Assembly (NCBI GenBank): GCA_017461605.1
Contig: JAFTXN010000007.1
Location: 186,001-250,000, forward strand
Source of the DNA: Bacteroidaceae bacterium
GTDB taxonomy: Bacteria > Bacteroidota > Bacteroidia > Bacteroidales > Bacteroidaceae
Length of the DNA: 64,000 bases
Reading direction: 5' to 3'
Shown here in pieces: positions 1 to 64,000 of the stretch (position 1 is its first letter; the number at the start of each line of letters is the position of its first letter). The notes under the pieces were generated by a model. The model was given only the letters and a program-made list of their open reading frames with translations, ran no database searches and was not told the origin of the DNA. The position numbers and the translations under genes are program-made.

Positions 1-431
1 CACGCGTGGTCATATTGCTCACGGACGGCGCCAACAATACGGGTGAGATTTCACCGCTCACAGCCGCCGAAATTGCCAAGAAGAACGGGGTGAGGGTATA
101 TACCATCGCCGTGGGAAAGAGTGGCAAGGTGAGACAGCCCGTTGCGATACTGCCTAATGGCGAATACTATTACCAGACGGTGGAGTCGGACATGGACCCC
201 GAGACACTGAAGAAAATCGCAGAGACAACGGGTGGCCTCTTCTATCATGCCGACAGCAAAAAGAAGTTACAGGAAATCTATCAGGACATCGACCGACTGG
301 AGAAGGCCAAGCTCAAGACTCGAAACTACCATAAGCGATACGAAGCCTTCAGCCTCTTTGCCTGGGCCGCACTGGCATGCCTGCTGCTCGAATTTTTGCT
401 TCGCAAGACGTGGTTGCGTCGCATTCCATAA
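1..431 (+). CDS. batA: BatA, VWA-domain membrane protein (3' part only)
   Basis: The 5' end lies outside the window; the reading frame is open to base 3. What remains is the second half of a von Willebrand factor A domain, with the TDG MIDAS loop at the start (VILLTDGANNTGE), then the helix and strand that follow in this fold. A C-terminal membrane helix (about the last 22 residues, LFAWAALACLLLEFLL) and a short basic tail end the protein. The next gene is a second VWA protein, BatB, and batC and batD/E follow, so this is BatA of the Bacteroides aerotolerance locus. Bat proteins sit in the inner membrane and periplasm and help survival under oxygen; their mechanism is not settled. The identity rests mostly on gene order and the domain remnant. 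Confidence 0.9.
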   Translation, partial: RVVILLTDGANNTGEISPLTAAEIAKKNGVRVYTIAVGKSGKVRQPVAILPNGEYYYQTVESDMDPETLKKIAETTGGLFYHADSKKKLQEIYQDIDRLEKAKLKTRNYHKRYEAFSLFAWAALACLLLEFLLRKTWLRRIP

Positions 432-464
432 TTGGTTCGTACCATCTTTTTATTGAATGTATAT

Positions 465-1484
465 ATGTTGAGATTTGCACATCCCGAATATCTATATTTG
501 CTATTGCTGATTCCGTTGCTATTGCTGGTTCAACTCTATGCAACGTGGCGCATCAAGCAACAGCTGAAAGCCTTTGGCAATCCCCTTTTGCTGAAACGAC
601 TCAGCCCGGGGCTTTCGGCTCTCAGACCACACCTGAAAGCCGGACTACTGCTGACGGCCATCGCACTGGTGATCGTGGTGATAGCACGCCCTCAGTCGGC
701 AGGAAGCGTGGTGACGGAAAAGAAGAAAGGCATTGAGGCCATCATCAGCATCGATGTATCCAATTCAATGCTGGCGCAAGACGTTACTCCCAACCGCCTG
801 GAACGCTCGAAGATGCTGATTTCGTCACTCATCAACAAGATGCAAAACGACAAAATAGGGTTGCAGATTTTTGCCGGCGAAGCGTATCCGCAATTACCCA
901 TCACGAACGATTATGTATCGGCACAAATGTTTCTCGAACCGATTACCACCGGGATGGTAAGCGCACAAGGTACCAACATGGCAGCAGCCATCACCCTGGC
1001 TACCAAGAGCTTCACACAGGCCAAAGGGGTGGGGAAGGCCATAGTCCTCATCACTGATGGCGAGGACCACGAAGAAGGGGCTATCGAGGCTGCCGAAGAA
1101 GCGGCCGAACAGGGCATGCACGTCTTCGTGCTCGGAGTGGGGTCGGCCGGAGGAGCAGAAATCCCCACAGCCGAGGGATTCTTGCGCAACAATTCGGGGG
1201 AGATAGTACGGACAGCCCTCAACGAACAAATGTGTCAGGAACTGGCAGAGGCCGGCAATGGAGCATACATTCACGTTGACAACTCGCAATTTGCAAGTGA
1301 AAGACTCACCACCGAACTGCACAAATTGCAACAGGCCGAATCCGAAGTGATGAACTACGATGCCTACAACGAACAGTATCAAGCAGTGGCCATCATCGCT
1401 TTGCTGCTGCTCATCATCGAATTGTTTGTCAGTGAAACAGAAAATCCTTTCTTCAATCGATTCAAACTATTCCACAAGAAATGA
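465..1484 (+). CDS. batB: BatB, VWA-domain aerotolerance membrane protein
   Basis: This is a 339-residue inner-membrane protein. Two N-terminal membrane helices (about 8-28 and 59-75) are followed by a VWA domain with an intact MIDAS motif DxSxS (D97, S99, S101 in ISIDVSNSM) and a TDG loop (VLITDGEDHEEG). A last helix lies near 305-325. I chose the ATG at 465, which begins MLRFAHPEY as in other BatB proteins. A TTG-initiated extension back to 432 would start only one base after the batA stop and adds 11 unconvincing residues. Its stop overlaps the batC start (ATGA at 1481). An intact metal site suggests it binds a protein partner, probably BatC or BatD, but that is inference from the fold. 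Confidence 0.93.
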   Translation: MLRFAHPEYLYLLLLIPLLLLVQLYATWRIKQQLKAFGNPLLLKRLSPGLSALRPHLKAGLLLTAIALVIVVIARPQSAGSVVTEKKKGIEAIISIDVSNSMLAQDVTPNRLERSKMLISSLINKMQNDKIGLQIFAGEAYPQLPITNDYVSAQMFLEPITTGMVSAQGTNMAAAITLATKSFTQAKGVGKAIVLITDGEDHEEGAIEAAEEAAEQGMHVFVLGVGSAGGAEIPTAEGFLRNNSGEIVRTALNEQMCQELAEAGNGAYIHVDNSQFASERLTTELHKLQQAESEVMNYDAYNEQYQAVAIIALLLLIIELFVSETENPFFNRFKLFHKK

Positions 1485-2149
1485 AACGACACCTATCACT
1501 CTATATCCTCATCATGGCTTTGCTACACACCATCCCGGCAATGGCACAAAGCAGAGAGTGGAAAATGCTGCACATGGGCAACCGACACTTCAATGCCGGA
1601 CAATATACTGAAGCCGAACGCTATTACAACGAAGCCCTCAAGGAAAACCCTCGGAGCAGCAGAGCACTGTTTAACCTGGGAGATACTTATCTGGCACAAA
1701 ACAACGCACAAGGGGCCATGAAAATGTATGCCGGTGCTGCCAAAAACGAAACAAACAAAGTGATAAAGGCTATGTCTTATCACAACATGGGATACATCTA
1801 TCACAAGAATGAACAGTTGGAAGAGGCTATCAAATACTATAAAGAAGCCCTGCGCAATAATCCGCACGACAACGACACACGATATAACCTGGCTTTGTGT
1901 CAGAAGCAACTCAAAGAAAAACAGCAAGAAGAACAACAGCAACAGCAGCAACAAGAGCAAAACCAAGGAGACAATCAGCAGCCGCAAAATCCGGAACAAA
2001 AGCCCGAAAACCAACAGCCGCAGGGAGGAATGTCGAACGAGAATGCCGAACAGTTGCTCAATCTGTCCAGACAATCTGAACGAGAAACACGCGAACGAAT
2101 CAACAACCGGCCACAACCGCGTCGCAAACAATTACAGAAGAATTGGTAA
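1481..2149 (+). CDS. batC: BatC, secreted TPR protein
   Basis: This 222-residue protein has an N-terminal signal peptide (about residues 1-23, ending AMAQ). Three to four tetratricopeptide repeats span about 28-140, seen as repeated GxxxxAxxYYNEAL and MGYIYHKNEQLEEAIKYY patterns. A Gln-rich low-complexity stretch follows (about 143-185), then a basic tail. It overlaps batB by four bases (ATGA), implying translational coupling. TPR proteins act as scaffolds, and BatC probably holds the periplasmic faces of BatA, BatB and BatD together. The poly-Gln segment is encoded by CAG/CAA repeats near 1920-1960 and could be prone to length change. Confidence 0.92.
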   Translation: MKRHLSLYILIMALLHTIPAMAQSREWKMLHMGNRHFNAGQYTEAERYYNEALKENPRSSRALFNLGDTYLAQNNAQGAMKMYAGAAKNETNKVIKAMSYHNMGYIYHKNEQLEEAIKYYKEALRNNPHDNDTRYNLALCQKQLKEKQQEEQQQQQQQEQNQGDNQQPQNPEQKPENQQPQGGMSNENAEQLLNLSRQSERETRERINNRPQPRRKQLQKNW

Positions 2150-2196
2150 TCAAGCAATAGCATCATCCCATCTATAGTTTTCATCTACTATTCTTT

Positions 2197-4755
2197 ATGA
2201 ACAAACTCAGACACTACATACTTCTCACTCTGTGCTGCATTTCGCTCGTATCGACAGCACAAATCCGTTTTACCATCAATGCCCCCAGAACAGCGATAGT
2301 GGGAGAGCCTTTTCGGGTTTCGTACGAAGTCAACTCCACAGATGTTTCCTCCTTCTCACAACCAACGTTCGGTGATTTGGAATGCCTGAATGGACCGGCA
2401 GTGTCTCAATTTGCCTCTTCATCAGTACAGAATGGGAGCTACAGCAGTCAGCAACAGACCAAATACACTTACATGCTGATGGCACACCAGAGCGGTACGT
2501 TCACACTACCGGCAGCAAGCGTCAATATCAACGGAAAAAGTTATCGCTCAAAGTCGGCCACCATCAAAGTGGGAGGCACCAATACAAAAACCAATGCGCC
2601 GGGGTCTAATTCGCAAGAGCTGCAACCGGCCGGCAGCAGCATCACCAACCGCGATTTGTTTCTTACGGTAACCACCAACAAACGAAAGGTTTACGAACAA
2701 GAGCCAGTGGTGCTTACTTATAAAGTGCATGCCAGGGTAGGGGTGGGACTACGCAACGTAAAGCCCAAGAAAAAAGCCGAATTTGATGGTTTCCTGACAC
2801 AAGATGTGCAACTACCTTCCAACATCGCTACCACCACAGCTACCCACAATGGGGTGCTATACAAAGAAGGTGTTTTCCGACAGTATGTCATTTTCCCACA
2901 ATCAACAGGTACACTTTCCATACCCACACTGAGTTTTGATTGCGAGGTGCTGCAACAAGATATGCAGATCAATGCCATGGATGCTTTCTTCAACGGAGCC
3001 GGCATGCTCAGTGTACGAGTTGAGCGCACTTCCCCGGAAGTTCAACTTGAAGTGCTCCCTTTGCCCGAACCACGCCCCGCCAATTTTTCAGGAGGCGTCG
3101 GAAAACTTTCCATCAAGAGCGAACTCCCGACAACTCAGCCCACCACACACGAGCCATGCACATACCGACTCATCTTAACCGGTGTGGGAAATATGAAGCT
3201 TATCACAGCACCTAAAATTGAATTCCCCAAAGATTTCGAATCTTTCGAACCTAAAATCACAGACGAGACCCAACTCACAGCAGAGGGAATTGCCGGACAA
3301 ATCACATACGACTACACTTTTGTTCCGAACAACGAAGGGGAGTACGTCATCCCTGCAGCCGAATTTGTGTACTTTGACAGTGAGACAAACGACTACAAAA
3401 CCATCAAGAGTGCGCCCATCAAATTGGAAGTGAAGAAAGGCACCCACACCGCGGCCGATTGGGAAAAAGAACGCCGCTATCGTGAGAGCGACATAGCCGA
3501 TATTCAGATCCAAGCAGGAAACTGGCGCAACAATGGCATGCCCAAGTTTTGGGGAAGTGCCTTCTACTGGGGCATTTATGCATTGCTGATTGTACTTTTC
3601 ATCACAATCATCAAACTGCTGTCCAAGTATATGAAGCACCTGTCTGACGTGACAGGACAAAAGAGCAAGCATGCACGACAAGTTGCACTGAAATCATTGT
3701 CTGAGGCTGCATCCTTAATCTCTCAAGCAGACGGTACAGCTTTTTATGCTACCGTAGCCGCTGCAATCAACGGATATCTTGCAGACAAATTTGCGCTTAC
3801 CACTTCGGACATCTCACGCGAAAACATCGCGACCATGCTGAGAGAAATGAAATACGATGAAAGCATCATACAAAAATTGAAAGAGGTAATGGAAAGTTGC
3901 GAATATGCACAATTTGCTCCCAACTCCGATGTTGAACGACACCAGCTTCATCAGAAAGCACAGCAACTCATTCATGATATGGAGCAGTTTGCCACACCGA
4001 CCAAGGCAAAAAAAGCGCTAAATGTCTTTCTCTTCGTCTTGATGACTTCCTGCAGCCTTCAGTTGATGGCGCAAACCAAAAAAGCAGGTGATAGTGCATA
4101 CCTCAAAGCCAACTATGCGGAGGCCGTCAAACACTATGAGGCGGCTTTGCAACACAAGCCCGATGCTACAACATATTATAACCTGGGGTGTGCATACTAC
4201 CGCCTAAAACAAATTCCGCAAGCCGTCCTCAATTTTGAACGAGCTGCACGCCTCAATCCTGCCGATGAAAACACACGTTTCAATCTTGAAATTTGTCGTC
4301 ATCGCATCGTTGATCGCTTCAACCGAGCAGAAGAATTGTTTTTTGTCACCTACTTAAAAGAACTAATAGCTACTCGTTCTGCCGGACAGTGGGGCTTCAT
4401 GGCTTTATTGCTGTTCGCTGGTACATTGGTGCTTTTTGGAATTTATTGGTTAGGAAAGAGAGTTTGGTTGCGAAAACTAACTTTTTTCACAGCTCTCATT
4501 GCTTTTTTGTTCTGCGTTTCATTTAACATCTTTGCCGGAATTCAGCATCATGCAACGCAATCTCAAACAAAGGCAATAGTTTTTACTCAAGACAACGTGT
4601 ATAACAGTTCTACCGATGGGGCCAAAGCTTTACGCGAAATCAACCCTGGAACTACTCTCATCATAACGGATAAAAAGGTAAAAGGTTGGTATGGCATCAT
4701 TTTGCCCGATGGTACAGAAGGGTGGGTGAGAAGTAAGTCCGTAGTTTTAGTCTGA
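2197..4755 (+). CDS. batD: BatD-BatE fusion (aerotolerance)
   Basis: At 852 residues this is longer than a usual BatD of about 600. Residues 1-21 are a signal peptide. Residues about 22-415 are the BatD beta-rich periplasmic region, with a membrane helix at about 454-475 and a cytoplasmic segment to about 600. The frame then runs without a stop into a complete BatE. A hydrophobic stretch at 608-625 (NVFLFVLMTSCSLQLMAQ) looks like a retained BatE signal peptide. TPRs span about 630-705, two membrane helices lie at about 731-750 and 761-781, and an SH3-like domain with GWYGI and GWVRS motifs covers about 790-852. In many relatives batD and batE are separate genes. A hairpin with T-run at 4794-4830 closes the operon. 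Confidence 0.9.
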   Translation: MNKLRHYILLTLCCISLVSTAQIRFTINAPRTAIVGEPFRVSYEVNSTDVSSFSQPTFGDLECLNGPAVSQFASSSVQNGSYSSQQQTKYTYMLMAHQSGTFTLPAASVNINGKSYRSKSATIKVGGTNTKTNAPGSNSQELQPAGSSITNRDLFLTVTTNKRKVYEQEPVVLTYKVHARVGVGLRNVKPKKKAEFDGFLTQDVQLPSNIATTTATHNGVLYKEGVFRQYVIFPQSTGTLSIPTLSFDCEVLQQDMQINAMDAFFNGAGMLSVRVERTSPEVQLEVLPLPEPRPANFSGGVGKLSIKSELPTTQPTTHEPCTYRLILTGVGNMKLITAPKIEFPKDFESFEPKITDETQLTAEGIAGQITYDYTFVPNNEGEYVIPAAEFVYFDSETNDYKTIKSAPIKLEVKKGTHTAADWEKERRYRESDIADIQIQAGNWRNNGMPKFWGSAFYWGIYALLIVLFITIIKLLSKYMKHLSDVTGQKSKHARQVALKSLSEAASLISQADGTAFYATVAAAINGYLADKFALTTSDISRENIATMLREMKYDESIIQKLKEVMESCEYAQFAPNSDVERHQLHQKAQQLIHDMEQFATPTKAKKALNVFLFVLMTSCSLQLMAQTKKAGDSAYLKANYAEAVKHYEAALQHKPDATTYYNLGCAYYRLKQIPQAVLNFERAARLNPADENTRFNLEICRHRIVDRFNRAEELFFVTYLKELIATRSAGQWGFMALLLFAGTLVLFGIYWLGKRVWLRKLTFFTALIAFLFCVSFNIFAGIQHHATQSQTKAIVFTQDNVYNSSTDGAKALREINPGTTLIITDKKVKGWYGIILPDGTEGWVRSKSVVLV

Positions 4756-4793
4756 GACACCTCTATTCTTTTCAATCTACAAACAATAGTTTA

Positions 4794-4830
4794 TTACCGC
4801 CTTTCTTATCCGTAGGCGGTAATTTTTTTT
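4794..4830 (+). terminator. intrinsic terminator of the bat operon
   Basis: A nine-base inverted repeat, TTACCGCCT and AGGCGGTAA, is separated by 11 bases and followed by eight T residues (4823-4830). It lies 39 bases after the batD/E stop, as expected for a Rho-independent terminator. Confidence 0.88.
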
Positions 4831-4906
4831 GTATTCTGTTGCTTCTATTTAGGAAGCACCACATCAATTTTTCTACTTCTCATTCTTATTACAAAGCATT
4901 ATCCAC

Positions 4907-4914
4907 TATCTTTG
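4907..4914 (+). promoter_or_regulatory. TAnnTTTG -7 box for the PAP2 gene
   Basis: TATCTTTG followed by CAGA matches the -7 element read by the Bacteroidetes primary sigma factor and lies about 50 bases before the PAP2 start. No clear TTTG -33 box sits 19-21 bases upstream, so the promoter is supported by one element only. Confidence 0.55.
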
Positions 4915-4964
4915 CAGACAAATAGGCTATTACGTCTGACGTATCAGCTCAATTCAAAGACAAT

Positions 4965-5645
4965 ATGATGGATATCTTAAGCTTAGACACACAACTCACC
5001 TTGCTTATCAATGGAAGCGATTCGGCCTTTGTAGACGGAATAGCTTGGTACGCAACACGCACCATTACATGGATATTTATGGCTATAGTGCTATTGTATA
5101 TCATTATTCGCAACAACAAAGTTCAAACATCCATCTTTATCATCATAGGTTTGGCGTTGTCCGTTCTCTTGGCTGATCAGGTAGCATCAGGCATCTTCAA
5201 ACCATTGGTTCAGCGCTTTCGTCCCACACACGATCCGGCTTTAGCAGGTCTCATCGACACAGTAAACGGATACAAGGGCGGTCGTTATGGCTTCTTTAGC
5301 AGTCATGCATCCAACACCTTTGCGATAGCTACGTTCATAACCCTGCTTATACGCAACAAATGGGTAGCACTGACTGCTTATAGCTTCGCGCTTATCAACT
5401 GCTGGACACGTGTATATCTTGGCGTGCATTTCGTAGGCGATATTTTGGCAGGCATTGCATTCGGCCTTCTGTCCGGTTGGTTGTGCTATCAACTGTTCAG
5501 TAAGATAGACGCACGTTTCACAAAGCATCACGCACTCCGGTCCACCTCAAATAGTGTTATCTCTTACTCTCGGCAGGATATCGCATTTTTTGTTAGCTCT
5601 TTCATTCTTACCTTGGTTTATATAGTTTTACGCGCTTTGTTATAA
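4965..5645 (+). CDS. PAP2-family membrane phosphatase
   Basis: This 226-residue multi-pass membrane protein has all three PAP2 signature motifs. They are KxxxxRxRP (K79, R84, R86, P87), SSH in the second motif (S112, S113, H114; usually PSGH), and RxxxxxHxxxD (R149, H155, D159). About five or six membrane helices can be seen. The family removes phosphate from lipid phosphates such as undecaprenyl pyrophosphate or phosphatidylglycerophosphate, with the active site on the periplasmic side. The substrate cannot be read from the sequence. Undecaprenyl pyrophosphate recycling is plausible because a nucleotide-sugar cassette follows, but that is only context. A second ATG lies one codon downstream. 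Confidence 0.9.
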   Translation: MMDILSLDTQLTLLINGSDSAFVDGIAWYATRTITWIFMAIVLLYIIIRNNKVQTSIFIIIGLALSVLLADQVASGIFKPLVQRFRPTHDPALAGLIDTVNGYKGGRYGFFSSHASNTFAIATFITLLIRNKWVALTAYSFALINCWTRVYLGVHFVGDILAGIAFGLLSGWLCYQLFSKIDARFTKHHALRSTSNSVISYSRQDIAFFVSSFILTLVYIVLRALL

Positions 5646-6046
5646 GACTGCACCGTTTCCCTTCGCTAAGTTTTCTTCGCCATAGGGGACAACTAAATTG
5701 ACATCCCAAAATATCTATTAAACATAATATAAATACTCGCAATATATTTAGGAATTTTGATTATAAGTCTGTAAAACTGCGTATTGCGCATAGATAATTA
5801 AAGTGTTCATGTAATATTATGTGCAACTAATACGGAAAATATTGAACCCACCATAAATTTTAACTAAGTGCTTGCAGAGTAAACAACAAATAATAAAAAT
5901 GTATACACATTCTTTATCAATTTCTTCATAACCAACTAATAGAAAATTACATCTGCCTATGTAATTCACAGGGGGCTTTTTGCAAGCTTTCAAATATGCA
6001 TGTACATATATACATGCTACAGAATATGCAAAAAATGGCATGGAGT
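5646..6046. other. AT-rich intergenic region, no gene seen
   Basis: About 400 bases between the PAP2 gene and the sugar cassette promoter hold no ORF with convincing protein features on either strand. Near 5999-6018 there is a small palindrome, GCATGTA and TACATGC around CATATA. The low GC content and lack of features fit a long leader or decayed sequence. Confidence 0.5.
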
Positions 6047-6077
6047 TTTGTTTACAAAGCGTCTTACATTATCTTTG
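6047..6077 (+). promoter_or_regulatory. Bacteroidetes promoter (-33 TTTG, -7 TATCTTTG)
   Basis: TTTG at 6047-6050 and TATCTTTG at 6070-6077 are separated by 19 bases. This matches the -33/-7 pair of the Bacteroidetes housekeeping sigma factor. It is the best-formed promoter in the window. It should start transcription near 6082-6085, giving a leader of about 70 bases before the ATG at 6156. Confidence 0.8.
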
Positions 6078-6155
6078 CAGTATGTTGTAACCTGCAGAAT
6101 AAATCCGGCATACCGGCGGCAGAAAATACATAAACAGATAAAGCACTCACAAACG

Positions 6156-6602
6156 ATGGCTCCAAATTCTAAAATTGATATACCTAGTACAGATTTTCCA
6201 AAGCATTGTCAATGGATTGATTTTCCGCAATTTAAGGATTTACGCGGTACACTTTGCGTCGCTCAGAATGGACATGAACAACTGCCCATGGAATTTGAGC
6301 GTGTTTTTTGGATTTCCGGTGTTCCGCAGGATGGCAGCCGAGGTGAACACGCACATCGCACGTGTTCTGAAATTATCGTTCCGATTTGCGGAAGTTTCGA
6401 AGTGGAACTGACAGACGGATCTCAGCATATCGTAGTAACAATGGACAATCCTTCTCGTGGCCTGCTGATTGGCCCCATGGTGTGGTGCAGATTGTACCAT
6501 TTCACCGAAGATTCGGTATGCCTATGCTTGGCATCTGGCGGATATGATGCAGAAGGATATATCAATGATTTCGAAGATTTCATCAAGGAAGTAAAAGACT
6601 GA
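6156..6602 (+). CDS. FdtA/WxcM-like sugar 3,4-ketoisomerase
   Basis: This 148-residue single cupin matches the FdtA/QdtA family, which converts dTDP-4-keto-6-deoxyglucose to the 3-keto isomer. Family features seen are an opening domain with FPQFKDLRGTLCVAQN, the motif GVPQDGSRGEHAH with the conserved His residues of the active site, and the C-terminal beta strands ending in ASGGYDAEGYINDFEDF. I chose the ATG at 6156. An in-frame upstream extension to 6000 would include the promoter at 6070 and is not credible. The aminotransferase two genes downstream would use its product. dTDP-glucose synthesis genes (rmlA, rmlB) are not in the window and must be elsewhere. Confidence 0.85.
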   Translation: MAPNSKIDIPSTDFPKHCQWIDFPQFKDLRGTLCVAQNGHEQLPMEFERVFWISGVPQDGSRGEHAHRTCSEIIVPICGSFEVELTDGSQHIVVTMDNPSRGLLIGPMVWCRLYHFTEDSVCLCLASGGYDAEGYINDFEDFIKEVKD

Positions 6603-6605
6603 CAG

Positions 6606-7592
6606 ATGAGGTGTGAAGTTTATAGTCCGCAATACAAAGACGTGTGGAACGCCACCGTACTTCGTTCACGCAATGCCACATTCTTGCATCTGCGCGAATA
6701 TATGGATTATCATGCTGACAGATTCTGTGACGCCTCGTTATTATTTTTCAACGACAAAGGAAAATGCTTGGCCTGTCTGCCGGCAACTTCGCACACAGAC
6801 AATGCTGATATTTGTTCGCATGGTGGACTTACCTATGGCGGACTTCTGCTCACTCCCGAAGCCACAACGAGCATCGTAAGCAAAATTCTTTCTTTAGCAG
6901 GCAAACACTACAAATCTTTGGGTTATAAAGAGCTTGTTTACAAACCAGTACCACATATTTACCACAGCACTCCTGCAGAAGAGGATTTGTATTGGATTTT
7001 TCGCGCCGGCGGACAACTGATTGCCCGTAGCGTATCTTCCACCATCCCACTGCACTGCCCTCTCCCACTCTCCAAGTTACGCCGTCGCAAAGCAAATCAT
7101 GCGATCGCACATGGTTTCTCAACAAATTTGGGACAACCGTCGTCATGCGAGGATTGGGAAGACTACTGGAAGATATTGCACGAAGTGCTGTCCGAACGGC
7201 ATGCAACAATTCCTGTACATAATTGCGAGGAAATCAGGTTACTCCACCAACGTTTTCCTGACAATATCCGTCTTTTCACCGTCAGAAACAGCCAATCGAG
7301 CATCGTTGCCGGATGCGTGATGTTCGAGACACAAACAACGGCTCACGTACAATATATTGCAGCCAATGCCTCCGGAAGAGACGGCGGTGCATTAGACCTT
7401 CTCTTCTCCGAGTTGATAGAATACTATCAACACCGGGGGAAAGCCTACTTTGATTTCGGAATTTCCACCGAACAAGGCGGCAAAACCCTAAACGAAGGTC
7501 TTATTTTTCAAAAAGAAGGTTTTGGAGGTCGTGCTGTGTGTTATGACACCTATAAGGTAGAACTAAATCAACTGATTGTGCTTGCTGAATAA
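6606..7592 (+). CDS. GNAT/FemAB-like acyltransferase
   Basis: This 328-residue protein begins four bases after the ketoisomerase stop. Its second half (about 190-310) has the layout of a GNAT/FemAB-like fold: a strand ending AGCVMFETQTTAHVQYIAAN, then GGALDLLFSELIEY and AYFDFGISTEQGGKTLNEG. The last motif is typical of FemAB-like proteins in polysaccharide loci. The N-terminal half is a related, less conserved lobe. Standing between a ketoisomerase and an aminotransferase, it could N-acylate the new amino sugar, the job done in the Fdt and Qdt pathways by an unrelated left-handed-helix acetyltransferase. That role is inference, and transfer to a lipid-linked glycan is equally possible. It overlaps the next gene by one base. 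Confidence 0.7.
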   Translation: MRCEVYSPQYKDVWNATVLRSRNATFLHLREYMDYHADRFCDASLLFFNDKGKCLACLPATSHTDNADICSHGGLTYGGLLLTPEATTSIVSKILSLAGKHYKSLGYKELVYKPVPHIYHSTPAEEDLYWIFRAGGQLIARSVSSTIPLHCPLPLSKLRRRKANHAIAHGFSTNLGQPSSCEDWEDYWKILHEVLSERHATIPVHNCEEIRLLHQRFPDNIRLFTVRNSQSSIVAGCVMFETQTTAHVQYIAANASGRDGGALDLLFSELIEYYQHRGKAYFDFGISTEQGGKTLNEGLIFQKEGFGGRAVCYDTYKVELNQLIVLAE

Positions 7593-8707
7593 TGAAACAT
7601 TCTGTCCCTTTTCTCGATTTACAAGGCATCACTTTGCGGCATCAGGCTGAGATTTCAGCTGCCGTACAGCAGGTAATGGCCTCCGGCTGGTATCTGAATG
7701 GAGAAAGCTTGCGTCACTTCGAAAGCAAGTTTGCTCGTTATTGCGATGCGCAGCAATGTGTGGGTGTAGCCAATGGGTTGGATGCCATTACGTTGACACT
7801 TATGGCACTGAAGCAGATGAGAGGTTGGGCAGACAATGCTGAAGTGATATTGCCTGCACATACGTTTGTGGCCACGGCTTTGGCTGTTTCGCGTGCCGGA
7901 CTTCAGCCGGTTTTCTGTGATGTTTCCGCTGGCGACTATTTGATGCAGGCTTCGACAGCAGCTTCGTGCATCACCCCAAACACCTGCGCTCTGTTGCCGG
8001 TTCATCTTTATGGAAAGATGTGCAACATGAACGAAATCATGCATTTGGCCGAAGAGCATGGCCTTGAAGTTGTGGAAGACGCTGCACAAGCGCATGGTGC
8101 AGAACATCAAGGGCGCAAAGCCGGTACTTGGGGAGCAGCAGCTGCCTACAGCTTCTATCCCGGAAAAAACCTAGGGGCAATGGGTGATGCCGGTGCTGTG
8201 GTTACACGTGACACCGAACTGGCTGACAGAATCCGAACTTTGGCCAACTATGGTGCCACGCAAAAATACCACCATCAATATCTAGGCATCAATAGCCGCA
8301 TGGACGAGATACAAGCGGCCATTCTTTCGGTGAAATTGGACTTTTTGGATGCAGACAACGCACATCGCCGAAAAATAGCATCCATCTATGCACAACACAT
8401 ACAGCATCCCGAAGTATTATTACCATACTCGGGTGAAACGTCAACAAGCGTTTTTCACGTTTATCCTATTTTCTGCGAATGCCGGGACGCATTACAATCA
8501 CATTTACAGCAATGCGGAATTTCCACATTGGTCCACTACCCCATTCCTGTGCATAAGCAAAAGGCCTATGACCATCTGCCAGATAGCAAATACCCTGTGT
8601 CCGAACGTTTGTCCGACACCGAGTTAAGTCTCCCCATCAGCCCTATTCTGACAGACGATCAGGCATTGTGCGTATGCGATGCCGTCAATTCGTTTGGCTG
8701 CATCTGA
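7592..8707 (+). CDS. DegT/DnrJ/EryC1 sugar aminotransferase (FdtB-like)
   Basis: This 371-residue PLP enzyme of the sugar aminotransferase family shows VEDAAQAHGA, whose Asp (D163) contacts the pyridine ring, and SFYPGKNLGAMGDAG, whose Lys (K192) should form the Schiff base. The segment NSRMDEIQAAIL near residue 240 is also family-typical. It starts with a TAATG overlap on the acyltransferase gene, so the three genes form one operon. With the ketoisomerase upstream, the expected reaction is transamination of a dTDP-3-keto-6-deoxyhexose to a 3-amino sugar (Fuc3N or Qui3N type). The exact stereochemistry cannot be read from sequence. A 13-bp stem-loop follows at 8765-8800. Confidence 0.88.
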   Translation: MKHSVPFLDLQGITLRHQAEISAAVQQVMASGWYLNGESLRHFESKFARYCDAQQCVGVANGLDAITLTLMALKQMRGWADNAEVILPAHTFVATALAVSRAGLQPVFCDVSAGDYLMQASTAASCITPNTCALLPVHLYGKMCNMNEIMHLAEEHGLEVVEDAAQAHGAEHQGRKAGTWGAAAAYSFYPGKNLGAMGDAGAVVTRDTELADRIRTLANYGATQKYHHQYLGINSRMDEIQAAILSVKLDFLDADNAHRRKIASIYAQHIQHPEVLLPYSGETSTSVFHVYPIFCECRDALQSHLQQCGISTLVHYPIPVHKQKAYDHLPDSKYPVSERLSDTELSLPISPILTDDQALCVCDAVNSFGCI

Positions 8708-8764
8708 TTTTTCGTTGAAATGGCTAATTTCTGAAAACCCTTTGACACGCAATAATAAAAACAA

Positions 8765-8800
8765 ATCGGGGAAATCCATTATCGTTTGGATTTCCCCGAT
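8765..8800. terminator. bidirectional stem-loop terminator
   Basis: The perfect 13-base inverted repeat ATCGGGGAAATCC and GGATTTCCCCGAT is separated by ten bases between convergent genes. On the plus strand it is followed by a T-rich tract. It probably ends both the sugar cassette and the Spy-like gene. Confidence 0.8.
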
Positions 8801-8804
8801 ACTG

Positions 8805-9308
8805 TTATTTGACTTTTCCTTCGAACACTTGCTTTGAAAATCTGCGGTCTGCTGATAATACCTTAATGATTTTCGAAGCGCTCAACTTCTTTTTCCACTT
8901 TTTATAGTAGGTTATTTCGAGTTCCGTACTTTGTTTCTGCAATTTCCCAATTTGCAGCAGGTACTCATCGCATTGTTTCTCGGTGAGCGTTCCGCTCTCC
9001 ATGCCCCTGTATATACGATGCATGGAACGACGAATTTCGCGCTGCTTTTGTTTGAGTTCGTGAAAAAGCGGGAAGAAGAAGTTGGCTTCTGCTTGTGTCA
9101 ATCCCGCATGTTGCGTGATGAAAGCCTCTTGTTTGCGTCTCAACTCCTGCCAATCCATCCGGCATCCCGGTTTTCTCGGCTTCTGTTGCACATGCACACC
9201 TGTCTCATGTTCTGTCGTTCCAGAAGCATGAGTAGGCATCGAAAAACCAAGAACGAAAGCCAGTAGCAGACCTCCGAGTCTCATCAAAGTATATTTATTC
9301 TGTAGCAT
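8805..9308 (-). CDS. Spy/CpxP-like periplasmic protein
   Basis: This small secreted protein has a signal peptide ending near MPTHASG. The mature part is a helical, charged, Met/Gln/Lys-rich protein with the pattern LTQAEANFFFPLFHELKQKQREIRRSM, typical of the LTxxQ/Spy family of periplasmic chaperones and metal or stress proteins. Several starts are possible. I give the ATG at 9308, which overlaps the upstream anti-sigma gene by 14 bases; an ATG at 9284 is equally reasonable, and a longer ORF back to 9353 is less likely. It is the third gene of an ECF sigma, anti-sigma, effector unit, so it is probably made in response to envelope stress. In Bacteroidales such proteins are often annotated only as periplasmic heavy metal sensor. 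Confidence 0.72.
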   Translation of the reverse strand: MLQNKYTLMRLGGLLLAFVLGFSMPTHASGTTEHETGVHVQQKPRKPGCRMDWQELRRKQEAFITQHAGLTQAEANFFFPLFHELKQKQREIRRSMHRIYRGMESGTLTEKQCDEYLLQIGKLQKQSTELEITYYKKWKKKLSASKIIKVLSADRRFSKQVFEGKVK

Positions 9309-9654
9309 AGTCGTAGATAATTTCATTGTCGAGTACCAAATAATCATACACACTCTCTATGTTTTTATCCGATAAATCTTGTGTGATTTTCACCTCGTTC
9401 ACCGGATTTTGGCTCACCGTGTTCATTTCGTCCGAATGCAGTCCGGCAATAACAAATGCCAAAGCGATTGTAGCAGCAATCCCCACCAAAGGCAACACAC
9501 GCCACAAAGGTCTTACGAAAGTGTTCCGACGCTTGTGCATAAGCGCTTCTGAGGCTTCGATTTGCTTCATGATGCGACCATCAAGGCTCTCAAAGTAACC
9601 ATCGGGCACTTTGAAAGGGTTGCGCTGTCTGTTGTTATTATTCGGTAAAGACAT
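9295..9654 (-). CDS. probable anti-sigma factor, single membrane helix
   Basis: This 119-residue protein has a cytoplasmic N-terminal part (about 1-50) with a PFKVPDGYFESLDGRIMKQI motif that is common in Bacteroidetes anti-sigma-like proteins. One membrane helix (about 53-70, LPLVGIAATIALAFVIAGL) and an acidic C-terminal tail outside the membrane follow. It lies 46 bases downstream of the ECF sigma gene, in the same direction. The assignment rests on that pairing and the topology, since no zinc-binding anti-sigma motif (HxxxCxxC) is present. It is predicted to hold the sigma factor at the membrane until a signal arrives. Confidence 0.65.
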   Translation of the reverse strand: MSLPNNNNRQRNPFKVPDGYFESLDGRIMKQIEASEALMHKRRNTFVRPLWRVLPLVGIAATIALAFVIAGLHSDEMNTVSQNPVNEVKITQDLSDKNIESVYDYLVLDNEIIYDYATE

Positions 9655-9700
9655 AATGTTTACGCTTTATATGGTTTAGATGTTTCAAGGTCGGTTAGGT

Positions 9701-10237
9701 TTAATCTGCATCCTCAAAATAACTTTCTATCTTCTTGACCGCTATATGATAAGAGGCTTTCAGTGCCCCCACACTGGTACCGAGAATTTGGCTCATCTCC
9801 TCATACTTTTGTCCATCAAAATACTTCATACAGAACACGAGTCTTTGTTTTTCGGGCAGATGCTCGATGGCTTCCTGCAATAGCTGTTCGGCTTTTTCGC
9901 CGTCGAAATACGGATCGGCAGCCAAATCATGTGCCATTGCATCATTGTCTGAAACCGTTTGCTCCATGCTTCTTTTTTGAAGATAGGTGAGGCTCTCGTT
10001 CATGGCGATTCTGTAGAGCCACGTAGAGATTTGTGAATCTCCTCTGAAGCTGTCCAAGGCTTGCCATGCCTTGATGAAAGTATTTTGCAACACATCATCT
10101 GCATCATCGTGCCATGTTACGAGTCGGCGTATCTGCATATAGAGTTGTCGGGAATGCGTACGCACCACTTCCGCAAAAGCCTCATTGCGTGTCGAAGGCT
10201 CTTGCAGACGTGCGAGTAGTGTTTCCTTTGAACTCAT
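9701..10237 (-). CDS. ECF-type RNA polymerase sigma factor
   Basis: This 178-residue sigma-70 family protein has only regions 2 and 4, the ECF layout. Region 2 is seen as DADDVLQNTFIKAWQALD and ISTWLYRIAMNESL (about 46-90). Region 4 is LPEKQRLVFCMKYF followed by YEEMSQILGTSVGALKASYH (about 130-165), the helix-turn-helix that reads the -35 element. It is first in a three-gene minus-strand unit with a predicted anti-sigma factor and a Spy-like periplasmic protein, which suggests control of an envelope stress response and probably self-regulation. Confidence 0.92.
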   Translation of the reverse strand: MSSKETLLARLQEPSTRNEAFAEVVRTHSRQLYMQIRRLVTWHDDADDVLQNTFIKAWQALDSFRGDSQISTWLYRIAMNESLTYLQKRSMEQTVSDNDAMAHDLAADPYFDGEKAEQLLQEAIEHLPEKQRLVFCMKYFDGQKYEEMSQILGTSVGALKASYHIAVKKIESYFEDAD

Positions 10238-10257
10238 CTGCTTGTTAATTTTGAAAT

Positions 10258-10317
10258 AAAAAGAGAGGACAAACGCAACTCCGGCTATCCGGTGTTCGCT
10301 TGACCTCCTCTTTTTTT
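10258..10317. terminator. imperfect stem-loop terminator, both strands
   Basis: A long imperfect hairpin has GAGAGGACAAACGC on one side and GTTCGCTTGACCTCCTC on the other, with CCGG/CCGG at the tip. T-runs flank it on both strands (T7 at 10310-10316 on plus; TTTTT on minus). It lies after the minus-strand sorting-domain gene (10346) and before the sigma gene. Confidence 0.6.
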
Positions 10318-10345
10318 ATATTCGTCTTATGAAAATTCTTTGAAA

Positions 10346-10663
10346 TCAGAGAATGGAGATTTTCCGTGCCACTTTTCCCACTTTCACAATGTAGCAGCCA
10401 CGTGTAAGTCCGGTATTGATAGTTTTGTCCGGACTGTCGATTTTGAAGTCAGCCACTTTCACACCTGTGATATTGTAGATTTCGAGTGTGGCCCCCTGTG
10501 CGTTTTGCACACGCACATTGTTTCCACTCACTGAAATGCGCACCTCATTTTGTTGGCTCACCTCCAAGGCTTCCAGCCACGACGGAGTTGCTTCAGCAGC
10601 CATAGCCTGTGTGCCAAAAGTGCCAAGTGACAACAACAAGATAGAGAGTATTGTTTTCTTCAT
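10346..10663 (-). CDS. tiny secreted protein made almost only of a T9SS-type sorting domain
   Basis: This 105-residue protein has a signal peptide (about 1-22, ending QAMAA). The mature part of about 80 residues carries the hallmarks of a type IX secretion or Por C-terminal domain: NNVRVQNAQGATLEIYNITGVKV, then GLTRGCYIVKVGKVARKISIL at the very end. Large cargo proteins normally carry this domain as their last 70-90 residues. Here there is essentially nothing before it. I chose the ATG at 10663 because it gives a good signal peptide and sits just after a TACTTTTG promoter box; the open frame to 10786 would run through that promoter. The function is unknown. Confidence 0.75.
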   Translation of the reverse strand: MKKTILSILLLSLGTFGTQAMAAEATPSWLEALEVSQQNEVRISVSGNNVRVQNAQGATLEIYNITGVKVADFKIDSPDKTINTGLTRGCYIVKVGKVARKISIL

Positions 10664-10680
10664 AGGCCTTTGTTTTATCG

Positions 10681-10712
10681 CAAAAGTATGCTTTTCTTTT
10701 GAAAACAACAAA
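10681..10712 (-). promoter_or_regulatory. promoter of the sorting-domain protein gene
   Basis: On the minus strand TTTG (10709-10712) and TACTTTTG (10681-10688) are separated by 20 bases, matching the Bacteroidetes -33/-7 pair. The start codon follows 18 bases after the -7 box, so the leader is very short. Confidence 0.72.
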
Positions 10713-10961
10713 TATATGTTTGCAAAAGTGCGGATTTTCAAGCTTTTTAGCACAACGAAGTGCCGCTGAAGCATGTTTTGTGTCATTGCATGCTTTACCC
10801 GTTTTTACGCAGTGCTTGCAGAAAATTCTACGAGCACTGCAAAAAAAATCTGCAGTGCTTCCGGAGAAACGGCCTCCCCGATGCGATCTTTCATCATCGG
10901 TCGGAGAATATCCACCCAAGAGATGCATAGCTTCGCTCCCCCTTCCCGCTCTGACAAGAAC

Positions 10962-11002
10962 AAAGCCGTGTCATTGCCCATCCATCGGGCATACACGGCT
11001 TT
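10962..11002 (-). terminator. terminator after the hemerythrin-LuxR gene
   Basis: Arms AAAGCCGTGT and ACACGGCTTT enclose a second, inner pair GCCC and GGGC. The hairpin lies about 25 bases past the stop of the regulator gene. The run of T after it is weak, so it may be a Rho-aided or processing structure. The rest of the 10713-10961 gap holds no gene I can support. Confidence 0.6.
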
Positions 11003-11026
11003 GGTATGTGTTATATGTCGGAGGGC

Positions 11027-11989
11027 TTAGTGCATTTTCACTTCATCGAGATGCACGATGCCTTGCGCAATGGCATAGATGGTAAGTCCGGCTACGGAGT
11101 GTATGTTGAGCTTGCGCGAAATGTTCTTCCGGTGTGTGAGCACGGTGTTGAGCGAAATGAAAAGCTTTGCAGCCGTTTCCTTGTTGGTCATACCGCGCAC
11201 CACATGTCGCAACACTTCCACCTCGCGTTCGGACAATGCTTCGGCACCGGTGGTAGCCCCCGAACGTAGCGTGTCATCGGCATCACCGCTATCGGTAACA
11301 TCCTTCAGCTGCTCCTCCAGCAACTTCACAGCCGGCACGAAAAGGTCGTTCTCCAGTGCACAGTGGGTGCGCAAATCGCCTTCACAAACAAATATATCAA
11401 ACAACACATTGTGCAGCAATTGCCCATCGGCCGGAGCTGCGTAATACTTGATAATGATGTTTTTGAATTCCTGCAATTTGTGATCGATGTCCTTGTGGCT
11501 GTCGGCAAACTGAGTGATGCAGAAGTCGGCCGGCTTTCGGCCGCTCAGCAGTTGCTTCACGTAGGTAAACACGCGTTTGTTCTCAAATTGCATGTGCCTA
11601 CGCACTTCAGCCATATAGTCATCGTAGAATTTCAGGATAAGGTAGGCCACTTCATTCTGTTCGGAGCAGTCGATAGCTTCAAGCAGTTTGCGACGAATGG
11701 CCGGCAGTTGGAACTGAAGAAAATATCTGTGCGCTTGTGCCAGGTAGGCGGTAAGCGCTTCGACCGATACCTTTTCGATATCCACGATGGCCGCTGCAGG
11801 TCCTTGCTTCATGTAGTTGGCCACTGCCAGAAAGGTAGCAGTATCCACCTTGTGGTCTTCGCAGACTTGTGCCACGGTTTTCTCGCCCACTCCCAGCGCG
11901 ATGCCAAATCGCGACATCATCTGCAGAAGATGATGGTCGTCGCTGATGATTTGACACAGGCGGTCGGAGGCTTTGTAGGGTGCAGACAT
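11027..11989 (-). CDS. hemerythrin-domain LuxR-type regulator (RIC-like fusion)
   Basis: This 320-residue protein has three parts. Residues 8-60 resemble the ScdA N-terminal domain of RIC/YtfE iron-centre repair proteins, but without the Cys-Cys pair. Residues about 75-225 are a four-helix hemerythrin-like region with ligands spaced as in RIC: H87, H132/E136, H165, H209/E213. Residues about 250-315 are a LuxR/GerE helix-turn-helix (LSEREVEVLRHVVRGM, TNKETAAKLF, NTVLTHRKNISRKL). RIC proteins carry a di-iron site that reacts with NO or oxygen, so this looks like a di-iron sensor wired to DNA binding. The ATG at 11989 is chosen; the frame is open to 12097 but the extra residues look unrelated. 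It is divergent from the iron/heme operon at 12236 and probably controls it; that is inference. Confidence 0.8.
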   Translation of the reverse strand: MSAPYKASDRLCQIISDDHHLLQMMSRFGIALGVGEKTVAQVCEDHKVDTATFLAVANYMKQGPAAAIVDIEKVSVEALTAYLAQAHRYFLQFQLPAIRRKLLEAIDCSEQNEVAYLILKFYDDYMAEVRRHMQFENKRVFTYVKQLLSGRKPADFCITQFADSHKDIDHKLQEFKNIIIKYYAAPADGQLLHNVLFDIFVCEGDLRTHCALENDLFVPAVKLLEEQLKDVTDSGDADDTLRSGATTGAEALSEREVEVLRHVVRGMTNKETAAKLFISLNTVLTHRKNISRKLNIHSVAGLTIYAIAQGIVHLDEVKMH

Positions 11990-12113
11990 ATTATTATATA
12001 TATTGTATAGCAAACTCCATGCAGCAAGTGCAGATTTTGCCATTGTTAAATCGAGGGCAAAGTAAGCAATTATTTCCCGAAAGCATACTCCCCACAAATG
12101 GGTATTTTGCTCT

Positions 12114-12193
12114 CAAGTGATGATGAAAGGGGTGATAAAATCATGCCGTCAGATGGTAAAATCCCTTTTTTGAGTGATGATTTTCAAGGAGTG
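12114..12193 (+). repeat. two copies of an AGTGATGAT-containing direct repeat
   Basis: CAAGTGATGATGAAAGG (from 12115) and TGAGTGATGATTTTCAAGG (from 12171) share AGTGATGAT and a trailing AAGG(G/A)GTG at a spacing of 56 bases. They lie in the divergent promoter region between the hemerythrin regulator and the porin gene, so they are candidate operator half-sites. Confidence 0.4.
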
Positions 12194-12200
12194 CTTCGCG

Positions 12201-12208
12201 TACTTTTG
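12201..12208 (+). promoter_or_regulatory. TACTTTTG -7 box for the porin-imelysin operon
   Basis: TACTTTTG followed by CCGCC lies 27 bases before the porin ATG. A TTTG at 12169-12172 is too far upstream (28 bases) to be a normal -33 box, which would fit a promoter needing an activator. Confidence 0.6.
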
Positions 12209-12235
12209 CCGCCGAAATAATCAACACCTATACAC

Positions 12236-13534
12236 ATGAAACATCTACTTACAGCCATCTTAGCGCTATGTCTCTGCGGCTCGTTGCCGTGCAATGCGAT
12301 GGCGCAACAGCCGACAGACAGTGCTGCGGTGAAGACTCCCAAGAAGAAACGCCTCACCCTGGGAGGCTATGGCGAAGTGGCAGCCAGCCGAATGTTCTAT
12401 AGCAACAACTACAAGCGCTACTCCAATGCTGCGCTCTACAAGGATGCGCCCTCATACGGCCAAGTAGACTTGCCACACGTCGTCTTCTATGTGGGATACG
12501 ACTTCGGCAAGGGTTGGAGTCTTGGCTCCGAAATCGAATTTGAGCACGGAGGCACGGAGAGCGCTGTGGAAATCGAGGAGGAAGAGACCGGAGAGTATGA
12601 AAGCGAGGTGGAACGCGGTGGCGAAATCGCGTTGGAGCAATTCTGGATTCAGAAGAGCTTCAGCCCGGCCGTCAACCTGCGACTCGGACACATCATCGTG
12701 CCGGTGGGACTCACCAACCAGCACCACATGCCCACCGAGTTCTTCACCGTCTATCGTCCGGAAGGCGAGAACACCATCCTGCCCTGCACTTGGCACGAAA
12801 CGGGTGTGAGTCTGTGGGGACGTGTCAACGATTGGCGATATGAAGCACTGTTTCTGGCCGGTATGGATGCCGACCGGTTCAGTTCGAAAAACTGGATAGG
12901 AAGTGCGTCGGGCAGTCCCTACGAATTCAAGCTCGCCACGTGCTATGCCGGAGCCTTTCGCATTGACAACTTCTCCATACCCGGACTGCGCATCGGCCTG
13001 AGCGGATATGTGGGAAACAGTGCTGCAAACAGCCTCAAGAACGACAACTACAAGGACGTCAAGGGTACAGTGGCCATCGGGGCACTCGACTTTCACTATC
13101 AGGCACACAACTGGATTGTGCGTGGCAACTTCGATTATGGGCACTTGAGCGACTCGGAGCTGATTACCAAGATCAATCTCGAGAGCCGCAAGGACTCGCC
13201 TTCGCCCAAGACACCGGTAGCCTCGGATGCCATCTGCGTCGGTGTGGAGGCCGGTTACAACATTCTCTCACAGTTCGCCAAGGCACGCGAACACGGTCAC
13301 AAACTTTGGGTATTCGGGCGTTACGACTACTACGACTCGATGTTCAAAACTCAGGGTAGCGTTACCGACAACGAGTGTTGGGGACGACAGGTGCTGACTG
13401 CCGGTCTGAATTATGAACCGCTCAAGGGACTTGTGGTCAAAGCCGAATACGCACACCGAATCCTCAAGAGTCAATACAACAACGAGCCGACACTGAGTTT
13501 GGGCGTGGCATACGCAGGATTCTTCGACTTCTAA
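12236..13534 (+). CDS. outer-membrane beta-barrel (porin-like) protein
   Basis: This 432-residue protein has a signal peptide (about 1-24, ending NAMAQ). After a short Thr/Lys-rich linker the rest alternates polar and aromatic residues in the pattern of a beta barrel (LTLGGYGEVAASRMFY, VVFYVGYDFGKGWSLGSEIEFEHGG, LRLGHIIVPVGLTNQHH). It ends with the aromatic residue F (AYAGFFDF), as outer-membrane barrels do. An acidic loop near 116-130 (EIEEEETGEYESEVERGGE) is notable and could face the outside or bind cations. It is first in an operon with imelysin and a di-heme lipoprotein, so uptake of iron or a haem-like ligand is plausible. The substrate is not known. Confidence 0.75.
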   Translation: MKHLLTAILALCLCGSLPCNAMAQQPTDSAAVKTPKKKRLTLGGYGEVAASRMFYSNNYKRYSNAALYKDAPSYGQVDLPHVVFYVGYDFGKGWSLGSEIEFEHGGTESAVEIEEEETGEYESEVERGGEIALEQFWIQKSFSPAVNLRLGHIIVPVGLTNQHHMPTEFFTVYRPEGENTILPCTWHETGVSLWGRVNDWRYEALFLAGMDADRFSSKNWIGSASGSPYEFKLATCYAGAFRIDNFSIPGLRIGLSGYVGNSAANSLKNDNYKDVKGTVAIGALDFHYQAHNWIVRGNFDYGHLSDSELITKINLESRKDSPSPKTPVASDAICVGVEAGYNILSQFAKAREHGHKLWVFGRYDYYDSMFKTQGSVTDNECWGRQVLTAGLNYEPLKGLVVKAEYAHRILKSQYNNEPTLSLGVAYAGFFDF

Positions 13535-13568
13535 CAAATCATATCAATACATCTTAAAAGTACAGACA

Positions 13569-14771
13569 ATGAAACAGTATCTGAAATTCCCCCTGGTAGC
13601 GCTTCTGGGCGTAATGCTCGGAACATCGTTCACCGCTTGTAGCGAAGACGACGAGCCGGAAGGCATCGGCAACAATGGAGCCGACAACACCGAAGTGGTG
13701 GCTGCCAACAAGGCCATCATTACCTCGTATGTCAACAACGTGGTGGTCAAAACTTACAGCAACCTTGCCGATGCTTCGATATCCCTGCACGAAGCTTGCG
13801 TGGCCCTGAAGAACAATCCCTCTCAAGCCGGTGTGCAAGCCGCTTGCGACCTGTGGATCGAAGCCCGCAAGTACTGGGAACTGAGTGAGGCTTTCCTCTA
13901 TGGCGCTGCCGCCGATTATGCCATCGACCCGCACATCGACTCTTGGCCCTTGGACAAGGCACAGCTCGACCTCACGCTGAAAAACTCCACACTCATCGAC
14001 AACATGCGTGAGCACGGTTGCAACTTCGACGGCTTCGGCACCTTGGGTTCCGGACTGCTGGGCTTCCATGCCGTGGAATACATGTTGTTCCGCGATGGTG
14101 GTGCCCGCAACATCGAGGGAGGCATCGACAAGGATGGTGTGGCCTTTGCAGCGCTGAGCGAAACCGAACTGGTGTATTGCGCCGCTGTGGCTGAAGACCT
14201 GCGCAACCAGTGCATCCGTCTGGAAGCTGCCTGGGCCGGCGTTGAGGGAGTGACGGAAGAGAAACAGAACATCCTGGCCGAAACCGAACTCGAACCTTCG
14301 CTCAACTATGGTGCGATGATGATTTCTGCCGGTGAGCAGGGCAACTATAAGTATCGCACACAGATTTCTGCCCTTACCGAGATCTTGGAAGGTGCTGCCA
14401 CTATCGCCGATGAGGTAGGCAACACCAAGATCACCGACCCCGTGGCTTCGGGCAATGTGCTCGACGTGGAAAGTTGGTACAGCTGGAATTCGATTGCCGA
14501 CTTCGCAGACAACATCCGCAGCGTCAAGGCTGCCTACTATGGCCACACGGGTGAGGAAGTGCTGGAAGCCTCGGTAAGCACTTATCTTGCGAAGCTCAAT
14601 CCCACGCTCGACGCTGAGATCAAAGCTGCCATCGATGACGCCATTCGCGAAATCGAAGCCATGCCGGCTCCCTTCCGCGACCACCTCACCGAAGCCGAAA
14701 GTGCAAAGGCCAAAGCGGCTTGCAACGTGCTCTTCGCCAAACTTGAAGAAGCCATCGAGGCCATCAACTGA
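13569..14771 (+). CDS. imelysin-family iron-associated lipoprotein
   Basis: This 400-residue lipoprotein has a signal with the lipobox TAC-Ser (FTACSEDDEPEG). Cys is followed by Ser and four acidic residues, the pattern that sends Bacteroidetes lipoproteins to the cell surface. The mature part is helical and carries the imelysin GxHxxE motif at G165-H167-E170 (GFHAVEYMLF). The family, formerly peptidase M75, includes EfeO, IrpA and Pseudomonas ICMP and is linked to iron uptake; most members are not peptidases. It lies 34 bases after the porin gene and 32 bases before the di-heme lipoprotein gene. It probably binds iron or an iron compound at the surface; the ligand is not known. Confidence 0.9.
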   Translation: MKQYLKFPLVALLGVMLGTSFTACSEDDEPEGIGNNGADNTEVVAANKAIITSYVNNVVVKTYSNLADASISLHEACVALKNNPSQAGVQAACDLWIEARKYWELSEAFLYGAAADYAIDPHIDSWPLDKAQLDLTLKNSTLIDNMREHGCNFDGFGTLGSGLLGFHAVEYMLFRDGGARNIEGGIDKDGVAFAALSETELVYCAAVAEDLRNQCIRLEAAWAGVEGVTEEKQNILAETELEPSLNYGAMMISAGEQGNYKYRTQISALTEILEGAATIADEVGNTKITDPVASGNVLDVESWYSWNSIADFADNIRSVKAAYYGHTGEEVLEASVSTYLAKLNPTLDAEIKAAIDDAIREIEAMPAPFRDHLTEAESAKAKAACNVLFAKLEEAIEAIN

Positions 14772-14803
14772 TTGAACAAACACAACGCATAAAGACAAAG
14801 ACA

Positions 14804-16420
14804 ATGAACCATAAAGCAATGAGCTGTCTGCTGATGGCCGCACTGGGCCTGGCGGCGTGTAGCGACGACGAAGTGATTGCTGGTGGCGGTCAGGGCGATG
14901 CCACAGAGCTTTCGGAAGAATGGTATGCCGGTGGACGTCTCGGCACAGTGTTCAACGAAACGAGCATGGCCTATGAGCAACCCGTCCCGGCCATTGAGAC
15001 AGCTTCGATGATGGCTGCTTTCAAACGTGGCGAAACCATTTTCGAAGCTCCGTATGTGACGACACCGGCCGAGGAAGTGCCGATGGGTGGTCTGGGTCCG
15101 CTCTATCTGCGCACATCGTGCTTGCACTGCCATCCGGGCTACGGTCACGGCAAGCGTCAGACGGAATACAACTCCAACACAGTGGGCAACGGTTATCTGC
15201 TGGTGCTCACCGACGAGACCGACACCTACCTGAGTTCGCTCACAGGCATGCCGCAGACCATGGCAGTAGCCCCCTTCAAGGCACCGGTGGATGAAAGCCA
15301 AATCGACATCCAGTGGCTGGAATACACCGACCAGTGGGGCAACCGCTTCCCCGACGGTACAAGCTACAGCCTCATTTATCCGGAAGTGAGCATACCGGAA
15401 TCGGCTTTTTATGTACCCTTGGAAGTGACGAAGAACGGCGTGACGACGCAGGTGCCTATCGAGAATCTGAAAGTACGACTGGAGAGCACCATCGGTATCT
15501 ACGGCACAGGATTGCTCGACGCCATTCCCGACGACAGCATCAAGCAGGAATACATCCGCCAGGAGCGTGCCGGTGTGAGTCTGAACCCGGCCATCTTTGC
15601 CAACGGCGACTGGGTGAAACAGTACGCCAACACCTTGCAAGGCGATGGTACCAAGTACGCACTCCGCTACACCTACGCCCTGTCGCGCGGTCCGTTGCAG
15701 GATGCTGCAGGTGCCAATGCCATTTGGAACATCACCAACCTGACACGCAGCGACCGCATGTACCACTACATGACTGCCACCTACGCTCGCAAGGCATCGC
15801 AGGACCCCGAGGTGCAAGCCCGCTTCTACGAGTTTTTCCCCAAGTATAACACCGGCGACATCGAGTCCGACATCTACAACTACCTGATGAAGCCCACGGC
15901 CGATGCTCCCGAGATGAGCGATGACGAATATGTTGACTTCATGGTGTGGCACCGCGGACTGGCCGTGCCGGCTGCACGCAACCTCGATGCTCCTGAGGTG
16001 CAACGCGGCAAGCAACTGTTCACCGAGATTGGTTGCGCCACCTGCCACCGTCCGTCCTGGACTACCGGAGAGGACATCATCAGCGACCCGACCCTGTTCT
16101 TCGAAAATGGCGACAGCCGTCTGCCCCGCTTCCCTCACCAGAAGATATGGCCCTACTCCGACATGGTGCAACACCGCTTGTTCATGAAGAACGACATCCG
16201 CACCGGCTGGTGTCGCACCACGCCCCTGTGGGGACGCGGACTGAGCATGAAGTGCACCGGAGCCGACGACCGTCTGCACGACTGCCGCGCACGCGGCGTG
16301 CTCGAAGCCATCATGTGGCACGGATGCCCTCAGAGCGATGCGCTATGGACGGTGGAGAAATTCCGCAAGCTCAACAAGGACGATCGCGATGCCGTAGTGG
16401 CTTTCATCGAAGCCATCTAA
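14804..16420 (+). CDS. di-heme oxidoreductase family lipoprotein
   Basis: This 538-residue protein has a lipoprotein signal (LAACSDDEV, again with acidic residues after the Cys) and two haem c attachment motifs: CLHCH at 106-110 and CATCH at 411-415. The order and spacing match the di-heme oxidoreductase (formerly thiol oxidoreductase) family often found beside imelysin genes. Haem attachment takes place outside the inner membrane and needs a cytochrome c maturation system; the next gene encodes one (CcsBA). Together the pair could reduce or oxidise iron for uptake at the cell surface. The electron donor is not evident in the window. Confidence 0.88.
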   Translation: MNHKAMSCLLMAALGLAACSDDEVIAGGGQGDATELSEEWYAGGRLGTVFNETSMAYEQPVPAIETASMMAAFKRGETIFEAPYVTTPAEEVPMGGLGPLYLRTSCLHCHPGYGHGKRQTEYNSNTVGNGYLLVLTDETDTYLSSLTGMPQTMAVAPFKAPVDESQIDIQWLEYTDQWGNRFPDGTSYSLIYPEVSIPESAFYVPLEVTKNGVTTQVPIENLKVRLESTIGIYGTGLLDAIPDDSIKQEYIRQERAGVSLNPAIFANGDWVKQYANTLQGDGTKYALRYTYALSRGPLQDAAGANAIWNITNLTRSDRMYHYMTATYARKASQDPEVQARFYEFFPKYNTGDIESDIYNYLMKPTADAPEMSDDEYVDFMVWHRGLAVPAARNLDAPEVQRGKQLFTEIGCATCHRPSWTTGEDIISDPTLFFENGDSRLPRFPHQKIWPYSDMVQHRLFMKNDIRTGWCRTTPLWGRGLSMKCTGADDRLHDCRARGVLEAIMWHGCPQSDALWTVEKFRKLNKDDRDAVVAFIEAI

Positions 16421-16550
16421 GGCACTCCAACAGCCCACAACGACACACATCCATACGGCTTCGGCAGTTTCGTCAGCTATGATTAAACAAGCCGAAGCCG
16501 TATGTGTTTCCTTGACCCCACATCTGAACTTCCCGCATGGGGTTTGCCAA

Positions 16551-16612
16551 AAGTGGCAAGGCCTGCCAAAAAAGTGGCAAGCCTTTCCAAAAAAGTGGCA
16601 GGCCTTGCCACT
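16551..16612. repeat. three-unit, 21-bp palindromic repeat array, copy 1
   Basis: Three units at 16553, 16574 and 16595 repeat with an exact 21-base period. Each is GTGGCA(A/G)GCCT plus a near-palindromic half and an A-run. The core GGCAAGGCCTGCC is nearly its own reverse complement, so each unit can form a hairpin. A closely related three-unit array with the same period lies 26.7 kb away at 43284-43342. The rest of 16421-16736 holds no gene that I can support. Confidence 0.85.
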
Positions 16613-16736
16613 TTTCACAACAAGCACAGAGAAAATACCCCAAAAGCACACCGAAACACAAGGCTGAGGGACATGAAAACCATAAAGTCCGTGGGGAAAT
16701 AACTCATCGGCATCCCTGCATCCCACAATCAATGCT

Positions 16737-16744
16737 TAACTTTG
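16737..16744 (+). promoter_or_regulatory. TAACTTTG -7 box for ccsBA
   Basis: TAACTTTG followed by CCGCG lies 54 bases before the chosen ATG at 16798. No -33 TTTG is seen at the right distance. Confidence 0.5.
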
Positions 16745-16797
16745 CCGCGACCGGAGTGGCAGCCTTCTCCACCCCACGCGCACAACATGACACTGCA

Positions 16798-19029
16798 ATG
16801 AAAAGAATGAAACATCTCATCCTGACACTCTGGATACTGATACCCCTGGTGCTGATTGCTGCCACCATCATGGAGCGATGGCACGGCACCCCCATGGTGG
16901 CACAACACATCTATGGCGCCCCCTGGTTTGTCGCGCTGTGGGCACTGTGGGCGGTGGGCGGCATGGCTTATGTCGTCCGTCGGAGCTTGCACCGCAGGCC
17001 GTTCACCTTCCTGCTGCATTGCGCCTTGGTGCTGATATTGGCAGGTGCTTTCACCACATGGCAGTGGGGCAGCCGGGGCAAAGTGCAACTCCGTCAGGGG
17101 AAATCCGTATCGGGCTATCTCACGGACGAAGGCAGTGTGCGGCATTTTCCCTTCAACGTGGTGCTCGACACCTTTGTAGTGGCCACTTACGCCGGCACCG
17201 ACACACCGCAGGACTACATCAGCCGCATCACCATCACCGACGATGCGACCGGCTACAAGCAACGGGCCGACATCTCGATGAACCGCATCTGCACCCACAG
17301 GGGATACCGCCTCTATCAGTCGGGATATGATGCCGACGGCAAGGGCAGTACGCTGCGCGTGAGCCACGACCCGTGGGGCATCGGGCTGACCTACGCCGGC
17401 TATGCGCTGTTGCTCCTATCGATGATGGGCTTCTTCCTCGACAAACAGAGCATGTTTCGCCGGTCGCTCCAACAGTGGAAACACGGTGCTGCGGTAATCA
17501 TACTGCTGGGCACCTGCACTCCGGCATTGGCAAAGGCGGCAGACTCACCCAAAGTGCTGCCGCGCGACATCGCCACCGAGATGGGACAACTCTTCGTGAG
17601 CCACAACGGACGCATCTGCCCTCTGCAAACTGCCGCCCGCGACTTCACACTGAAGCTCTGCGGCTCCACCGAATACCAAGGGGCTACAGCCGAACAAGTG
17701 CTTACGGGCTGGATGTTCTATTATGACACATGGAAAAACCTACCCATGTTGCGCATCAAGAGCCAAGCAGCACGTGAGGTGCTCGGTATCGAGGGTAAAT
17801 ATGCCACACTGCGCGACTTCGTGAGTCAGCAGGGTGTCTACAAACTCGAAGCGGCTTCCACCCACCTCTCCTCCACACAGCCGGGTGCCGAGCGCCACTT
17901 GCTGGAAGCCCACGAGCAATTCTCACTCGTGAGCCGGCTCTGCCGCGGCGAATGGCTCAAGCTCTTCCCCATCATCACGGGCAGCGACAGTGTTGGCAAC
18001 TGGTATGCCTGGGCCGACCCTCTGCCTGCCGACATTGATGATGCCGAAGCCGTATTTGTGCGCCGACTCATGGACTATATGGCCGAGCAGGTGGCACAAC
18101 AGAATTGGGACGAGGTGCGCCACATCATCGCGCAGCTCAAGAAGTATCAGGTGAAGCAAATGGGCCAAAGCCTGCCCGACGAGCAGACAGTGCGGGCCGA
18201 ATTGCTCTACAACCGCTGGGGCAACACCCGACCGCTGGCCTACATCTGCCTGCTCATCGGCCTGCCGGCTTTCGGCCTGGTCTGCAGAAGCATGGTGCTG
18301 CGTCGACGCATTCGCCGCCGTTGGACCATGGGGCTGAGCCTCTTCGCTGCATTGGGCCTCCTCTACCTGACATTCACCCTGGCACTGCGCAGCATGGTCA
18401 GTGGGCACCTGCCTTTCTCCAATGGTTACGAAACGATGCAACTGATGGCCTTCTGCTCACTGCTCTTCACCCTGCCCTTCATGCGTCGCTTCCCCTTGGC
18501 CGGTGCTGTGGGAGTGCTGACCTGCGGACTCACCCTGCTGGTGGCCGGCATGGGACAGAGCCAACCACAAATCACCCCGCTCATGCCCGTGCTCCACTCC
18601 CCCTTGCTCAGCTGGCACGTGGTGGTAATCATGGCCGCTTATGTGCTATTGGCCTTTGTGATGCTGATCAGCCTGGCCGCACTCATCATCCACTACACCC
18701 GACGCGATGCCGGTGAAGTGGTGATGCGAATGCAAGCCTTCGGCCACGTGATGCTCGTGCCGGCCGTCTTCCTGCTGGCCATCGGCATCTTCATCGGTGC
18801 GGTGTGGGCCAACATCTCATGGGGACGCTATTGGGGATGGGACCCCAAAGAGACATGGGCACTCATCACCCTGCTCGTATATGCCCTGCCACTACATGCC
18901 GGCAGCTACAGTGCTTTCCGTCGCCCCACCGTGTTCCACCTCTATTGTGTAGTAGCATTCCTCAGTGTGCTGATGACCTATTTCGGAGTGAACTATCTGC
19001 TGGGCGGAATGCACAGTTACGCAGGATAA
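16798..19029 (+). CDS. CcsBA-type cytochrome c biogenesis fusion
   Basis: This 743-residue polytopic membrane protein combines ResB/CcsB (N-terminal) and CcsA (C-terminal) in one chain. The first half has membrane helices, a ResB-like soluble segment (HFPFNVVLDTFVVATYAGTDTPQDYISRI) and a large extra domain. The second half carries the haem-handling WWD motif WGRYWGWDPKETWALITL and conserved membrane His residues, including those in LSWHVVVIM and ALPLHAGSYSAF. System II enzymes export haem and attach it to CxxCH motifs, and the gene just upstream encodes a protein with two such motifs. I use the ATG at 16798 (MKRMKHLIL), which gives a clean first helix. The frame is open to 16537, but that part is the translated repeat array. 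Confidence 0.9.
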   Translation: MKRMKHLILTLWILIPLVLIAATIMERWHGTPMVAQHIYGAPWFVALWALWAVGGMAYVVRRSLHRRPFTFLLHCALVLILAGAFTTWQWGSRGKVQLRQGKSVSGYLTDEGSVRHFPFNVVLDTFVVATYAGTDTPQDYISRITITDDATGYKQRADISMNRICTHRGYRLYQSGYDADGKGSTLRVSHDPWGIGLTYAGYALLLLSMMGFFLDKQSMFRRSLQQWKHGAAVIILLGTCTPALAKAADSPKVLPRDIATEMGQLFVSHNGRICPLQTAARDFTLKLCGSTEYQGATAEQVLTGWMFYYDTWKNLPMLRIKSQAAREVLGIEGKYATLRDFVSQQGVYKLEAASTHLSSTQPGAERHLLEAHEQFSLVSRLCRGEWLKLFPIITGSDSVGNWYAWADPLPADIDDAEAVFVRRLMDYMAEQVAQQNWDEVRHIIAQLKKYQVKQMGQSLPDEQTVRAELLYNRWGNTRPLAYICLLIGLPAFGLVCRSMVLRRRIRRRWTMGLSLFAALGLLYLTFTLALRSMVSGHLPFSNGYETMQLMAFCSLLFTLPFMRRFPLAGAVGVLTCGLTLLVAGMGQSQPQITPLMPVLHSPLLSWHVVVIMAAYVLLAFVMLISLAALIIHYTRRDAGEVVMRMQAFGHVMLVPAVFLLAIGIFIGAVWANISWGRYWGWDPKETWALITLLVYALPLHAGSYSAFRRPTVFHLYCVVAFLSVLMTYFGVNYLLGGMHSYAG

Positions 19030-19085
19030 GCCGACAGATACCGGGATAATTTTTGCCAAAGCATACGGCGCACGCAAAAACTTCT

Positions 19086-19093
19086 TACCTTTG
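19086..19093 (+). promoter_or_regulatory. TACCTTTG -7 box for nadE
   Basis: TACCTTTG then CCGCA lies 23 bases before the nadE ATG, followed by the AT-rich leader ATTATATTATATATAG. A matching -33 box at 19-21 bases is not present. Confidence 0.55.
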
Positions 19094-19116
19094 CCGCACA
19101 TTATATTATATATAGT

Positions 19117-21069
19117 ATGCAACAAGGATTTGTGAAAGTGGCCGCCGCAGTGCCCCATGTGGCCGTGGCCGATTGCAAACGCAACACCCAAGAGATAATG
19201 TCAATGCTGGCACGTGCCGAGGGCATGGGAGCCGAAGTGATTGTGCTGCCCGAACTGTGCATCACAGCCTATACGTGTCAGGATCTGTTTCAACAACAAG
19301 TGCTTATTCAGGAAGCCGAGGCTTCACTGCTCAAGTTGCTGGAATTTACCCACAACCTGAACATCATTGCCCTGGTCGGTGTCCCCATGGTGCACGATGG
19401 TATGCTCTTCAATTGCGCTGCCGTTATCAGTCATGGCAAGATGCATGGCCTCGTGCCCAAGACGTATCTTCCCAATTACAAGGAGTTCAACGAACAACGC
19501 TGGTTTGCACCGGCCGACCGTCTGCCGCAAGGAAGCGTTCTGAAATTCTGCGGACAGAATGTGCCCATCGGTGCCGGCATGGTGTTCTGCACTCCTCACT
19601 TCAACTTCGGCATCGAAATCTGCGAAGACCTTTGGGCCGTCATTCCGCCCAGCTCGCAATTGGCCTTGGGCGGTGCTGATATCATTTTCAACCTCTCAGC
19701 CAGCAACGAGTTGATTGGGAAAACGGAATACCTGAACAACTTGGTGCGCAACCAGAGTGCTCGCTGCATATCGGGCTATGTGTATGCCGGCTGCGGATTT
19801 GGAGAAAGCACGCAGGACCTGGTATTTTCAGGCCGCGCCTGCATTGCCGAAAACGGACACATGCTGGCCGAAAGCACACGCTTCGCCATGGACGAACAGC
19901 TGGTGGTAAGCGAAATCGACGTGGAGCGTCTGCGGTTGGAACGCATGGTCAACACATCGTTCACCGATGCCAAACAAAACGTGCCGACTCCCGTCTGCAT
20001 TGAATTGCCCGATGCCGCAGTCGATCCCGAGCGCTTCACACTGACACGCACCGTGGATGCCATGCCCTTTGTCCCGACAGGACGGAGGCTGGATGAGCGT
20101 TGCGAAGAGATACTCTGCATTCAGAGCGAAGGCCTGGCCAAACGCATTCAGCACACCGGTGCACAGACCGTCGTGGTGGGCATCAGCGGTGGTCTCGACT
20201 CAACACTGGCGCTGCTGGTGTGCGTTCATGCTTTCGACCGTCTCAACCTGAATCGTCGCGGCATCGTGGGTATCACCATGCCCGGCTTTGGCACTACCGA
20301 CCGCACCTACACCAATGCCATACAGTTGATGAAGAGCCTGGGTGTCACCATTCGCGAAATCAGTATCACAGATGCCTGCAAACTGCACTTTGAGGACCTG
20401 GGACACGACATGGGTGTGCACGATGTGACCTACGAAAATGCACAAGCCCGCGAACGGACACAAATCCTGATGGATGCCGCCAACCAAATGAAAGGCTTTG
20501 TGGTAGGAACCGGCGACCTGAGCGAGTTGGCACTGGGTTGGGCAACCTACAATGGCGACCACATGAGCATGTATGCCGTCAACGCTTCTGTACCCAAGAC
20601 CTTGATAAAATATCTCGTAGCTTGGATGGCTGACAATCTGGCCGATGAGAGCAGCCGCACCATTCTGCGCGACATCATCGATACCCCCATCAGTCCGGAA
20701 CTGATTCCTGCCGACGAGAACGGCGAGATTGTGCAAAAGACCGAAGACTTGGTCGGTCCATACGAACTGCACGACTTCTTCCTCTATCACACACTGCGCT
20801 TTGGTTTCCGCCCCACCAAGATATTCTATCTGGCTTGCCGTGCATTCGACGGAAGCCGAGAAGGAGTCAAGGCCTACGATGGAGAAACTATAAAAAGTTG
20901 GTTAACAGTATTCTTCCGCCGTTTCTTCAATCAGCAATTCAAGCGTAGCTGTCTGCCCGACGGACCCAAGGTGGGCAGCTGCTCTCTCAGTCCGCGTGGC
21001 GATTGGCGCATGCCCAGCGATGCCTGCTCCGCCCTATGGCTTGACGAATGCGAACACCTCATGGAATGA
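19117..21069 (+). CDS. nadE: glutamine-dependent NAD+ synthetase
   Basis: This 650-residue enzyme has the two domains of glutamine-dependent NadE. The N-terminal glutaminase of the nitrilase fold has the catalytic triad E46 (VLPELC), K115 (VPKTYLPNYKEF) and C169 (GIEICEDLW). The C-terminal synthetase has the ATP pyrophosphatase loop SGGLDSTLAL near residue 355. It makes NAD+ from deamido-NAD+, ATP and glutamine in the cytoplasm, the last step of NAD synthesis. Length and motifs are complete. The downstream gene starts inside its last codons (ATGATGA), so the two are translationally coupled. Confidence 0.96.
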   Translation: MQQGFVKVAAAVPHVAVADCKRNTQEIMSMLARAEGMGAEVIVLPELCITAYTCQDLFQQQVLIQEAEASLLKLLEFTHNLNIIALVGVPMVHDGMLFNCAAVISHGKMHGLVPKTYLPNYKEFNEQRWFAPADRLPQGSVLKFCGQNVPIGAGMVFCTPHFNFGIEICEDLWAVIPPSSQLALGGADIIFNLSASNELIGKTEYLNNLVRNQSARCISGYVYAGCGFGESTQDLVFSGRACIAENGHMLAESTRFAMDEQLVVSEIDVERLRLERMVNTSFTDAKQNVPTPVCIELPDAAVDPERFTLTRTVDAMPFVPTGRRLDERCEEILCIQSEGLAKRIQHTGAQTVVVGISGGLDSTLALLVCVHAFDRLNLNRRGIVGITMPGFGTTDRTYTNAIQLMKSLGVTIREISITDACKLHFEDLGHDMGVHDVTYENAQARERTQILMDAANQMKGFVVGTGDLSELALGWATYNGDHMSMYAVNASVPKTLIKYLVAWMADNLADESSRTILRDIIDTPISPELIPADENGEIVQKTEDLVGPYELHDFFLYHTLRFGFRPTKIFYLACRAFDGSREGVKAYDGETIKSWLTVFFRRFFNQQFKRSCLPDGPKVGSCSLSPRGDWRMPSDACSALWLDECEHLME

Positions 21070-21650
21070 TGACCGAAACTGCCACCACCAACATACCGAG
21101 AAACAACGGCTTTGCAATACTGCGTCTGCAGCTCTGTCTGTTATTCCTCGCACTGATGCTGCCACTCACAGCTGCAAAGACAGACGACGGAATAGAATTC
21201 TTTGTGCAAGTACACACCGACAAAGAGCATGTGAGGTTAGGAGATAGCTGCACCGTGACGTATCTGCTGTATTCCTCCGTGCCTTTTCAACACGTGAAGT
21301 GCAACACCGATTTTCGCTTGAAGCATGCAAAAATACGTACTGTGCGTTTTCGCCCCGAAAACACGGTGCAACGCATCGTGATGAACGGCCGGCGCTACTA
21401 TCGGATGTTCTGGTCGCAACACGTGGTGTGCCCACAGAAAGAAGGACGACTGAAATTGCCGGCACGCACATTCAAGGCAAAATACAATCTCTACCAAACA
21501 TACACCGATGGCAACGGCTATTATTTCGGAACCCCCAAGAAGGTGGAAGTCAAAAAGCAAGCTGCCAACAAACCGCTTCCTCTGACAATAGAGCCGACAC
21601 CACGGCGCACGACGTTGCAAATGCTTCAGAGCGGCAGTGGGGTGCTATAA
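21066..21650 (+). CDS. small BatD-like secreted or membrane-anchored protein
   Basis: This 194-residue protein has an N-terminal hydrophobic segment (about 15-35, LQLCLLFLALMLPLTAA) and a single beta-rich domain. The domain opens with FFVQVHTDKEHVRLGDSCTVTYLLYSS and ends with GRLKLPARTFKAKYN, the same layout as the first module of BatD in this window (residues 22-125). The membrane anchor and later modules of BatD are missing. It overlaps the nadE stop by four bases; the alternative ATG at 21069 is one codon later. It may be a free partner of a Bat-like complex, but its pairing with nadE suggests only a shared promoter. Function unknown. Confidence 0.6.
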   Translation: MMTETATTNIPRNNGFAILRLQLCLLFLALMLPLTAAKTDDGIEFFVQVHTDKEHVRLGDSCTVTYLLYSSVPFQHVKCNTDFRLKHAKIRTVRFRPENTVQRIVMNGRRYYRMFWSQHVVCPQKEGRLKLPARTFKAKYNLYQTYTDGNGYYFGTPKKVEVKKQAANKPLPLTIEPTPRRTTLQMLQSGSGVL

Positions 21651-21723
21651 GAGGAATTGCATAGGGTACAGTCTTCCCGACCATACAATATATATTATTA
21701 TAACAACCACTCCTCCATTCATC

Positions 21724-22242
21724 ATGACCTCTGATTTTCTTCACTTGTGCCAACTTCGCAAGAGTGTACGGGCTTTCCGCTCACAAGCCATCAGCGAAGC
21801 CGATTGGCAATACATCATGCAATGCGTGAACCTGGCCCCTTCGGCCGTCAACTTCCAGCCTTGGCATTTCTACATAGTGCGCGACAGCCACCAGCTCGCA
21901 CAGCTGCACAGTTGCTATCCACGCGACTGGTTTGCCACTGCACCGGCCTGCATCATTGCATGCAAGGACATCGAATCACAATGGGTGCGCAAGGAAGACA
22001 CAAAGGCACATGGAGACATCGATGTGGCCATAGCCGTGGAGCATTTGTGCCTGGCTGCAGCCGAACGCGGTTTGGGCACTTGCTGGGTGTGCAACTTCAG
22101 CACAGCCCGACTGACCGAACTATTCCCCCTGCCCTCGCGCCACGTTCCCGTAGCACTGATTCCTATCGGTCATCCCGAAACGTCCGGCATGGAAGAGCCG
22201 AAGAAACGCAAACCGTTGGAAGAAATCATCACGCAGCTCTGA
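21724..22242 (+). CDS. nitroreductase-family flavoprotein
   Basis: This 172-residue protein opens with LRKSVRAFRSQAISEADW, the FMN-phosphate-binding start of nitroreductase-like enzymes, followed by NLAPSAVNFQPWHFYIV. Later come VAIAVEHLCLAAAERGLGTCWVCNF and VALIPIGHPE, both family motifs. These enzymes use FMN and NAD(P)H to reduce nitro groups, quinones or flavins. The length fits the short single-domain forms common in Bacteroidales. The ATG at 21724 is used; an open frame from 21637 overlaps the previous gene. The natural substrate is unknown. Confidence 0.88.
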   Translation: MTSDFLHLCQLRKSVRAFRSQAISEADWQYIMQCVNLAPSAVNFQPWHFYIVRDSHQLAQLHSCYPRDWFATAPACIIACKDIESQWVRKEDTKAHGDIDVAIAVEHLCLAAAERGLGTCWVCNFSTARLTELFPLPSRHVPVALIPIGHPETSGMEEPKKRKPLEEIITQL

Positions 22243-22388
22243 CTATAGGACACCGACCGGATTGAAAAATGTTAAACTCTTGTTACCAATGCTTACACAA
22301 ACACTGTGCCCTATGCTCGCAGTGTTAAAAGATATTGTTAAAATGCGATTTTGCTACATCGAATAAGCAATTCCAACGAAAAGCTGAC

Positions 22389-22396
22389 TAATTTTG
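22389..22396 (+). promoter_or_regulatory. TAATTTTG -7 box for the HtrA gene
   Basis: TAATTTTG followed by CAAAC predicts a start of transcription at about 22400-22403. That puts the ATG at 22402 almost on the first base of the RNA and makes the ATG at 22432 the better start. Confidence 0.6.
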
Positions 22397-22431
22397 CAAA
22401 CATGAAAACAAATCTCAAAACATACATAAGC

Positions 22432-23931
22432 ATGAATAAGAAGACACTTGGCCTCATGGCCTTGGCTTTCTGCCTCGGACTGACACCGGCCATCTCCACC
22501 ATCGTTTCCAACAACGACGCCGACAGCACACAGACCACTCCCACCACCGAAAACACCACTCCCGGCGGCCCGGTAGACCTGAGCTATGCAGCCGAACGCG
22601 CTGTCAATTCGGTCGTGTACATCAAAGTAACCACCCACAGCCGTGTGCAACAAGCACCCTCGGGATACCGCGACCCCTTCGAAGAGTTCTTCAACGACTT
22701 CTTCGGGCACAGAGGCGGTGCTCCACAGCGTCGCTATGAGACCCCCGAGCGAAAGGGGGCCGGCAGTGGAGTAATCATCTCGACCGACGGATATATCGTC
22801 ACCAACAACCACGTGGTGGAAGGAGCCGACGAACTGCAAGTGAAACTCAACGATAATCGTGAATTTAAGGCCCGCATCATCGGAACCGACAAGAATACCG
22901 ACTTGGCCCTTATCAAGGTGGAAGCCGAAGACCTGCCCGCCATCACCATTGGCGACAGCAATAACCTCAAGTTGGGCGAATGGGTACTGGCCATCGGCAA
23001 TCCTTTCAGCCTCACGTCCACCGTTACCGCCGGTATCATCTCGGCCAAGGCACGTACGCTCGGTGCCAGTGCAAACAGCATCGAGAGCTTTATCCAAACC
23101 GATGCAGCCATCAACCCAGGAAACTCTGGCGGTGCACTTGTAAATACGCGCGGTGAGCTCATCGGTATCAATGCTATGATCTATTCGCAAACCGGATCTT
23201 ACAGCGGCTACGGCTTTGCCATCCCCACCACCATCATGCGCAAAGTTGTCGATGACCTTAAGGAATTTGGCACAGTGCAGCGCGCCATGCTTGGCGTAAC
23301 GGGCAAAGACGTCAGCACCTACTTGGACGAGCAACACGAAAAGGGTAACGAAGTGGATCTTGGTACTCTGACAGGTGTATATGTTAACGATGTGAGTCAA
23401 GACGGAGCAGCAGCACAAGGCGGACTGCAAAAGGGCGACGTCATTATTGCCATCGACGGAAACACCATTGAGAAATTCGGACAACTGCAAGAACTCATGG
23501 CCGGCCACCGTCCCGGTGACAAAGTGAAGGTAACCTATCTGCGCAACAAGAAGAAGCACACCACACAACTCACCTTGCGTAACGTGCAAGGCACGGAGGG
23601 TGTATTGGAGAGCGTCAACAGCGACAAGATGGGAGCAGCTCTGCGTCCGCTCACAGATGCCGAGAAACAACAACTTGCCCTGCGCCATGGATTGGTGGTA
23701 ACTGCCATTAGAAACGGCAAGATGAGCGAAGCCGGCATCACAAAGGGTATCATCATCATGCAAGTGAACGATCGCGAAATGCACTCCGTGGACGACTTCG
23801 ACGAAGCCGTGAGAGCTGCAAACATGAGTTCGGACCGCGTGCTTTGGATACGTGCAAAGACACAAAGCGGCATCAACCGCAGCTACACCGTAGAACTGGC
23901 AGACAAACAGGAGCAGAAAAGCAAAAAATAA
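22432..23931 (+). CDS. degP: HtrA/DegP-type periplasmic serine protease
   Basis: This 499-residue protein has a signal peptide (about 1-25). The trypsin-like domain has the full triad H127 (TNNHVVEG), D157 (NTDLALIK) and S232 (NPGNSGGAL). Two PDZ domains follow, about 265-375 (with GLQKGDVIIAIDG) and about 395-490 (GITKGIIIMQVND). This is the DegP/Do layout: a periplasmic protease-chaperone that degrades misfolded envelope proteins. A glycine- and Arg-rich loop near 90-107 matches the LA loop region of DegP. I chose the second Met cluster (22432) because the -7 promoter box sits at 22389-22396; ATG at 22402 is the alternative. Confidence 0.94.
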   Translation: MNKKTLGLMALAFCLGLTPAISTIVSNNDADSTQTTPTTENTTPGGPVDLSYAAERAVNSVVYIKVTTHSRVQQAPSGYRDPFEEFFNDFFGHRGGAPQRRYETPERKGAGSGVIISTDGYIVTNNHVVEGADELQVKLNDNREFKARIIGTDKNTDLALIKVEAEDLPAITIGDSNNLKLGEWVLAIGNPFSLTSTVTAGIISAKARTLGASANSIESFIQTDAAINPGNSGGALVNTRGELIGINAMIYSQTGSYSGYGFAIPTTIMRKVVDDLKEFGTVQRAMLGVTGKDVSTYLDEQHEKGNEVDLGTLTGVYVNDVSQDGAAAQGGLQKGDVIIAIDGNTIEKFGQLQELMAGHRPGDKVKVTYLRNKKKHTTQLTLRNVQGTEGVLESVNSDKMGAALRPLTDAEKQQLALRHGLVVTAIRNGKMSEAGITKGIIIMQVNDREMHSVDDFDEAVRAANMSSDRVLWIRAKTQSGINRSYTVELADKQEQKSKK

Positions 23932-23972
23932 GCTCCAATCATCCGATTACATAACATAGAAATAGAACATCC

Positions 23973-24011
23973 TTTCCACCACACTACAGAAATACTGCAG
24001 TGCGGTGGAAA
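23973..24011 (+). terminator. stem-loop after the HtrA gene
   Basis: The arms TTTCCACCACACTACAG and CTGCAGTGCGGTGGAAA pair with a few mismatches around the loop AAATA, 41 bases after the stop. The following CTTATTATAT is only weakly T-rich. Confidence 0.65.
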
Positions 24012-24020
24012 CTTATTATA

Positions 24021-24194
24021 TCATACCCCTATTCCTCTGCTCATGCACAACTTCGACAGCACAAGGATATAGAGCACAACGTCATACACTTCCGGCGGCG
24101 TGTAGCAGTCGTCGGTGGTCTTCTTTGGCTTGAACTTCTCAACAAAGCCGTCGTAGTCGTAGTACTTTCCGTTTTTACCGTTTTTTACTGTCAT
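24021..24194 (-). pseudogene. truncated phage-type DNA methyltransferase fragment
   Basis: The minus strand from the ATG at 24194 reads 57 residues beginning MTVKNGKNGKYYDYDGF and continuing EKFKPKKTTDDCYTPPEVYDVV. That segment resembles the N-terminus of EcoRI-like or phage adenine methyltransferases of Bacteroidetes phages. Sequence resembling that family stops after about 40 residues and the frame ends 17 residues later. The catalytic region is absent. It is one of three minus-strand phage-like fragments between the HtrA and rpoD genes and cannot be functional as an enzyme. The family call is from memory of the motif only. Confidence 0.55.
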
Positions 24195-24205
24195 GGTCTT
24201 TGGGT

Positions 24206-24403
24206 TTAGTTGTTGTTTTGTTTGTGTCTGTATCTCGTCAAGGCATCCTTTTTGGAGTAGGCATACACCTCTACGCCTTTGATGATAAACTTCGTCAAAG
24301 GACGATGGGGTGGTTTTATGGGCTTGATGTCCCTCTTCCTCTCCGGTTCTTGTGCGTAATAGGGAAGGTCACCGGATAGCATTGCAGCAGCGGCGGCAAG
24401 CAT
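24206..24403 (-). CDS. small phage-remnant ORF
   Basis: A 65-residue ORF starts MLAAAAAMLSGDLPYY and ends with a basic tail (SKKDALTRYRHKQNNN). Eleven bases separate it from the methyltransferase fragment downstream on the same strand. The frame upstream of the ATG (KKTKKINKRGIF) also looks protein-like, so the original start may have been lost. I do not recognise a family. Its placement between two phage-like fragments suggests prophage origin. Confidence 0.4.
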   Translation of the reverse strand: MLAAAAAMLSGDLPYYAQEPERKRDIKPIKPPHRPLTKFIIKGVEVYAYSKKDALTRYRHKQNNN

Positions 24404-24497
24404 GAAAATTCCTCTTTTGTTAATCTTTTTTGTTTTTTTTACCCCAAACACTTGCAAGTGTCGTGGGGAGGTTGTAGTTTTGCAGTGGATTAAGTCA

Positions 24498-24758
24498 TCA
24501 TGTGAAAAGTGGTGGCTTGAACCTCCCCAAAAAGGCTTCAAATTTTTGATGCCTTTTTTTGTACATATAGAGCTTCTCGTCGTCGGCATCGTCGGGGATA
24601 TCGGTGGGTGGTTCGTCGGTGGCCTCGAGCGAGCACTTGCAGTTCCAGCGGTCGCCCGGGCGGTGCTTGTTCCAGAACGGGTCGTCGATGGGGCGCGTCA
24701 GCTTGACCGACCAAAACCGCTTGTGTTCGGCTTCAGGGTTGGGCGATGTGGTGGGCAT
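24498..24758 (-). pseudogene. C-terminal fragment of a Mu gpF-like phage head protein
   Basis: The 86-residue frame contains FWSVKLTRPIDDPFWNKHRP and then WNCKCSLEATDEPP. This is the end of the MuF or phage minor head protein domain, where a Trp-Asn-Cys-x-Cys motif is typical of Bacteroidetes Mu-like phages. The N-terminal portion of the domain (normally over 200 residues) is missing. No integrase, transposase or other structural gene is nearby, so this is debris rather than a prophage. The 180 bases from here to rpoD hold no gene that I can support. Confidence 0.6.
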
Positions 24759-24938
24759 CCAGCGCAGGTTCGGCAGGATACGTGTGGTATTACATTTTCA
24801 TTACGAAATAATGGGCACAGAAACTAAAAAAGCAGAAAAAACAGGCGTTTCGACGAAAAAAAGCGACTTATGTGCATCTACTTTATCTGTGATGCCGTAT
24901 ATTCGCAGCCTGCAGATATCACAAAACCCTGACAAAGA

Positions 24939-25799
24939 ATGAGACAACTCAAAATCACACAAAGCATCACCAACCGCCAAGGCGACTCCTTGGAGCGTTA
25001 TCTGCAAGAAATTGCACGCGAACCGATGATCAATGCTGAAGAAGAGGTTCGTTTGGCCCGACTCATCCGAAAGGGTGACGACGATGCATTGGGGCAGTTG
25101 GTGCGTGCCAACCTACGTTTTGTGGTCAGTGTGGCCAAACAATATCAGGGACAAGGACTCAGCCTGACAGATTTGATCAATGAGGGAAATGTGGGTCTCA
25201 TCACTGCTGCCAAACGTTTTGACGAGACGCGTGGATTTAAGTTTATCAGTTATGCTGTGTGGTGGATACGACAGAGTATACTGCAAGCATTGGCAGACCA
25301 AAGTCGGTTGGTGCGTATCCCCTCCAATCAGGTAAATACCATGAGTAAAATCAATCGTTTCGTCCACCAATATGTGCAAACCAACGAGCACCGCCCCACC
25401 GTTGGCGAGATATGTGATGCATTGGATATGGATCCGGAAAAGGTGCAAAGCGCACTCGAGAATACAGGCCACCACCTTTCGGTTGATGCTCCACTCGTTG
25501 ATGATGATCAAAGCAATCTGTTGGATGTACTTAGCAACAACGAGGCCAATCCGGAGGAGAAAAAACTGATATACGAGTCGCTTGCCAATGAGTTGGAGCG
25601 CAGTCTGGCTTCTTTGCCCGACCGTGAGCGCACCATAGTCAAGATGTTTTTTGGTATTGGTTATTCGGAAAAAAGCCTCGAAGAAATTGGTGATGAGTTG
25701 GGCTTGAGCCGTGAACGAGTGCGACAAATCAAAGAGAAGGCATTGCGTATGTTACGCGAGAACAGCAATGTGCCAATCCTGCGTTCGTACCTTGGATAA
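24939..25799 (+). CDS. rpoD: primary RNA polymerase sigma factor (RpoD, Bacteroidetes type)
   Basis: This 286-residue sigma-70 protein has regions 1.2 to 4. Region 1.2 is LERYLQEIAREPMINAEEE. Region 2 contains LVRANLRFVVSVAKQYQGQG, LINEGNVGLITAAKRFD and KFISYAVWWIRQSI. Region 3 (about 145-215) and region 4 (LPDRERTIVKMFFG, then SLEEIGDELGLSRERVRQIKEKAL) follow. The short N-terminus without region 1.1 and the length are those of the Bacteroidetes housekeeping sigma factor, which reads TTTG/TAnnTTTG promoters such as those listed here. A stem-loop with T-rich tail lies just after the stop. No convincing promoter of its own was found. Confidence 0.95.
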   Translation: MRQLKITQSITNRQGDSLERYLQEIAREPMINAEEEVRLARLIRKGDDDALGQLVRANLRFVVSVAKQYQGQGLSLTDLINEGNVGLITAAKRFDETRGFKFISYAVWWIRQSILQALADQSRLVRIPSNQVNTMSKINRFVHQYVQTNEHRPTVGEICDALDMDPEKVQSALENTGHHLSVDAPLVDDDQSNLLDVLSNNEANPEEKKLIYESLANELERSLASLPDRERTIVKMFFGIGYSEKSLEEIGDELGLSRERVRQIKEKALRMLRENSNVPILRSYLG

Positions 25800-25822
25800 C
25801 AGAACCTATAATTTAGGATAAC

Positions 25823-25856
25823 ATAGCCGGCATAAACAGCTGGCTATTCTTGTTTT
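25823..25856 (+). terminator. terminator of rpoD
   Basis: ATAGCCGGC and GCTGGCTAT form a nine-base stem (one G-T pair) around a seven-base loop, followed by the T-rich tract TCTTGTTTT. It lies 24 bases after the rpoD stop. Confidence 0.75.
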
Positions 25857-25894
25857 ATGCAGCGCGATGCCTTATTTTTTTAAAGATAGTATGC

Positions 25895-26019
25895 TACGCT
25901 CTGCATAGTGCAAACAAGTTTGCCCTCTGCTATCGCTAAATCGCGGCCTTTGACTTCGTCCAAGTTGCTTACGCTCTGCATAGTGCAAACAAGTTTGCCC
26001 TCTGCTATCGCTAAATCGC
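25895..26019. repeat. two copies of a 50-bp direct repeat, 75-bp period
   Basis: Identical 50-base units occupy 25895-25944 and 25970-26019, separated by 25 bases. Each begins TACGCTCTGCATAGTGC and contains the palindrome GCAAACAAGTTTGC, so each can form a hairpin. They lie directly upstream of the -7 box of the next gene. Read on the minus strand they give a repeated peptide, but the matching ORF has no other support and is treated as spurious. Confidence 0.85.
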
Positions 26020-26029
26020 AACTTTGTCG

Positions 26030-26037
26030 TATCTTTG
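26030..26037 (+). promoter_or_regulatory. TATCTTTG -7 box for the 26081 operon
   Basis: TATCTTTG followed by CCGTG lies 43 bases before the ATG at 26081 and 11 bases after the second 50-bp repeat. Its -33 region would fall inside that repeat. Confidence 0.6.
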
Positions 26038-26080
26038 CCGTGATAAGTGCTTATAGATAAAACAAACAACACACAGATCA

Positions 26081-26509
26081 ATGAAAATCTTTCGGATACT
26101 CCTTACAGCAATGCTACTTTTGGCATTCCTGACAACATCTCCCGCGGCAGCCAAAGGAGGAGATAACGAAAAGGTATATTTATTCGGCTACGGGCAGAGT
26201 TTCAAGGACTCAACGGTGTTCCTGACTCCCATCGCAGAATTACCACAGTCGGAGCTGAATGGCAAAACAAAGTTTCTTGAGCATCAAGCAACATACGCCA
26301 AGCAGATGGAACGTTTTCTGCAATCGCAAGGAGTAGCCTTCTGCACCTGCGTATTGTTTTATGATACCAATAAGGAGAAGTTGGAGAAGCGTCTGAAGAA
26401 ATTGCGCGAGCATGTCATCAAGGAGGAACAGTTCAGCATCCAGAACCTCAGTCCCGAAACATTCACGTTTACCCTTCAGGCAGAGCCTACTTCTACCATA
26501 CAACCATAA
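26081..26509 (+). CDS. secreted protein of unknown function
   Basis: This 142-residue protein has a clear signal peptide (about 1-24, ending PAAAKG). The mature part begins KVYLFGYGQSFKDSTVFLT and is rich in Lys and Gln. It contains the motif FCTCVLFYDTNKEKLEKRLKKL, where two Cys residues lie close together. I do not recognise a family. It leads an apparent operon with an HPr-kinase-like ATPase (7 bases downstream), an S26-type peptidase and a PqqD protein, so it may be a substrate or partner of that set. Its start is supported by the promoter at 26030. Confidence 0.65.
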   Translation: MKIFRILLTAMLLLAFLTTSPAAAKGGDNEKVYLFGYGQSFKDSTVFLTPIAELPQSELNGKTKFLEHQATYAKQMERFLQSQGVAFCTCVLFYDTNKEKLEKRLKKLREHVIKEEQFSIQNLSPETFTFTLQAEPTSTIQP

Positions 26510-26516
26510 CCCCGAT

Positions 26517-27401
26517 ATGAACGATTTGTATTTTCGTGTGGCCGATGCCACCTTCCGAGTGCATTTTCACGACATCGACGATGCACGTCCGCTGCTACCC
26601 TCCTATGCCCCCTTTCACATCAAGGCATCCGATCAGCCCCTCATGTTCGAAATGAATGTGGCAAGAGGCTTGGTGTCGTCCGAAGCCGAAGGCGAAGAGG
26701 TGGGCAATTTCGACTGCGGAGGTTGCAATCACGGCATTTATCGCACCTCGGAAGGGGGCTACAAGATGCTCATCAGCAACGTAGATGGCCAACTGGCCTG
26801 CGCCCTTCGCACCACGGCCGACTTCACACGATGCGAAGCCAGCCTGCATGGCAGCGAGAGCATCATGTCTTTCGGAATCAATAATGCACTGATGATAGCC
26901 TTTGCCTTTGCGGGAGCTTCGCACCACATCCTGCTGATCCATGCCAGCGTACCGATGAAAGACGGCAAGGCATATTGTTTCCTTGGCAAAAGCGGAACGG
27001 GCAAGAGCACGCACTCCGGCCTCTGGCTTGAGCACATAGCCGATACCGACCTGCTGAATGATGACAATCCGGCCATACGAGTAGTCGACGATGCAGTGTA
27101 TGTATACGGCACCCCTTGGAGCGGAAAGACACCCTGCTATCGCAACCTGCGAATGGCGGCCGGAGGTTTCCTGCGACTCGAGCAAGCACCAGCGAACGAA
27201 ATCCGTCGGGAGTCCAAGCTGCAAGGCTTCGCCTCCATCATCTCATCGTGCAGCAGCATGATATGGGACAAGCCCTCCTACCACGCTATCTGCGACACCG
27301 TGTCCCTGGTGGCAGAGCGCGTACCAGTGTACTATCTCCGCAACCTACCCAATCGTGAGGCCGCCCTGCTGAGCCATGCCACCATGACCGGAGAGCGATG
27401 A
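26517..27401 (+). CDS. HPr kinase-like ATPase (HprK/PqqD-associated type)
   Basis: This 294-residue protein has a Walker A motif at 157-165 (GKSGTGKST) followed by HSGLWLEH and LLNDDNPAIRV. These match the HPr kinase/phosphorylase C-terminal fold but without the HprK N-terminal domain. Such stand-alone kinase-like proteins are encoded beside PqqD-type proteins and in some lasso-peptide clusters, where one phosphorylates the peptide. The segment TPWSGKTPC (about 200-208) is also family-typical. I use the ATG at 26517; the frame is open to 26412, inside the previous gene. The substrate is unknown: carbohydrate, peptide and protein are all possible. Confidence 0.75.
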   Translation: MNDLYFRVADATFRVHFHDIDDARPLLPSYAPFHIKASDQPLMFEMNVARGLVSSEAEGEEVGNFDCGGCNHGIYRTSEGGYKMLISNVDGQLACALRTTADFTRCEASLHGSESIMSFGINNALMIAFAFAGASHHILLIHASVPMKDGKAYCFLGKSGTGKSTHSGLWLEHIADTDLLNDDNPAIRVVDDAVYVYGTPWSGKTPCYRNLRMAAGGFLRLEQAPANEIRRESKLQGFASIISSCSSMIWDKPSYHAICDTVSLVAERVPVYYLRNLPNREAALLSHATMTGER

Positions 27402-27455
27402 TGCACCTACTGCCGGAATACGTCCACACACACCCACTCCGCGCTTTTTTATATC

Positions 27456-27905
27456 ATGAACACACGCACCATCCCCAACGACATACTGATACCCGAAATC
27501 AAACGATTTATAGATGATGGCCACACAGCCATCTTCCGCGTCCGTGGCAACAGCATGCGCCTGTTTCTGAAAGATGGCCGCGACAAAGTGGTATTGGCAC
27601 CCTGCCACAAAGTGAACGTGCGCGATGTGGTGTTGGCAGAGATCAGCCCCGGTCACTACGTGTTGCATCGCATCATCCACAAGGACGGCAAGCAACTCGT
27701 GCTGAAAGGCGACGGCAACGTCAGCGGCACAGAGCAATGCACCACCGACAACATCGTAGGCATCGCCACCGGCTTCATTCGCAAAGGGCGCGACACCATC
27801 GACCCCGTCAGCGGCTACAAATGGCGCATCTACTCCCGCCTATGGCTCATGCTCAGCCCCGTGCGTCGCTACATCCTCGGCATCTGCCGCCGTTTGGGTA
27901 TATAA
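27456..27905 (+). CDS. S24/S26-type signal peptidase-like protein
   Basis: This 149-residue protein has the Ser-Lys pair of the S24/S26 fold: S33 in RVRGNSMRLF and K84 in LVLKGDGN, with HRII between (residues 71-74). It lacks an obvious N-terminal membrane anchor; a weakly hydrophobic, basic segment near the C-terminus (LWLMLSPVRRYILGICRRLGI) may attach it to the membrane. The fold is shared by type I signal peptidases and LexA-like proteases. Its position between an HPr-kinase-like protein and a PqqD protein recurs in Bacteroidales and suggests processing of an unknown exported peptide. That role is inference. Confidence 0.75.
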   Translation: MNTRTIPNDILIPEIKRFIDDGHTAIFRVRGNSMRLFLKDGRDKVVLAPCHKVNVRDVVLAEISPGHYVLHRIIHKDGKQLVLKGDGNVSGTEQCTTDNIVGIATGFIRKGRDTIDPVSGYKWRIYSRLWLMLSPVRRYILGICRRLGI

Positions 27906-27965
27906 AGAACAACACACATCACCTGCATAAGTCAACAAAACAATCAACAAAAGAAACATACCGAT

Positions 27966-28232
27966 ATGAAAATCAAAACCGGATTCGAAATGCGCGACGT
28001 CTGTGGCGAAAAGGTAGTCATCGCCACCGGTCTCGAAAACCTCGACTTCAGCAAAATGATCAGTCTCAACGAAACAGCAGCCTACCTATGGACCGTGGCA
28101 GAGCAGGGCGACTTCACCGAAGCCCGTCTGGTGGAAGCCCTCTGTCAAGAATACGAAGTAAGCCCCGAGCAAGCCGCAAGCGACGTAGCAACACTCGTCA
28201 AGAGCTGGTGCGAATTAGGCTTGGTGGAATAG
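27966..28232 (+). CDS. PqqD-family (RRE-like) protein
   Basis: This 88-residue protein has the PqqD winged-helix pattern: FEMRDVCGEKVVIATGLENLD, then MISLNETAAYLWTVAEQGDF and VEALCQEYEVSPEQAASDV. PqqD-like domains bind the leader of ribosomally made peptides and hand them to modifying enzymes. No radical-SAM or other modifying enzyme is seen, so whether a peptide exists here is open. It follows the S26-type peptidase by 60 bases and is the last gene of the set. Confidence 0.8.
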   Translation: MKIKTGFEMRDVCGEKVVIATGLENLDFSKMISLNETAAYLWTVAEQGDFTEARLVEALCQEYEVSPEQAASDVATLVKSWCELGLVE

Positions 28233-28346
28233 AGAGTATTTTACCCTTTTCGCGTACCCCGCTCCAATGTTTTGTTACAATTGCACTGTTCCATCTGTTG
28301 AACGAAGACTAAAACGATATTATCCACATATCAAACAATAAGCAAA

Positions 28347-28910
28347 ATGAAAAGTTTCGGTCCCAAGTCGTGGATGTTGCCACAGCCAGTGCTCATCATC
28401 GGTACCTACAATGCCGATGGTACTCCCAACGCCATGAATGCTGCATGGGGAGGACAATGGGACGCTCACGAGATTGTAATCTCCATGGGAGCACATACCA
28501 CCACAGACAACCTCAACCGATGTGGTGATTTCACCATAGCCTTTGCCACACAAAGCACCATGGTAGCCTCAGACTTTGTGGGAATTGTCAGTGCTAATGA
28601 CGATTCGGAAAAGATGCAAAAGACCGGCTGGACAGCCACCAAGTCAGCACACGTCAATGCCCCCGTCTTCACCGACTTCCCCATGACGTTGGAATGTCGC
28701 ATACTGCGAAAAATAGACGAAGACAAGGAGGGGTGCTACATTGTGGCAGAAATTGTCAACATACTGGTAGACGAAACCTGCTTATCCGACGACGGCAAAC
28801 CCGATGTGCAGCAGATGCAACTCATCAGCTACAACCCCATTAACCACACCTACATCAGCTTGGGACACATTGTAGGTCATGCCTTTGCTGATGGCAAACA
28901 GCTGAAATAA
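28347..28910 (+). CDS. flavin reductase-like (flavoredoxin family) protein
   Basis: This 187-residue protein has the split-barrel flavin reductase pattern: PQPVLIIGTYNADGTPNAMNAAWGG near the start, then MGAHTTTDNLNRCGDFTIAF and a C-terminal HTYISLGHIVGHAF. Bacterial and archaeal flavoredoxins of this kind bind FMN tightly and pass electrons in anaerobes. It appears to be a single-gene unit, with a terminator immediately after it. The partner reductase or substrate cannot be read from context. Confidence 0.87.
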   Translation: MKSFGPKSWMLPQPVLIIGTYNADGTPNAMNAAWGGQWDAHEIVISMGAHTTTDNLNRCGDFTIAFATQSTMVASDFVGIVSANDDSEKMQKTGWTATKSAHVNAPVFTDFPMTLECRILRKIDEDKEGCYIVAEIVNILVDETCLSDDGKPDVQQMQLISYNPINHTYISLGHIVGHAFADGKQLK

Positions 28911-28946
28911 AACAACCGACAACATTTCAGATACGACATACCGATC

Positions 28947-28978
28947 CCTCCGTTCGATAATGAGCGGAGGTATTTTTT
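28947..28978 (+). terminator. terminator of the flavin reductase gene
   Basis: CCTCCG and CGGAGG form a six-base stem around a 12-base loop, followed by TATTTTTT. It lies 37 bases after the stop. The loop holds the ATG of the next ORF, so that ORF is unlikely to be expressed as a normal gene. Confidence 0.7.
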
Positions 28979-29295
28979 ATACATTCGACGAGGGGGATGT
29001 GTATGAGGCCATGACGGAGGACGGGCAGCGATATACCATCACTAGACCTGAGGATGTGGCCGAACGTGGCATAAAATTCAGCGAAGGAGAGGGTATGCAC
29101 ACCAATGATGAGCTGTCCATGGAGAACGAACCTGTGTCAAAGGCATTGGAGCGTTCGAGATTTACTCGCAAGCAGCGCAGAGAGTTTGCCGAGGGGCTAC
29201 ACCCCTCACTGCCGGATAACGATTTCTTTGCATTGAGGAATCTCCATCGATCCATCGCAATGGCCGGTTCTGACCCACCGTATCACCGGGCCTAA
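28960..29295 (+). pseudogene. probable fragment of a large prophage protein
   Basis: The 111-residue frame contains ERGIKFSEGEGMHTNDELSM, then NEPVSKALERSRFTRKQR. That layout resembles linker regions of very long phage polyvalent proteins in Bacteroidetes Mu-like phages. Its ATG lies in the loop of a terminator, and its last 90 bases overlap the minus-strand gene at 29206, so the 3' part is probably not its own. I read it as a decayed internal piece. The assignment is from pattern memory only. With the fragments at 24021-24758 it hints at two traces of one phage family. Confidence 0.4.
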
Positions 29296-29541
29296 ATCCT
29301 CTTTCTTACACATCAGGGGATATTCCAGCATGTTGAGTTTTTGTTGCAGTTCGCGCTTGTCGAATGCAAAGACCAGACTGCAGGTATATCTGTTTTCGTG
29401 GACATAATCGTGTATATCAAAGCATGGAAATCGCTGTTCTTTTATTCCTACATACAATCCCTCTTTGGGTTGTCCGGATTGGGCGTATTTTATCATTTCG
29501 TCCCTGCCGCTGAAACGCACACCATAGATTGATATTTTCAT
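29206..29541 (-). CDS. hypothetical protein, unknown family
   Basis: This 111-residue ORF reads MKISIYGVRFSGRDEMIKYA at its start, with an even spread of charged and aromatic residues and no membrane helix. It looks like a real small soluble protein. I do not recognise a family. It lies downstream of the Crp/Fnr gene on the same strand with a gap of 52 bases, and its 3' end overlaps the prophage-like fragment at 28960. It could be a phage-derived gene or the last gene of the ApbE-Crp unit. Confidence 0.45.
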   Translation of the reverse strand: MKISIYGVRFSGRDEMIKYAQSGQPKEGLYVGIKEQRFPCFDIHDYVHENRYTCSLVFAFDKRELQQKLNMLEYPLMCKKEDLGPVIRWVRTGHCDGSMEIPQCKEIVIRQ

Positions 29542-29593
29542 TGCACAATGTGTTCGTTGTAAATTTCTATTTCCTTTTTTTCGTAGTCTGTTT

Positions 29594-30277
29594 TCATCGC
29601 ATCCGCAACAGATCTTGAAATGAGGGGATGATGATGCGTTCGCGCCGCAACTGCACCATGCCCTGCGCTTGCAGGTCGCTCAGCATGCGCGACACGTTGA
29701 GACGCGTGGCATCGAGCTCGCGAGCCAATTGTGTCATCTTTATGCGGAGTTCCTTGTGGCCGGCCGGACGATAGCAGCGATCTGAGAGGAAACGCACAAA
29801 GCGATGTCGCAAATCGAGAGGCAGGCTGCGCCAACGGCTGCGGTGGGCTTGTTGCAGATTGTGACTGAGCAGATTGAGATAGTTGAAGCGGAAAATAGTG
29901 TAATCGAAGAGCGTGTCGCGCACCGCGGATTTCTCTATTTCTAATACTTCGACCTCGGTCTCTGCAGTGAAGGTGCGGGTATAGGTGGTATTGAGACCAA
30001 AGAGGCTATCGGGTTGCAGCACCTGGGGGGCATGCAGCTGCTCACTGAGCACGTAGCCGTGCCGGTCGTCATGACAAGACACGATGATATCGCCGGATAG
30101 CACAAAGATGAGACTCCGACATGGTTCGTCCTGACAAATTAGTATGGTACCGGCCGACTCTTTGCGACACGCGAACGATACTCGCTCGGCCATTTCGACA
30201 TATTCTCTCCGGCCCAATCCTTGGAATAGGGGGAGGCTGAGCAAACGCAAAAAGAAGTCGGAGGATGAGGTTGTCAT
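29594..30277 (-). CDS. Crp/Fnr-family transcriptional regulator
   Basis: This 227-residue protein has an N-terminal cyclic-nucleotide-binding-type beta barrel (about 20-130, with CRSLIFVLSGDIIVSCHDDRHG). A dimerisation helix and a C-terminal winged helix follow, with MTQLARELDATRLNVSRMLSDL as the helix-turn-helix (about 178-200). It lacks the Cys residues that would hold an Fe-S cluster as in FNR (Cys occurs at about 36, 48, 53 and 68, but not in the FNR spacing). It starts 18 bases after the apbE stop, so the two are probably one transcript. In Bacteroidales such proteins often control redox or haem genes; its target and ligand are unknown. Confidence 0.88.
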   Translation of the reverse strand: MTTSSSDFFLRLLSLPLFQGLGRREYVEMAERVSFACRKESAGTILICQDEPCRSLIFVLSGDIIVSCHDDRHGYVLSEQLHAPQVLQPDSLFGLNTTYTRTFTAETEVEVLEIEKSAVRDTLFDYTIFRFNYLNLLSHNLQQAHRSRWRSLPLDLRHRFVRFLSDRCYRPAGHKELRIKMTQLARELDATRLNVSRMLSDLQAQGMVQLRRERIIIPSFQDLLRMR

Positions 30278-30295
30278 TTTTTATACTGTGTTATT

Positions 30296-31306
30296 CTACT
30301 CTGTTTCAAGCAATTGGCTCATGCGTGGTGTGCACCAAGTCTGTATCCTTCCGTCGGAGTCTTCATAGATGAGATAGCCCATCAGTTCGGGATGTTGCTT
30401 CAAAATGCTCTGAGCACTATCGACTCCCACCACCATGAATGCTGTGGCATAGGCATCGGCCATGGCGCAAGTGGGGGCTACCACTGAGGCTGACAGCAGG
30501 CTGTGCTCCACGGGGTATCCGGTGCGGGGGTGGATGGTGTGTGCATATCGCTTGCCGTTCTTCACATAGTGGTTGCGATAGTTGCCGCTGGTGGCTAGGG
30601 CTTTGTCGGTGATGCTCAGCACGGCTTGCACCTCGTCGCTTGAGGCTTCAGGTCGGGGCACACTCACCCCGATGCGCCAGGGCTTGCCGTGTGAGCTGTG
30701 GCCGCGCACCACCACTTCTCCGCCAATCTCGATCATATAGTTGCGTATGCCGATGCTGTCGAACAGACTTGCCACGTGGTCAACGGCAAATCCCTTGGCT
30801 ATGGCTCCGCAGTCCATCATCACTTGCGGATGCTCCTTCTCCACAGTGCCATCCTCCGCGAGTTGTACTTTCGCATATCCCACAGATGGCAACAGGCTGT
30901 CTATGAGGGCGGGGGTGATGCTGTCGGCTTTTTCGAAACCAAAGCCCCAGGCATTGACCAGTGGTGCCACGGTGATGTCGAATGCTCCGTGTGTTTCGGC
31001 CGAAACTGTCTGAGCCAATCGGAACACGTGGGCAAAGAGTGAGTCTGCTCTTTGCGCTTCGCCACGATTGATGCGCGATAGCAGACTGTGGGGATCGAAC
31101 AGTGAGAAGGTGGCATCTACCTGTTGCAGTCGCGCCATGATTTCGGCATCAAGCGGTGTGGGGTGTTGATATTTGACGTGGTAGGTGGTGCCGAAGATGC
31201 GCCCTTCGCTATGTTGCATCTCGGTGGTGCGATGACCCAAAATCCACGCTGTGCCGACGATGAGCACCAGCAAGAAGAGATAATGCCATGGACGGAGTTT
31301 CTTCAT
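30296..31306 (-). CDS. apbE: FAD:protein FMN transferase (ApbE)
   Basis: This 336-residue protein has a single N-terminal signal-anchor (about 8-25). The ApbE domain shows MMDCGAIAKGFAVD, ATSGNYRNHY, AHTIHPRTGYPVEH and CAMADAYATAFMVVG. These motifs bind FAD and the metal used to transfer FMN to a Thr in target proteins, such as RnfG/NqrC or other flavoproteins. It acts in the periplasm. No target gene lies in this window. It is followed by a Crp/Fnr-type regulator 18 bases away. Confidence 0.94.
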   Translation of the reverse strand: MKKLRPWHYLFLLVLIVGTAWILGHRTTEMQHSEGRIFGTTYHVKYQHPTPLDAEIMARLQQVDATFSLFDPHSLLSRINRGEAQRADSLFAHVFRLAQTVSAETHGAFDITVAPLVNAWGFGFEKADSITPALIDSLLPSVGYAKVQLAEDGTVEKEHPQVMMDCGAIAKGFAVDHVASLFDSIGIRNYMIEIGGEVVVRGHSSHGKPWRIGVSVPRPEASSDEVQAVLSITDKALATSGNYRNHYVKNGKRYAHTIHPRTGYPVEHSLLSASVVAPTCAMADAYATAFMVVGVDSAQSILKQHPELMGYLIYEDSDGRIQTWCTPRMSQLLETE

Positions 31307-31392
31307 ATTGATTCGTAACTTGAAGATGAGTATTTAATTATGTGATACGATGTTTTTCTGTAGATAATAGTGCAAACTCAAGGTGGATTGAA

Positions 31393-31959
31393 CTATGGCT
31401 GCAAATGTTCCAGAAGCACTTTGCAACCGATGAAGATGAGCAGTGCACCACCCACATAGCCTGCACGCAGATGAAAGTGTTGTCCTACTTTCACACCGAT
31501 GTATTTGCCGACAATGCTCAGCACGAACGACACCAGCCCTATCTGTATCAACGGCATGAGGAGGCTTTGCGCATGCTTCAGCCCCATTCCCCAAAAGGAG
31601 ACTCCCACCGACAGTGCATCTATGCTTGTCGCAATTGCCAACATGAGCATCACGCCGAGGTGCGAAGGGTTGTAGTGATGTTTGTCATCGGGTCGGCGTG
31701 CATCGAAGCACATCTTGACTCCCAGGAAAACCAGCAGCGCGAAGGCTATCCAATGGTCGTAGTCGGCTATCTGCTGCTCGAAGAGGCCGGTCAACCCCCA
31801 CCCTATCCATGGCATGACGGCCTGAAAGAGTCCGAAGAGCATGGCCATGATCCACACTTGTGTACCCATGCGGCGCTGCAAAATTCCACAAGTGATGCTC
31901 ACGGTGAAGCAATCCATGGCCAAGGCCACGGCCAATAAGAATGCATCAATCAGGGTCAT
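31393..31959 (-). CDS. mntP: MntP-type manganese efflux pump
   Basis: This 188-residue protein has six predicted membrane helices and the two half-repeats of MntP. Each half has an acidic residue in a short conserved segment: LAVALAMDCFTVSITCGI in the first and LAIATSIDALSVGVSF in the second. The family exports Mn2+ and is usually controlled by a manganese-sensing riboswitch or MntR. I saw no yybP-ykoY-like element upstream. It is followed on the minus strand by apbE, 86 bases away. Confidence 0.92.
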   Translation of the reverse strand: MTLIDAFLLAVALAMDCFTVSITCGILQRRMGTQVWIMAMLFGLFQAVMPWIGWGLTGLFEQQIADYDHWIAFALLVFLGVKMCFDARRPDDKHHYNPSHLGVMLMLAIATSIDALSVGVSFWGMGLKHAQSLLMPLIQIGLVSFVLSIVGKYIGVKVGQHFHLRAGYVGGALLIFIGCKVLLEHLQP

Positions 31960-31983
31960 ATAGGGAGTTGGGAAAACGTTTTA

Positions 31984-32724
31984 TTATATATCGAAAATGA
32001 TGTTGAACGTTCCGCCGAAGGCGCTGTTGTCGTTTTTGCCAAATCCGGGCAAATACCATGCGCGGCCCATGGGGGCTTGTTTTTCGGAAAGGCGTAAACG
32101 ATAGCGGGCAGTCCATCCCAAGTGAAAGAATTTCCACACCTTGGCTTCGAGGCCTACAACAAGTTCGCCCCAATGGGCATTGCCCGATATTCCGGTGAAA
32201 TGGAAAGGTACCTCGGTGCCCCAAATGGCATCGTGGATGGGCGGGCCGCTCATGTCGTACTTGAACGAGGTAAATCCGTAGCGCAAACCGACAAAAATAC
32301 GATTGCCGGAGAATTTGTCCTTGGCAACATTGTAGTCGCAACCGACACGGAAATAAGGTGCACTGACGCGGAAATGGTTGTCGGACTCGTCGTCTGTATG
32401 GTTGCTTCTGCCCAATCCGACTTCTGCTATAGGGAAATAGCGGTTTTTCAGATTGACTCGGACTGCGCCTTCGTACTGACCATAGGAGCAGAAGGCTGCC
32501 ATCACAGCGCCACACACGTCGCCTGAGACCGAAACACCGGCAAAGAGGGGGTCGGCATGTTGTTTCAGCCGGGCTGCCTCGTCCTCGGGCGAAGCATATT
32601 GCACTCCGCGAATACGAGGTTTAGTTTCGCGAGTGCTGTCGGAAGGAGTCTGTGCCCACAACGGCATCATGAGGCTAAGGAGCCACAGTGCGCAAATAAA
32701 TACGTATGTTTTCGATGTCGTCAT
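31984..32724 (-). CDS. DUF6048 family outer-membrane-like protein
   Basis: This 246-residue protein has a signal peptide (about 1-24, ending PLWAQ). The mature part has alternating beta strands with FRVGCDYNVAKD and IFVGLRYGF, like a small beta barrel. It ends with a hydrophobic-aromatic strand (GTFNIIFDI). It is paired with a DUF6452 lipoprotein, a pairing found in many Bacteroidales. Its start codon lies 50 bases inside the end of the DUF6452 gene, so the two are translationally coupled. Its function is not known. Confidence 0.78.
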   Translation of the reverse strand: MTTSKTYVFICALWLLSLMMPLWAQTPSDSTRETKPRIRGVQYASPEDEAARLKQHADPLFAGVSVSGDVCGAVMAAFCSYGQYEGAVRVNLKNRYFPIAEVGLGRSNHTDDESDNHFRVSAPYFRVGCDYNVAKDKFSGNRIFVGLRYGFTSFKYDMSGPPIHDAIWGTEVPFHFTGISGNAHWGELVVGLEAKVWKFFHLGWTARYRLRLSEKQAPMGRAWYLPGFGKNDNSAFGGTFNIIFDI

Positions 32725-33250
32725 AATTCACTGCGGTTCGTACCAAGGCCACGCTGTCGATGGTCAATGGGAATTGTGAGGATGTTTGCCGATTCCACCG
32801 CACTTGGGTCAGTGTGTGGAAAACGGTGGCAGGACACTCTATGCTCTCATAGTGGGGCGTGTTGACGTGCTCAACGAAGAGGGTGTCTGTGCCCATACGT
32901 CCGGCATTGTCGCTGAAATGCAGCAGGAAGGTATCGGCCGGGGCTGCTTGTCGCAACGGCAGGAGGAAATCCTTGATGTCAGAAGCTTGGTTGAGCAGCA
33001 CGGTGTCGCGACCAGCAGGCTTCACGTTAAGGGTGGCTTGCAGCTTCAGTGGCTCGTGGGATTCGGCAGAATAGAGTCCGCATGTCATCACGACGATGTT
33101 GTCCAGCGGACACTCGATGTTGGAGCATCCCGACACCAACATGAATGCCGATACCATGCAGGCCAGGCAGGCTTTACGCCACTGCGCCGGCAGCAAGCAT
33201 GCGATGTTAGATTTCTTTCTCAATCTGGTAGTTGTTACGATTTTCTGCAT
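32675..33250 (-). CDS. DUF6452 family lipoprotein
   Basis: This 191-residue lipoprotein has a long signal ending in the lipobox VSGC (about residue 42). The mature domain shows NIVVMTCGLYSAESHEPLKL and later LFVEHVNTPHYESIECPATV, typical of DUF6452. The first 44 bases overlap the upstream glycosyltransferase gene; a start at 33157 (MVSAFML) would remove the overlap but would lose the basic n-region of the signal. It precedes the DUF6048 gene with a 50-base overlap. Function unknown; both probably act in the outer membrane. Confidence 0.7.
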   Translation of the reverse strand: MQKIVTTTRLRKKSNIACLLPAQWRKACLACMVSAFMLVSGCSNIECPLDNIVVMTCGLYSAESHEPLKLQATLNVKPAGRDTVLLNQASDIKDFLLPLRQAAPADTFLLHFSDNAGRMGTDTLFVEHVNTPHYESIECPATVFHTLTQVRWNRQTSSQFPLTIDSVALVRTAVNYDDIENIRIYLRTVAP

Positions 33251-34172
33251 TACGGCTTATCAGTTCGCCCAAGAAGCCGGCCACAAAGAGCTGTGTACCA
33301 AGAATCATCATGGTCAGAGCAATGTAGAAATAAGGGGAGCTGGTGACCAATGGTGCCGGTGTGCCCGATGCCAAAGCGTAGAGCTTGTTGGCTCCTACGA
33401 TGACGCAGGCGATAAATCCGATGGCAAACATCAGTGAACCGAGGAAGCCGAACACGTGCATGGGCTTCAGTCCGAAGCTGTTGAGGAACCATAGTGAAAG
33501 CAGGTCCAGATAACCATTGACAAAGCGGTTCAGGCCACCAAACTTGGTTTTTCCGAACTTGCGAGCTTGGTGTTGCACCACTTTCTCACCGATTTTGGAG
33601 AAACCGGCGTTCTTGGCCAAGTAGGGAATATAACGATGCATCTCTCCATACACCTCAATGTTTTTCACCACTTCGCAGCGGTAGGCTTTCAGTCCGCAAT
33701 TGAAATCGTGCAGATTGTTGATGCCGCTGACCTTACGTGCTGTGGCATTGAAGAGTTTTGTGGGGATGGTCTTCGACAACGGGTCGTAGCGTTTCTGCTT
33801 GTAGCCCGACACCAGGTCATAGCCATCCTCTGTAATCATGCGATAGAGTTCGGGTATCTCGTCGGGCGAGTCCTGCAAGTCGGCATCCATGGTGATAACC
33901 ACCCTACCCTGCGCAGCCTTGAAGCCGCAAAACAGGGCCGGTGATTTACCATAATTGCGACGAAACTTGATGCCGTGCACTTCACTATTTTTCTGCGACA
34001 GCTCCTCAATGACCTGCCACGATTCGTCGGTGCTGCCATCGTTCACGAAGATGATTTCGTAAGTAAATCCATTGGCTTGCATCACACGCGAAATCCATGC
34101 ATGCAACTCCGGCAAGCTCTCAGCCTCGTTAAACAAAGGCACCACAACCGATATGTCGTATTTTGCTTCCAT
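33207..34172 (-). CDS. GT2 glycosyltransferase, DPM1/ArnC-like with two membrane helices
   Basis: This 321-residue GT-A enzyme opens ISVVVPLFNEAESLPEL, with GRVVITMDADLQDSPDEIP (the DXD-type metal site) and LVSGYKQKRYDPLSK after it. Two helices near the C-terminus (about 230-258 and 272-298) anchor it to the membrane. The layout matches polyprenyl-phosphate glycosyltransferases that charge undecaprenyl phosphate with a sugar. It is the first gene of a minus-strand group leading to DUF6452 and DUF6048; a link between them is not established. The sugar is not predicted. Confidence 0.92.
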   Translation of the reverse strand: MEAKYDISVVVPLFNEAESLPELHAWISRVMQANGFTYEIIFVNDGSTDESWQVIEELSQKNSEVHGIKFRRNYGKSPALFCGFKAAQGRVVITMDADLQDSPDEIPELYRMITEDGYDLVSGYKQKRYDPLSKTIPTKLFNATARKVSGINNLHDFNCGLKAYRCEVVKNIEVYGEMHRYIPYLAKNAGFSKIGEKVVQHQARKFGKTKFGGLNRFVNGYLDLLSLWFLNSFGLKPMHVFGFLGSLMFAIGFIACVIVGANKLYALASGTPAPLVTSSPYFYIALTMMILGTQLFVAGFLGELISRNAENRNNYQIEKEI

Positions 34173-34236
34173 ATATCTTTGTTTATAGGTAAATCTATCA
34201 ACTTCTCAGCAGGAGAATGTTTCTCCACAATTGGTA

Positions 34237-34827
34237 TTAAGAAAGTGGCATGTGTGTGTGCTTGCCACTGCGTCGTGCCACGAGACCGACGACGAAAGCC
34301 AACACGGGGGCTGTCATCATATTGACATACACCGAGAAGGCGGAGAAGTGCGATGCCGACAGTTGCCGCATCTGTTCGATGACAAATTCCATCTCTTCGG
34401 TGCCCGAGGTACCATACATCTCTCTCAATGTGCTGTTTTGCTCAAGCACAGCCTGCACTTCCGGACTCTGAAGGGTCGTGATGTAAGCATCGATGAAGAA
34501 GCCCTTATCGATGTAGGCGAAATATACGAACACCGCCAAGGCCACCCAAACACCGGAGTAGAATAATAACAGCAATGCGTGCAGAAATCCGCGGCCGAAG
34601 CTGAAAGCCTCTGTGCGTTCCACCACTTGGTCGCGAAAGCGCAGGGTGAATAGGCAGGTCAGCACGGGCACAGCCACACTCAGCAGCAAAGCCAGCGTAG
34701 ACAGCACCTGATAGGTAAAGGTGTCCACGAAAGCGGCAAAAGCTCCCACGGATACACAGCCCAACAGCGCACCATATTGCATAGCGTAGGCGTTGGTCTG
34801 TCTGAATGAGTAGTTCTTGTTTGTCAT
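34237..34827 (-). CDS. DUF4199 family membrane protein
   Basis: This 196-residue protein has four predicted membrane helices (about 15-35, 38-58, 77-98 and 165-185) with a helical loop between the third and fourth. The pattern FSFGRGFLHALLLLFYSGVW and the C-terminal MMTAPVLAFVVGLVARR are typical of DUF4199. It lies 64 bases upstream of the glycosyltransferase gene on the same strand. The family is common in Bacteroidetes; its function is unknown. Confidence 0.8.
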   Translation of the reverse strand: MTNKNYSFRQTNAYAMQYGALLGCVSVGAFAAFVDTFTYQVLSTLALLLSVAVPVLTCLFTLRFRDQVVERTEAFSFGRGFLHALLLLFYSGVWVALAVFVYFAYIDKGFFIDAYITTLQSPEVQAVLEQNSTLREMYGTSGTEEMEFVIEQMRQLSASHFSAFSVYVNMMTAPVLAFVVGLVARRSGKHTHMPLS

Positions 34828-34923
34828 GGTCGGAATGTTGTATCGACAATCACTTGTAACACAAATACCCGAAACCCGAATTAACGGCTTCGGAGTGTAT
34901 ACAGAGTTTAACGATGCTGTTGG

Positions 34924-35076
34924 TTAGTTCTTATTGAGTATCACCAAAGCAGCAATCACGCCGGGCACCCAGCCAATCAGCGTCAGCAGCAATACGATCA
35001 ACACTGAACCACAACCTCTGTCGACAACGGCCAGGGGAGGAAACACGATGGCCAAAATTACTCTGAGTAAAGACAT
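34924..35076 (-). CDS. YqaE/Pmp3-family small membrane protein
   Basis: A 50-residue protein is encoded on the minus strand. It begins MSLLRVILAIVFPPLAVVDR, then GCGSVLIVLLLTLIGWVPG and ends VIAALVILNKN. The two membrane helices, with FPPLAV in the first and GWVPG in the second, identify the Pmp3/YqaE family, linked elsewhere to membrane potential and osmotic stress. It lies 96 bases upstream of the DUF4199 gene on the same strand. The 22-bp repeat array begins about 96 bases before its start codon. Confidence 0.88.
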   Translation of the reverse strand: MSLLRVILAIVFPPLAVVDRGCGSVLIVLLLTLIGWVPGVIAALVILNKN

Positions 35077-35171
35077 AGTCAATTCTTTTGGTTAATAATT
35101 ATAATGCGCGAAGGTAAAAAAATCTCATTGAAAAAACAAAGAAGAACACGGAGAGTTGTGTTTTCTCACGC

Positions 35172-35277
35172 CGTGACACTACAGTATCTCGCCGTGACAC
35201 TGCAGTATCAAGCGCATGACACAAAAGTATCAAGGGCGTGATACAAAAGTATCAAGCGCATGACACAAGCGTTACAC
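35172..35277. repeat. five-unit, 22-bp iteron-like direct repeat array
   Basis: TGA(C/T)AC occurs at 35174, 35195, 35217, 35239 and 35261, so the period is 21, 22, 22 and 22 bases. Each unit has the form CG(C)RTGAYAC, then four to five variable bases, then GTATCAAG. In the fourth unit the core TGATACAAAAGTATCA is a perfect palindrome. The array lies between the divergent ends of two unrelated genes and outside any ORF. Confidence 0.85.
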
Positions 35278-35333
35278 GGTAAGTGAGAGAAAGATTCGTG
35301 TATGTTTGAAGGGAAATCTCGGCCGAAGAAATG

Positions 35334-36434
35334 CTATTCCTTCGTGCCATGCGTGCGCTTACGCCTTGCTTGACGATACGTGAGCAATTTCTGCGTTCCG
35401 ACTTCTGCCGCCTGCCATGCCCAAGCGCGCAGCTGGTCAATGAGCACCGCCATCAAATACACACCTATCAAGAACAGAAACGTGAGGCCCGCAAAGGCAA
35501 GTGCACCATGTTCGCTGTGCAAATGCTGAACAGTCTCCTTGAAAACGGGACGTGCCAACAGGTTCTGATGAAACACGTACACACTCAGACTGCCGGCTGC
35601 CAGCCAGTTGATGATGCGACTCGTGAAATTGAGGCGTGAGAAGAAAAGTAACAAAAAGGCTGCACCAATAATGATGAGCGGATTGGTGTAGTTGGTAGAG
35701 ATTTGATTGAACTCATGCAGGCATTCCTTATCTCCGCCAACGGCAATAAGCAACATAATGATGAGCTGCAACATTGCACAACCTACATATCCCAATAACA
35801 ACACGACATTAGGCACAGTCACACGATGGGCCACATACAACCGCAAATAGCGGGCCAGCAGGTAGAGACCGATGAAGGACAAGGTGCTGTATCCGTGATC
35901 GAATATGCCGGAGAGTTGCCGCATGCCCAAGGTCTGAACGATGAAGAAGGCAGCCAGCACTCCCAAGAATTCGCGCCGCGTGGCTCGCTCGACAAAGGCA
36001 TTGAGCACCGGCGAAAGCAGGTAGAGCATCAAGTAGGCATACACATACCAATAGCCGAAATAGCTCTCCCACAGTTTTTCAAGCGTATCAGGCAGTCCGC
36101 CTTTGTATACAGCAAAACCGGCGATGACGATTGTGGTAACGAAAAACACTTGAAACAGAAGTCGTGCCACGCCTTTGGCTCGCGCCCGAATACCGAACCA
36201 ACCCGAAATCATGACAAAGACATCGACGCAAACCACCGACAGATACTCCACCAGCGACATCACAATGCGCTCATCGGGATGATGCGTAAGATTGGAGATA
36301 TTGGGATAGCCCAAGGCGGCAAAGTCGGCATGTACCACCAAAACAAAGAACATGGCCAACACACGCAGGGCTTCCATGTTGGAGGCTCGGCGGGGACGTA
36401 CCAATGGTTGTAATTGTTGCTGTGTGTTTTCCAT
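35334..36434 (-). CDS. acyltransferase-3 (OafA-type) membrane protein
   Basis: This 366-residue protein has about ten membrane helices. The N-terminal region RRASNMEALRVLAMFFVLVVHAD carries the catalytic His (at about 35) of the acyltransferase-3 fold. Later segments (ISGWFGIRARAKGVARLLFQVF and SLSVYVFHQNLLARPVF) fit the family. These enzymes move acetyl or other acyl groups onto cell-surface glycans. I use the ATG at 36434; the frame is open to 36662 but would run over the terminator at 36474 and the end of asnS. Confidence 0.87.
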   Translation of the reverse strand: MENTQQQLQPLVRPRRASNMEALRVLAMFFVLVVHADFAALGYPNISNLTHHPDERIVMSLVEYLSVVCVDVFVMISGWFGIRARAKGVARLLFQVFFVTTIVIAGFAVYKGGLPDTLEKLWESYFGYWYVYAYLMLYLLSPVLNAFVERATRREFLGVLAAFFIVQTLGMRQLSGIFDHGYSTLSFIGLYLLARYLRLYVAHRVTVPNVVLLLGYVGCAMLQLIIMLLIAVGGDKECLHEFNQISTNYTNPLIIIGAAFLLLFFSRLNFTSRIINWLAAGSLSVYVFHQNLLARPVFKETVQHLHSEHGALAFAGLTFLFLIGVYLMAVLIDQLRAWAWQAAEVGTQKLLTYRQARRKRTHGTKE

Positions 36435-36473
36435 TGCAGAAGTTATAAGGGAGTAACCGTTTATACAAAAAAG

Positions 36474-36513
36474 AAAAGCACAAGCTGCTCGCATCGGAGC
36501 GGCTTGTGCTTTT
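36474..36513. terminator. terminator of asnS (works on both strands)
   Basis: The arms AAAAGCACAAGCTGCTC and GAGCGGCTTGTGCTTTT pair over 17 bases with one wobble around a six-base loop. The A-run on one side and T-run on the other make it a bidirectional intrinsic terminator. On the minus strand it lies 32 bases after the asnS stop. Confidence 0.88.
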
Positions 36514-36544
36514 ATGATGTCGGACAGCGCATCCGAGAGAGACT

Positions 36545-37948
36545 TTAGAACTCTGCCGTTTTCGGAGTACGCGGGAAGGGAATCACGTCGCGGATGTTCT
36601 GCATACCGGTTACGAACAGCAGCAAGCGCTCGAAGCCCAATCCGAAGCCTGAGTGAGGACACGAGCCGAAACGACGTGTGTCAAGATACCACCACATGTC
36701 CTTCATGGGGATGTTCAGTTCGGTGATGCGAGCCATCAGTTTGTCGTAGTCGGCCTCACGCTCACTACCACCGATGATTTCGCCGATTTGCGGGAACAGC
36801 ACGTCCATGGCGCGTACCGTTTTGCCGTCGTCGTTGAGCTTCATATAGAAAGCCTTGATTTCCTTCGGATAGTCGGTGAGGATCACAGGGCTCTTAAAGT
36901 GTTCCTCCACCAAGTAGCGCTCGTGTTCACTCGACAGGTCAATACCCCAAGACACAGGGAACTCAAACTTCTTGCCTTGACGCACGGCTTCCTCGAGGAT
37001 GCTGATGCCCTCAGTGTAAGTGAGACGCTTGAAGTCCTTCTCCAATACGAAGTGTAGGCGTTCGAGCAGCGTTTTGTCAATCATCTGATTCAGGAAAGCG
37101 AGGTCGTCCTGACAATTGTCCAAAGCCCAACGTACGCAATACTTAATGAAGTCCTCAGCCAAGTCCATATTGTCTGTGATATCATAGAAAGCCATCTCGG
37201 GCTCAATCATCCAGAACTCGGCCAAGTGGCGAGGCGTATTGCTGTTCTCTGCACGGAATGTGGGACCAAAGGTATAGATGGCTCCCAACGCAGTGGCACC
37301 GAGCTCACCCTCAAGCTGACCACTCACGGTGAGCGACGTACTCTTGCCAAAGAAGTCGCCGCTGTAGTCGATATGGCCCTCTTCGTCTTTCTTCAGGTCA
37401 TAGAGATTCTGTGTCGTAACCTGGAACATTTGGCCTGCTCCCTCACAATCGCTGGCAGTGATGATGGGAGTGTGGAAGTAAACAAAGCCATGCTCGTGGA
37501 AGTATTGGTGAATGGCCATCGCCATGTGGTGACGGATGCGGAACACTGCACCAAACGTATTGGTACGAAGACGCATGTGAGCATGCTGACGCATATACTC
37601 AAAGGTCTGTCCCTTCTTCTGCATGGGATAGTCGGCCGCACAAGTACCGAGCACCTCAATGGCTGTGGCTTGCACCTCCACGTTCTGTCCGGAACCGACA
37701 CTCTGTACCAAAGTTCCGTCTACACTAATACAAGCACCGGTAGTGATGAGTTTGAGTAATTCAGCATCAAACTTCTCGACATCGGCCACGATCTGCACGT
37801 TCTTGATCGTAGAACCATCGTTCAGAGCTATGAAGTTGACCGACTTGCTGCCACGACGGGTACGAACCCATCCTTTCACATTGACTGTTGCACCATAGTC
37901 CTCACGGGCCAACAGTTCAACTATTCGTGTTCTTTTCACTGTATTCAT
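36545..37948 (-). CDS. asnS: asparaginyl-tRNA synthetase
   Basis: This 467-residue class II synthetase has an N-terminal OB-fold (about 15-100, [24 protein letters not shown]) that binds the anticodon. The catalytic core has motif 2 around [22 protein letters not shown] and motif 3 [15 protein letters not shown]. The Asn-type signature [12 protein letters not shown] near the end fits AsnS better than AspS or LysS. It charges tRNA-Asn in the cytoplasm. It lies 38 bases after the pseudouridine synthase gene on the same strand. Confidence 0.95.
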
Positions 37949-37986
37949 GATGATATATTCTTATTGTTCCAATCAACGTGTCGTGC

Positions 37987-39342
37987 TTATTCGAAAGCTC
38001 CCATACGGAGCATATTAACTTCTTTCTCAGTGAGGAAACGCCAATCACCACGCTTCACATTCTTCTTGGTGAGTCCGGCAAAATACACGCGGTCTAGCTT
38101 CACAACACGATAGCCCAGACTTTCGAAGATGCGACGCACAATGCGGTTCTTTCCACTATGGATTTCGATACCAACCTGCTTCTTGTCTGTTGCACTGGCA
38201 TAGTCGATTGCGTCAGCCTTGATTTCACCATCTTCCAGCATTATGCCTTCTGCTATCTGACGAATGTCGGCAGCCGAAACATTTTGGTCGGTATGCACGT
38301 GATATATTTTCTTCTTCAGGAACTTGGGGTGCGTCAGCTGCGAAGCCATTTCGCCATCATTAGTGAGCAGCAACACACCGGTAGTGTTACGGTCAAGACG
38401 TCCCACCGGATAGATGCGCTCGGGACATGCACCACGCACCAGGTCCATCACCGTCTTGCGATTTTGGGGGTCCTCGCTGGTGGTCACATATCCTTTAGGC
38501 TTATTGAGGAGCACGTATACCTTCTTCTCAATCTTAACAGTATTCTCATGGAAAAGCACTACATCCGAACGCAACACCTTTGTGCCCAATTCTGTAACCA
38601 CTTGTCCGTTGACTGTGATGACGCCGGCTTCGATGTACTTGTCGGCATCACGACGCGAGCAAATGCCGGCGTTGGCCAAATACTTATTCAGACGGATTGG
38701 TTCATTGGGGTCATAGTTCTTCTCTTTGTATTCCATGCGCTTCTTGTGGCTATACTTGGCATGAGGATCGTAGCCTGAACGACGCGGACGCTGTCCGTAT
38801 CCGCCACGGTTGTATCCTCCTTGCGCACCGCCACCTTGGGCATAACCTTCGCGGCCTGCCCCACCCTGGTTGTAGCGCGGACAATAACCACCCTCGCCTT
38901 GTGAGCGATAGCGAGAGGCATATTCAGAATGATAGGTGCTGCCCTCGTTGTCGGCTCCGGTGTTGAAAGAACGGCGCTTGCCCCATGGATTGTCGCTTCG
39001 CTGGTATCCACCACGTGGGCGATAACCCTCTGAGCGGTTATATGAGTTGTATGACTGACGCTGATAGTTTCCTGTGTTTTCACCATAGCGACCGCCAGCT
39101 CCTTCTTCCTCCGGATTTACCTGAGTGTAGCGAGGGCGATACCCTCTGCCACCTTCTGCAGGATAGCGGCTGGACACATAGGTGCGACCTCCCTCTGTTC
39201 GATGTGTGAAACGCGGACGCATTCCGCCCTCACGGCGGTTGTAGCCTCCTCCGGCCGGTCGATTGTTTTCGGGGGAGTAGCCGTCACGGTTTTCCCCGTC
39301 TCTCTCGTTGAAATCTTTTTTTTCAAAGAAATTTTCGCTCAT
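37987..39342 (-). CDS. RluB/RsuA-type pseudouridine synthase with long Gly/Arg/Tyr-rich N-terminus
   Basis: This 451-residue protein has two parts. Residues about 1-213 are low complexity, rich in Gly, Arg, Tyr, Glu and Asn, with repeats such as GGYNRRE, RPRYTQ and GGGAQGGYNRGGYG; this looks disordered and RNA-binding. Residues about 215-451 are a normal synthase: S4 domain (IRLNKYLANAGICSRRDADKYI) then GRLDRNTTGVLLLTNDGE with the catalytic Asp. The family isomerises U in rRNA (RsuA in 16S; RluB, RluE and RluF in 23S); the target here is not certain. The long RGG/YGG-like tail is many times longer than in E. coli enzymes. Confidence 0.92.
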   Translation of the reverse strand: MSENFFEKKDFNERDGENRDGYSPENNRPAGGGYNRREGGMRPRFTHRTEGGRTYVSSRYPAEGGRGYRPRYTQVNPEEEGAGGRYGENTGNYQRQSYNSYNRSEGYRPRGGYQRSDNPWGKRRSFNTGADNEGSTYHSEYASRYRSQGEGGYCPRYNQGGAGREGYAQGGGAQGGYNRGGYGQRPRRSGYDPHAKYSHKKRMEYKEKNYDPNEPIRLNKYLANAGICSRRDADKYIEAGVITVNGQVVTELGTKVLRSDVVLFHENTVKIEKKVYVLLNKPKGYVTTSEDPQNRKTVMDLVRGACPERIYPVGRLDRNTTGVLLLTNDGEMASQLTHPKFLKKKIYHVHTDQNVSAADIRQIAEGIMLEDGEIKADAIDYASATDKKQVGIEIHSGKNRIVRRIFESLGYRVVKLDRVYFAGLTKKNVKRGDWRFLTEKEVNMLRMGAFE

Positions 39343-39431
39343 AGCGGTAATTTTAATCTTAATATATAAATAAATGTATAGTGTTCACGTGTGAACCAAC
39401 CTTGCGTGTGCAATCCTTCCTCGCTCGGGGC

Positions 39432-40778
39432 TTAAATTCCGGTGTAATTGTAAGGAGTGATGGCACGCAGCTCTTTCTTCACATCCTCACTCACATCCAG
39501 TCCCTCAACGAAGGTGCGAATGCTCTCTCCGGTGATTGCTGCATTGGTACGCGTCAAGGCCTTGAGTGCTTCGTAAGGATTGGGATAAGCCTCGCGGCGC
39601 AGAACTGTCTGTATGGCTTCGGCAACCACTGCCCAGCAATCGTCCAAATCGGCCTTGATGCTCTCTTCGTGCAACAGCAGTTTCCCAAGTCCTTTCAGTG
39701 TGCTGTGGAATGCGATGAGAGCATGTCCCATAGGCACTCCAATGTTGCGAATCACTGTGCTGTCGGTCAAGTCGCGCTGCAAGCGGCTGATGGGAAGCTT
39801 GGTGCTGAGGTGGTCGAGCAGTGCATTGGCCAAACCAAGATTACCTTCCGAGTTCTCAAAATCAATCGGGTTGACTTTGTGGGGCATAGCGCTTGAACCA
39901 ACTTCGCCGGCCTTGATGCGTTGTTTGAAATAGTTCATGGAGATGTATTGCCAGAAGTCACGGTCCAAATCGATTACGATGGTATGGATGCGGCGCATGG
40001 CATCAAACACAGCTGCCATGTTGTCGTAATTACTGATTTGCGTTGTGAATTCTTCACGTTGCAGTCCGAGCTTTTCACTCACAAAACGGTTACCAAACGA
40101 ACGCCAATCGTAGTTGGGATATGCCACGTTGTGTGCATTGTAGTTACCTGTGGCTCCACCAAACTTGGCCGTGTGCTGGCACGACTTGAGCAAGCCCAAC
40201 TGCTGTTCGAGGCGGTATGCAAACACGCGCACTTCTTTACCCAAACGAGTAGGAGAAGCCGGCTGTCCGTGTGTCTTGGCCAGCATTGGGATGTCTTTCC
40301 ACTCTTCAGCATATGCGTTCAGACGATCTACGAGTTCTTCGAGCAAAGGAATGTAAACCGCTTCGAGCGATTCCTTAAGCATCAAAGGGAACGAGGTGTT
40401 GTTGATGTCTTGTGAGGTAAGACCGAAGTGAATAAATTCCTTGAAAGCATCCAATCCGCCGATGGCATCAAAACGCTCCTTGATGAAGTATTCGATGGCT
40501 TTCACATCGTGGTTGGTTACCGATTCAATCTCTTTCACACGAAGCGCATCGGTTTCCGAAAAGTCTGCATATATCTTGCGAAGCTCAGGGAACAGAGCTT
40601 GATCAAAATCAGCCAACTGAGGCAACGGGAGCTCACAAAGAGCAATGAAATACTCAATCTCAACACGCACTCGATACTTCATCAGTGCGTATTCCGAAAA
40701 GTAATGGGCAAGAGCTTCTGTCTTGCCGTGATAACGGCCGTCGATAGGCGATACGGCTGTAAGCATATTAAATTCCAT
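39432..40778 (-). CDS. purB: adenylosuccinate lyase
   Basis: This 448-residue enzyme of the fumarase/aspartase superfamily carries the signature SSAMPHKVNPIDFENSEGN (about 292-310) with the mobile-loop catalytic Ser. It has TSQDINNTSFPLM and KTHGQPASPTRLGKE as the other two conserved regions. PurB acts twice in purine synthesis, cleaving SAICAR and adenylosuccinate. The ORF starts MEFNMLTAVSPIDG; the ATG four codons later is equally possible. A minus-strand promoter box lies at 40811. Confidence 0.95.
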   Translation of the reverse strand: MEFNMLTAVSPIDGRYHGKTEALAHYFSEYALMKYRVRVEIEYFIALCELPLPQLADFDQALFPELRKIYADFSETDALRVKEIESVTNHDVKAIEYFIKERFDAIGGLDAFKEFIHFGLTSQDINNTSFPLMLKESLEAVYIPLLEELVDRLNAYAEEWKDIPMLAKTHGQPASPTRLGKEVRVFAYRLEQQLGLLKSCQHTAKFGGATGNYNAHNVAYPNYDWRSFGNRFVSEKLGLQREEFTTQISNYDNMAAVFDAMRRIHTIVIDLDRDFWQYISMNYFKQRIKAGEVGSSAMPHKVNPIDFENSEGNLGLANALLDHLSTKLPISRLQRDLTDSTVIRNIGVPMGHALIAFHSTLKGLGKLLLHEESIKADLDDCWAVVAEAIQTVLRREAYPNPYEALKALTRTNAAITGESIRTFVEGLDVSEDVKKELRAITPYNYTGI

Positions 40779-40810
40779 ACGTATGTGGCTTTACATTGTT
40801 TCTTTCAACC

Positions 40811-40818
40811 TGCAAAAA
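40811..40818 (-). promoter_or_regulatory. TATTTTTG -7 box for purB
   Basis: On the minus strand TATTTTTG followed by CAGGTTG lies 32 bases before the first purB ATG. A -33 TTTG is not clear, so support is partial. Confidence 0.5.
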
Positions 40819-40962
40819 TACGAAAAAAACTCATGACAAGCTCGAAAGCATGCTATTTTCAGCGTTTTGCACGATGATAAGCGACGTAAAAGTTCGAAAA
40901 TGTCGTTTTGGGGAGGGGTAAATACGATGACAAAGACGTGAAAACCGGCAGCAAGCGCAAAA

Positions 40963-41502
40963 CTATTCTCCACACAGCACCTCGTTCATGCATACGTCGT
41001 GGATGTCGGTGGGAACCGCTTCCAACATTTGAAAGGGGAAACAAATGCCAATTTTATAGGCATTGGCTAACTCAGGTTGCGCCAGGAAACGGTCGTAATA
41101 GCCTTTGCCACGACCAAGGCGATGGCCTGCAGCATCGAAAGCAACACCCGGCACCACTACGAGGTCTATGGTAGACAGTTCGGTGAAGGGTTTGCCTTGC
41201 GGTTCACGAATATCGAAAGCTCCTATACATAGACCGTCTGCTCCGGCATAGCATACAGGATACATGGTGTCTCCGTCTACCACAGGCAGCAGCAATTTTT
41301 TGCTTTCATGGAAGCCTTGCAGAATGGTCCTCGTATCGACTTCATCGGGTAAAGCATGATAGAGCATTACTGTCCGAGCACTGCAGAAACGTGGATGCTT
41401 CATCAACTGTTGCATCACACGCTCGGAGTAATCGGCCAAATGCGTGAGGTGTTGTTGTTTCAGGTTTTTCAGAATTTTGCGCAGTGCTTTCTTGTCTGCC
41501 AT
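40963..41502 (-). CDS. 5-formyltetrahydrofolate cyclo-ligase
   Basis: This 179-residue enzyme has the family signatures ARTVMLYHALPDEVDT and VVVPGVAFDAAGHRLGRGKGYYDRFL, the second being the folate and ATP-binding region. It converts 5-formyl-THF to 5,10-methenyl-THF. The start at 41502 (MADKKALRK) overlaps the S41 peptidase gene by 34 bases; an ATG at 41532 overlaps more and adds ten weak residues. Its C-terminus is complete. It is probably co-transcribed with the peptidase gene upstream. Confidence 0.9.
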   Translation of the reverse strand: MADKKALRKILKNLKQQHLTHLADYSERVMQQLMKHPRFCSARTVMLYHALPDEVDTRTILQGFHESKKLLLPVVDGDTMYPVCYAGADGLCIGAFDIREPQGKPFTELSTIDLVVVPGVAFDAAGHRLGRGKGYYDRFLAQPELANAYKIGICFPFQMLEAVPTDIHDVCMNEVLCGE

Positions 41503-43226
41503 ATTGCCAACAGATGATTGTGTGGTAGCCATGTGAGTCGGGATGCCATATATCTACCGAAGACGAAGGTACGACGTTCGGCTTTGGCCTGCGGACTGCC
41601 GGTAATGGGCAGATCGGGGAATGTTTCGCCATTTTGCATCAGCGAGAGCGCCTTTAGCACAGCAGGATCGTTGAGATTGGCATACATTATTGCTCCCTCG
41701 GTGTCAAGAATATCGCCCACGATATAGTTATAAAGGTATTCCTTGAACAATTTTGTTGATTTCTGCAGCATCAGGTTGCGACGCTTCAAACCATTCTTTT
41801 CGGCAAATCGCGCAAATTGTTCCACCACATTTTGGCGGTTGAGATAGGTCGTGATTTCATCCAAATCGGTTATATCACCGATACGGGAGCGGTGTTGGTC
41901 AACAAAGTCATAAGCAAACTGAAACATCAAGCCTGTGCGATATGCCTCCATGAAGTAGGATGTCATGCCCAGGGTGTCGCGAGCTATGAAAATATCGGGG
42001 ATGATACCTCCTCCACCATATACGACACGTCCGCCACGGGTCTCAAACTTTTCGCCATCGGTCTTGATGCTGTCGGCTGAATAGTATTCGCCATGCTCGG
42101 CCCGCAGCAGGAGGTCGGCGGCATACTCTTCTTCATCGCCCGGTGTATAGGGCTTCTGTACGCATCGGCCGGAAGGTGTATAATAACGCGCTTTGGTGAG
42201 TCGCAACATGCTTCCGTCGGGGAAATCAATGGGAACTTGCACCAGCCCCTTACCGAAAGTTCGACGTCCCACGATGATACCACGATCATTGTCTTGTACG
42301 GCGCCGGCCAGGATTTCACTGGCTGAGGCCGAGCCTTCGTCAACCAAAATAACGAGTGGCAGTGTGGGGTATGTACCTCGTCCGTCACTGGTGTATTCCT
42401 CACGAGGTGATTTGCGTCCTTCGGTATACACAATAAGGCGGTCTTTGGGAAGAAACTCATTTGCTATTTGCACTGCCGGTGCCATGTATCCTCCCAAATT
42501 GCCACGCAGGTCGATGACAAGCCCCTCCAGCCCTTCACCATTCAGCTTAGCCAAAGCCGAAAGAAACTCGGGATATGTGGTATCGCCAAAACTGTTGATG
42601 CGAATGTAGCCTGTGGTCTCATCGAGCATATACACAGCATCGATAGTATGCAAGGGCACATCTCCACGCACGATGGAGAAGGTCAGCGTTTGTGGCTTGC
42701 CATGTCGCTTGATGCCCAGCGTTACAGTTGTTTCGCTCGGCCCTTTGAGACGTTTCATGGTTTCGTCGTTGGTAACCTCTTTGCCGACAAAGGGTTTTTC
42801 ATCCACACTGATGATACAGTCGCCGGCAATGATACCGGAGAACTCGGAAGGTCCTCCTTTGATAACCTTCACCACACGAACCGTATCGCGGTAGATGGTA
42901 AATTGCACTCCGATGCCGGAAAAACTGCCCTTGAGTTCCTGCATCGACTCCTCCACCTCTGCAGCTCCCACATAGGTGGAATGAGGGTCGAGTTCCTTCA
43001 GTATTTGTGGCAACGACTTTTCCACGAGGTCGGGGATATTGACGGTGTCGACGTATTGGTCGTTGATGAGATGCAACAGCACATTGAGCTTGTTGCTTGA
43101 CGTATTGATGATGTTCAGACGGTTGCCCGAAAAGTGATTGGCGCAGAAACAGCCAATCAGAATGCCCACCACGACGCCTAAGGCGATGATGAGCGGAACA
43201 AACCTGGAATGACGGAGCTTACCCAT
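41469..43226 (-). CDS. C-terminal processing peptidase (S41/CtpA family)
   Basis: This 585-residue membrane-anchored protein has a signal-anchor (about 8-30), a PDZ domain (about 80-185, SGIIAGDCIISVDEKPFVGKE) and the S41 catalytic core with the nucleophile Ser in DEGSASASEILAGA and Lys in RRTFGKGLVQ. It cleaves C-terminal ends of periplasmic proteins. The tail of about 150 residues after the catalytic core has no family match that I can name. It lies upstream of the folate cyclo-ligase gene and overlaps it. The palindromic array at 43284 precedes its start. Confidence 0.93.
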   Translation of the reverse strand: MGKLRHSRFVPLIIALGVVVGILIGCFCANHFSGNRLNIINTSSNKLNVLLHLINDQYVDTVNIPDLVEKSLPQILKELDPHSTYVGAAEVEESMQELKGSFSGIGVQFTIYRDTVRVVKVIKGGPSEFSGIIAGDCIISVDEKPFVGKEVTNDETMKRLKGPSETTVTLGIKRHGKPQTLTFSIVRGDVPLHTIDAVYMLDETTGYIRINSFGDTTYPEFLSALAKLNGEGLEGLVIDLRGNLGGYMAPAVQIANEFLPKDRLIVYTEGRKSPREEYTSDGRGTYPTLPLVILVDEGSASASEILAGAVQDNDRGIIVGRRTFGKGLVQVPIDFPDGSMLRLTKARYYTPSGRCVQKPYTPGDEEEYAADLLLRAEHGEYYSADSIKTDGEKFETRGGRVVYGGGGIIPDIFIARDTLGMTSYFMEAYRTGLMFQFAYDFVDQHRSRIGDITDLDEITTYLNRQNVVEQFARFAEKNGLKRRNLMLQKSTKLFKEYLYNYIVGDILDTEGAIMYANLNDPAVLKALSLMQNGETFPDLPITGSPQAKAERRTFVFGRYMASRLTWLPHNHLLAIWQTRKHCAKF

Positions 43227-43283
43227 GCTTTGTGTGATATAGATGACGGAATGCTATGTTTTTTGGATGGTTTTCTGCGAAAA

Positions 43284-43342
43284 CTGGCAGGCCTTGCCAG
43301 TTTTTTGGCAAGGCCTGCCAGTTTTTTGGCAAGGCCTGCCAG
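43284..43342. repeat. three-unit, 21-bp palindromic repeat array, copy 2
   Basis: Units at 43286, 43307 and 43328 repeat with an exact 21-base period. Each is GGCA(A/G)GGCCTTGCC or its mirror, followed by AGTTTTTT. On the reverse strand the units read CTGGCAGGCCTTGCC and then A6, nearly the same as the array at 16553. The array lies between the dCMP deaminase and S41 peptidase genes. Confidence 0.85.
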
Positions 43343-43417
43343 TAATTGTGCGAGGCGCTTAAAAAAACTGCCAAGCACGGCAGGAATATCGCAGAGTGCG
43401 ACAGCAAGTATGCAGAG

Positions 43418-43855
43418 TTATTGCTCGGCTGCTTCGACAAAGAGCACCTCGATACCGGCACGCTTGAGCAAATCGATACCATCGGTCAGGCGATAGTGCT
43501 CGCCATAGATGACGCGCTTGATACCGGATTGAATAATGAGCTTGGCACACTCAATGCAGGGCGAAGCCGTCACATAGAGCGTAGCGCCATCCGAATTGTT
43601 GCCCGAACGTGCTATCTTGGTGATGGCATTGGCTTCGGCGTGCAGCACGTAGGGTTTGGTAACGCCATTGTTGTCTTCGCAAACATTCTCAAAGCCTGCC
43701 GGCGTTCCGTTGTAGCCATCGCTGATGATCATCTTGTCCTTCACGATGAGTGCTCCCACTTGTCGGCGTTGACAATAGGAGTTTTCGGCCCAAATGCGTG
43801 CCATGCGAAGATAGCGCTTATCGAGTTCTATTTGTTTCAGGTCCTTGCTGTTCAT
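43418..43855 (-). CDS. dCMP deaminase (ComEB-type)
   Basis: This 145-residue zinc-dependent deaminase has VLHAEANAI (His ligand and catalytic Glu) and TASPCIECAKLIIQSG (two Cys ligands). The N-terminal RYLRMARIWAENSYCQRRQVGALIV is typical of the dCMP deaminase/ComEB group. The likely reaction is dCMP to dUMP for thymidylate synthesis. It lies 21 bases after the M3 peptidase stop on the same strand, as a probable operon. Confidence 0.92.
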   Translation of the reverse strand: MNSKDLKQIELDKRYLRMARIWAENSYCQRRQVGALIVKDKMIISDGYNGTPAGFENVCEDNNGVTKPYVLHAEANAITKIARSGNNSDGATLYVTASPCIECAKLIIQSGIKRVIYGEHYRLTDGIDLLKRAGIEVLFVEAAEQ

Positions 43856-43876
43856 ATTCTGAAATATGTTGTGTGA

Positions 43877-45928
43877 TTACTGATTGGCTGTTGTGTTGTC
43901 CGCCATCAATCCGTTGCGTTTGAGCAGCGCATTGATGCTTGGCTCCTTTCCTCGGAAACGGAGATAGAGCGTCATGGGATCCTCGGAAGAACCGCGTGAA
44001 AGTATGTTCGTGCGGAAAGCCTGTGCTGCCTCGGGACTGAAAACGCCCAATGCCTTGAAGTGGTCAAAAGCATCGGCATCGAGCACTTCGGCCCACTTGT
44101 AGCTATAATATCCAGCAGCATATCCGCCCGACATGATGTGCCCGAACTGGGTAGACATACAGCACGTTTCGACTTGCGGCAGGAGCTGCGCTTCTTGCCA
44201 AGCAGCATGTTCGAAAGTACGAATATCATCCATCAAAGGCTCTCGCAGCGTGTAATAGGCCATGTCCAGCAGTCCGAAAGACACCTGACGCATGCAGGCA
44301 TAAGCCACATTGAAGTTGCGACTCTTCACGATGCGCTGCAACAACTCTTCCGGCAACAGTTCGTCGGTTTCGTAATGACGGGCGAAGTTGCGGAGAAACT
44401 CGGGCTCCACGGCGTAATTCTCCATGAATTGTGAGGGGAGTTCCACAAAGTCCCAAAACACATTTGTTCCACTCAGCGAACGATATTTACACTTCGAGAA
44501 AAGGCCATGTAGGGCGTGGCCGAACTCATGCAGAAAGGTCTCCACTTCCTCGAAAGTGAGTAGCGCGGGCTTGGTGGGAGTCGGCTTGGTGAAGTTCATC
44601 GTTACGGAAACATGGGGCCGGTGGTCTTCGCCTTCTTGCGTGAGCCATTGCTCCTGGTAGGAAGTCATCCATGCCCCACCCTGCTTGCCATCTCGGGGAT
44701 GAAAGTCGGTATAGAGCACTCCCAAGTATGAGCCGTCGGCGTCGAGCACTTCGTAGGGCACTACGTCGGGATGATAAACGGGGATGCTTCTCTCCTCGCG
44801 GAATGTGATGCCGTAGAGCTTCGTTGCCAAACCGAACACCCCGCTTTTTACACGCTCCAGCTCAAAGTATGGGCGCAGCATTTCCGAATCCAAATCAAAT
44901 TCAGCACGGCGTAGTTTGTTGGAATAATAAGCGAAATCCCATGGTTGTAGCACGAAATCCGTTCCTTGTTCCTTGCGTGCAAGTGCTGCTACGGCTTCCA
45001 CTTCGCGCTGAGCCGGTTCGCGATATTTCTCAATTAGATTGTGGAGCAAGGCATAGACACTCTCCTTGTTTTTCGCCATACGTCTACGCAACACAAAGTC
45101 AGCAAAGGTGTCATACCCCAGCAATTGGGCCTTTTGTTGCCGTAAGTTGACTATGCGTCGCACCACTTCGAAATTGTCAGTGTCGCCACCATGAGTGCAC
45201 CGTGTGTGGTAAGCCATATAGAGTTTCTCACGCAGTTCGCGACTGTCGGCATACGTCATAAACGGTACGAACGATGGAGCTTTCAGTGTGAAGGCCCACC
45301 CGCTCTTCTCTCGCTGTTGTGCTTCGGCTGCAGCCTGTTCTATTTGTGTCTCGGGGAGCCCTGAAAGTTGCCCTTCGTCTTCAACAAGAAGCACAAAGTC
45401 ATTGGTTTCCTTGAGGTTATTCTGCGTAAAAGCTAAAGACAACTGTGAAAGCTCCGAAGTGATTTTCTTGTACTCGCTCTTGGCTTCATCTGTCAAGGTA
45501 GCCCCACTCCGCTCAAATGCTTCGTAGGTGTTATCAAGCAACCGAAGTGCCTCGCCTGAATACTTCTCCCTTTGGCCATACACACATCGCACTCTTTCGA
45601 AAAGCTTCTCGTTGAGCATGATTTCATTGGAGTGTTCCGAGAGGATGGATGCATACTTATTGGTCAGTTCATCAAGAGCTTCCGAAGTCTCTGCGCTTGC
45701 CAGGTTATACATCACCGTGGTAGCACTATCAAGCAAGCGGCCGGTGCGTTCGAGTGCTTCGATGGTATTCTCAAAGGTAGGAGCTTCATGATTGTTGACA
45801 ATCAGTTCAATCTCCTGCTTCTCACGCTTCATGCCTTCAAGCAGTGCTTCCTCAATTTCGGGCACCCCGATTCGATCGAAGGGGATGGTCTCGCGATATG
45901 TGTTGTATGTATTGAAAAACGGGTTCAT
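43877..45928 (-). CDS. M3-family oligopeptidase (OpdA/Dcp-like)
   Basis: This 683-residue enzyme has the zinc motif HEFGHALHGLFS (about 456-467) and the downstream Glu of the M3 family. The N-terminal half is helical. No signal peptide is present, so it is cytoplasmic. Such peptidases (oligopeptidase A, peptidyl-dipeptidase Dcp) digest short peptides. The overall length fits. It follows the TPR protein gene by 21 bases on the same strand. Confidence 0.94.
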   Translation of the reverse strand: MNPFFNTYNTYRETIPFDRIGVPEIEEALLEGMKREKQEIELIVNNHEAPTFENTIEALERTGRLLDSATTVMYNLASAETSEALDELTNKYASILSEHSNEIMLNEKLFERVRCVYGQREKYSGEALRLLDNTYEAFERSGATLTDEAKSEYKKITSELSQLSLAFTQNNLKETNDFVLLVEDEGQLSGLPETQIEQAAAEAQQREKSGWAFTLKAPSFVPFMTYADSRELREKLYMAYHTRCTHGGDTDNFEVVRRIVNLRQQKAQLLGYDTFADFVLRRRMAKNKESVYALLHNLIEKYREPAQREVEAVAALARKEQGTDFVLQPWDFAYYSNKLRRAEFDLDSEMLRPYFELERVKSGVFGLATKLYGITFREERSIPVYHPDVVPYEVLDADGSYLGVLYTDFHPRDGKQGGAWMTSYQEQWLTQEGEDHRPHVSVTMNFTKPTPTKPALLTFEEVETFLHEFGHALHGLFSKCKYRSLSGTNVFWDFVELPSQFMENYAVEPEFLRNFARHYETDELLPEELLQRIVKSRNFNVAYACMRQVSFGLLDMAYYTLREPLMDDIRTFEHAAWQEAQLLPQVETCCMSTQFGHIMSGGYAAGYYSYKWAEVLDADAFDHFKALGVFSPEAAQAFRTNILSRGSSEDPMTLYLRFRGKEPSINALLKRNGLMADNTTANQ

Positions 45929-45949
45929 GCTTTCTCAGTGTTCGGGAGT

Positions 45950-47152
45950 TTATTCTTTTAATATGCGGTCGATTTCCTCAAATTTGGCCCCCATATTCAG
46001 GTTCAGATAGATTTTATAGAGCAATGGTGCCCAGTACTTCTTCTGCTCGGGTGCTTGTTGGCGGAAATGTTCCAGATAAGGCAGAGCTTTCGTATAATAA
46101 TCCTTACGTTCGGTATATGCTTTGCGGTATGTAGTCGAATTGATGTTGGTGGGCAGTACCACTTCTCCTGCCAGGTTGCAGTAGCAAGCACCTATGTAAT
46201 AATAGGAACTAAGCAGAGTGCTGTCCGACTGCAGACATTTTTCGGCCGAAGCGATGGCCTTGTGATACTGCTTCAGGTTAATGAGTGCCACACACTTGCC
46301 TTCGAGCAACACAATGTTGGTGCTGTCGGCCAATAGCAGCGTATCGGCCAAAGCCAGGATACGCTTATAGTCACCATCGTGGGCATAGCGGTCGGCTATG
46401 TTGGTGAAGAAGAAGGAGTGGCGAGGATACTTGCTGATACCCGTGTAGAGATACTCCATGTATTTCACTGTATCCTGCTGCTGTGCTGCCGACTTAGCAA
46501 GCACTTCGTATATTAGGCATCGCTGCAAGGTGTCTTGCAATGCCAGGTCCTTGTAGAGCGGAACGCTTTTGTAATTTTCCACTATATAGTTGCTGTAAAG
46601 GTGCCGGAATGCCGACTGTCTCACCTCGTCATCGGTGAATATCTCTTTAGTCTTCTCATCCGTCAATGCGCTTTGCGTCTTCAATATCATATCATAATAG
46701 CGCACAGCGTTGGCATAGTTCTTTCTCGTATAATAATAGTTGGCTGCCACTTTCAGGTTTTGGACATATTGTTTAACGAGACTATTGTTCTGTTTACGAT
46801 ACTTAGGCTTCTTTCCTATCGATTGTTGCAGATAACGTTCCACACTGTCACACTTCAGTGCGTATTCGAAGATGCCTAGTGTGCTATTGAAGAATGCAGT
46901 GGTATCAGCATTCTTTTTCAGATACATCTTTTCATTCTCCACATCGTTCATCAGTTGGTATGCTTCGATGCCAAACAGGTACAACTTGGGGTCGGAAGCA
47001 TGCACACTGTCTGTCTCAAGTTTTCGGACCGACGCCAGTGCATCTTTACCATTTTTGGCTTTCAGTGCAGTCTTAATGGGGCGATATGCTTTCTGTGCGA
47101 ACATACCGCCAACGCTTACTACAACAAAGAGTAACAATGTCAGAAATCTCAT
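45950..47152 (-). CDS. secreted TPR-repeat protein A
   Basis: This 400-residue protein has a signal peptide (about 1-19, ending GGMFAQ). The rest is helical with tetratricopeptide-like repeats (AVRYYDMILKTQ, AIASAEKCLQSDSTLLSSYYYIG). No other domain was recognised. It closely resembles the next gene in layout (secreted, TPR, about 400 residues), so the two are probable paralogues. TPR proteins mediate protein contacts; its partners are unknown. It runs into the M3 peptidase gene. Confidence 0.8.
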   Translation of the reverse strand: MRFLTLLLFVVVSVGGMFAQKAYRPIKTALKAKNGKDALASVRKLETDSVHASDPKLYLFGIEAYQLMNDVENEKMYLKKNADTTAFFNSTLGIFEYALKCDSVERYLQQSIGKKPKYRKQNNSLVKQYVQNLKVAANYYYTRKNYANAVRYYDMILKTQSALTDEKTKEIFTDDEVRQSAFRHLYSNYIVENYKSVPLYKDLALQDTLQRCLIYEVLAKSAAQQQDTVKYMEYLYTGISKYPRHSFFFTNIADRYAHDGDYKRILALADTLLLADSTNIVLLEGKCVALINLKQYHKAIASAEKCLQSDSTLLSSYYYIGACYCNLAGEVVLPTNINSTTYRKAYTERKDYYTKALPYLEHFRQQAPEQKKYWAPLLYKIYLNLNMGAKFEEIDRILKE

Positions 47153-47343
47153 GTCTATCTGTTTGTGTTTTGACTTGATAGCCTTTTATCAACATTGACA
47201 GCCACATCGCATTTCTGCCATGCAACTGCCAATGTTTATCATAGTTTGAGTTAGTTCTTAGCTGCGTACTACCTTAGTACCACGCTGCTTTATTTTGCAT
47301 CATTCAGTGCCGAAAGCACTTCGGCGGAGCAATCTCGCAGTGT

Positions 47344-48621
47344 TTATTTGTCGAGATAAGACTTCATTTCCTTGGCGTTGGCTTCCATGTTCAGGTTGCC
47401 GTAGCACACGTAAAGCGGATACGCCCACAGTCTGTGGTTGTTGGGCTCCAGCTCGCGCACTTTTTCGTAATAGCCGCGTGCCTTTTCGTAGGAGGTCTTA
47501 AACTCTGCCAGTTCCTTGTCGTAGAGCGCCTTGTCCTTTGAGGGAACAGCTTTGCCGGGGTGACCCACATACTTGAATGCGCCGGAACTAACCTTGGCCA
47601 GCATCTCGTTCACGTACGATGCCCCGAGGTTCACCAGAATACGATAGTTGTTGGGATCGATAGCCAGCGCCTTCTCTGAATACTCGCGCGATTTGGCATA
47701 GTTCTTCTTCATGTTCAGTTCCACAGCTCCCATCATAAAGTAGCCGGTGGCGTTTTCAGGGTGCTGTTCGATGAAGCGCAGCGCAGTTTGTTCAGCCGCA
47801 GCCACATTTTCGGTCTGCAGATAATAAGCCTGCTGCCACTCGATGAACTGCTCATTGTTCTTATCTCGAGCAATGGCTTCGTCCAGCGTCTTCAGCCAGT
47901 TCACGGTGTCGCCTTTCACCAACTGTGCTTCGCAAAGCATCAGGTAAGTGGTATGCATATTGAAGGTATCTTTCAGCACCACTTTGGCAGCTTTGATCAC
48001 GTTGTCGTAATCCTTCAACTCATAGTACGTCCATGCAGCATTAAATGCCGACTTGCTGTAGTTATCCTTCTTAGCATTGTAGATAGAGTCCTGCTCTTCC
48101 TTCGTAAACACGGGGTGCTTGTAAGCCTCCGTATACTTCAGGAAGTATTCGGCAGCCAACGCCTTGTTGGTCTCAAGATAGAAGAATGCAGCAAAATACC
48201 ACTGGTCCAACATCTTTGTCACGATTTCCTTGTTGGCAGCGATGAATTGCGGCTTCGGCTCTGCACCGGGTTTGGTGGGGCGCAGGTCGTAGTCGTGGCT
48301 CAGGGCAGCATAGTCGAGCGCCTGCTGGCTCTTCGAGATAAACATGGCAGTGTCAAGCGGATTGCCTGATGCTCCCTTTTGCACTTCGGGAAGCGCCATC
48401 TGGAAAGCAGCCTTAGCACCGAGGTTATACAACTCGGCATATTTTGTAGGCTTGGTGTTCTCCTTCTTCTTGGCTTTCTCCAGTTCGACGCTGATCAGCG
48501 AGTCGCACGAATTAAAGCGACCTTTGTTAGCCAGATTGTTGAACTTGAAATAGTATGCAGACTGTCCATACGACATTCCTGCTACCAAAGCCACTGCGAT
48601 AAGACAAAGAATCTTTTTCAT
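47344..48621 (-). CDS. secreted TPR-repeat protein B
   Basis: This 425-residue protein has a signal peptide (about 1-20, ending GMSYGQ) and several TPRs in the second half (NATGYFMMGAVELNMKKNYA, AREYSEKALAIDPNNY-like spacing). It starts 24 bases after the gyrA stop, so it may be transcribed with gyrA. It is separated from protein A by 191 bases without a clear gene or terminator. Function unknown; probably periplasmic. Confidence 0.8.
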   Translation of the reverse strand: MKKILCLIAVALVAGMSYGQSAYYFKFNNLANKGRFNSCDSLISVELEKAKKKENTKPTKYAELYNLGAKAAFQMALPEVQKGASGNPLDTAMFISKSQQALDYAALSHDYDLRPTKPGAEPKPQFIAANKEIVTKMLDQWYFAAFFYLETNKALAAEYFLKYTEAYKHPVFTKEEQDSIYNAKKDNYSKSAFNAAWTYYELKDYDNVIKAAKVVLKDTFNMHTTYLMLCEAQLVKGDTVNWLKTLDEAIARDKNNEQFIEWQQAYYLQTENVAAAEQTALRFIEQHPENATGYFMMGAVELNMKKNYAKSREYSEKALAIDPNNYRILVNLGASYVNEMLAKVSSGAFKYVGHPGKAVPSKDKALYDKELAEFKTSYEKARGYYEKVRELEPNNHRLWAYPLYVCYGNLNMEANAKEMKSYLDK

Positions 48622-48645
48622 ACTGTGTACTTGTTATAAGGTTAT

Positions 48646-51180
48646 TTATTCGGTTACGTTATTATCCGTAGCATCAACTATAGTCTCCGCTTCGGCTTGT
48701 TCGGTGCTGTCTGCAGGCTCTTCAGCCTCGTCTTCACTCTGAGTGGGCACCTGACACACGCTGCTGATGCAGTCGTTGCGTTTGCCCAGATTGATTAGCT
48801 TCACGCCCTGTGTGGCACGTCCCATCACTCGTACGTCGGCCACCTTCAGACGTATCGTCACACCACTCTTGTTAATAATCATCAAGTCGTTGTCGTCTGT
48901 CACAATCTTGATGGCTACCACCAGTCCCGTCTTTTCGGTGATATTGAGCGTCTTCACGCCCTTACCGCCACGGTTTGTTTTGCGATAGTCCTCCACGGTG
49001 CTGCGTTTGCCAAATCCCTGCTCGCTCACTACCATGATAGTTTCGCGCTCGGGGTCATTAACGCACACCATACCCACTACTTCGTCGTGACCATCCTCGT
49101 CGAGCGTCATGCCACGCACACCGGTGGCAGTGCGACCCATTACGCGCACCGCATCCTCATTAAATCGGATGGCACGTCCGTTGCGATTGGCCAGCACAAT
49201 CTCGTTCTCACCATTGGTCAGCGCCACGCCAATCACGCGGTCGTTCTCACGGATGGTGATGGCATTTACACCATTGACACGCGGACGCGAATACTCTGTC
49301 AGACAAGTCTTCTTGATGATACCATTCTTCGTGCAGAACATCACGTAGTGGCGCTCGCAGAAGTCGGGATCGTTGAGTTTCTTGATGTGCAGACAAGCGT
49401 TGACGCTATCGTCACTATCGATGTTGAGCATATTCTGTATGGCGCGACCCTTTGATGTCCTGTTACCCTCAGGGATGTCATACACCTTCAGCCAGTAGCA
49501 GCGACCCTTGGCGGTGAAGAACAACATCATGTTGTGCATCGTAGCCGGATAGATATATTCGATGAAGTCGGAGTCGCGCGTACTGCCGGCCTTGCTGCCT
49601 ACACCGCCGCGTGCCTGAGCACGGAAGTCGGCCAATGGTGTACGCTTGATGTAGCCCAGGTGACTGATGGTGATTACCACTTCGTCGTCGGCATAAAAGT
49701 CCTCCGGGTTGAACTCCTCACTCGAGAGCTTGATTTCCGAGCGGCGAGCGTCACCATAGCACTCCTTTACCTCGATAAGTTCATCCTTGATTACCTTCTT
49801 ACAAAGTTCCTCATCACTGAGAATCTGTTCGAAGTAAGCAATTTTGCGCTGCAGCTCGTCATATTCGGCATGCAGTTTGTCCTGCTGAATGTTGGTCAAC
49901 TGTCCCAGGCGCATGTCAACGATGGCCTTGGCCTGCACGTCATCCAATGAGAAACGCACCATGAGCGCCTCGGTAGCAGCCTGCGGACTCTTTGATGCCT
50001 TGATGATTTGCACCACCTCGTCGATATTATCGCTCGCAATGATGAGCCCTTCGAGGATATGAGCACGTTCCTGAGCCTTGCGCAGGTCGTAGCGCGTGCG
50101 TCGCAGCACCACGTCGTGCCGATGCTCCACGAAGCAACGTATGCAGTCCTTCAGCGTCAGCAGTTTGGGGCGACCATTCACCAGTGCGATACAGTTCACT
50201 GAGAAACTTGTCTGCAGTGCTGTCATCTTGAAGAGCTTGTTGAGCACCACGTTGGCATTGGCGTCGCGCTTCACATCCACTACGATGCGCATACCTTCGC
50301 AGTCACTCTCATCGTTCACATTGCTGATACCCTCGATACGTTTCTCCTGTACCAGGTCTGCAATGCTCCTGATAAGCTCAGCCTTGTTGACCCCATAGGG
50401 GATTTCACTGATTACAATTTTGTCGTGCGTGCCCGAACTCTCGATGTCCGTACGTCCACGCATCACCACGCGTCCGCGTCCTGTTTCGTATGCACTGCGC
50501 ACACCCTGCAACCCCATGATATAACCTCCCGTAGGGAAGTCGGGCGCCTTGACATGCTGCATCAGTCCCTCCACATCGATATCGGGATTGTCAATATAGG
50601 CCACACATCCGTCAATTACCTCGCACAGGTTATGTGTCGGCACATTAGTTGCCATACCCACCGCGATGCCGCTGGCCCCATTGACCAGGAAGTTTGGGAT
50701 GCGCGTAGGCATCACCGTAGGTTCAAGCAGCGAGCTGTCGAAGTTGTCTGCCATGTCCACCGTCTCCTTTTCGAGGTCCTGCATCATCGCCTCACCGGTG
50801 AGGCTGAGACGCGCTTCAGTGTAACGCATGGCTGCAGGCGAGTCACCATCCACGGAACCGAAGTTACCCTGTCCGTCCACCAGTGTGTAGCGCATGTTCC
50901 AGTCCTGCGCCATGCGCACCAGTGCACCATACACCGAACTGTCACCATGCGGGTGATACTTACCGAGCACCTCACCCACTGTGCGTGCGCTCTTCTTGTA
51001 CGCCTTATCGTGCGTGTTGCCCATACCCATCATACCATACAGGATGCGGCGATGCACGGGCTTGAAGCCATCGCGAACATCGGGCAAGGCACGCGACACA
51101 ATCACCGACATCGAATAGTCGATGTATGATGTCTTCATTTCCTCCTCAATGTTCACGGAGATAATTCTGTCTTCTGTCAT
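48646..51180 (-). CDS. gyrA: DNA gyrase subunit A
   Basis: This 844-residue subunit begins with the conserved [20 protein letters not shown] and has the active Tyr in MRYTEARLS. The C-terminal half has the beta-pinwheel repeats ([34 protein letters not shown]). An acidic tail ends the protein. In the quinolone region it reads [13 protein letters not shown]: the serine matching E. coli Ser83 is present, and the position matching Asp87 is Gly. This may be natural in the lineage and I do not claim resistance. A minus-strand TACCTTTG box is at 51277. Confidence 0.97.
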
Positions 51181-51276
51181 ATATATAATGTACTTATTGT
51201 GTTATATTGAGATCCGGACAGCCTACACATGCCCGGCTTTTCATGGAAGCCAGACCGGCTGATGGCTATACCAGCG

Positions 51277-51284
51277 CAAAGGTA
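51277..51284 (-). promoter_or_regulatory. TACCTTTG -7 box for gyrA
   Basis: On the minus strand TACCTTTG then CGCTGG lies 96 bases before the gyrA ATG. A -33 TTTG at the usual distance is not present. A hairpin TAGAGGCTA/TAGCCCCTCTA lies further upstream at 51343-51366. Confidence 0.5.
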
Positions 51285-51387
51285 ACAAAACTTTTCGGCA
51301 AACCCACGCCTCGACACCCCGAAAAAACACCCACGAGGCCCGTAGAGGCTATTTTTAGCCCCTCTAAGCGATTTTCGGGGGAATTTA

Positions 51388-51495
51388 ATGAAGCCAGTTG
51401 TGCAGGATAAAAGAGTGTTTAGCCCTCAAAAGTACTACGAAATTGATACTTTCTTAGAGCAAAAGAACCGGGCAAATGGACAATTAAATCAATAA
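51388..51495 (+). CDS. 35-residue small ORF, doubtful
   Basis: The plus strand from the ATG at 51388 reads 35 residues beginning MKPVVQDKRVFSPQKYYEID and ending LNQ. The composition looks protein-like, but there is no promoter box or ribosome-site support and nothing known matches. It may be a small peptide or a broken 5' end of an old gene. The rest of 51181-51650 holds only the gyrA promoter region and one hairpin. Confidence 0.25.
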   Translation: MKPVVQDKRVFSPQKYYEIDTFLEQKNRANGQLNQ

Positions 51496-51650
51496 AACCA
51501 CGAATAATCTATTCTCCACTATTCTGCCGTCTATATTGTCCGAATAAGTATGTAATTAAATAAATTGATGTTTGCAAAGAGTCGAACGGGATACATTATG
51601 CATTTGTATAGCAGATGGACAGGTAGCATGGACTCCGCATTATTATAAAC

Positions 51651-52412
51651 CTAATTAATATAAGGTTTCACGGCATCAATACTCCAAGCGTAGTTTAGGT
51701 TGGCTTGCGAGCCGTCAGCAAACGAGCCAGAAGTTATACCTACGACTTCACCATATTCATTGATGAGAGCACCGCCACTGCTGCCATGATCGATGAGTGC
51801 GCTAATCTGCATAAGGAAATCGGCACGCCACTGGGAGACTTCACCTGAAGAAAAAGTGTTTTCAAGACCACGTGGGCTTCCAATAGCATAGACCTTCTCA
51901 CCGATTTTAGGTTTGTCGGATGCTATTGGAATATAGTTGGTGTTCTCGCAATCAACACGAAAGAGGATGAAATCGGAATCTTCGTTCTTCGTTATAATTT
52001 CCGCTACTTTGTACGCCGTATCATCACCGACTAGTTTAATTTGTTCCATACCTATGCCAGTACCTTTGAAAACATGGTAGTTACTTACGGCAAGACCATT
52101 GTTGTCAATAAAGAAGCCCGAGCCTTGGAACATATTTGAACCGTCACTCGTAAAAACCATGAACACTGCACTTCCATAGCGTTCGAAAATTTGTGAACCT
52201 TCAAGTTTCTCACTGGAGCGCTTGTTCACAATTTTACTCCGCCGAGAAGTTGAACGTGAAGATTTCCTATCCTGATAGTCTGCAATCGTAGTGCCCGAGC
52301 GTTCACGGTCGCGACGGTGTCCTGACTTGTGAGCGCATGAAGTAAAAAGCAATGCGGACAAAAATAGTATGACAGCACTATATTTAATTTTCTTTCTTTT
52401 CAGCATCTGCAA
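51651..52412 (-). CDS. trypsin-like serine protease lipoprotein (end of cytoskeletal/channel operon)
   Basis: This 253-residue protein has a lipoprotein signal with Cys at 26 (LLFTSC). After a basic linker (about 30-68) comes a trypsin-fold domain with the complete triad H113 (SNYHVFKG), D147 (EDSDFILF) and S212 (DHGSSGGAL). It resembles the catalytic domain of HtrA but has no PDZ. It overlaps the MotB-like gene by 29 bases. As the last gene of an envelope operon it may cleave or sense an envelope partner. An alternative start two codons in (52406) would still overlap. Confidence 0.85.
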   Translation of the reverse strand: MQMLKRKKIKYSAVILFLSALLFTSCAHKSGHRRDRERSGTTIADYQDRKSSRSTSRRSKIVNKRSSEKLEGSQIFERYGSAVFMVFTSDGSNMFQGSGFFIDNNGLAVSNYHVFKGTGIGMEQIKLVGDDTAYKVAEIITKNEDSDFILFRVDCENTNYIPIASDKPKIGEKVYAIGSPRGLENTFSSGEVSQWRADFLMQISALIDHGSSGGALINEYGEVVGITSGSFADGSQANLNYAWSIDAVKPYIN

Positions 52413-53070
52413 TAATGTTTTTGGGTATTATATGAATAACAAAGCGTTGGTTGTCTACTTCTTTGGTGCCTCTTTCGCGCATTAGAGTTGCGTCGAGCTG
52501 TTTGAAACGTTCTGTGTCCTCGCCTCCAGTGTAGCCAAAGTTATATCGGCCGTCACCACTACCCGCAATTTGTATTTCACAATTTGCGCCAAAATCAATG
52601 TGGCAAACATCTTTCCAATACTTCATAAGTGTGAGTGCGCGTTGGAAACTCCAATCGTAGTTAGCATCTGTTAGGTTCTGCGAGTTTCGCGAAGCCTGTC
52701 CTTCAATGATGAGTAGGTACTGATTACTTTCGTTTCTATCAAGAAACTCCTTAATTTCAGTTCCTGCCTGATGTAGACTTGCGGTATCTGCTTGCAGGTC
52801 TGCTAGTTGATACTTAGTTGCATTGAAGAAGCATCTAACATCAAGAACATACTTCTTATATTCAGCTTTATATGCAAAGTTTTTAGAGCGTTCTAATTCT
52901 TTTGTTGATGCTTCCACCTTTTTTATTTCTTCAAGTTGCTTTTCTGTGGCCTCCATGCGCTTGTGCAAAAGCACTATGACGAGGACAAAAAGAGTCAGCA
53001 TGATGAAGAAAAGACTCGTCATCAAGTCAGAGTAACTGGTCCAGAAAAAGGATTCTTTCTTATCAGCCAT
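52384..53070 (-). CDS. MotB/ZorB-like stator subunit with OmpA-like domain
   Basis: This 228-residue protein begins with a cytoplasmic stub and then a single membrane helix (about 13-35, SYSDLMTSLFFIMLTLFVLV). The helix carries Asp15, the position of the ion-binding Asp of MotB and ZorB. A coiled segment (about 36-70) leads to an OmpA-like peptidoglycan-binding domain (about 90-215), with LLIIEGQASRNSQNL and NYDWSFQRALTLMKYW. It lies 15 bases after the MotA-like gene and forms a channel pair with it. Zorya ZorB has the same design; the rest of this operon is different. Confidence 0.85.
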   Translation of the reverse strand: MADKKESFFWTSYSDLMTSLFFIMLTLFVLVIVLLHKRMEATEKQLEEIKKVEASTKELERSKNFAYKAEYKKYVLDVRCFFNATKYQLADLQADTASLHQAGTEIKEFLDRNESNQYLLIIEGQASRNSQNLTDANYDWSFQRALTLMKYWKDVCHIDFGANCEIQIAGSGDGRYNFGYTGGEDTERFKQLDATLMRERGTKEVDNQRFVIHIIPKNIIADAEKKEN

Positions 53071-53085
53071 ATTAACTTATCGAAT

Positions 53086-54720
53086 TTATAGATGCTGCGT
53101 ACTATGTTGATTGCTTGGAGCTTGCTGTGGGGTTTGTGGAACAGGTTGCACTTGAATACTATCAGCTTGGATTGGGACAACCATAGTCGAGTCAGCCTCA
53201 TCAGTTTTTTCCCATGTGGCTGCGGATGTCGTAGAATTTTCTGGTGCAAAACATATATTGTAAACGGTATTAGAAATGCAAGCAAGGGCAATCAAGATAA
53301 CCGATACAACAATAGTCCACTTCATCCAACCTGGCATCATTTGAGGAACAGTATAAGGAGAAAATTCACCCTTTGACGAAACCATTGTGAGTTCCTTAGC
53401 TGTGCGTGTCATTGTTCCACTCACCTGTGAAGCCAAAGTACTATTTGAGCGTTCCATACGTTCTATAAGTTTGTCTAATTTTGCAGGGATTCCTGCAATT
53501 TCAGACAACTGTTTTTGCAACATTGGGATTTGGGTTAGCTCAGCACTGAATTGAGTGCGAAGCTCGCTATTCAGTCTTTCAAAAGAATCTTTTTCATCGG
53601 CGATAATACGCTTAAACTCTTCTGCTTGCTGAACAAGTGTAGAGTTGAGTTCACCTATGTTTTGGCTGGCAGTCTCCTTTAGGGTACGCAATGCGCTTCT
53701 CAAAGCAACATCTACGTCAGCTGAATCTTTGGCAATTTCTGCCTTATGACGCATGAAGTACTGCTGTATCTCTTCTAGAACATGCAATCGGTTAGCTTCG
53801 TGCTCGAACTGAGTAGTAAATGTATGGATTGCATCAGTGTAGCCGTGAATGTTATCCAAATATTCATTGAACTGTTCTAACTTATCTGTGCATTCCTTCA
53901 GTTCTTCAAGCACTCGGACGTTAGCCTTTGCCATCTTCATCACGTCCATGTCATGCACGGCTTTGATAATGTCACCTTGGATGCGATAAGATTCGTTTAC
54001 CTCTCGTAATGCGCCACGTAGTGAGGATGTATTTTCTGCAAAGGTTCTATTGAACTTATTGAGATTCTTGACCAGACGATTTAGTGCATCAGATGTGTCA
54101 GAAGGCAACTCTGGAAGTAGTTTTGCTTGAAGCCATGCCAGAAAAGTGTTCTTACCCGATTCTCCTTGTAATTTATACCTCTTGAACAGAAGAGAAGCTA
54201 TTGTGGTAAGTAAGATACCCATGATACTGGCAAGCATAGCCCAAGCTACACCTGCAAGCAAGTCGTTTACACCTTCTGCAGCTGTACCGAAGTTACCAGA
54301 ACCAGAAGACAAAAGTGCAGTAATACTTCCTGTGGTAAGCAAGGAACTAAGACCTACGATTACACCAGCCATAGTTCCTGCAAGACCACAATACAAAGGT
54401 GTAGGGGTCAGTGTGTTGATGTCATTTTCAACAGAATCGCAGTGTCGGTCAACGGCATCTTTCAAGAGAGAAAAATCAATGACTGAACCAGAGTTGTTTT
54501 CAAGGTATTTGTTAATTGAGTCTTTGATGGATTCAAAAACTTTGTTGCCGCGCCCATAAATACCAGAGACAAATTTCGTTTCGGGATTGTGAGCAATACC
54601 CCAGGACTTTTCTTCTGCAAAGATTTTTTTGTACTCTCTCATGCGGAGTACATTCTTTATGAAAAAGAAAAACTGCAGTACGATTATAACTGCAACTATA
54701 ATTGGTACTAAAAGAGACAT
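53086..54720 (-). CDS. MotA/TolQ/ZorA-like channel subunit with long coiled tail
   Basis: This 544-residue protein has membrane helices at about 1-22, 108-129 (LYCGLAGTMAGVIVGLSSLL) and 155-179 (LLAGVAWAMLASIMGILLTT). The last two match the MotA/TolQ/ExbB core. From about 200 to 440 there is a long helical, coiled-coil-like cytoplasmic segment, followed by another membrane helix at about 467-488 and a Gln/Pro-rich tail. ZorA also has a long tail, though the extra C-terminal membrane helix here is unusual. Together with the MotB-like protein it should make a proton-driven stator. Confidence 0.85.
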   Translation of the reverse strand: MSLLVPIIVAVIIVLQFFFFIKNVLRMREYKKIFAEEKSWGIAHNPETKFVSGIYGRGNKVFESIKDSINKYLENNSGSVIDFSLLKDAVDRHCDSVENDINTLTPTPLYCGLAGTMAGVIVGLSSLLTTGSITALLSSGSGNFGTAAEGVNDLLAGVAWAMLASIMGILLTTIASLLFKRYKLQGESGKNTFLAWLQAKLLPELPSDTSDALNRLVKNLNKFNRTFAENTSSLRGALREVNESYRIQGDIIKAVHDMDVMKMAKANVRVLEELKECTDKLEQFNEYLDNIHGYTDAIHTFTTQFEHEANRLHVLEEIQQYFMRHKAEIAKDSADVDVALRSALRTLKETASQNIGELNSTLVQQAEEFKRIIADEKDSFERLNSELRTQFSAELTQIPMLQKQLSEIAGIPAKLDKLIERMERSNSTLASQVSGTMTRTAKELTMVSSKGEFSPYTVPQMMPGWMKWTIVVSVILIALACISNTVYNICFAPENSTTSAATWEKTDEADSTMVVPIQADSIQVQPVPQTPQQAPSNQHSTQHL

Positions 54721-54721
54721 T

Positions 54722-55639
54722 TTATTTCTGTAGTTTGATTTTAAGTTTTTTAGTCACTTGCCATGTTACATCATCATATTTTTCGCAAATACCAAAGTCT
54801 TCAACTTTAAAGGATGTAGCATCTTCTATTGAACCTGTATACTCCACGATTTCTTGCCACATATTTCTTGATTTAATCTTATCTAACGAAATGATGTTAA
54901 ATTCTCCTTTAGTTGCGCTTTTGAACTTAATTGAAAAAACACAACTTTCTTGGGCAGAATCAAAAATCTTCGTAAAAATGTTACCGCTATTAATGTTTGC
55001 ATACCCCATTTTGAGATATTCGGGCTCTTTGGGATGACGAGGTTGTTCTTGCCGGGAGCTAACTGGTGAATTGGACGAATTGTGAACTTCACTTAACTTA
55101 CTAACGAATTTTTCAACAGACCGTAGGCGTACATCAAGATTTTGAAGAGATGTATTTACGCTGCTTGAAACCCTATAGTTGTTTAATGCAGACTGTAACT
55201 GACTGACATCAACTTTCAGTTCAGTGATTCTTTTTGACTTATCCAAATTATTGCTAAAAATCTCATCAACATTCTCTCTGCTGACTCCTTTTCGTAATAA
55301 AGATAGGACAAGTGCGATGACTGCTACAACAAGGGATGCAAGTGTCATATAACCCCAAGTACTTTTAGGACTTTCTAATTTCTCGACTTGAGTTTTCAGC
55401 TCGGCATTCTCATTTTTAGCCTGAGTTAATGCCTGAGCCAAAGTGTCTACTTTCAGTACAAGGGCGTTCATTAATGTGTCTTGAGCCGCAATCTTGTTCT
55501 TTATCTCTTGTGAGATACCTTCTACTGTAGTTGCATTTACCTGTGTATCTTTATTTGCTTCCTTGTCCTTGAAGAAATCACATGAAGATAACATTGAAAT
55601 TGCGACAAGACATACTATGAGATTAAATAATTTGTTCAT
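54722..55639 (-). CDS. coiled-coil lipoprotein with membrane helix
   Basis: This 305-residue protein has a lipobox at 17-20 (LSSC). A coiled-coil segment spans about 40-92 and a second hydrophobic helix lies near 97-115 (YMTLASLVVAVIALVLSLL). Coiled-coil (about 130-190) and Pro/Ser-rich linkers lead to a C-terminal domain (about 205-305). Its start shares one base with the SrfB-like stop, and its stop is one base before the MotA-like start. The topology with both lipid anchor and second helix is puzzling: either the first segment is a plain signal anchor or the second is buried. I do not recognise the C-terminal domain. Confidence 0.7.
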   Translation of the reverse strand: MNKLFNLIVCLVAISMLSSCDFFKDKEANKDTQVNATTVEGISQEIKNKIAAQDTLMNALVLKVDTLAQALTQAKNENAELKTQVEKLESPKSTWGYMTLASLVVAVIALVLSLLRKGVSRENVDEIFSNNLDKSKRITELKVDVSQLQSALNNYRVSSSVNTSLQNLDVRLRSVEKFVSKLSEVHNSSNSPVSSRQEQPRHPKEPEYLKMGYANINSGNIFTKIFDSAQESCVFSIKFKSATKGEFNIISLDKIKSRNMWQEIVEYTGSIEDATSFKVEDFGICEKYDDVTWQVTKKLKIKLQK

Positions 55640-58600
55640 TAGCTTGGGTTTTCTAAATAATACTCTTGTATCTTGCTAGAAAGAGACTGGAGAACGCCTT
55701 TTATCGGATAGAATGTTATAGCATCCTCGATTTGGTTGTCCTTATTTCCAGATTCTTTAATCGAGAGTTCTATACCTTTATCAAGGTATGTTTCTAAGTC
55801 ATGTGTGCATTCTTCTTTAGCAATCTTCACGGTGACATTATCAACTCCGAAGTTATTGTCAAGATTAAATGCAGATGGAATTTCTGTTAAAGCAAATTTG
55901 AAGAAGTCTTTTACCGTCTTCACTATTTCTGCCTTATGGGTATCAGTGATGGAAGCATATGTGTCGCTCGTACTTGCCAGTTTACCTGAGGAATCGCGGA
56001 GTACAAGCGTCTCAGGCTCTTCGTCGTATGCATCAGCAGCAATTAAGCCACCCTTACATGTTGATTCCTTGGGATTAGAGCCTTGTTCCAATCCAAGAAT
56101 ATCAAGGGCAGAAGCATATTCTGTACCTAGCGCCTTATCAAAGATAACCTTTGTGTACTTGCCAAGAATCTTCGGGTCAGATGAAATAATGCTTATAATC
56201 TTACTACCATTACCGCTAAAAGCAATATGTCGCGGTGCCTTCAGACCTTTGGCTTTTATTATCTGAGCAATGTGATAAATGATGGCAGTGTAGAAGATGA
56301 TAAACACTAGCTTGAATTTGGTATCATTCTGAAGAATCTTGTTGAAGTCAATATTATTTCGAGCAAGACTCTTAGTAGCCGAGTTGTCTTTTAAAGAGAA
56401 CAGGAACGAAGCCATATTTGCTGGCTGCCCTAAATTACTATTGAAGATATTGACAAGTTCATTCAACTCTGGCTTAGACTGAAGCAGGCCGAGAATGTCA
56501 TTCTTAAACCAGTCAACAATTCCATTGTTCGGGTTGATGTCTGAGAACGAATCTTCGAACAGCGAATTAGCTGCGAACTTGAATGATGTAATGTATTCAA
56601 CTTTGCCGTTAGAAGAGAAGGCAATGTCTGTAGTACCACCACCAATATCCACATTAACGAGGTTTGTTGCGGTGGCATACCTACGGAAGTAGAATTGTAT
56701 AGGGGCAACAGATTCAGAAAGGTTTCTAGTAGAACCATCACGATTGAACAATTCTGTATATGAGTCGTTCCACGCCATACGTAACTGAGCCAAACGTCGT
56801 GGTGACATACTGTTTGGATAGAACCATGTAATCTTTGTACGAGCAAGGTTACCATTGTTGGCAATTACCTTGTTACGTATAATCATCATGATGTTCCGAA
56901 TATAGGCTTGCATAGCAGACTGGGCATTAGGCTTACTGCTCCACTTGATATTCACCATCGGTTTGGCATTATAGGCGATGCCCAACTTTTTGTTGTAGGT
57001 AATATCAAAGTTAATCAAGCCAAATGTTCTTAGCTTCTCAGTCCAGTCAGTTGATTTCGCATATGACAATGCAGTTCTAGTCGGGAAGGAGAAATCTGAA
57101 TCAGCCCCCACGACAACTGGAATGAAGTCACGAACCATTAAGTCATTCTCGTCAATCAAATCCAACGGAATCAACTTACCTTGAATCTCACGATAGGACT
57201 GTACAAAGAAAGTACTGAAGATTGCTTCAGAATCTTTGTAATTGAAAGAGTCAGAACTATTGTTGTCGGCCTTTTTAAACTCAATATGTGTGTTTGAAGT
57301 TCCCAAGTCTACAGCAAATTCATAATCTTCCAAATTCTGATGAACAAGGAAATTTGGAATAATGACATTGCTCACCCCACTTTTGTTAGAAACTCTGATG
57401 AAGTCAAAGTTGCTGTGTTGGATGGTATATGTCTCAGCTTTGAAGTCAAACAGACCCCTCTCTTTGTTTCGGCAATCGACAGGAACATCACGAAGTATTT
57501 CACCTTCACGATAGAAATCAAACCTGAACTGATTTGAGAAAGTGCTAACACAAGAAATCGTATAGATAGCATCTTCTTCATTTTGGAATTTCATACTAGG
57601 CATTACTAAGCCTGTGAAGTCAAAAGATGTCATTCCACCAGAGTTCTGCGTTTCGGAGACGTCAGACTGACGCTGTGCGTAATAGATACGTTGGTACTCA
57701 ATGTACCTAATATTCCCATTGCCTATGATAGGTATTCGAATTACAACATTGACAGACCCACCAGCAATGGCCTCCATCTCAAATGCAGGTTTTCCATCAG
57801 GCATGGTAGAATTAAGTGTTTCTATAGAGAAATACTTGAAGTAGAGTGGCTTAATTGGAAGAAGGAAAGAAGTCATCTGCTCCACATCTTTGATCTTGCC
57901 ATCGAAGAAATACTTCTTGTTTAAAGTGTGAGGAACTTTTACTATCGTATCTTCGAGGAAATCGCTAATTGTGAGATATGCGAAGGTGGATCCTTCATAT
58001 GGAAGTGTGCGGCGTTCGATATCTGCAACATTCGGTTTGTATGGTGCTTTATTTGTATTACCCCAAGTACCATTTGCATATTGTAGCCCTGCGTATTTGT
58101 TTCCTGCTTCAACAGGAAGGACAAGTGGTTTCACACCAGCTATAGTACGTTCAGGATGTATTGTAAACTCATTCTCAATATTACCAGTGGCTTTCTTCTT
58201 AAACAAAACCGTTCCCAGCACCTCAACCTGGTTACTTTGTTGATGAGACTGCACATCAATCAGAGAAAAGTCTTTGGCTGATGCTGGTGTTATTTCATTC
58301 AACTTGTTCTTGACAAGTTGATCTGTAATTGCCTTGAATGTCAGGTTCAGATAATTCTCAATCTCGGGGAAAAGATTAGAAAAGTATGGTATGGTTTTGC
58401 GAAGTGTCCACCATGCTTTGATGTAGTCAATATCTCTTTTGAAAAGTGGAACATAGTCGCCATCAAAAGGTTGATCGTTGTTCGCGAAAAAAATGTCATG
58501 TATATATTCAAGACTATTTGCTCCACTGAAGAAGAGTGTAGCTGGAGAAGTGGCACCAATGATATTTAATTCATCAGGCCCATTCATGTAGTTCAACAAA

Positions 58601-59067
58601 TAGATATTCTTAAGTTTGTCGAAGTTATAAGTCTTGGCATCGGAAACCAGATACTTCTGCAAGGCATCGGCCACATAGTAGTGGCTTACGTTTTGGTCGT
58701 TCTTCAGAGCATCAATCATTACGGACGGATCCCATGTTATGATTTCTATCTTTTCCTTGAACTTATCAATGTTGAAGAAAATCTCGCCAACGTCTAATGA
58801 ATCTGACACCATCTTATGGAATATGGTATTGCCGTCCAACTCTCTAATATCATGGGTAGCCCTACGACATACTTCTTTAAAAGCTGTCTTCACAAGGTCA
58901 ATTCTTGCGAATGGAGAAGGAATCGATGTGATTTCATTCTTGGCACTTGCGCCATCGGGATCCTCGATGGTGTCCCGGGCATTGGAGTTATATGGGAAAG
59001 CTGGATTCTCATTCCAGCCTTGGAAGGTTGTTGTGCCCTGTTTATATAATCTAAATACTTTCGACAT
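55639..59067 (-). CDS. very large actin-like (SrfB-like) ATPase
   Basis: This 1142-residue protein is mostly an unknown N-terminal region (1-580) followed by an ASKHA (actin/Hsp70) ATPase fold. The fold shows the phosphate-1 motif VDLGTSNTHIEF at 586-597, phosphate-2 motif VDIGGGTTDIAF at 806-817 and adenosine motif HIAFSGNGSKI at 947-957. All three nucleotide motifs are intact. SrfB-type virulence factors of enteric bacteria share this size and fold; identity with that family needs a profile search. It is 5 bases after the tubulin-like gene and probably acts with it. No signal peptide is present, so it is cytoplasmic. Confidence 0.8.
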   Translation of the reverse strand: MSKVFRLYKQGTTTFQGWNENPAFPYNSNARDTIEDPDGASAKNEITSIPSPFARIDLVKTAFKEVCRRATHDIRELDGNTIFHKMVSDSLDVGEIFFNIDKFKEKIEIITWDPSVMIDALKNDQNVSHYYVADALQKYLVSDAKTYNFDKLKNIYLLNYMNGPDELNIIGATSPATLFFSGANSLEYIHDIFFANNDQPFDGDYVPLFKRDIDYIKAWWTLRKTIPYFSNLFPEIENYLNLTFKAITDQLVKNKLNEITPASAKDFSLIDVQSHQQSNQVEVLGTVLFKKKATGNIENEFTIHPERTIAGVKPLVLPVEAGNKYAGLQYANGTWGNTNKAPYKPNVADIERRTLPYEGSTFAYLTISDFLEDTIVKVPHTLNKKYFFDGKIKDVEQMTSFLLPIKPLYFKYFSIETLNSTMPDGKPAFEMEAIAGGSVNVVIRIPIIGNGNIRYIEYQRIYYAQRQSDVSETQNSGGMTSFDFTGLVMPSMKFQNEEDAIYTISCVSTFSNQFRFDFYREGEILRDVPVDCRNKERGLFDFKAETYTIQHSNFDFIRVSNKSGVSNVIIPNFLVHQNLEDYEFAVDLGTSNTHIEFKKADNNSSDSFNYKDSEAIFSTFFVQSYREIQGKLIPLDLIDENDLMVRDFIPVVVGADSDFSFPTRTALSYAKSTDWTEKLRTFGLINFDITYNKKLGIAYNAKPMVNIKWSSKPNAQSAMQAYIRNIMMIIRNKVIANNGNLARTKITWFYPNSMSPRRLAQLRMAWNDSYTELFNRDGSTRNLSESVAPIQFYFRRYATATNLVNVDIGGGTTDIAFSSNGKVEYITSFKFAANSLFEDSFSDINPNNGIVDWFKNDILGLLQSKPELNELVNIFNSNLGQPANMASFLFSLKDNSATKSLARNNIDFNKILQNDTKFKLVFIIFYTAIIYHIAQIIKAKGLKAPRHIAFSGNGSKIISIISSDPKILGKYTKVIFDKALGTEYASALDILGLEQGSNPKESTCKGGLIAADAYDEEPETLVLRDSSGKLASTSDTYASITDTHKAEIVKTVKDFFKFALTEIPSAFNLDNNFGVDNVTVKIAKEECTHDLETYLDKGIELSIKESGNKDNQIEDAITFYPIKGVLQSLSSKIQEYYLENPS

Positions 59068-59072
59068 GATGA

Positions 59073-60467
59073 TTACGCATTAAATTTTTCATTAAACAAC
59101 TTTGTCATACCAAGATAGAACATTTCAAGGAACTTGTCGTTGTCTTCTTTGCTGTGACACTTTTTAACAGCAGAGTTCAAGCGGTCGGTCACCAAATCGT
59201 AATCTGATTTGATACTGACTATTCTTTTAGGTTTTATACCTGTAACTACTTCAAAGGGTTTTTCTTTTGTATTAAGATTGAAGAGGTCTAACGAACGTTT
59301 GTTTTTCTTCATTTCCCTAAGCCACTCAATGAATGACCCTGTCAGGTTCTGTAGTTCTGACATGAACGAAGAACCATACAAGCCGTTAAAATTATCATTA
59401 TTGGCATTGAAGTCTTTGGATGAATAATAATCAAACTTATGATTCAGGCAGTTTGCCATCATCATAAATTCGGTGAGCGGAGCATAAAGCTGACGTTTTT
59501 GCTTGTCATAGAACGAATCGAAAGTGACCGAACCAGAGAGGTCCTTTAGACCAAGTTCTTTGTTCGAGGTATTCGAATGTTGCTTATTGCTAAAATCAAC
59601 AATAGCCGTAGCTGCCAAGAACTCAACCAAGTGAGCATCGTTTTGCTGTGCCGAACCTCCTTCATGGTTTTCATAAGTATTTGTTACATCATCAGCAAGA
59701 AAATACAGAGCGTTGATAGAATTGTTCTTACTGATGTTGTTCTCATAATAAGCCAAGGCCGATTTGGTCTTTGATATAAAGGTGGAAGAATCTATCTCGC
59801 TTTCATCATCATTCTTCAGTTTGAAATAAGGAAGAATAGTAATAGCACCAATCTCTGCTTTGTTAATAAGGTTGTTATTTGGAAAGTTCGTGCCTGTTCG
59901 TAGAGTTTTCAACAAAAGTGGGAAACCGCTTGCACCTGTTCCACCAAATATTGAACTAATGATGAAAACTTTATCTCCTGATTCAAAATTGTTTGCGAAG
60001 TCTTGAAAGTCATTTGAGTCCACTATTTGGTTAAGAACGATACTCCCTATATTAGGGTTGCCCTTAAAACCAACATCCATAGACGATCCAAGGTTCTTTT
60101 CCGAGAAAAGCATTCTCATCATTGCCTGTGAAGACTTGTCCATGGAAGGTAGGTCGATAAACTGCTGGAATGTTTTGTCATCCGTATCGTTGATTCGAAG
60201 AGTGTAGTTCACCAATATCTGAGACAACTCCTTTCTAAAGAATGTTGATTTATTATCTTTAGTGAACGAAAGGGCAGAGTGAATAGCCCTGTAATTATTC
60301 ATAAGGGCTACAGTTCTTGTTAAGTCAGCATTTGATGCATCGGGGTCAATGATTATAGGTACGATTTCATCGGCTCCTATATTTACACCAGCCGACATCA
60401 TCATTGTGAAAGAACGTAGGACACGTGCTCCAGTCCCTCCAATTCCAAAAATATATAGTTTGGCCAT
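59073..60467 (-). CDS. tubulin/FtsZ-like GTPase
   Basis: This 464-residue protein has the tubulin-type N-terminal motif GIGGTGARVLRSF (about 8-20) and the G-box GGTGASG at 175-181 (SIFGGTGASGFPLLL), the variant of the tubulin signature GGTGTG. Later regions are less conserved. It is longer than FtsZ (about 380). It fits the tubulin-like protein family found in bacterial operons outside cell division. Both motifs are intact, so GTP binding is expected. It lies between the small membrane protein (19 bases upstream) and the SrfB-like gene (5 bases downstream). Confidence 0.82.
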   Translation of the reverse strand: MAKLYIFGIGGTGARVLRSFTMMMSAGVNIGADEIVPIIIDPDASNADLTRTVALMNNYRAIHSALSFTKDNKSTFFRKELSQILVNYTLRINDTDDKTFQQFIDLPSMDKSSQAMMRMLFSEKNLGSSMDVGFKGNPNIGSIVLNQIVDSNDFQDFANNFESGDKVFIISSIFGGTGASGFPLLLKTLRTGTNFPNNNLINKAEIGAITILPYFKLKNDDESEIDSSTFISKTKSALAYYENNISKNNSINALYFLADDVTNTYENHEGGSAQQNDAHLVEFLAATAIVDFSNKQHSNTSNKELGLKDLSGSVTFDSFYDKQKRQLYAPLTEFMMMANCLNHKFDYYSSKDFNANNDNFNGLYGSSFMSELQNLTGSFIEWLREMKKNKRSLDLFNLNTKEKPFEVVTGIKPKRIVSIKSDYDLVTDRLNSAVKKCHSKEDNDKFLEMFYLGMTKLFNEKFNA

Positions 60468-60486
60468 ATTTTGATAGATTTATGTG

Positions 60487-60945
60487 TTAAAAAGGAGCAC
60501 GTGAACAGTTGGCGCTCCTCCATTTGATGATATATGAGAATACAATGAAAGCGATAATGGCATCAATCATGTTGGTAACACCGAAAGCCAAAATGTCATC
60601 CGTATAGATGAGTAAGTCTACCATTTTACCAGTTGCCGCATCTTTCTTTACCATGAGTCCAGCATAATAGTCTTTCAAGACCCATTGCCAGCCAACAACA
60701 AAGTTTATTGCAGCATTCACGCCTAAGAAAATGAGCCAGCCCCACCAGTTGTTAAGACGTGGATGATTGATGACGTAATAGTAGCAAACAGCTACAACTA
60801 ACGAGATAGCCAACATGGTAAGGCCGATGCCAATAAACATGTTGCTTAATTGTTCTGGAGATGATTCTCCCCAAAGATACTCTGCCAGCTCAATTCCAAA
60901 GAAGTCTTCAAGCCAGCAGTAGATACTGCCAAAGAATTCACTCAT
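60487..60945 (-). CDS. small membrane protein of unknown function
   Basis: This 152-residue protein has three hydrophobic helices at about 37-60, 66-88 and 112-142. Between them are aromatic-rich loops (EDFFGIELAEYLWGESS and GWQWVLKDYYAGLM). I do not recognise a family. It is 11 bases after the VWA-like gene and 19 bases before the tubulin-like gene, so it is part of the operon. It may anchor the tubulin-like or actin-like protein at the membrane. Confidence 0.7.
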   Translation of the reverse strand: MSEFFGSIYCWLEDFFGIELAEYLWGESSPEQLSNMFIGIGLTMLAISLVVAVCYYYVINHPRLNNWWGWLIFLGVNAAINFVVGWQWVLKDYYAGLMVKKDAATGKMVDLLIYTDDILAFGVTNMIDAIIAFIVFSYIIKWRSANCSRAPF

Positions 60946-60956
60946 AATGTATAAAG

Positions 60957-62144
60957 TTATTTGTTTTTAAGTTCAAAAGAAACGGAGCCGTATGTTGTTG
61001 AGTTTTTGTAGGCTTCAGCGACACCCTTTATGAGGGCCATTAGACCTGTAGTCCTATCAAGATTGTCTTTGACATTAGCACCTGTGGCATCATCGGAGTT
61101 TGAAACCCATGTAGCCAGATGAGGATAGGAGAATGTCAACGTCTCAGACCTTAAGGTCTCTGGATTTTCTATTTCAAGTGTGACAACATGGCTATAACGG
61201 TTGGAAGCATCGGTTATCTCGTTAACAGATGCAACTGTAACCTGTGCTGGGTTCGCAGACTTGTATAGAGCCGTGTTCTTACACAAGGCGTCGCTTTGTA
61301 AAGAGCCTCTCAAATTAATAAGCACTTCAACATTGATTTTCCCGGAATGATTTGTGACATATGTAGATTTGGTAATATCAAAAGGTATTTTTTGCGATGC
61401 TGCGTAGGCACTATATTCTTTGATACCTCCAATAATGTTCTCTACGGGAACTTTCTTATTGAATTCAGCCAAATATCGTTGGTCACCAATAATCCAAATG
61501 TAGTAAGGTCGCTTCACGTCTTTGAGAAGTTCTCTGTTATGTCCACAATACCAATACCCTTCAAATTTGGATTCAAGTTTGATTATTTCTACCCCTAAGC
61601 CTGGGTTCGCAGAAAGAGCTTCATTAAAAGTATTCTTGATAGACACCTGGCAATTACCGAAGAAATCTATTGCATTTTCAGGTATATCAAGTATACAATC
61701 AGATACAAAAACAGAAACAGTTTGTTTGCCATTGGCTCTTATGATTTTCTCAAAAATATCACGAAGATCTGTATTACTTCGGTCTCCGCCAGCCTTGGCG
61801 AATGATTGTGGAGTAAGGTCTTTAATGTAAGAATTTAGCTCTCCATTGTATGGAATAACTTTAGAATTGATATAGTAAAGTGAGCATGAGGTGGTTAATC
61901 GCTTTAGGTCGCTTATATAATCGAAAACCGCATCTTTAAGATTGGAACCAGCGCACATATATGCATCCATACTGCCGGAATTTTCTACATAAACTTTGAG
62001 TTCAACGGAATCTTTTATTTCTCCCGGAGATGGAATTTGTTTCCATATTAACCTAATCTTACTACCTCCACCAACGCATGTAGAGATTACTGCAATAGTA
62101 ATGACTACGCTGATAACAATCGGAATGATGAGTTTTTTTTTCAT
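60957..62144 (-). CDS. membrane-anchored VWA-like protein (first gene of the operon)
   Basis: This 395-residue protein has an N-terminal membrane anchor (about 5-23, ending in TCVGG). A VWA-like domain follows, with LKVYVENSGSMDAYM (52-63) where the MIDAS motif is expected; here Asp is replaced by Glu-Asn (ENSGS), so metal binding may be altered. Later VFVSDCILDIPE corresponds to the strand that carries the TDG loop. It is the first gene of the eight-gene minus-strand operon; a structured RNA region (62204-62386) lies 60 bases upstream. VWA proteins often pair with ATPases or channels as assembly factors. The family is not one I can name. Confidence 0.72.
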   Translation of the reverse strand: MKKKLIIPIVISVVITIAVISTCVGGGSKIRLIWKQIPSPGEIKDSVELKVYVENSGSMDAYMCAGSNLKDAVFDYISDLKRLTTSCSLYYINSKVIPYNGELNSYIKDLTPQSFAKAGGDRSNTDLRDIFEKIIRANGKQTVSVFVSDCILDIPENAIDFFGNCQVSIKNTFNEALSANPGLGVEIIKLESKFEGYWYCGHNRELLKDVKRPYYIWIIGDQRYLAEFNKKVPVENIIGGIKEYSAYAASQKIPFDITKSTYVTNHSGKINVEVLINLRGSLQSDALCKNTALYKSANPAQVTVASVNEITDASNRYSHVVTLEIENPETLRSETLTFSYPHLATWVSNSDDATGANVKDNLDRTTGLMALIKGVAEAYKNSTTYGSVSFELKNK

Positions 62145-62203
62145 GTGTATATCTTTATTTCAACTGAGCCGATAATACTCAATTTAAGGCAAATGGTATA
62201 ACG

Positions 62204-62386
62204 AAAAAAACGTAGAGCCACAGCCTATCGTCTCGAGGTTCACCACAAACCATATCCAGTATAGGCTTGGCTCTACGTAATACGTAGGACCTGCCTAATC
62301 ACTGGATAATAGCCTTTATTCATTTTCGAGGTGGTGATTTCGAGACGAATTAGGCTGTATGTCTGAAAAGAGGAAATCTCGTTTCA
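62204..62386 (-). ncRNA. structured leader or small RNA with two alternative folds
   Basis: On the minus strand CGTAGAGCCAAGCCTAT (62277-62261) and ATAGGCTGTGGCTCTACG (62228-62211) form a 17-bp stem with one bulge, followed by T7 (62210-62204): a strong intrinsic terminator. The second arm overlaps an alternative nested hairpin. Its outer arms are 62331-62357 and 62221-62246 (three 7-bp blocks: CAGCCTA, CGTCTCG, TCACCAC), middle arms are 62293-62308 and 62253-62266, and the tip is CTACGTATTACGTAG. The two folds exclude each other, as in attenuators. It sits between a -7 promoter box and the VWA-like gene. A free RNA of about 180 bases, such as a 6S-like RNA, is an alternative reading. Confidence 0.7.
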
Positions 62387-62416
62387 CTGCAAATGTAAGT
62401 ATTTTATCTGAAACGA
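62379..62416 (-). promoter_or_regulatory. TACATTTG -7 box inside an 8-bp inverted repeat
   Basis: On the minus strand TACATTTG then CAG (62397-62390) is a perfect -7 box for the Bacteroidetes sigma factor. It lies in the middle of the inverted repeat TCGTTTCA (62379-62386) and TGAAACGA (62409-62416), an arrangement expected for an operator. Transcription would start about at 62385 and enter the structured RNA. No -33 TTTG is at the right distance. A second, weaker box (TACCATTTG, one base too long) is at 62190-62198. Confidence 0.55.
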
Positions 62417-62603
62417 ATGCTTTTACACAACAATTTTGATAAAACTATAAAATACTTCTCCATCTTTGCAAAAGTGCTGTTTTCTTCTGTTATGATGAGT
62501 TTGCAAACTTGATGGAAGTATTAAATCTCATAAACCATAGACATATAGTACTATGCTACATATATCTCCCATTTGTTTATTTATTATATGTACACATTCG
62601 CGA

Positions 62604-62623
62604 ACGTGCGCGCACGCGCGCAC
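62604..62623. repeat. 20-bp alternating purine-pyrimidine tract (Z-DNA-like)
   Basis: AC followed by GTGCGCGCACGCGCGCAC alternates purine and pyrimidine without a break and is self-complementary around CACG. It stands out in an AT-rich gene-free region (62398-62680). Such tracts can form Z-DNA or cruciforms. Confidence 0.6.
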
Positions 62624-62680
62624 TGAAGTTTTTCGATTTTTACTGCCCTACTGCCATAATTTCGTACAATATAATGTGCA

Positions 62681-62752
62681 TGAAAGAGTTAGAGAGTGAC
62701 AGATAGGGTGACAGATAACATTTTGATCTGTCACATCTGTCATTCTCTTTCA
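62681..62752. repeat. long inverted repeat built from GTGACAGAT units
   Basis: The left arm (62681-62716) holds TGAAAGAG and then GTGACAGAT twice. The right arm (62726-62752) is ATCTGTCACATCTGTCAT then TCTCTTTCA. The arms pair over most of their length around a nine-base loop. It lies between the lemA terminator and the operon leader and may be a terminator, recombination site or protein-binding site. Confidence 0.65.
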
Positions 62753-62796
62753 TTGTTAAAGTGCCCTCCGATGTAACAAACACCATTAACAAAGCG

Positions 62797-62830
62797 CCGC
62801 CCACAGCGCGAATATACGTGCTGTGGGCGG
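62797..62830 (-). terminator. stem-loop after lemA
   Basis: CCGCCCACAGC and GCTGTGGGCGG form a perfect 11-base stem with a 12-base loop, 52 bases after the lemA stop. The T-run after it is poor on the minus strand, so termination may be partial. Confidence 0.65.
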
Positions 62831-62882
62831 TGTTTCGTCGTGACGTTCGTAGTCTGTGCGTATTTTGTTCTGCTGCGTGTCG

Positions 62883-63482
62883 TCAGTCGAAACTGACTGT
62901 GGGGGCTTGTTGCGCTGCTGCATCAGCCTGAAAGGGAGGACGCACATCGAAACCAAAGAGGCCGGCCACCAGGTTGCGCGGGAAGCGGCGGATGCCGGTG
63001 TTGTAGGCGCGCACAGTTTCGTTGTATAAACGACGGCTTTCGGCAATGCGGTTCTCAGTGCCCTCAAGCTGCGCTTGCAACTCTGAGAAGTTCTGATTGG
63101 CCTTGAGGTCGGGATAGTTCTCGGTGATGGCGAGCAGACGTCCCAAGGCTGCAGAGAGTTCGCCCTGTGCTGCCTCGAGCTGCTGCAATTTCTCGGGGGT
63201 GAGCTGGTCAACATCAGCGGTGAGCTGCGTGGCGCGCGAACGGGCTGCCACCACTTGCTCAAGGGTGGTGCTCTCGTGCGAGGCGTAGCCACGTACGGTG
63301 CTGACGAGGTTGGGGATGAGGTCGCTGCGACGTTGATACTGGGTCTGTACGTCCGACCATGCGGTGCGCACGGCTTCGTCCTGCGTCACCATACTATTGT
63401 AGCTGCTGATGGCATAGATAGCCAAGATGATGATAGCCACGACAATTGCAAGGGTGCCTTTTCCGATTTTCTTTGTTGCCAT
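62883..63482 (-). CDS. LemA-family membrane protein
   Basis: This 199-residue protein has one N-terminal membrane helix (about 10-28), then LemA motifs: ISSYNSMVTQDEAVRTAWSDV, YQRRSDLIPNLVSTVRGYASHE and ENYPDLKANQNFSELQAQLEGTENRIAESRR. The C-terminus FPRNLVAGLFGF is conserved. LemA proteins are often encoded next to TPM-domain (YgcG) proteins, as here. Function is unclear. Confidence 0.93.
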   Translation of the reverse strand: MATKKIGKGTLAIVVAIIILAIYAISSYNSMVTQDEAVRTAWSDVQTQYQRRSDLIPNLVSTVRGYASHESTTLEQVVAARSRATQLTADVDQLTPEKLQQLEAAQGELSAALGRLLAITENYPDLKANQNFSELQAQLEGTENRIAESRRLYNETVRAYNTGIRRFPRNLVAGLFGFDVRPPFQADAAAQQAPTVSFD

Positions 63483-63575
63483 AGGTGATTGTTGTTTTGA
63501 TGGTTGTTATTTGGGTGTTTATGTATTTATTTCTCACTTCGTAAGCATGTGTCTCCGGGCAAGAGGTTCGTGTGG

Positions 63576-64000
63576 TCAGAATCTGCCTCCGCTACCTCCA
63601 CCGCCGAAGCTGCCTCCGCCGAAGCTACCTCCCCACGTGCCTGCGCTGCCTCCGTGTCCCATGCTACCAATAATGGGAGGCACTGATGCTCCACGGGCTG
63701 CTCCGGTGGTGGGTGGTGGTTCGTGTGTCTCGTCGACTTCCTCCATCCCGCATCGGGTGCAGCGCCATGTGGTATAGATGCGGAAGCTGCCGTCGGGCTG
63801 CTTCGTGCGGCGTCGACGCGCCACGGTCCATTTGCGTCTGCCGCAACGTGGGCAGCGACGATGACTCCGGTGGGCTACGGTCCAAGTGACCACTAAGGTG
63901 ATGCCGATGATGATGACCATCACCACAACGATGGGCCATAGCGCTTCGTCATCGTCGGAGGGCTGAGCAGTAAGCGTAGCGTCACCGCGGATGTATCGGT
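63576..64000 (-). CDS. TPM/YgcG-type membrane protein (3' part only)
   Basis: The gene runs off the right edge of the window; its frame is open to base 63999. The visible part has a membrane helix (about VVMVIIIGITLVVTW), a possible zinc ribbon (CPRCGRRKW and CTRCG, 30 residues apart) and a Gly/Ser-rich end (GGSFGGGSFGGGGSGGRF), the usual tail of TPM-domain proteins. The TPM domain itself is outside the window. It precedes lemA by 93 bases, the normal arrangement for this pair. Confidence 0.8.
   Translation of the reverse strand, partial: RYIRGDATLTAQPSDDDEALWPIVVVMVIIIGITLVVTWTVAHRSHRRCPRCGRRKWTVARRRRTKQPDGSFRIYTTWRCTRCGMEEVDETHEPPPTTGAARGASVPPIIGSMGHGGSAGTWGGSFGGGSFGGGGSGGRF

What the first reader, a model, noticed from the sequence alone, without database searches (positions are those of the whole stretch)
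51651..62144. Eight-gene operon joining actin-like, tubulin-like, MotA/MotB-like and VWA-like proteins
Seen: eight minus-strand genes with gaps from 19 bases down to overlaps, encoding a VWA-like anchor, a small membrane protein, a tubulin-like GTPase (GGTGASG), a 1142-residue actin-like ATPase with all three nucleotide motifs, a lipoprotein, a ZorA-like channel with long tail, a ZorB-like subunit with membrane Asp15 and OmpA domain, and a trypsin-like lipoprotein. Known: MotA/MotB-type pairs drive flagella, Tol/Exb systems and the Zorya anti-phage system; SrfB-like proteins occur in enteric virulence loci. Inference: an envelope-spanning, ion-driven machine with two cytoskeletal NTPases. No Zorya effector (ZorC, ZorD, ZorE) is present, and I know of no described system with this set. 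It could serve defence, envelope stress or predation.
Basis: partly seen in the sequence, partly recalled or inferred. Interest (0 to 1): 0.92.

Follow-up and report, generated by a model that had tools for sequence, protein, structure and literature searches.

The report
Bacterial tubulin-actin envelope motor operon
A group of gut and environmental bacteria carries a compact gene set that couples relatives of both tubulin and actin to a cell-envelope system, often with an ion-driven motor and exported enzymes; no described system with this set was found, and it may be a defence or envelope-remodelling machine.

Summary
In detail: eight minus-strand genes at 51651-62144. VWA, small membrane protein, tubulin-like and actin-like genes occur in that order in 35 of 42 loci compared. 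In 395 genomes of the phylum, all 9 with a strong actin-like match (own genome included) have the tubulin-like gene beside it. The fifth gene carries a newly defined C-terminal domain, fused to the actin in one relative; another relative fuses tubulin and actin. MotA/MotB is optional: 20 of 35 loci. The pair is Zorya-like, but no ZorC, ZorD or ZorE is among the eight proteins. The tubulin is divergent from canonical FtsZl1/Tubulin_2, whose 8 loci show no actin match, although one distant member passes the Tubulin_2 cut-off. Tail genes are swappable, apparently exported proteases and nucleases. Best reading: a mobile trans-envelope machine with two cytoskeletal-type NTPases and periplasmic hydrolase output, perhaps defensive. 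Function is untested; flanks show no clear defence-island signal. SrfB is not supported.

The parts
60957..62144 (-). VWA-type lipoprotein, first gene of the operon; signal/lipobox Cys23 and ExSGSM MIDAS-like motif
   Evidence: ORF; Cys23 in 28 of 28 aligned homologues; profile-profile match to Bat-type VWA, 87%, E 3.8e-6; no Pfam or PDB hit
60487..60945 (-). Small membrane protein, three predicted TM helices, C-terminal tail ending ...SANCSRAPF
   Evidence: alignment; hydropathy; tail motif S..[CASNT]..[TVAISK]P[FI] in 23 of 35 homologues, at most 1 in each of 1000 shuffles
59073..60467 (-). Tubulin/FtsZ-superfamily GTPase-like protein (464 aa), T1 GGTGxR and T4 FGGTGASG
   Evidence: PF00091 E 2.8e-5, 12 of 12 homologues; T1 36 of 36, T4 32 of 36
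55639..59067 (-). Large actin/ASKHA-superfamily ATPase-like protein (1142 aa); DLGTSNTH aa 587-594, DIGGGTTD aa 807-814, SGNGSK aa 951-956
54722..55639 (-). Trans-membrane adaptor (called BTA here): lipobox/signal, coiled coil, TM 97-115, conserved about 100-aa C-terminal domain
   Evidence: alignment; leave-one-out profile recovers 22 of 25 at E <= 1e-3, window at 4e-8; TM
53086..54720 (-). MotA/ZorA-like motor subunit with long coiled coil and extra C-terminal TM 468-486
52384..53070 (-). MotB/ZorB-like subunit: single TM with Asp15, OmpA-type peptidoglycan-binding domain
51651..52412 (-). Trypsin-like (HtrA-type, no PDZ seen) lipoprotein; His, Asp and GSSGG motifs present
   Evidence: PF13365 E 3.6e-22, Do-family E 3.2e-25 but 88.9 bits against a cut-off of 416; PADLOC RT-Protease_XI E 5.4e-19; motifs read; lipobox

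Best explanation
A mobile, accessory trans-envelope machine. SHOWN by sequence: a constant block VWA - small membrane protein - tubulin-like - actin-like, nearly always followed by a trans-membrane adaptor (BTA), kept together as one operon; in 20 of 35 loci MotA/MotB is added, and in many of these a lipoprotein or membrane-anchored hydrolase follows. INFERRED: the tubulin-like GTPase and actin-like ATPase form one cytoplasmic complex (they are one protein in one relative), much as FtsZ and FtsA work as a pair in cell division (recalled). The 3-TM protein would hold it at the inner membrane, perhaps through its conserved tail. The BTA protein would connect the actin to the periplasm (its domain is fused to the actin in another relative, which puts that domain in the cytoplasm). 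The VWA lipoprotein is the periplasmic sensor or ligand-binding part. The nucleotide state of the complex is coupled to the 5:2-type MotAB motor, which grips peptidoglycan and uses the ion gradient. Output is at or beyond the inner membrane, through proteases and nucleases that differ between lineages. Most likely role: a conflict or immune system that senses damage or contact at the envelope, analogous to Zorya but with hydrolytic output in the periplasm.
For: Conserved order in 35 of 42 loci. TUB within about 200 bases of ACT in 9 of 9 genomes with a strong ACT hit among 395, own genome included. Pairwise distances of VWA, TUB, ACT, MOTA and MOTB correlate at r 0.86-0.97, 0 of 1000 permutations as high in each of 10 comparisons. 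Natural TUB-ACT fusion of 1615 aa (TUB part 2e-11, ACT part 9e-12), followed by a MotA match (1e-8) and a MotB-like ORF recognised by eye. BTA domain fused to the ACT C-terminus in L044 (6.7e-15). MotB-ZorB profile match and membrane Asp in 19 of 20. Swappable tail genes: trypsin-like, SNase, gag-type aspartyl protease, Endonuclease_NS, Exo_endo_phos, YkuD. Patchy presence: 3 of 58 genomes of the genus, with ACT 34-36% identical while LemA is 64-65% identical in the same two genomes; 12 of 101 in the family. One decaying copy (L065). Single flanking proteins match PADLOC models such as REase_II, RtcR, HEC-01A and AriA.
Against: No phage-defence phenotype is known. Flanks show no clear defence-island signal: the only PADLOC families hit by more than one of 140 flanking proteins are SNc+LTD (3) and mad3 (2); in 92 control proteins, type I specificity reaches 3 (capped lists, one-genus control). 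MotAB is missing in 15 of 35 loci (elsewhere in those genomes was not searched). Many tails have no recognised hydrolase, and the SNase tails come mostly from related Flavobacteriia, so they are not all independent. The fusion protein L066 has no Pfam match at E <= 0.01, so its two halves rest on the home-made profiles and visible motifs. Not found in phage records. No structure could be predicted, so folds, polymerisation and contacts are not tested. The distance correlations lack a housekeeping-gene control.
Confidence: 0.42

Rival explanations
1. Membrane or envelope remodelling (vesicle formation, shape or division-related) machine, as predicted for FtsZ-like 1 operons; the hydrolases only tailor the envelope.
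For: Makarova and Koonin 2010 predict this for tubulin-like + VWA + OmpA operons. Peptidoglycan-facing partners beside relatives: OmpA domains (L063, L064), L,D-transpeptidase and an SH3 hit below cut-off (L060). Both NTPase classes are cytoskeletal, and FtsZ-FtsA is a known tubulin-actin pair in division (recalled). One distant relative (G382) passes the Tubulin_2 cut-off.
Against: Patchy, low-identity distribution within one genus is unusual for a cell-shape system; tails with nucleases (SNase, Endonuclease_NS, Exo_endo_phos) have no obvious role in remodelling; the window's tubulin is under the FtsZl1 cut-off and 0 of 7 genomes behind related loci are over it.
Confidence: 0.25
2. Envelope scavenging, uptake or secretion apparatus: MotAB-powered export or surface display of the proteases and nucleases for feeding or predation.
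For: Many tail products look like lipoproteins, membrane-anchored or secreted hydrolases; MotAB-type motors power secretion and uptake elsewhere (PMC12204202, passages).
Against: No outer-membrane channel or transporter was recognised among the constant genes; 15 of 35 loci lack the motor and several tails show no recognised hydrolase.
Confidence: 0.17
3. A genuine Zorya variant (ZorAB plus replaced effectors).
For: ZorB match E 5.6e-12, 8vvn_B E 2.5e-11; MotA-like with long coiled coil.
Against: No ZorC, ZorD or ZorE among the eight proteins; NCBIfam ZorB1 25.5 bits against a cut-off of 400; the operon exists without MotAB in 15 of 35 loci.
Confidence: 0.06
4. DNA segregation or organelle-positioning cytoskeleton (ParM/TubZ/MamK-like).
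For: Tubulin- and actin-superfamily members together.
Against: None of the constant genes was recognised as DNA-binding (no search for centromere-like repeats was made); most constant partners are envelope proteins; one hit in 72,556 plasmid records.
Confidence: 0.03

Closest known systems
FtsZ-like 1 (Tubulin_2, PF13809) / VWA / OmpA predicted membrane-remodelling operons (Makarova and Koonin 2010, PMC2875224)
   Same: Tubulin-superfamily protein next to VWA and OmpA-type genes; membrane-associated; patchy distribution
   Different: Unbroken TUB ORFs here are 463-585 aa and the window's is below the PF13809 cut-off; canonical FtsZl1 (E < 1e-30) in the same 395 genomes has 977-1208-aa ORFs and occurs in 8 other genomes; those 8 loci (3 on short contigs) show no ACT, SMP, MOTA or MOTB match. 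Boundary not clean: the G382 tubulin, beside an ACT, scores 28.4 against 27
FtsZ-FtsA of the divisome (recalled)
   Same: A tubulin-superfamily protein working with an actin-superfamily protein at the inner membrane
   Different: Accessory operon; ACT is more than twice the size of FtsA; partners are VWA, adaptor, MotAB and hydrolases, not the division genes
Zorya anti-phage system (ZorAB + ZorCD or ZorE)
   Same: MotA/MotB-type pair, long coiled-coil MotA tail, membrane Asp, peptidoglycan-binding domain
   Different: No ZorC, ZorD or ZorE among the eight proteins; MotAB optional; core is a tubulin/actin pair with VWA; the hydrolases carry lipoprotein or other membrane signals, so they probably lie outside the cytoplasm
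vWA force transducers with TolQR-like motors (PMC12204202, passages seen)
   Same: VWA proteins beside ion-driven 5:2-type motor genes, also reported from Bacteroidetes
   Different: In the passages seen the VWA is an inner-membrane force transducer and no tubulin- or actin-like partner is described; here the VWA looks like a lipoprotein and sits beside two NTPases
SrfABC operon
   Different: PF07520 matches only 1 of 10 homologues at E 0.049 and nothing in the own genome (a search whose controls did not ring)

Membership tests
FtsZ/tubulin superfamily (TUB) | GTP-binding T1 and T4 glycine loops in a tubulin GTPase domain | tested here: met
   PF00091 in 12 of 12 at E <= 1 (window 24.9 bits, under the cut-off of 33); T1 36 of 36, T4 32 of 36
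FtsZ-like 1 / Tubulin_2 | PF13809 above the curated cut-off | tested here: not met
   Window 21.3 bits against 27; 0 of 7 genomes behind related loci over cut-off. Exception: the distant G382 copy, 28.4
FtsZ-like 1 / Tubulin_2 | About 1000-aa protein with coiled-coil and helical C-terminal part | tested here: not met
   Unbroken TUB ORFs 463-585 aa versus 977-1208 aa; coiled coil not computed
Actin/ASKHA superfamily (ACT) | Phosphate-1 and phosphate-2 motifs in order | tested here: met
   34 and 36 of 36 by regular expression; profile reaches FtsA/MreB-sized ORFs
Actin/ASKHA superfamily (ACT) | Actin fold in three dimensions and polymerisation | not testable with these tools
   Structure prediction switched off
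Zorya | ZorA and ZorB | tested here: inconclusive
   ZorB-like profile match strong but far under the NCBIfam equivalog cut-off; ZorA match weak and partly coiled coil
Zorya | ZorC, ZorD or ZorE effector in the operon | tested here: not met
   No PADLOC hit to them in the eight proteins at E <= 1
MotA/TolQ/ExbB - MotB motor | TM acidic residue in the B subunit and conserved Thr/Ser in the A-subunit helices (role recalled) | tested here: met
   Asp 19 of 20 (L044 has Gly); T116 17 of 17, S165 16 of 17
VWA domain | MIDAS motif DxSxS...T...D in a VWA fold | tested here: inconclusive
   ExSxS replaces DxSxS in most of 22 aligned; 87% profile-profile match; no Pfam hit
SrfB | PF07520 above cut-off | tested here: not met
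   (1 of 10 at E 0.049); uninformative because no control rang

The most novel reading that the evidence does not exclude
The first modular bacterial immune (or conflict) machine built on a paired tubulin-actin engine: a cytoplasmic TUB-ACT NTPase complex, docked by a tail-bearing membrane anchor and a trans-membrane adaptor, reads a periplasmic VWA sensor and, where present, gates a peptidoglycan-gripping ion motor, releasing or activating swappable periplasmic proteases and nucleases against incoming phage DNA or attackers.
Probability: 0.28. Interest if true: 0.96.

Novelty: categorically new. Interest (0 to 1): 0.82.

Why it matters
Tubulin- and actin-type NTPases are known to work as a pair in bacteria in cell division (FtsZ with FtsA, recalled). 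A mobile operon that keeps a divergent tubulin and a very large divergent actin together, fuses them in one lineage, and wires them to a VWA lipoprotein, often a MotAB-type motor, and swappable hydrolases would be a new type of cellular machine. It makes the question of what orphan FtsZ-like proteins do directly testable in named hosts that carry it (Bacteroides luti, Christiangramia, Maribacter, Hymenobacter, Pedobacter).

Tried and rejected
SrfB membership: Pfam on 10 homologues gives no support; the own-genome search is uninformative because no control rang. Canonical FtsZl1 membership: not met by the window protein, with the G382 exception. Zorya membership: rejected for lack of effectors and optional MotAB. 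Defence-island enrichment: PADLOC on 140 of 348 flanking ORFs (nearest two a side, 120-650 aa, within 5 kb) against 92 of 115 listed control ORFs around LemA in eleven genus relatives (23 left out, mainly LemA, its neighbour and repeats) gave no clear enrichment; only 25 of 80 and 25 of 37 families were shown, and the control is one region of one genus. Pfam on the same sets: SNase 5 of 140 flanks, all five being the tail genes named in the report; in the control it is not among the families with two or more members, so at most 1 of 92. Clean empty site: LemA and its neighbour are kept in 11 of 11 regions of genus relatives, but gyrA, the gene on the other side of the operon in the window, gave no match in those regions, so no simple insertion site can be shown. 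Phage records: none; plasmid records: one 1.77-Mb replicon. Bacillota: 1 of 199 genomes, the one already known.

Rows set aside before counts: L058 (same genome as L045), L065 (decayed), L046 and L061 (contig ends), L062-L064 (distant subtype) for the MotAB tally of 35; L023/L024 (two contigs of one genome), L027 (ACT fragment), L049 and L066 are not. The BTA alignment came from an eye-made list of genes after ACT; its leave-one-out test misses L018, L020 and L048, and near relatives were left in.
Full report
OBSERVATION. The eight ORFs lie on the minus strand at the stated coordinates, with gaps of 11, 19, 5, -1, 1, 15 and -29 bases.

WHAT EACH PROTEIN IS. The third protein is a divergent tubulin: PF00091 E 2.8e-5, PF13809 E 1.8e-4, both under the cut-offs; 12 of 12 homologues match PF00091 at E <= 1. 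Phosphate-1 is found in 34 and phosphate-2 in 36 of 36. The VWA assignment, invisible to Pfam and to the PDB search, is supported by a profile-profile match to 14 Bat-type VWA domains of relatives (87%, E 3.8e-6, one comparison) and an ExSGSM...T/S...D pattern. MotB is ZorB-like over nearly its whole length. MotA is ZorA-like in its TM core; much of its score elsewhere is generic coiled coil. The last gene is a trypsin-like lipoprotein; it also matches PADLOC RT-Protease_XI.

THE SYSTEM IS REAL AND WIDE. In the same 395 genomes of the window's phylum, strong TUB matches (E < 1e-100) occur in 10 and strong ACT matches (E < 1e-80) in 9, the own genome included; in all 9 the two matches lie within about 200 bases on the same strand; the tenth TUB is a decayed copy without ACT. 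Three weaker TUB genomes (G284, G382, G407) also have an ACT match next to TUB. Among 42 loci examined, 35 hold VWA, small membrane protein, TUB and ACT in that order (two of them, L045 and L058, are one genome); the others are truncated, decayed or distant, or (L029, L048) have an unrecognised small ORF in the second place. The adaptor is a separate gene in 32 and fused to ACT in 1 of the 35 loci with a readable downstream side (the profile was built from most of them).

NEW FEATURES FOUND HERE. (b) In Bacteroides luti (L044) the domain sits at the ACT C-terminus, residues 1071-1176; if ACT is cytoplasmic, so is the domain, and the separate protein is a trans-membrane adaptor (inference). (c) In G315 (L066) TUB and ACT parts are in one 1615-residue protein (TUB aa 118-204, ACT aa 977-1313), followed by a lipoprotein with a VWA-like look, a MotA match (1e-8) and a MotB-like ORF recognised by eye. 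Pfam finds nothing in the fusion at E <= 0.01; its GGTG, GGTGAS, DFGTS and DLGGGT motifs are visible in the sequence. (d) The small membrane protein has a C-terminal motif S..[CASNT]..[TVAISK]P[FI] in 23 of 35 homologues, at most 1 in any of 1000 shuffles, a candidate docking peptide (inference). (e) MotA/MotB follows in 20 of 35 loci and is absent from the operon in 15; on the ACT tree this needs 6 changes, at least 3 forced by well-supported branches, against 11.7 in shuffles. (f) Genes after MotB or the adaptor, where recognised, are mostly hydrolases with export signals: trypsin-like (window, L019, L028, L031, L032, L033 by family profile; L123 by Pfam), SNase (L031, L032, L033, L036; convergent in L055), gag-type aspartyl protease (L036, L054; a fragment in L065 by eye), Endonuclease_NS with an N-terminal hydrophobic stretch (L025), Exo_endo_phos (L036), L,D-transpeptidase (L060). 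A lipobox pattern flags 4 of the 6 profile-found trypsin-like genes and L123; the other two have FSC at that place, and the remaining export signals were read by eye. L031, L033 and L036 are Flavobacteriaceae, so these cases are not independent. Several MotAB-less loci (L035, L040, L047, L048, L114) instead have proteins that look like zinc-ribbon proteins (by eye); L054 and L059 have WG-repeat-type proteins (L054 tested). In L037, L038 and L057 a lipoprotein of 732-755 aa follows (an S9 peptidase in L037); it may be an ordinary neighbour. L020, L026, L039, L041, L043, L044, L045 and L056 have no recognised hydrolase in the tail.

INHERITANCE. ACT is present in 3 of 58 genomes of the genus and 12 of 101 of the family, own genome included. 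The two other carriers in the genus are only 34-36% identical to the window ACT, whereas their LemA proteins are 64-65% identical; the closest ACT (40-41%) is in another genus. This points to an accessory system with horizontal exchange. Distances among VWA, TUB, ACT, MOTA and MOTB correlate at r 0.86-0.97, none of 1000 permutations as high; there was no housekeeping control.

RELATION TO KNOWN SYSTEMS. Makarova and Koonin 2010 (PMC2875224; text parts 1-3 of 5 and passages) proposed that FtsZ-like 1 proteins with VWA, GTPases, kinases and OmpA proteins form a membrane-remodelling system; MotA, MotB and SrfB do not occur in the main text and no actin partner appears in the passages seen; the additional files with the family lists were not seen. 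Canonical FtsZl1 was found at E < 1e-30 in 8 of the same 395 genomes, none of them a strong TUB genome, as 977-1208-aa ORFs; those 8 loci show no ACT, SMP, MOTA or MOTB match, though L115, L118 and L122 are short contigs. Against a clean border, a ninth genome over the Tubulin_2 cut-off (G382, 28.4 against 27) is one whose tubulin sits beside an ACT. A later tubulin survey (PMC9871819, passages) sets Tubulin_2 proteins aside as FtsZ-like. FtsZ-FtsA is the known bacterial tubulin-actin pair (recalled). Zorya (PMC11890865, passages) shares the MotAB part: ion-channel Asp, peptidoglycan binding, long ZorA tail. vWA force transducers near TolQ-like motors (PMC12204202, passages) are a further partial parallel. 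Searches for this gene set found no other description, but only openly licensed papers and no preprints are held.

MECHANISM AND ROLE. Shown: gene set, order, fusions, motifs, co-inheritance, modularity. Inferred: TUB and ACT act as one complex at the inner membrane; the adaptor and small membrane protein tie it there; VWA senses in the periplasm; MotAB, where present, couples to the ion gradient and the wall; hydrolases are the output. A constant core with swappable hydrolases and a patchy distribution is what conflict systems look like, which is why I lean to defence; but flanks are not clearly defence islands and nothing has been assayed. Membrane remodelling and hydrolase display remain live alternatives.

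VERDICT. A real tubulin-actin envelope system, undescribed within the searches named; I rate it categorically new as a gene set, with function open.

Noticed in passing
L066 548-5395: Single 1615-aa ORF with a tubulin-like N-terminal part and an actin-like C-terminal part; a MotA match and a MotB-like ORF follow.
   Followed up: partly
L044 9878-13411: ACT with the adaptor's C-terminal domain fused at its end; the MotB of this locus has Gly in place of the membrane Asp.
   Followed up: partly
L062 2171-4062: Distant TUB-ACT subtype followed by three genes that look like TerD (2855-3421 tested; 3496-4062 was in the flank set, where one TerD match appears).
   Followed up: partly
L063 (G382) 368-1954: Tubulin beside an ACT that just passes the Tubulin_2 cut-off (28.4 against 27), so the border between this family and FtsZl1 is not clean.
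   Followed up: partly
L063 7016-7825 and L064 14529-15197: OmpA-family proteins beside distant TUB-ACT pairs; the L064 one looks MotB-like (Asp in its N-terminal TM).
   Followed up: partly
L065 (G487) 5924-11413: Decaying copy: TUB interrupted, ACT not found, MOTA and MOTB fragments remain.
   Followed up: no
L031 14680-16448 and L036 14568-16314: The MotA-like gene appears as two ORFs (a short membrane part and a longer one); whether this is natural or a sequence error was not examined.
   Followed up: no
L120 and L122: Canonical FtsZl1 genes next to proteins that look like VWA-type secreted proteins, a separate system from the one studied here.
   Followed up: no
window 22351-23931: A second trypsin-family gene (526 aa, plus strand) outside the operon, probably a DegP-type protease.
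   Followed up: no
window 744-1064: A VWA_2 match (G000:C4:186744-187064) of a Bat-type cluster; two more lie just left of the window, one of them reaching window base 29.
   Followed up: no
L025 16280-19998: Neighbours that look like a DNA methyltransferase and a restriction enzyme next to the operon; one REase_II match occurs in the flank scan, not traced to its row.
   Followed up: partly
L114 (NC_022111.1): Record listed as a plasmid is 1.77 Mb, probably a second chromosome of Prevotella sp. oral taxon 299; it carries the MotAB-less form.
   Followed up: no
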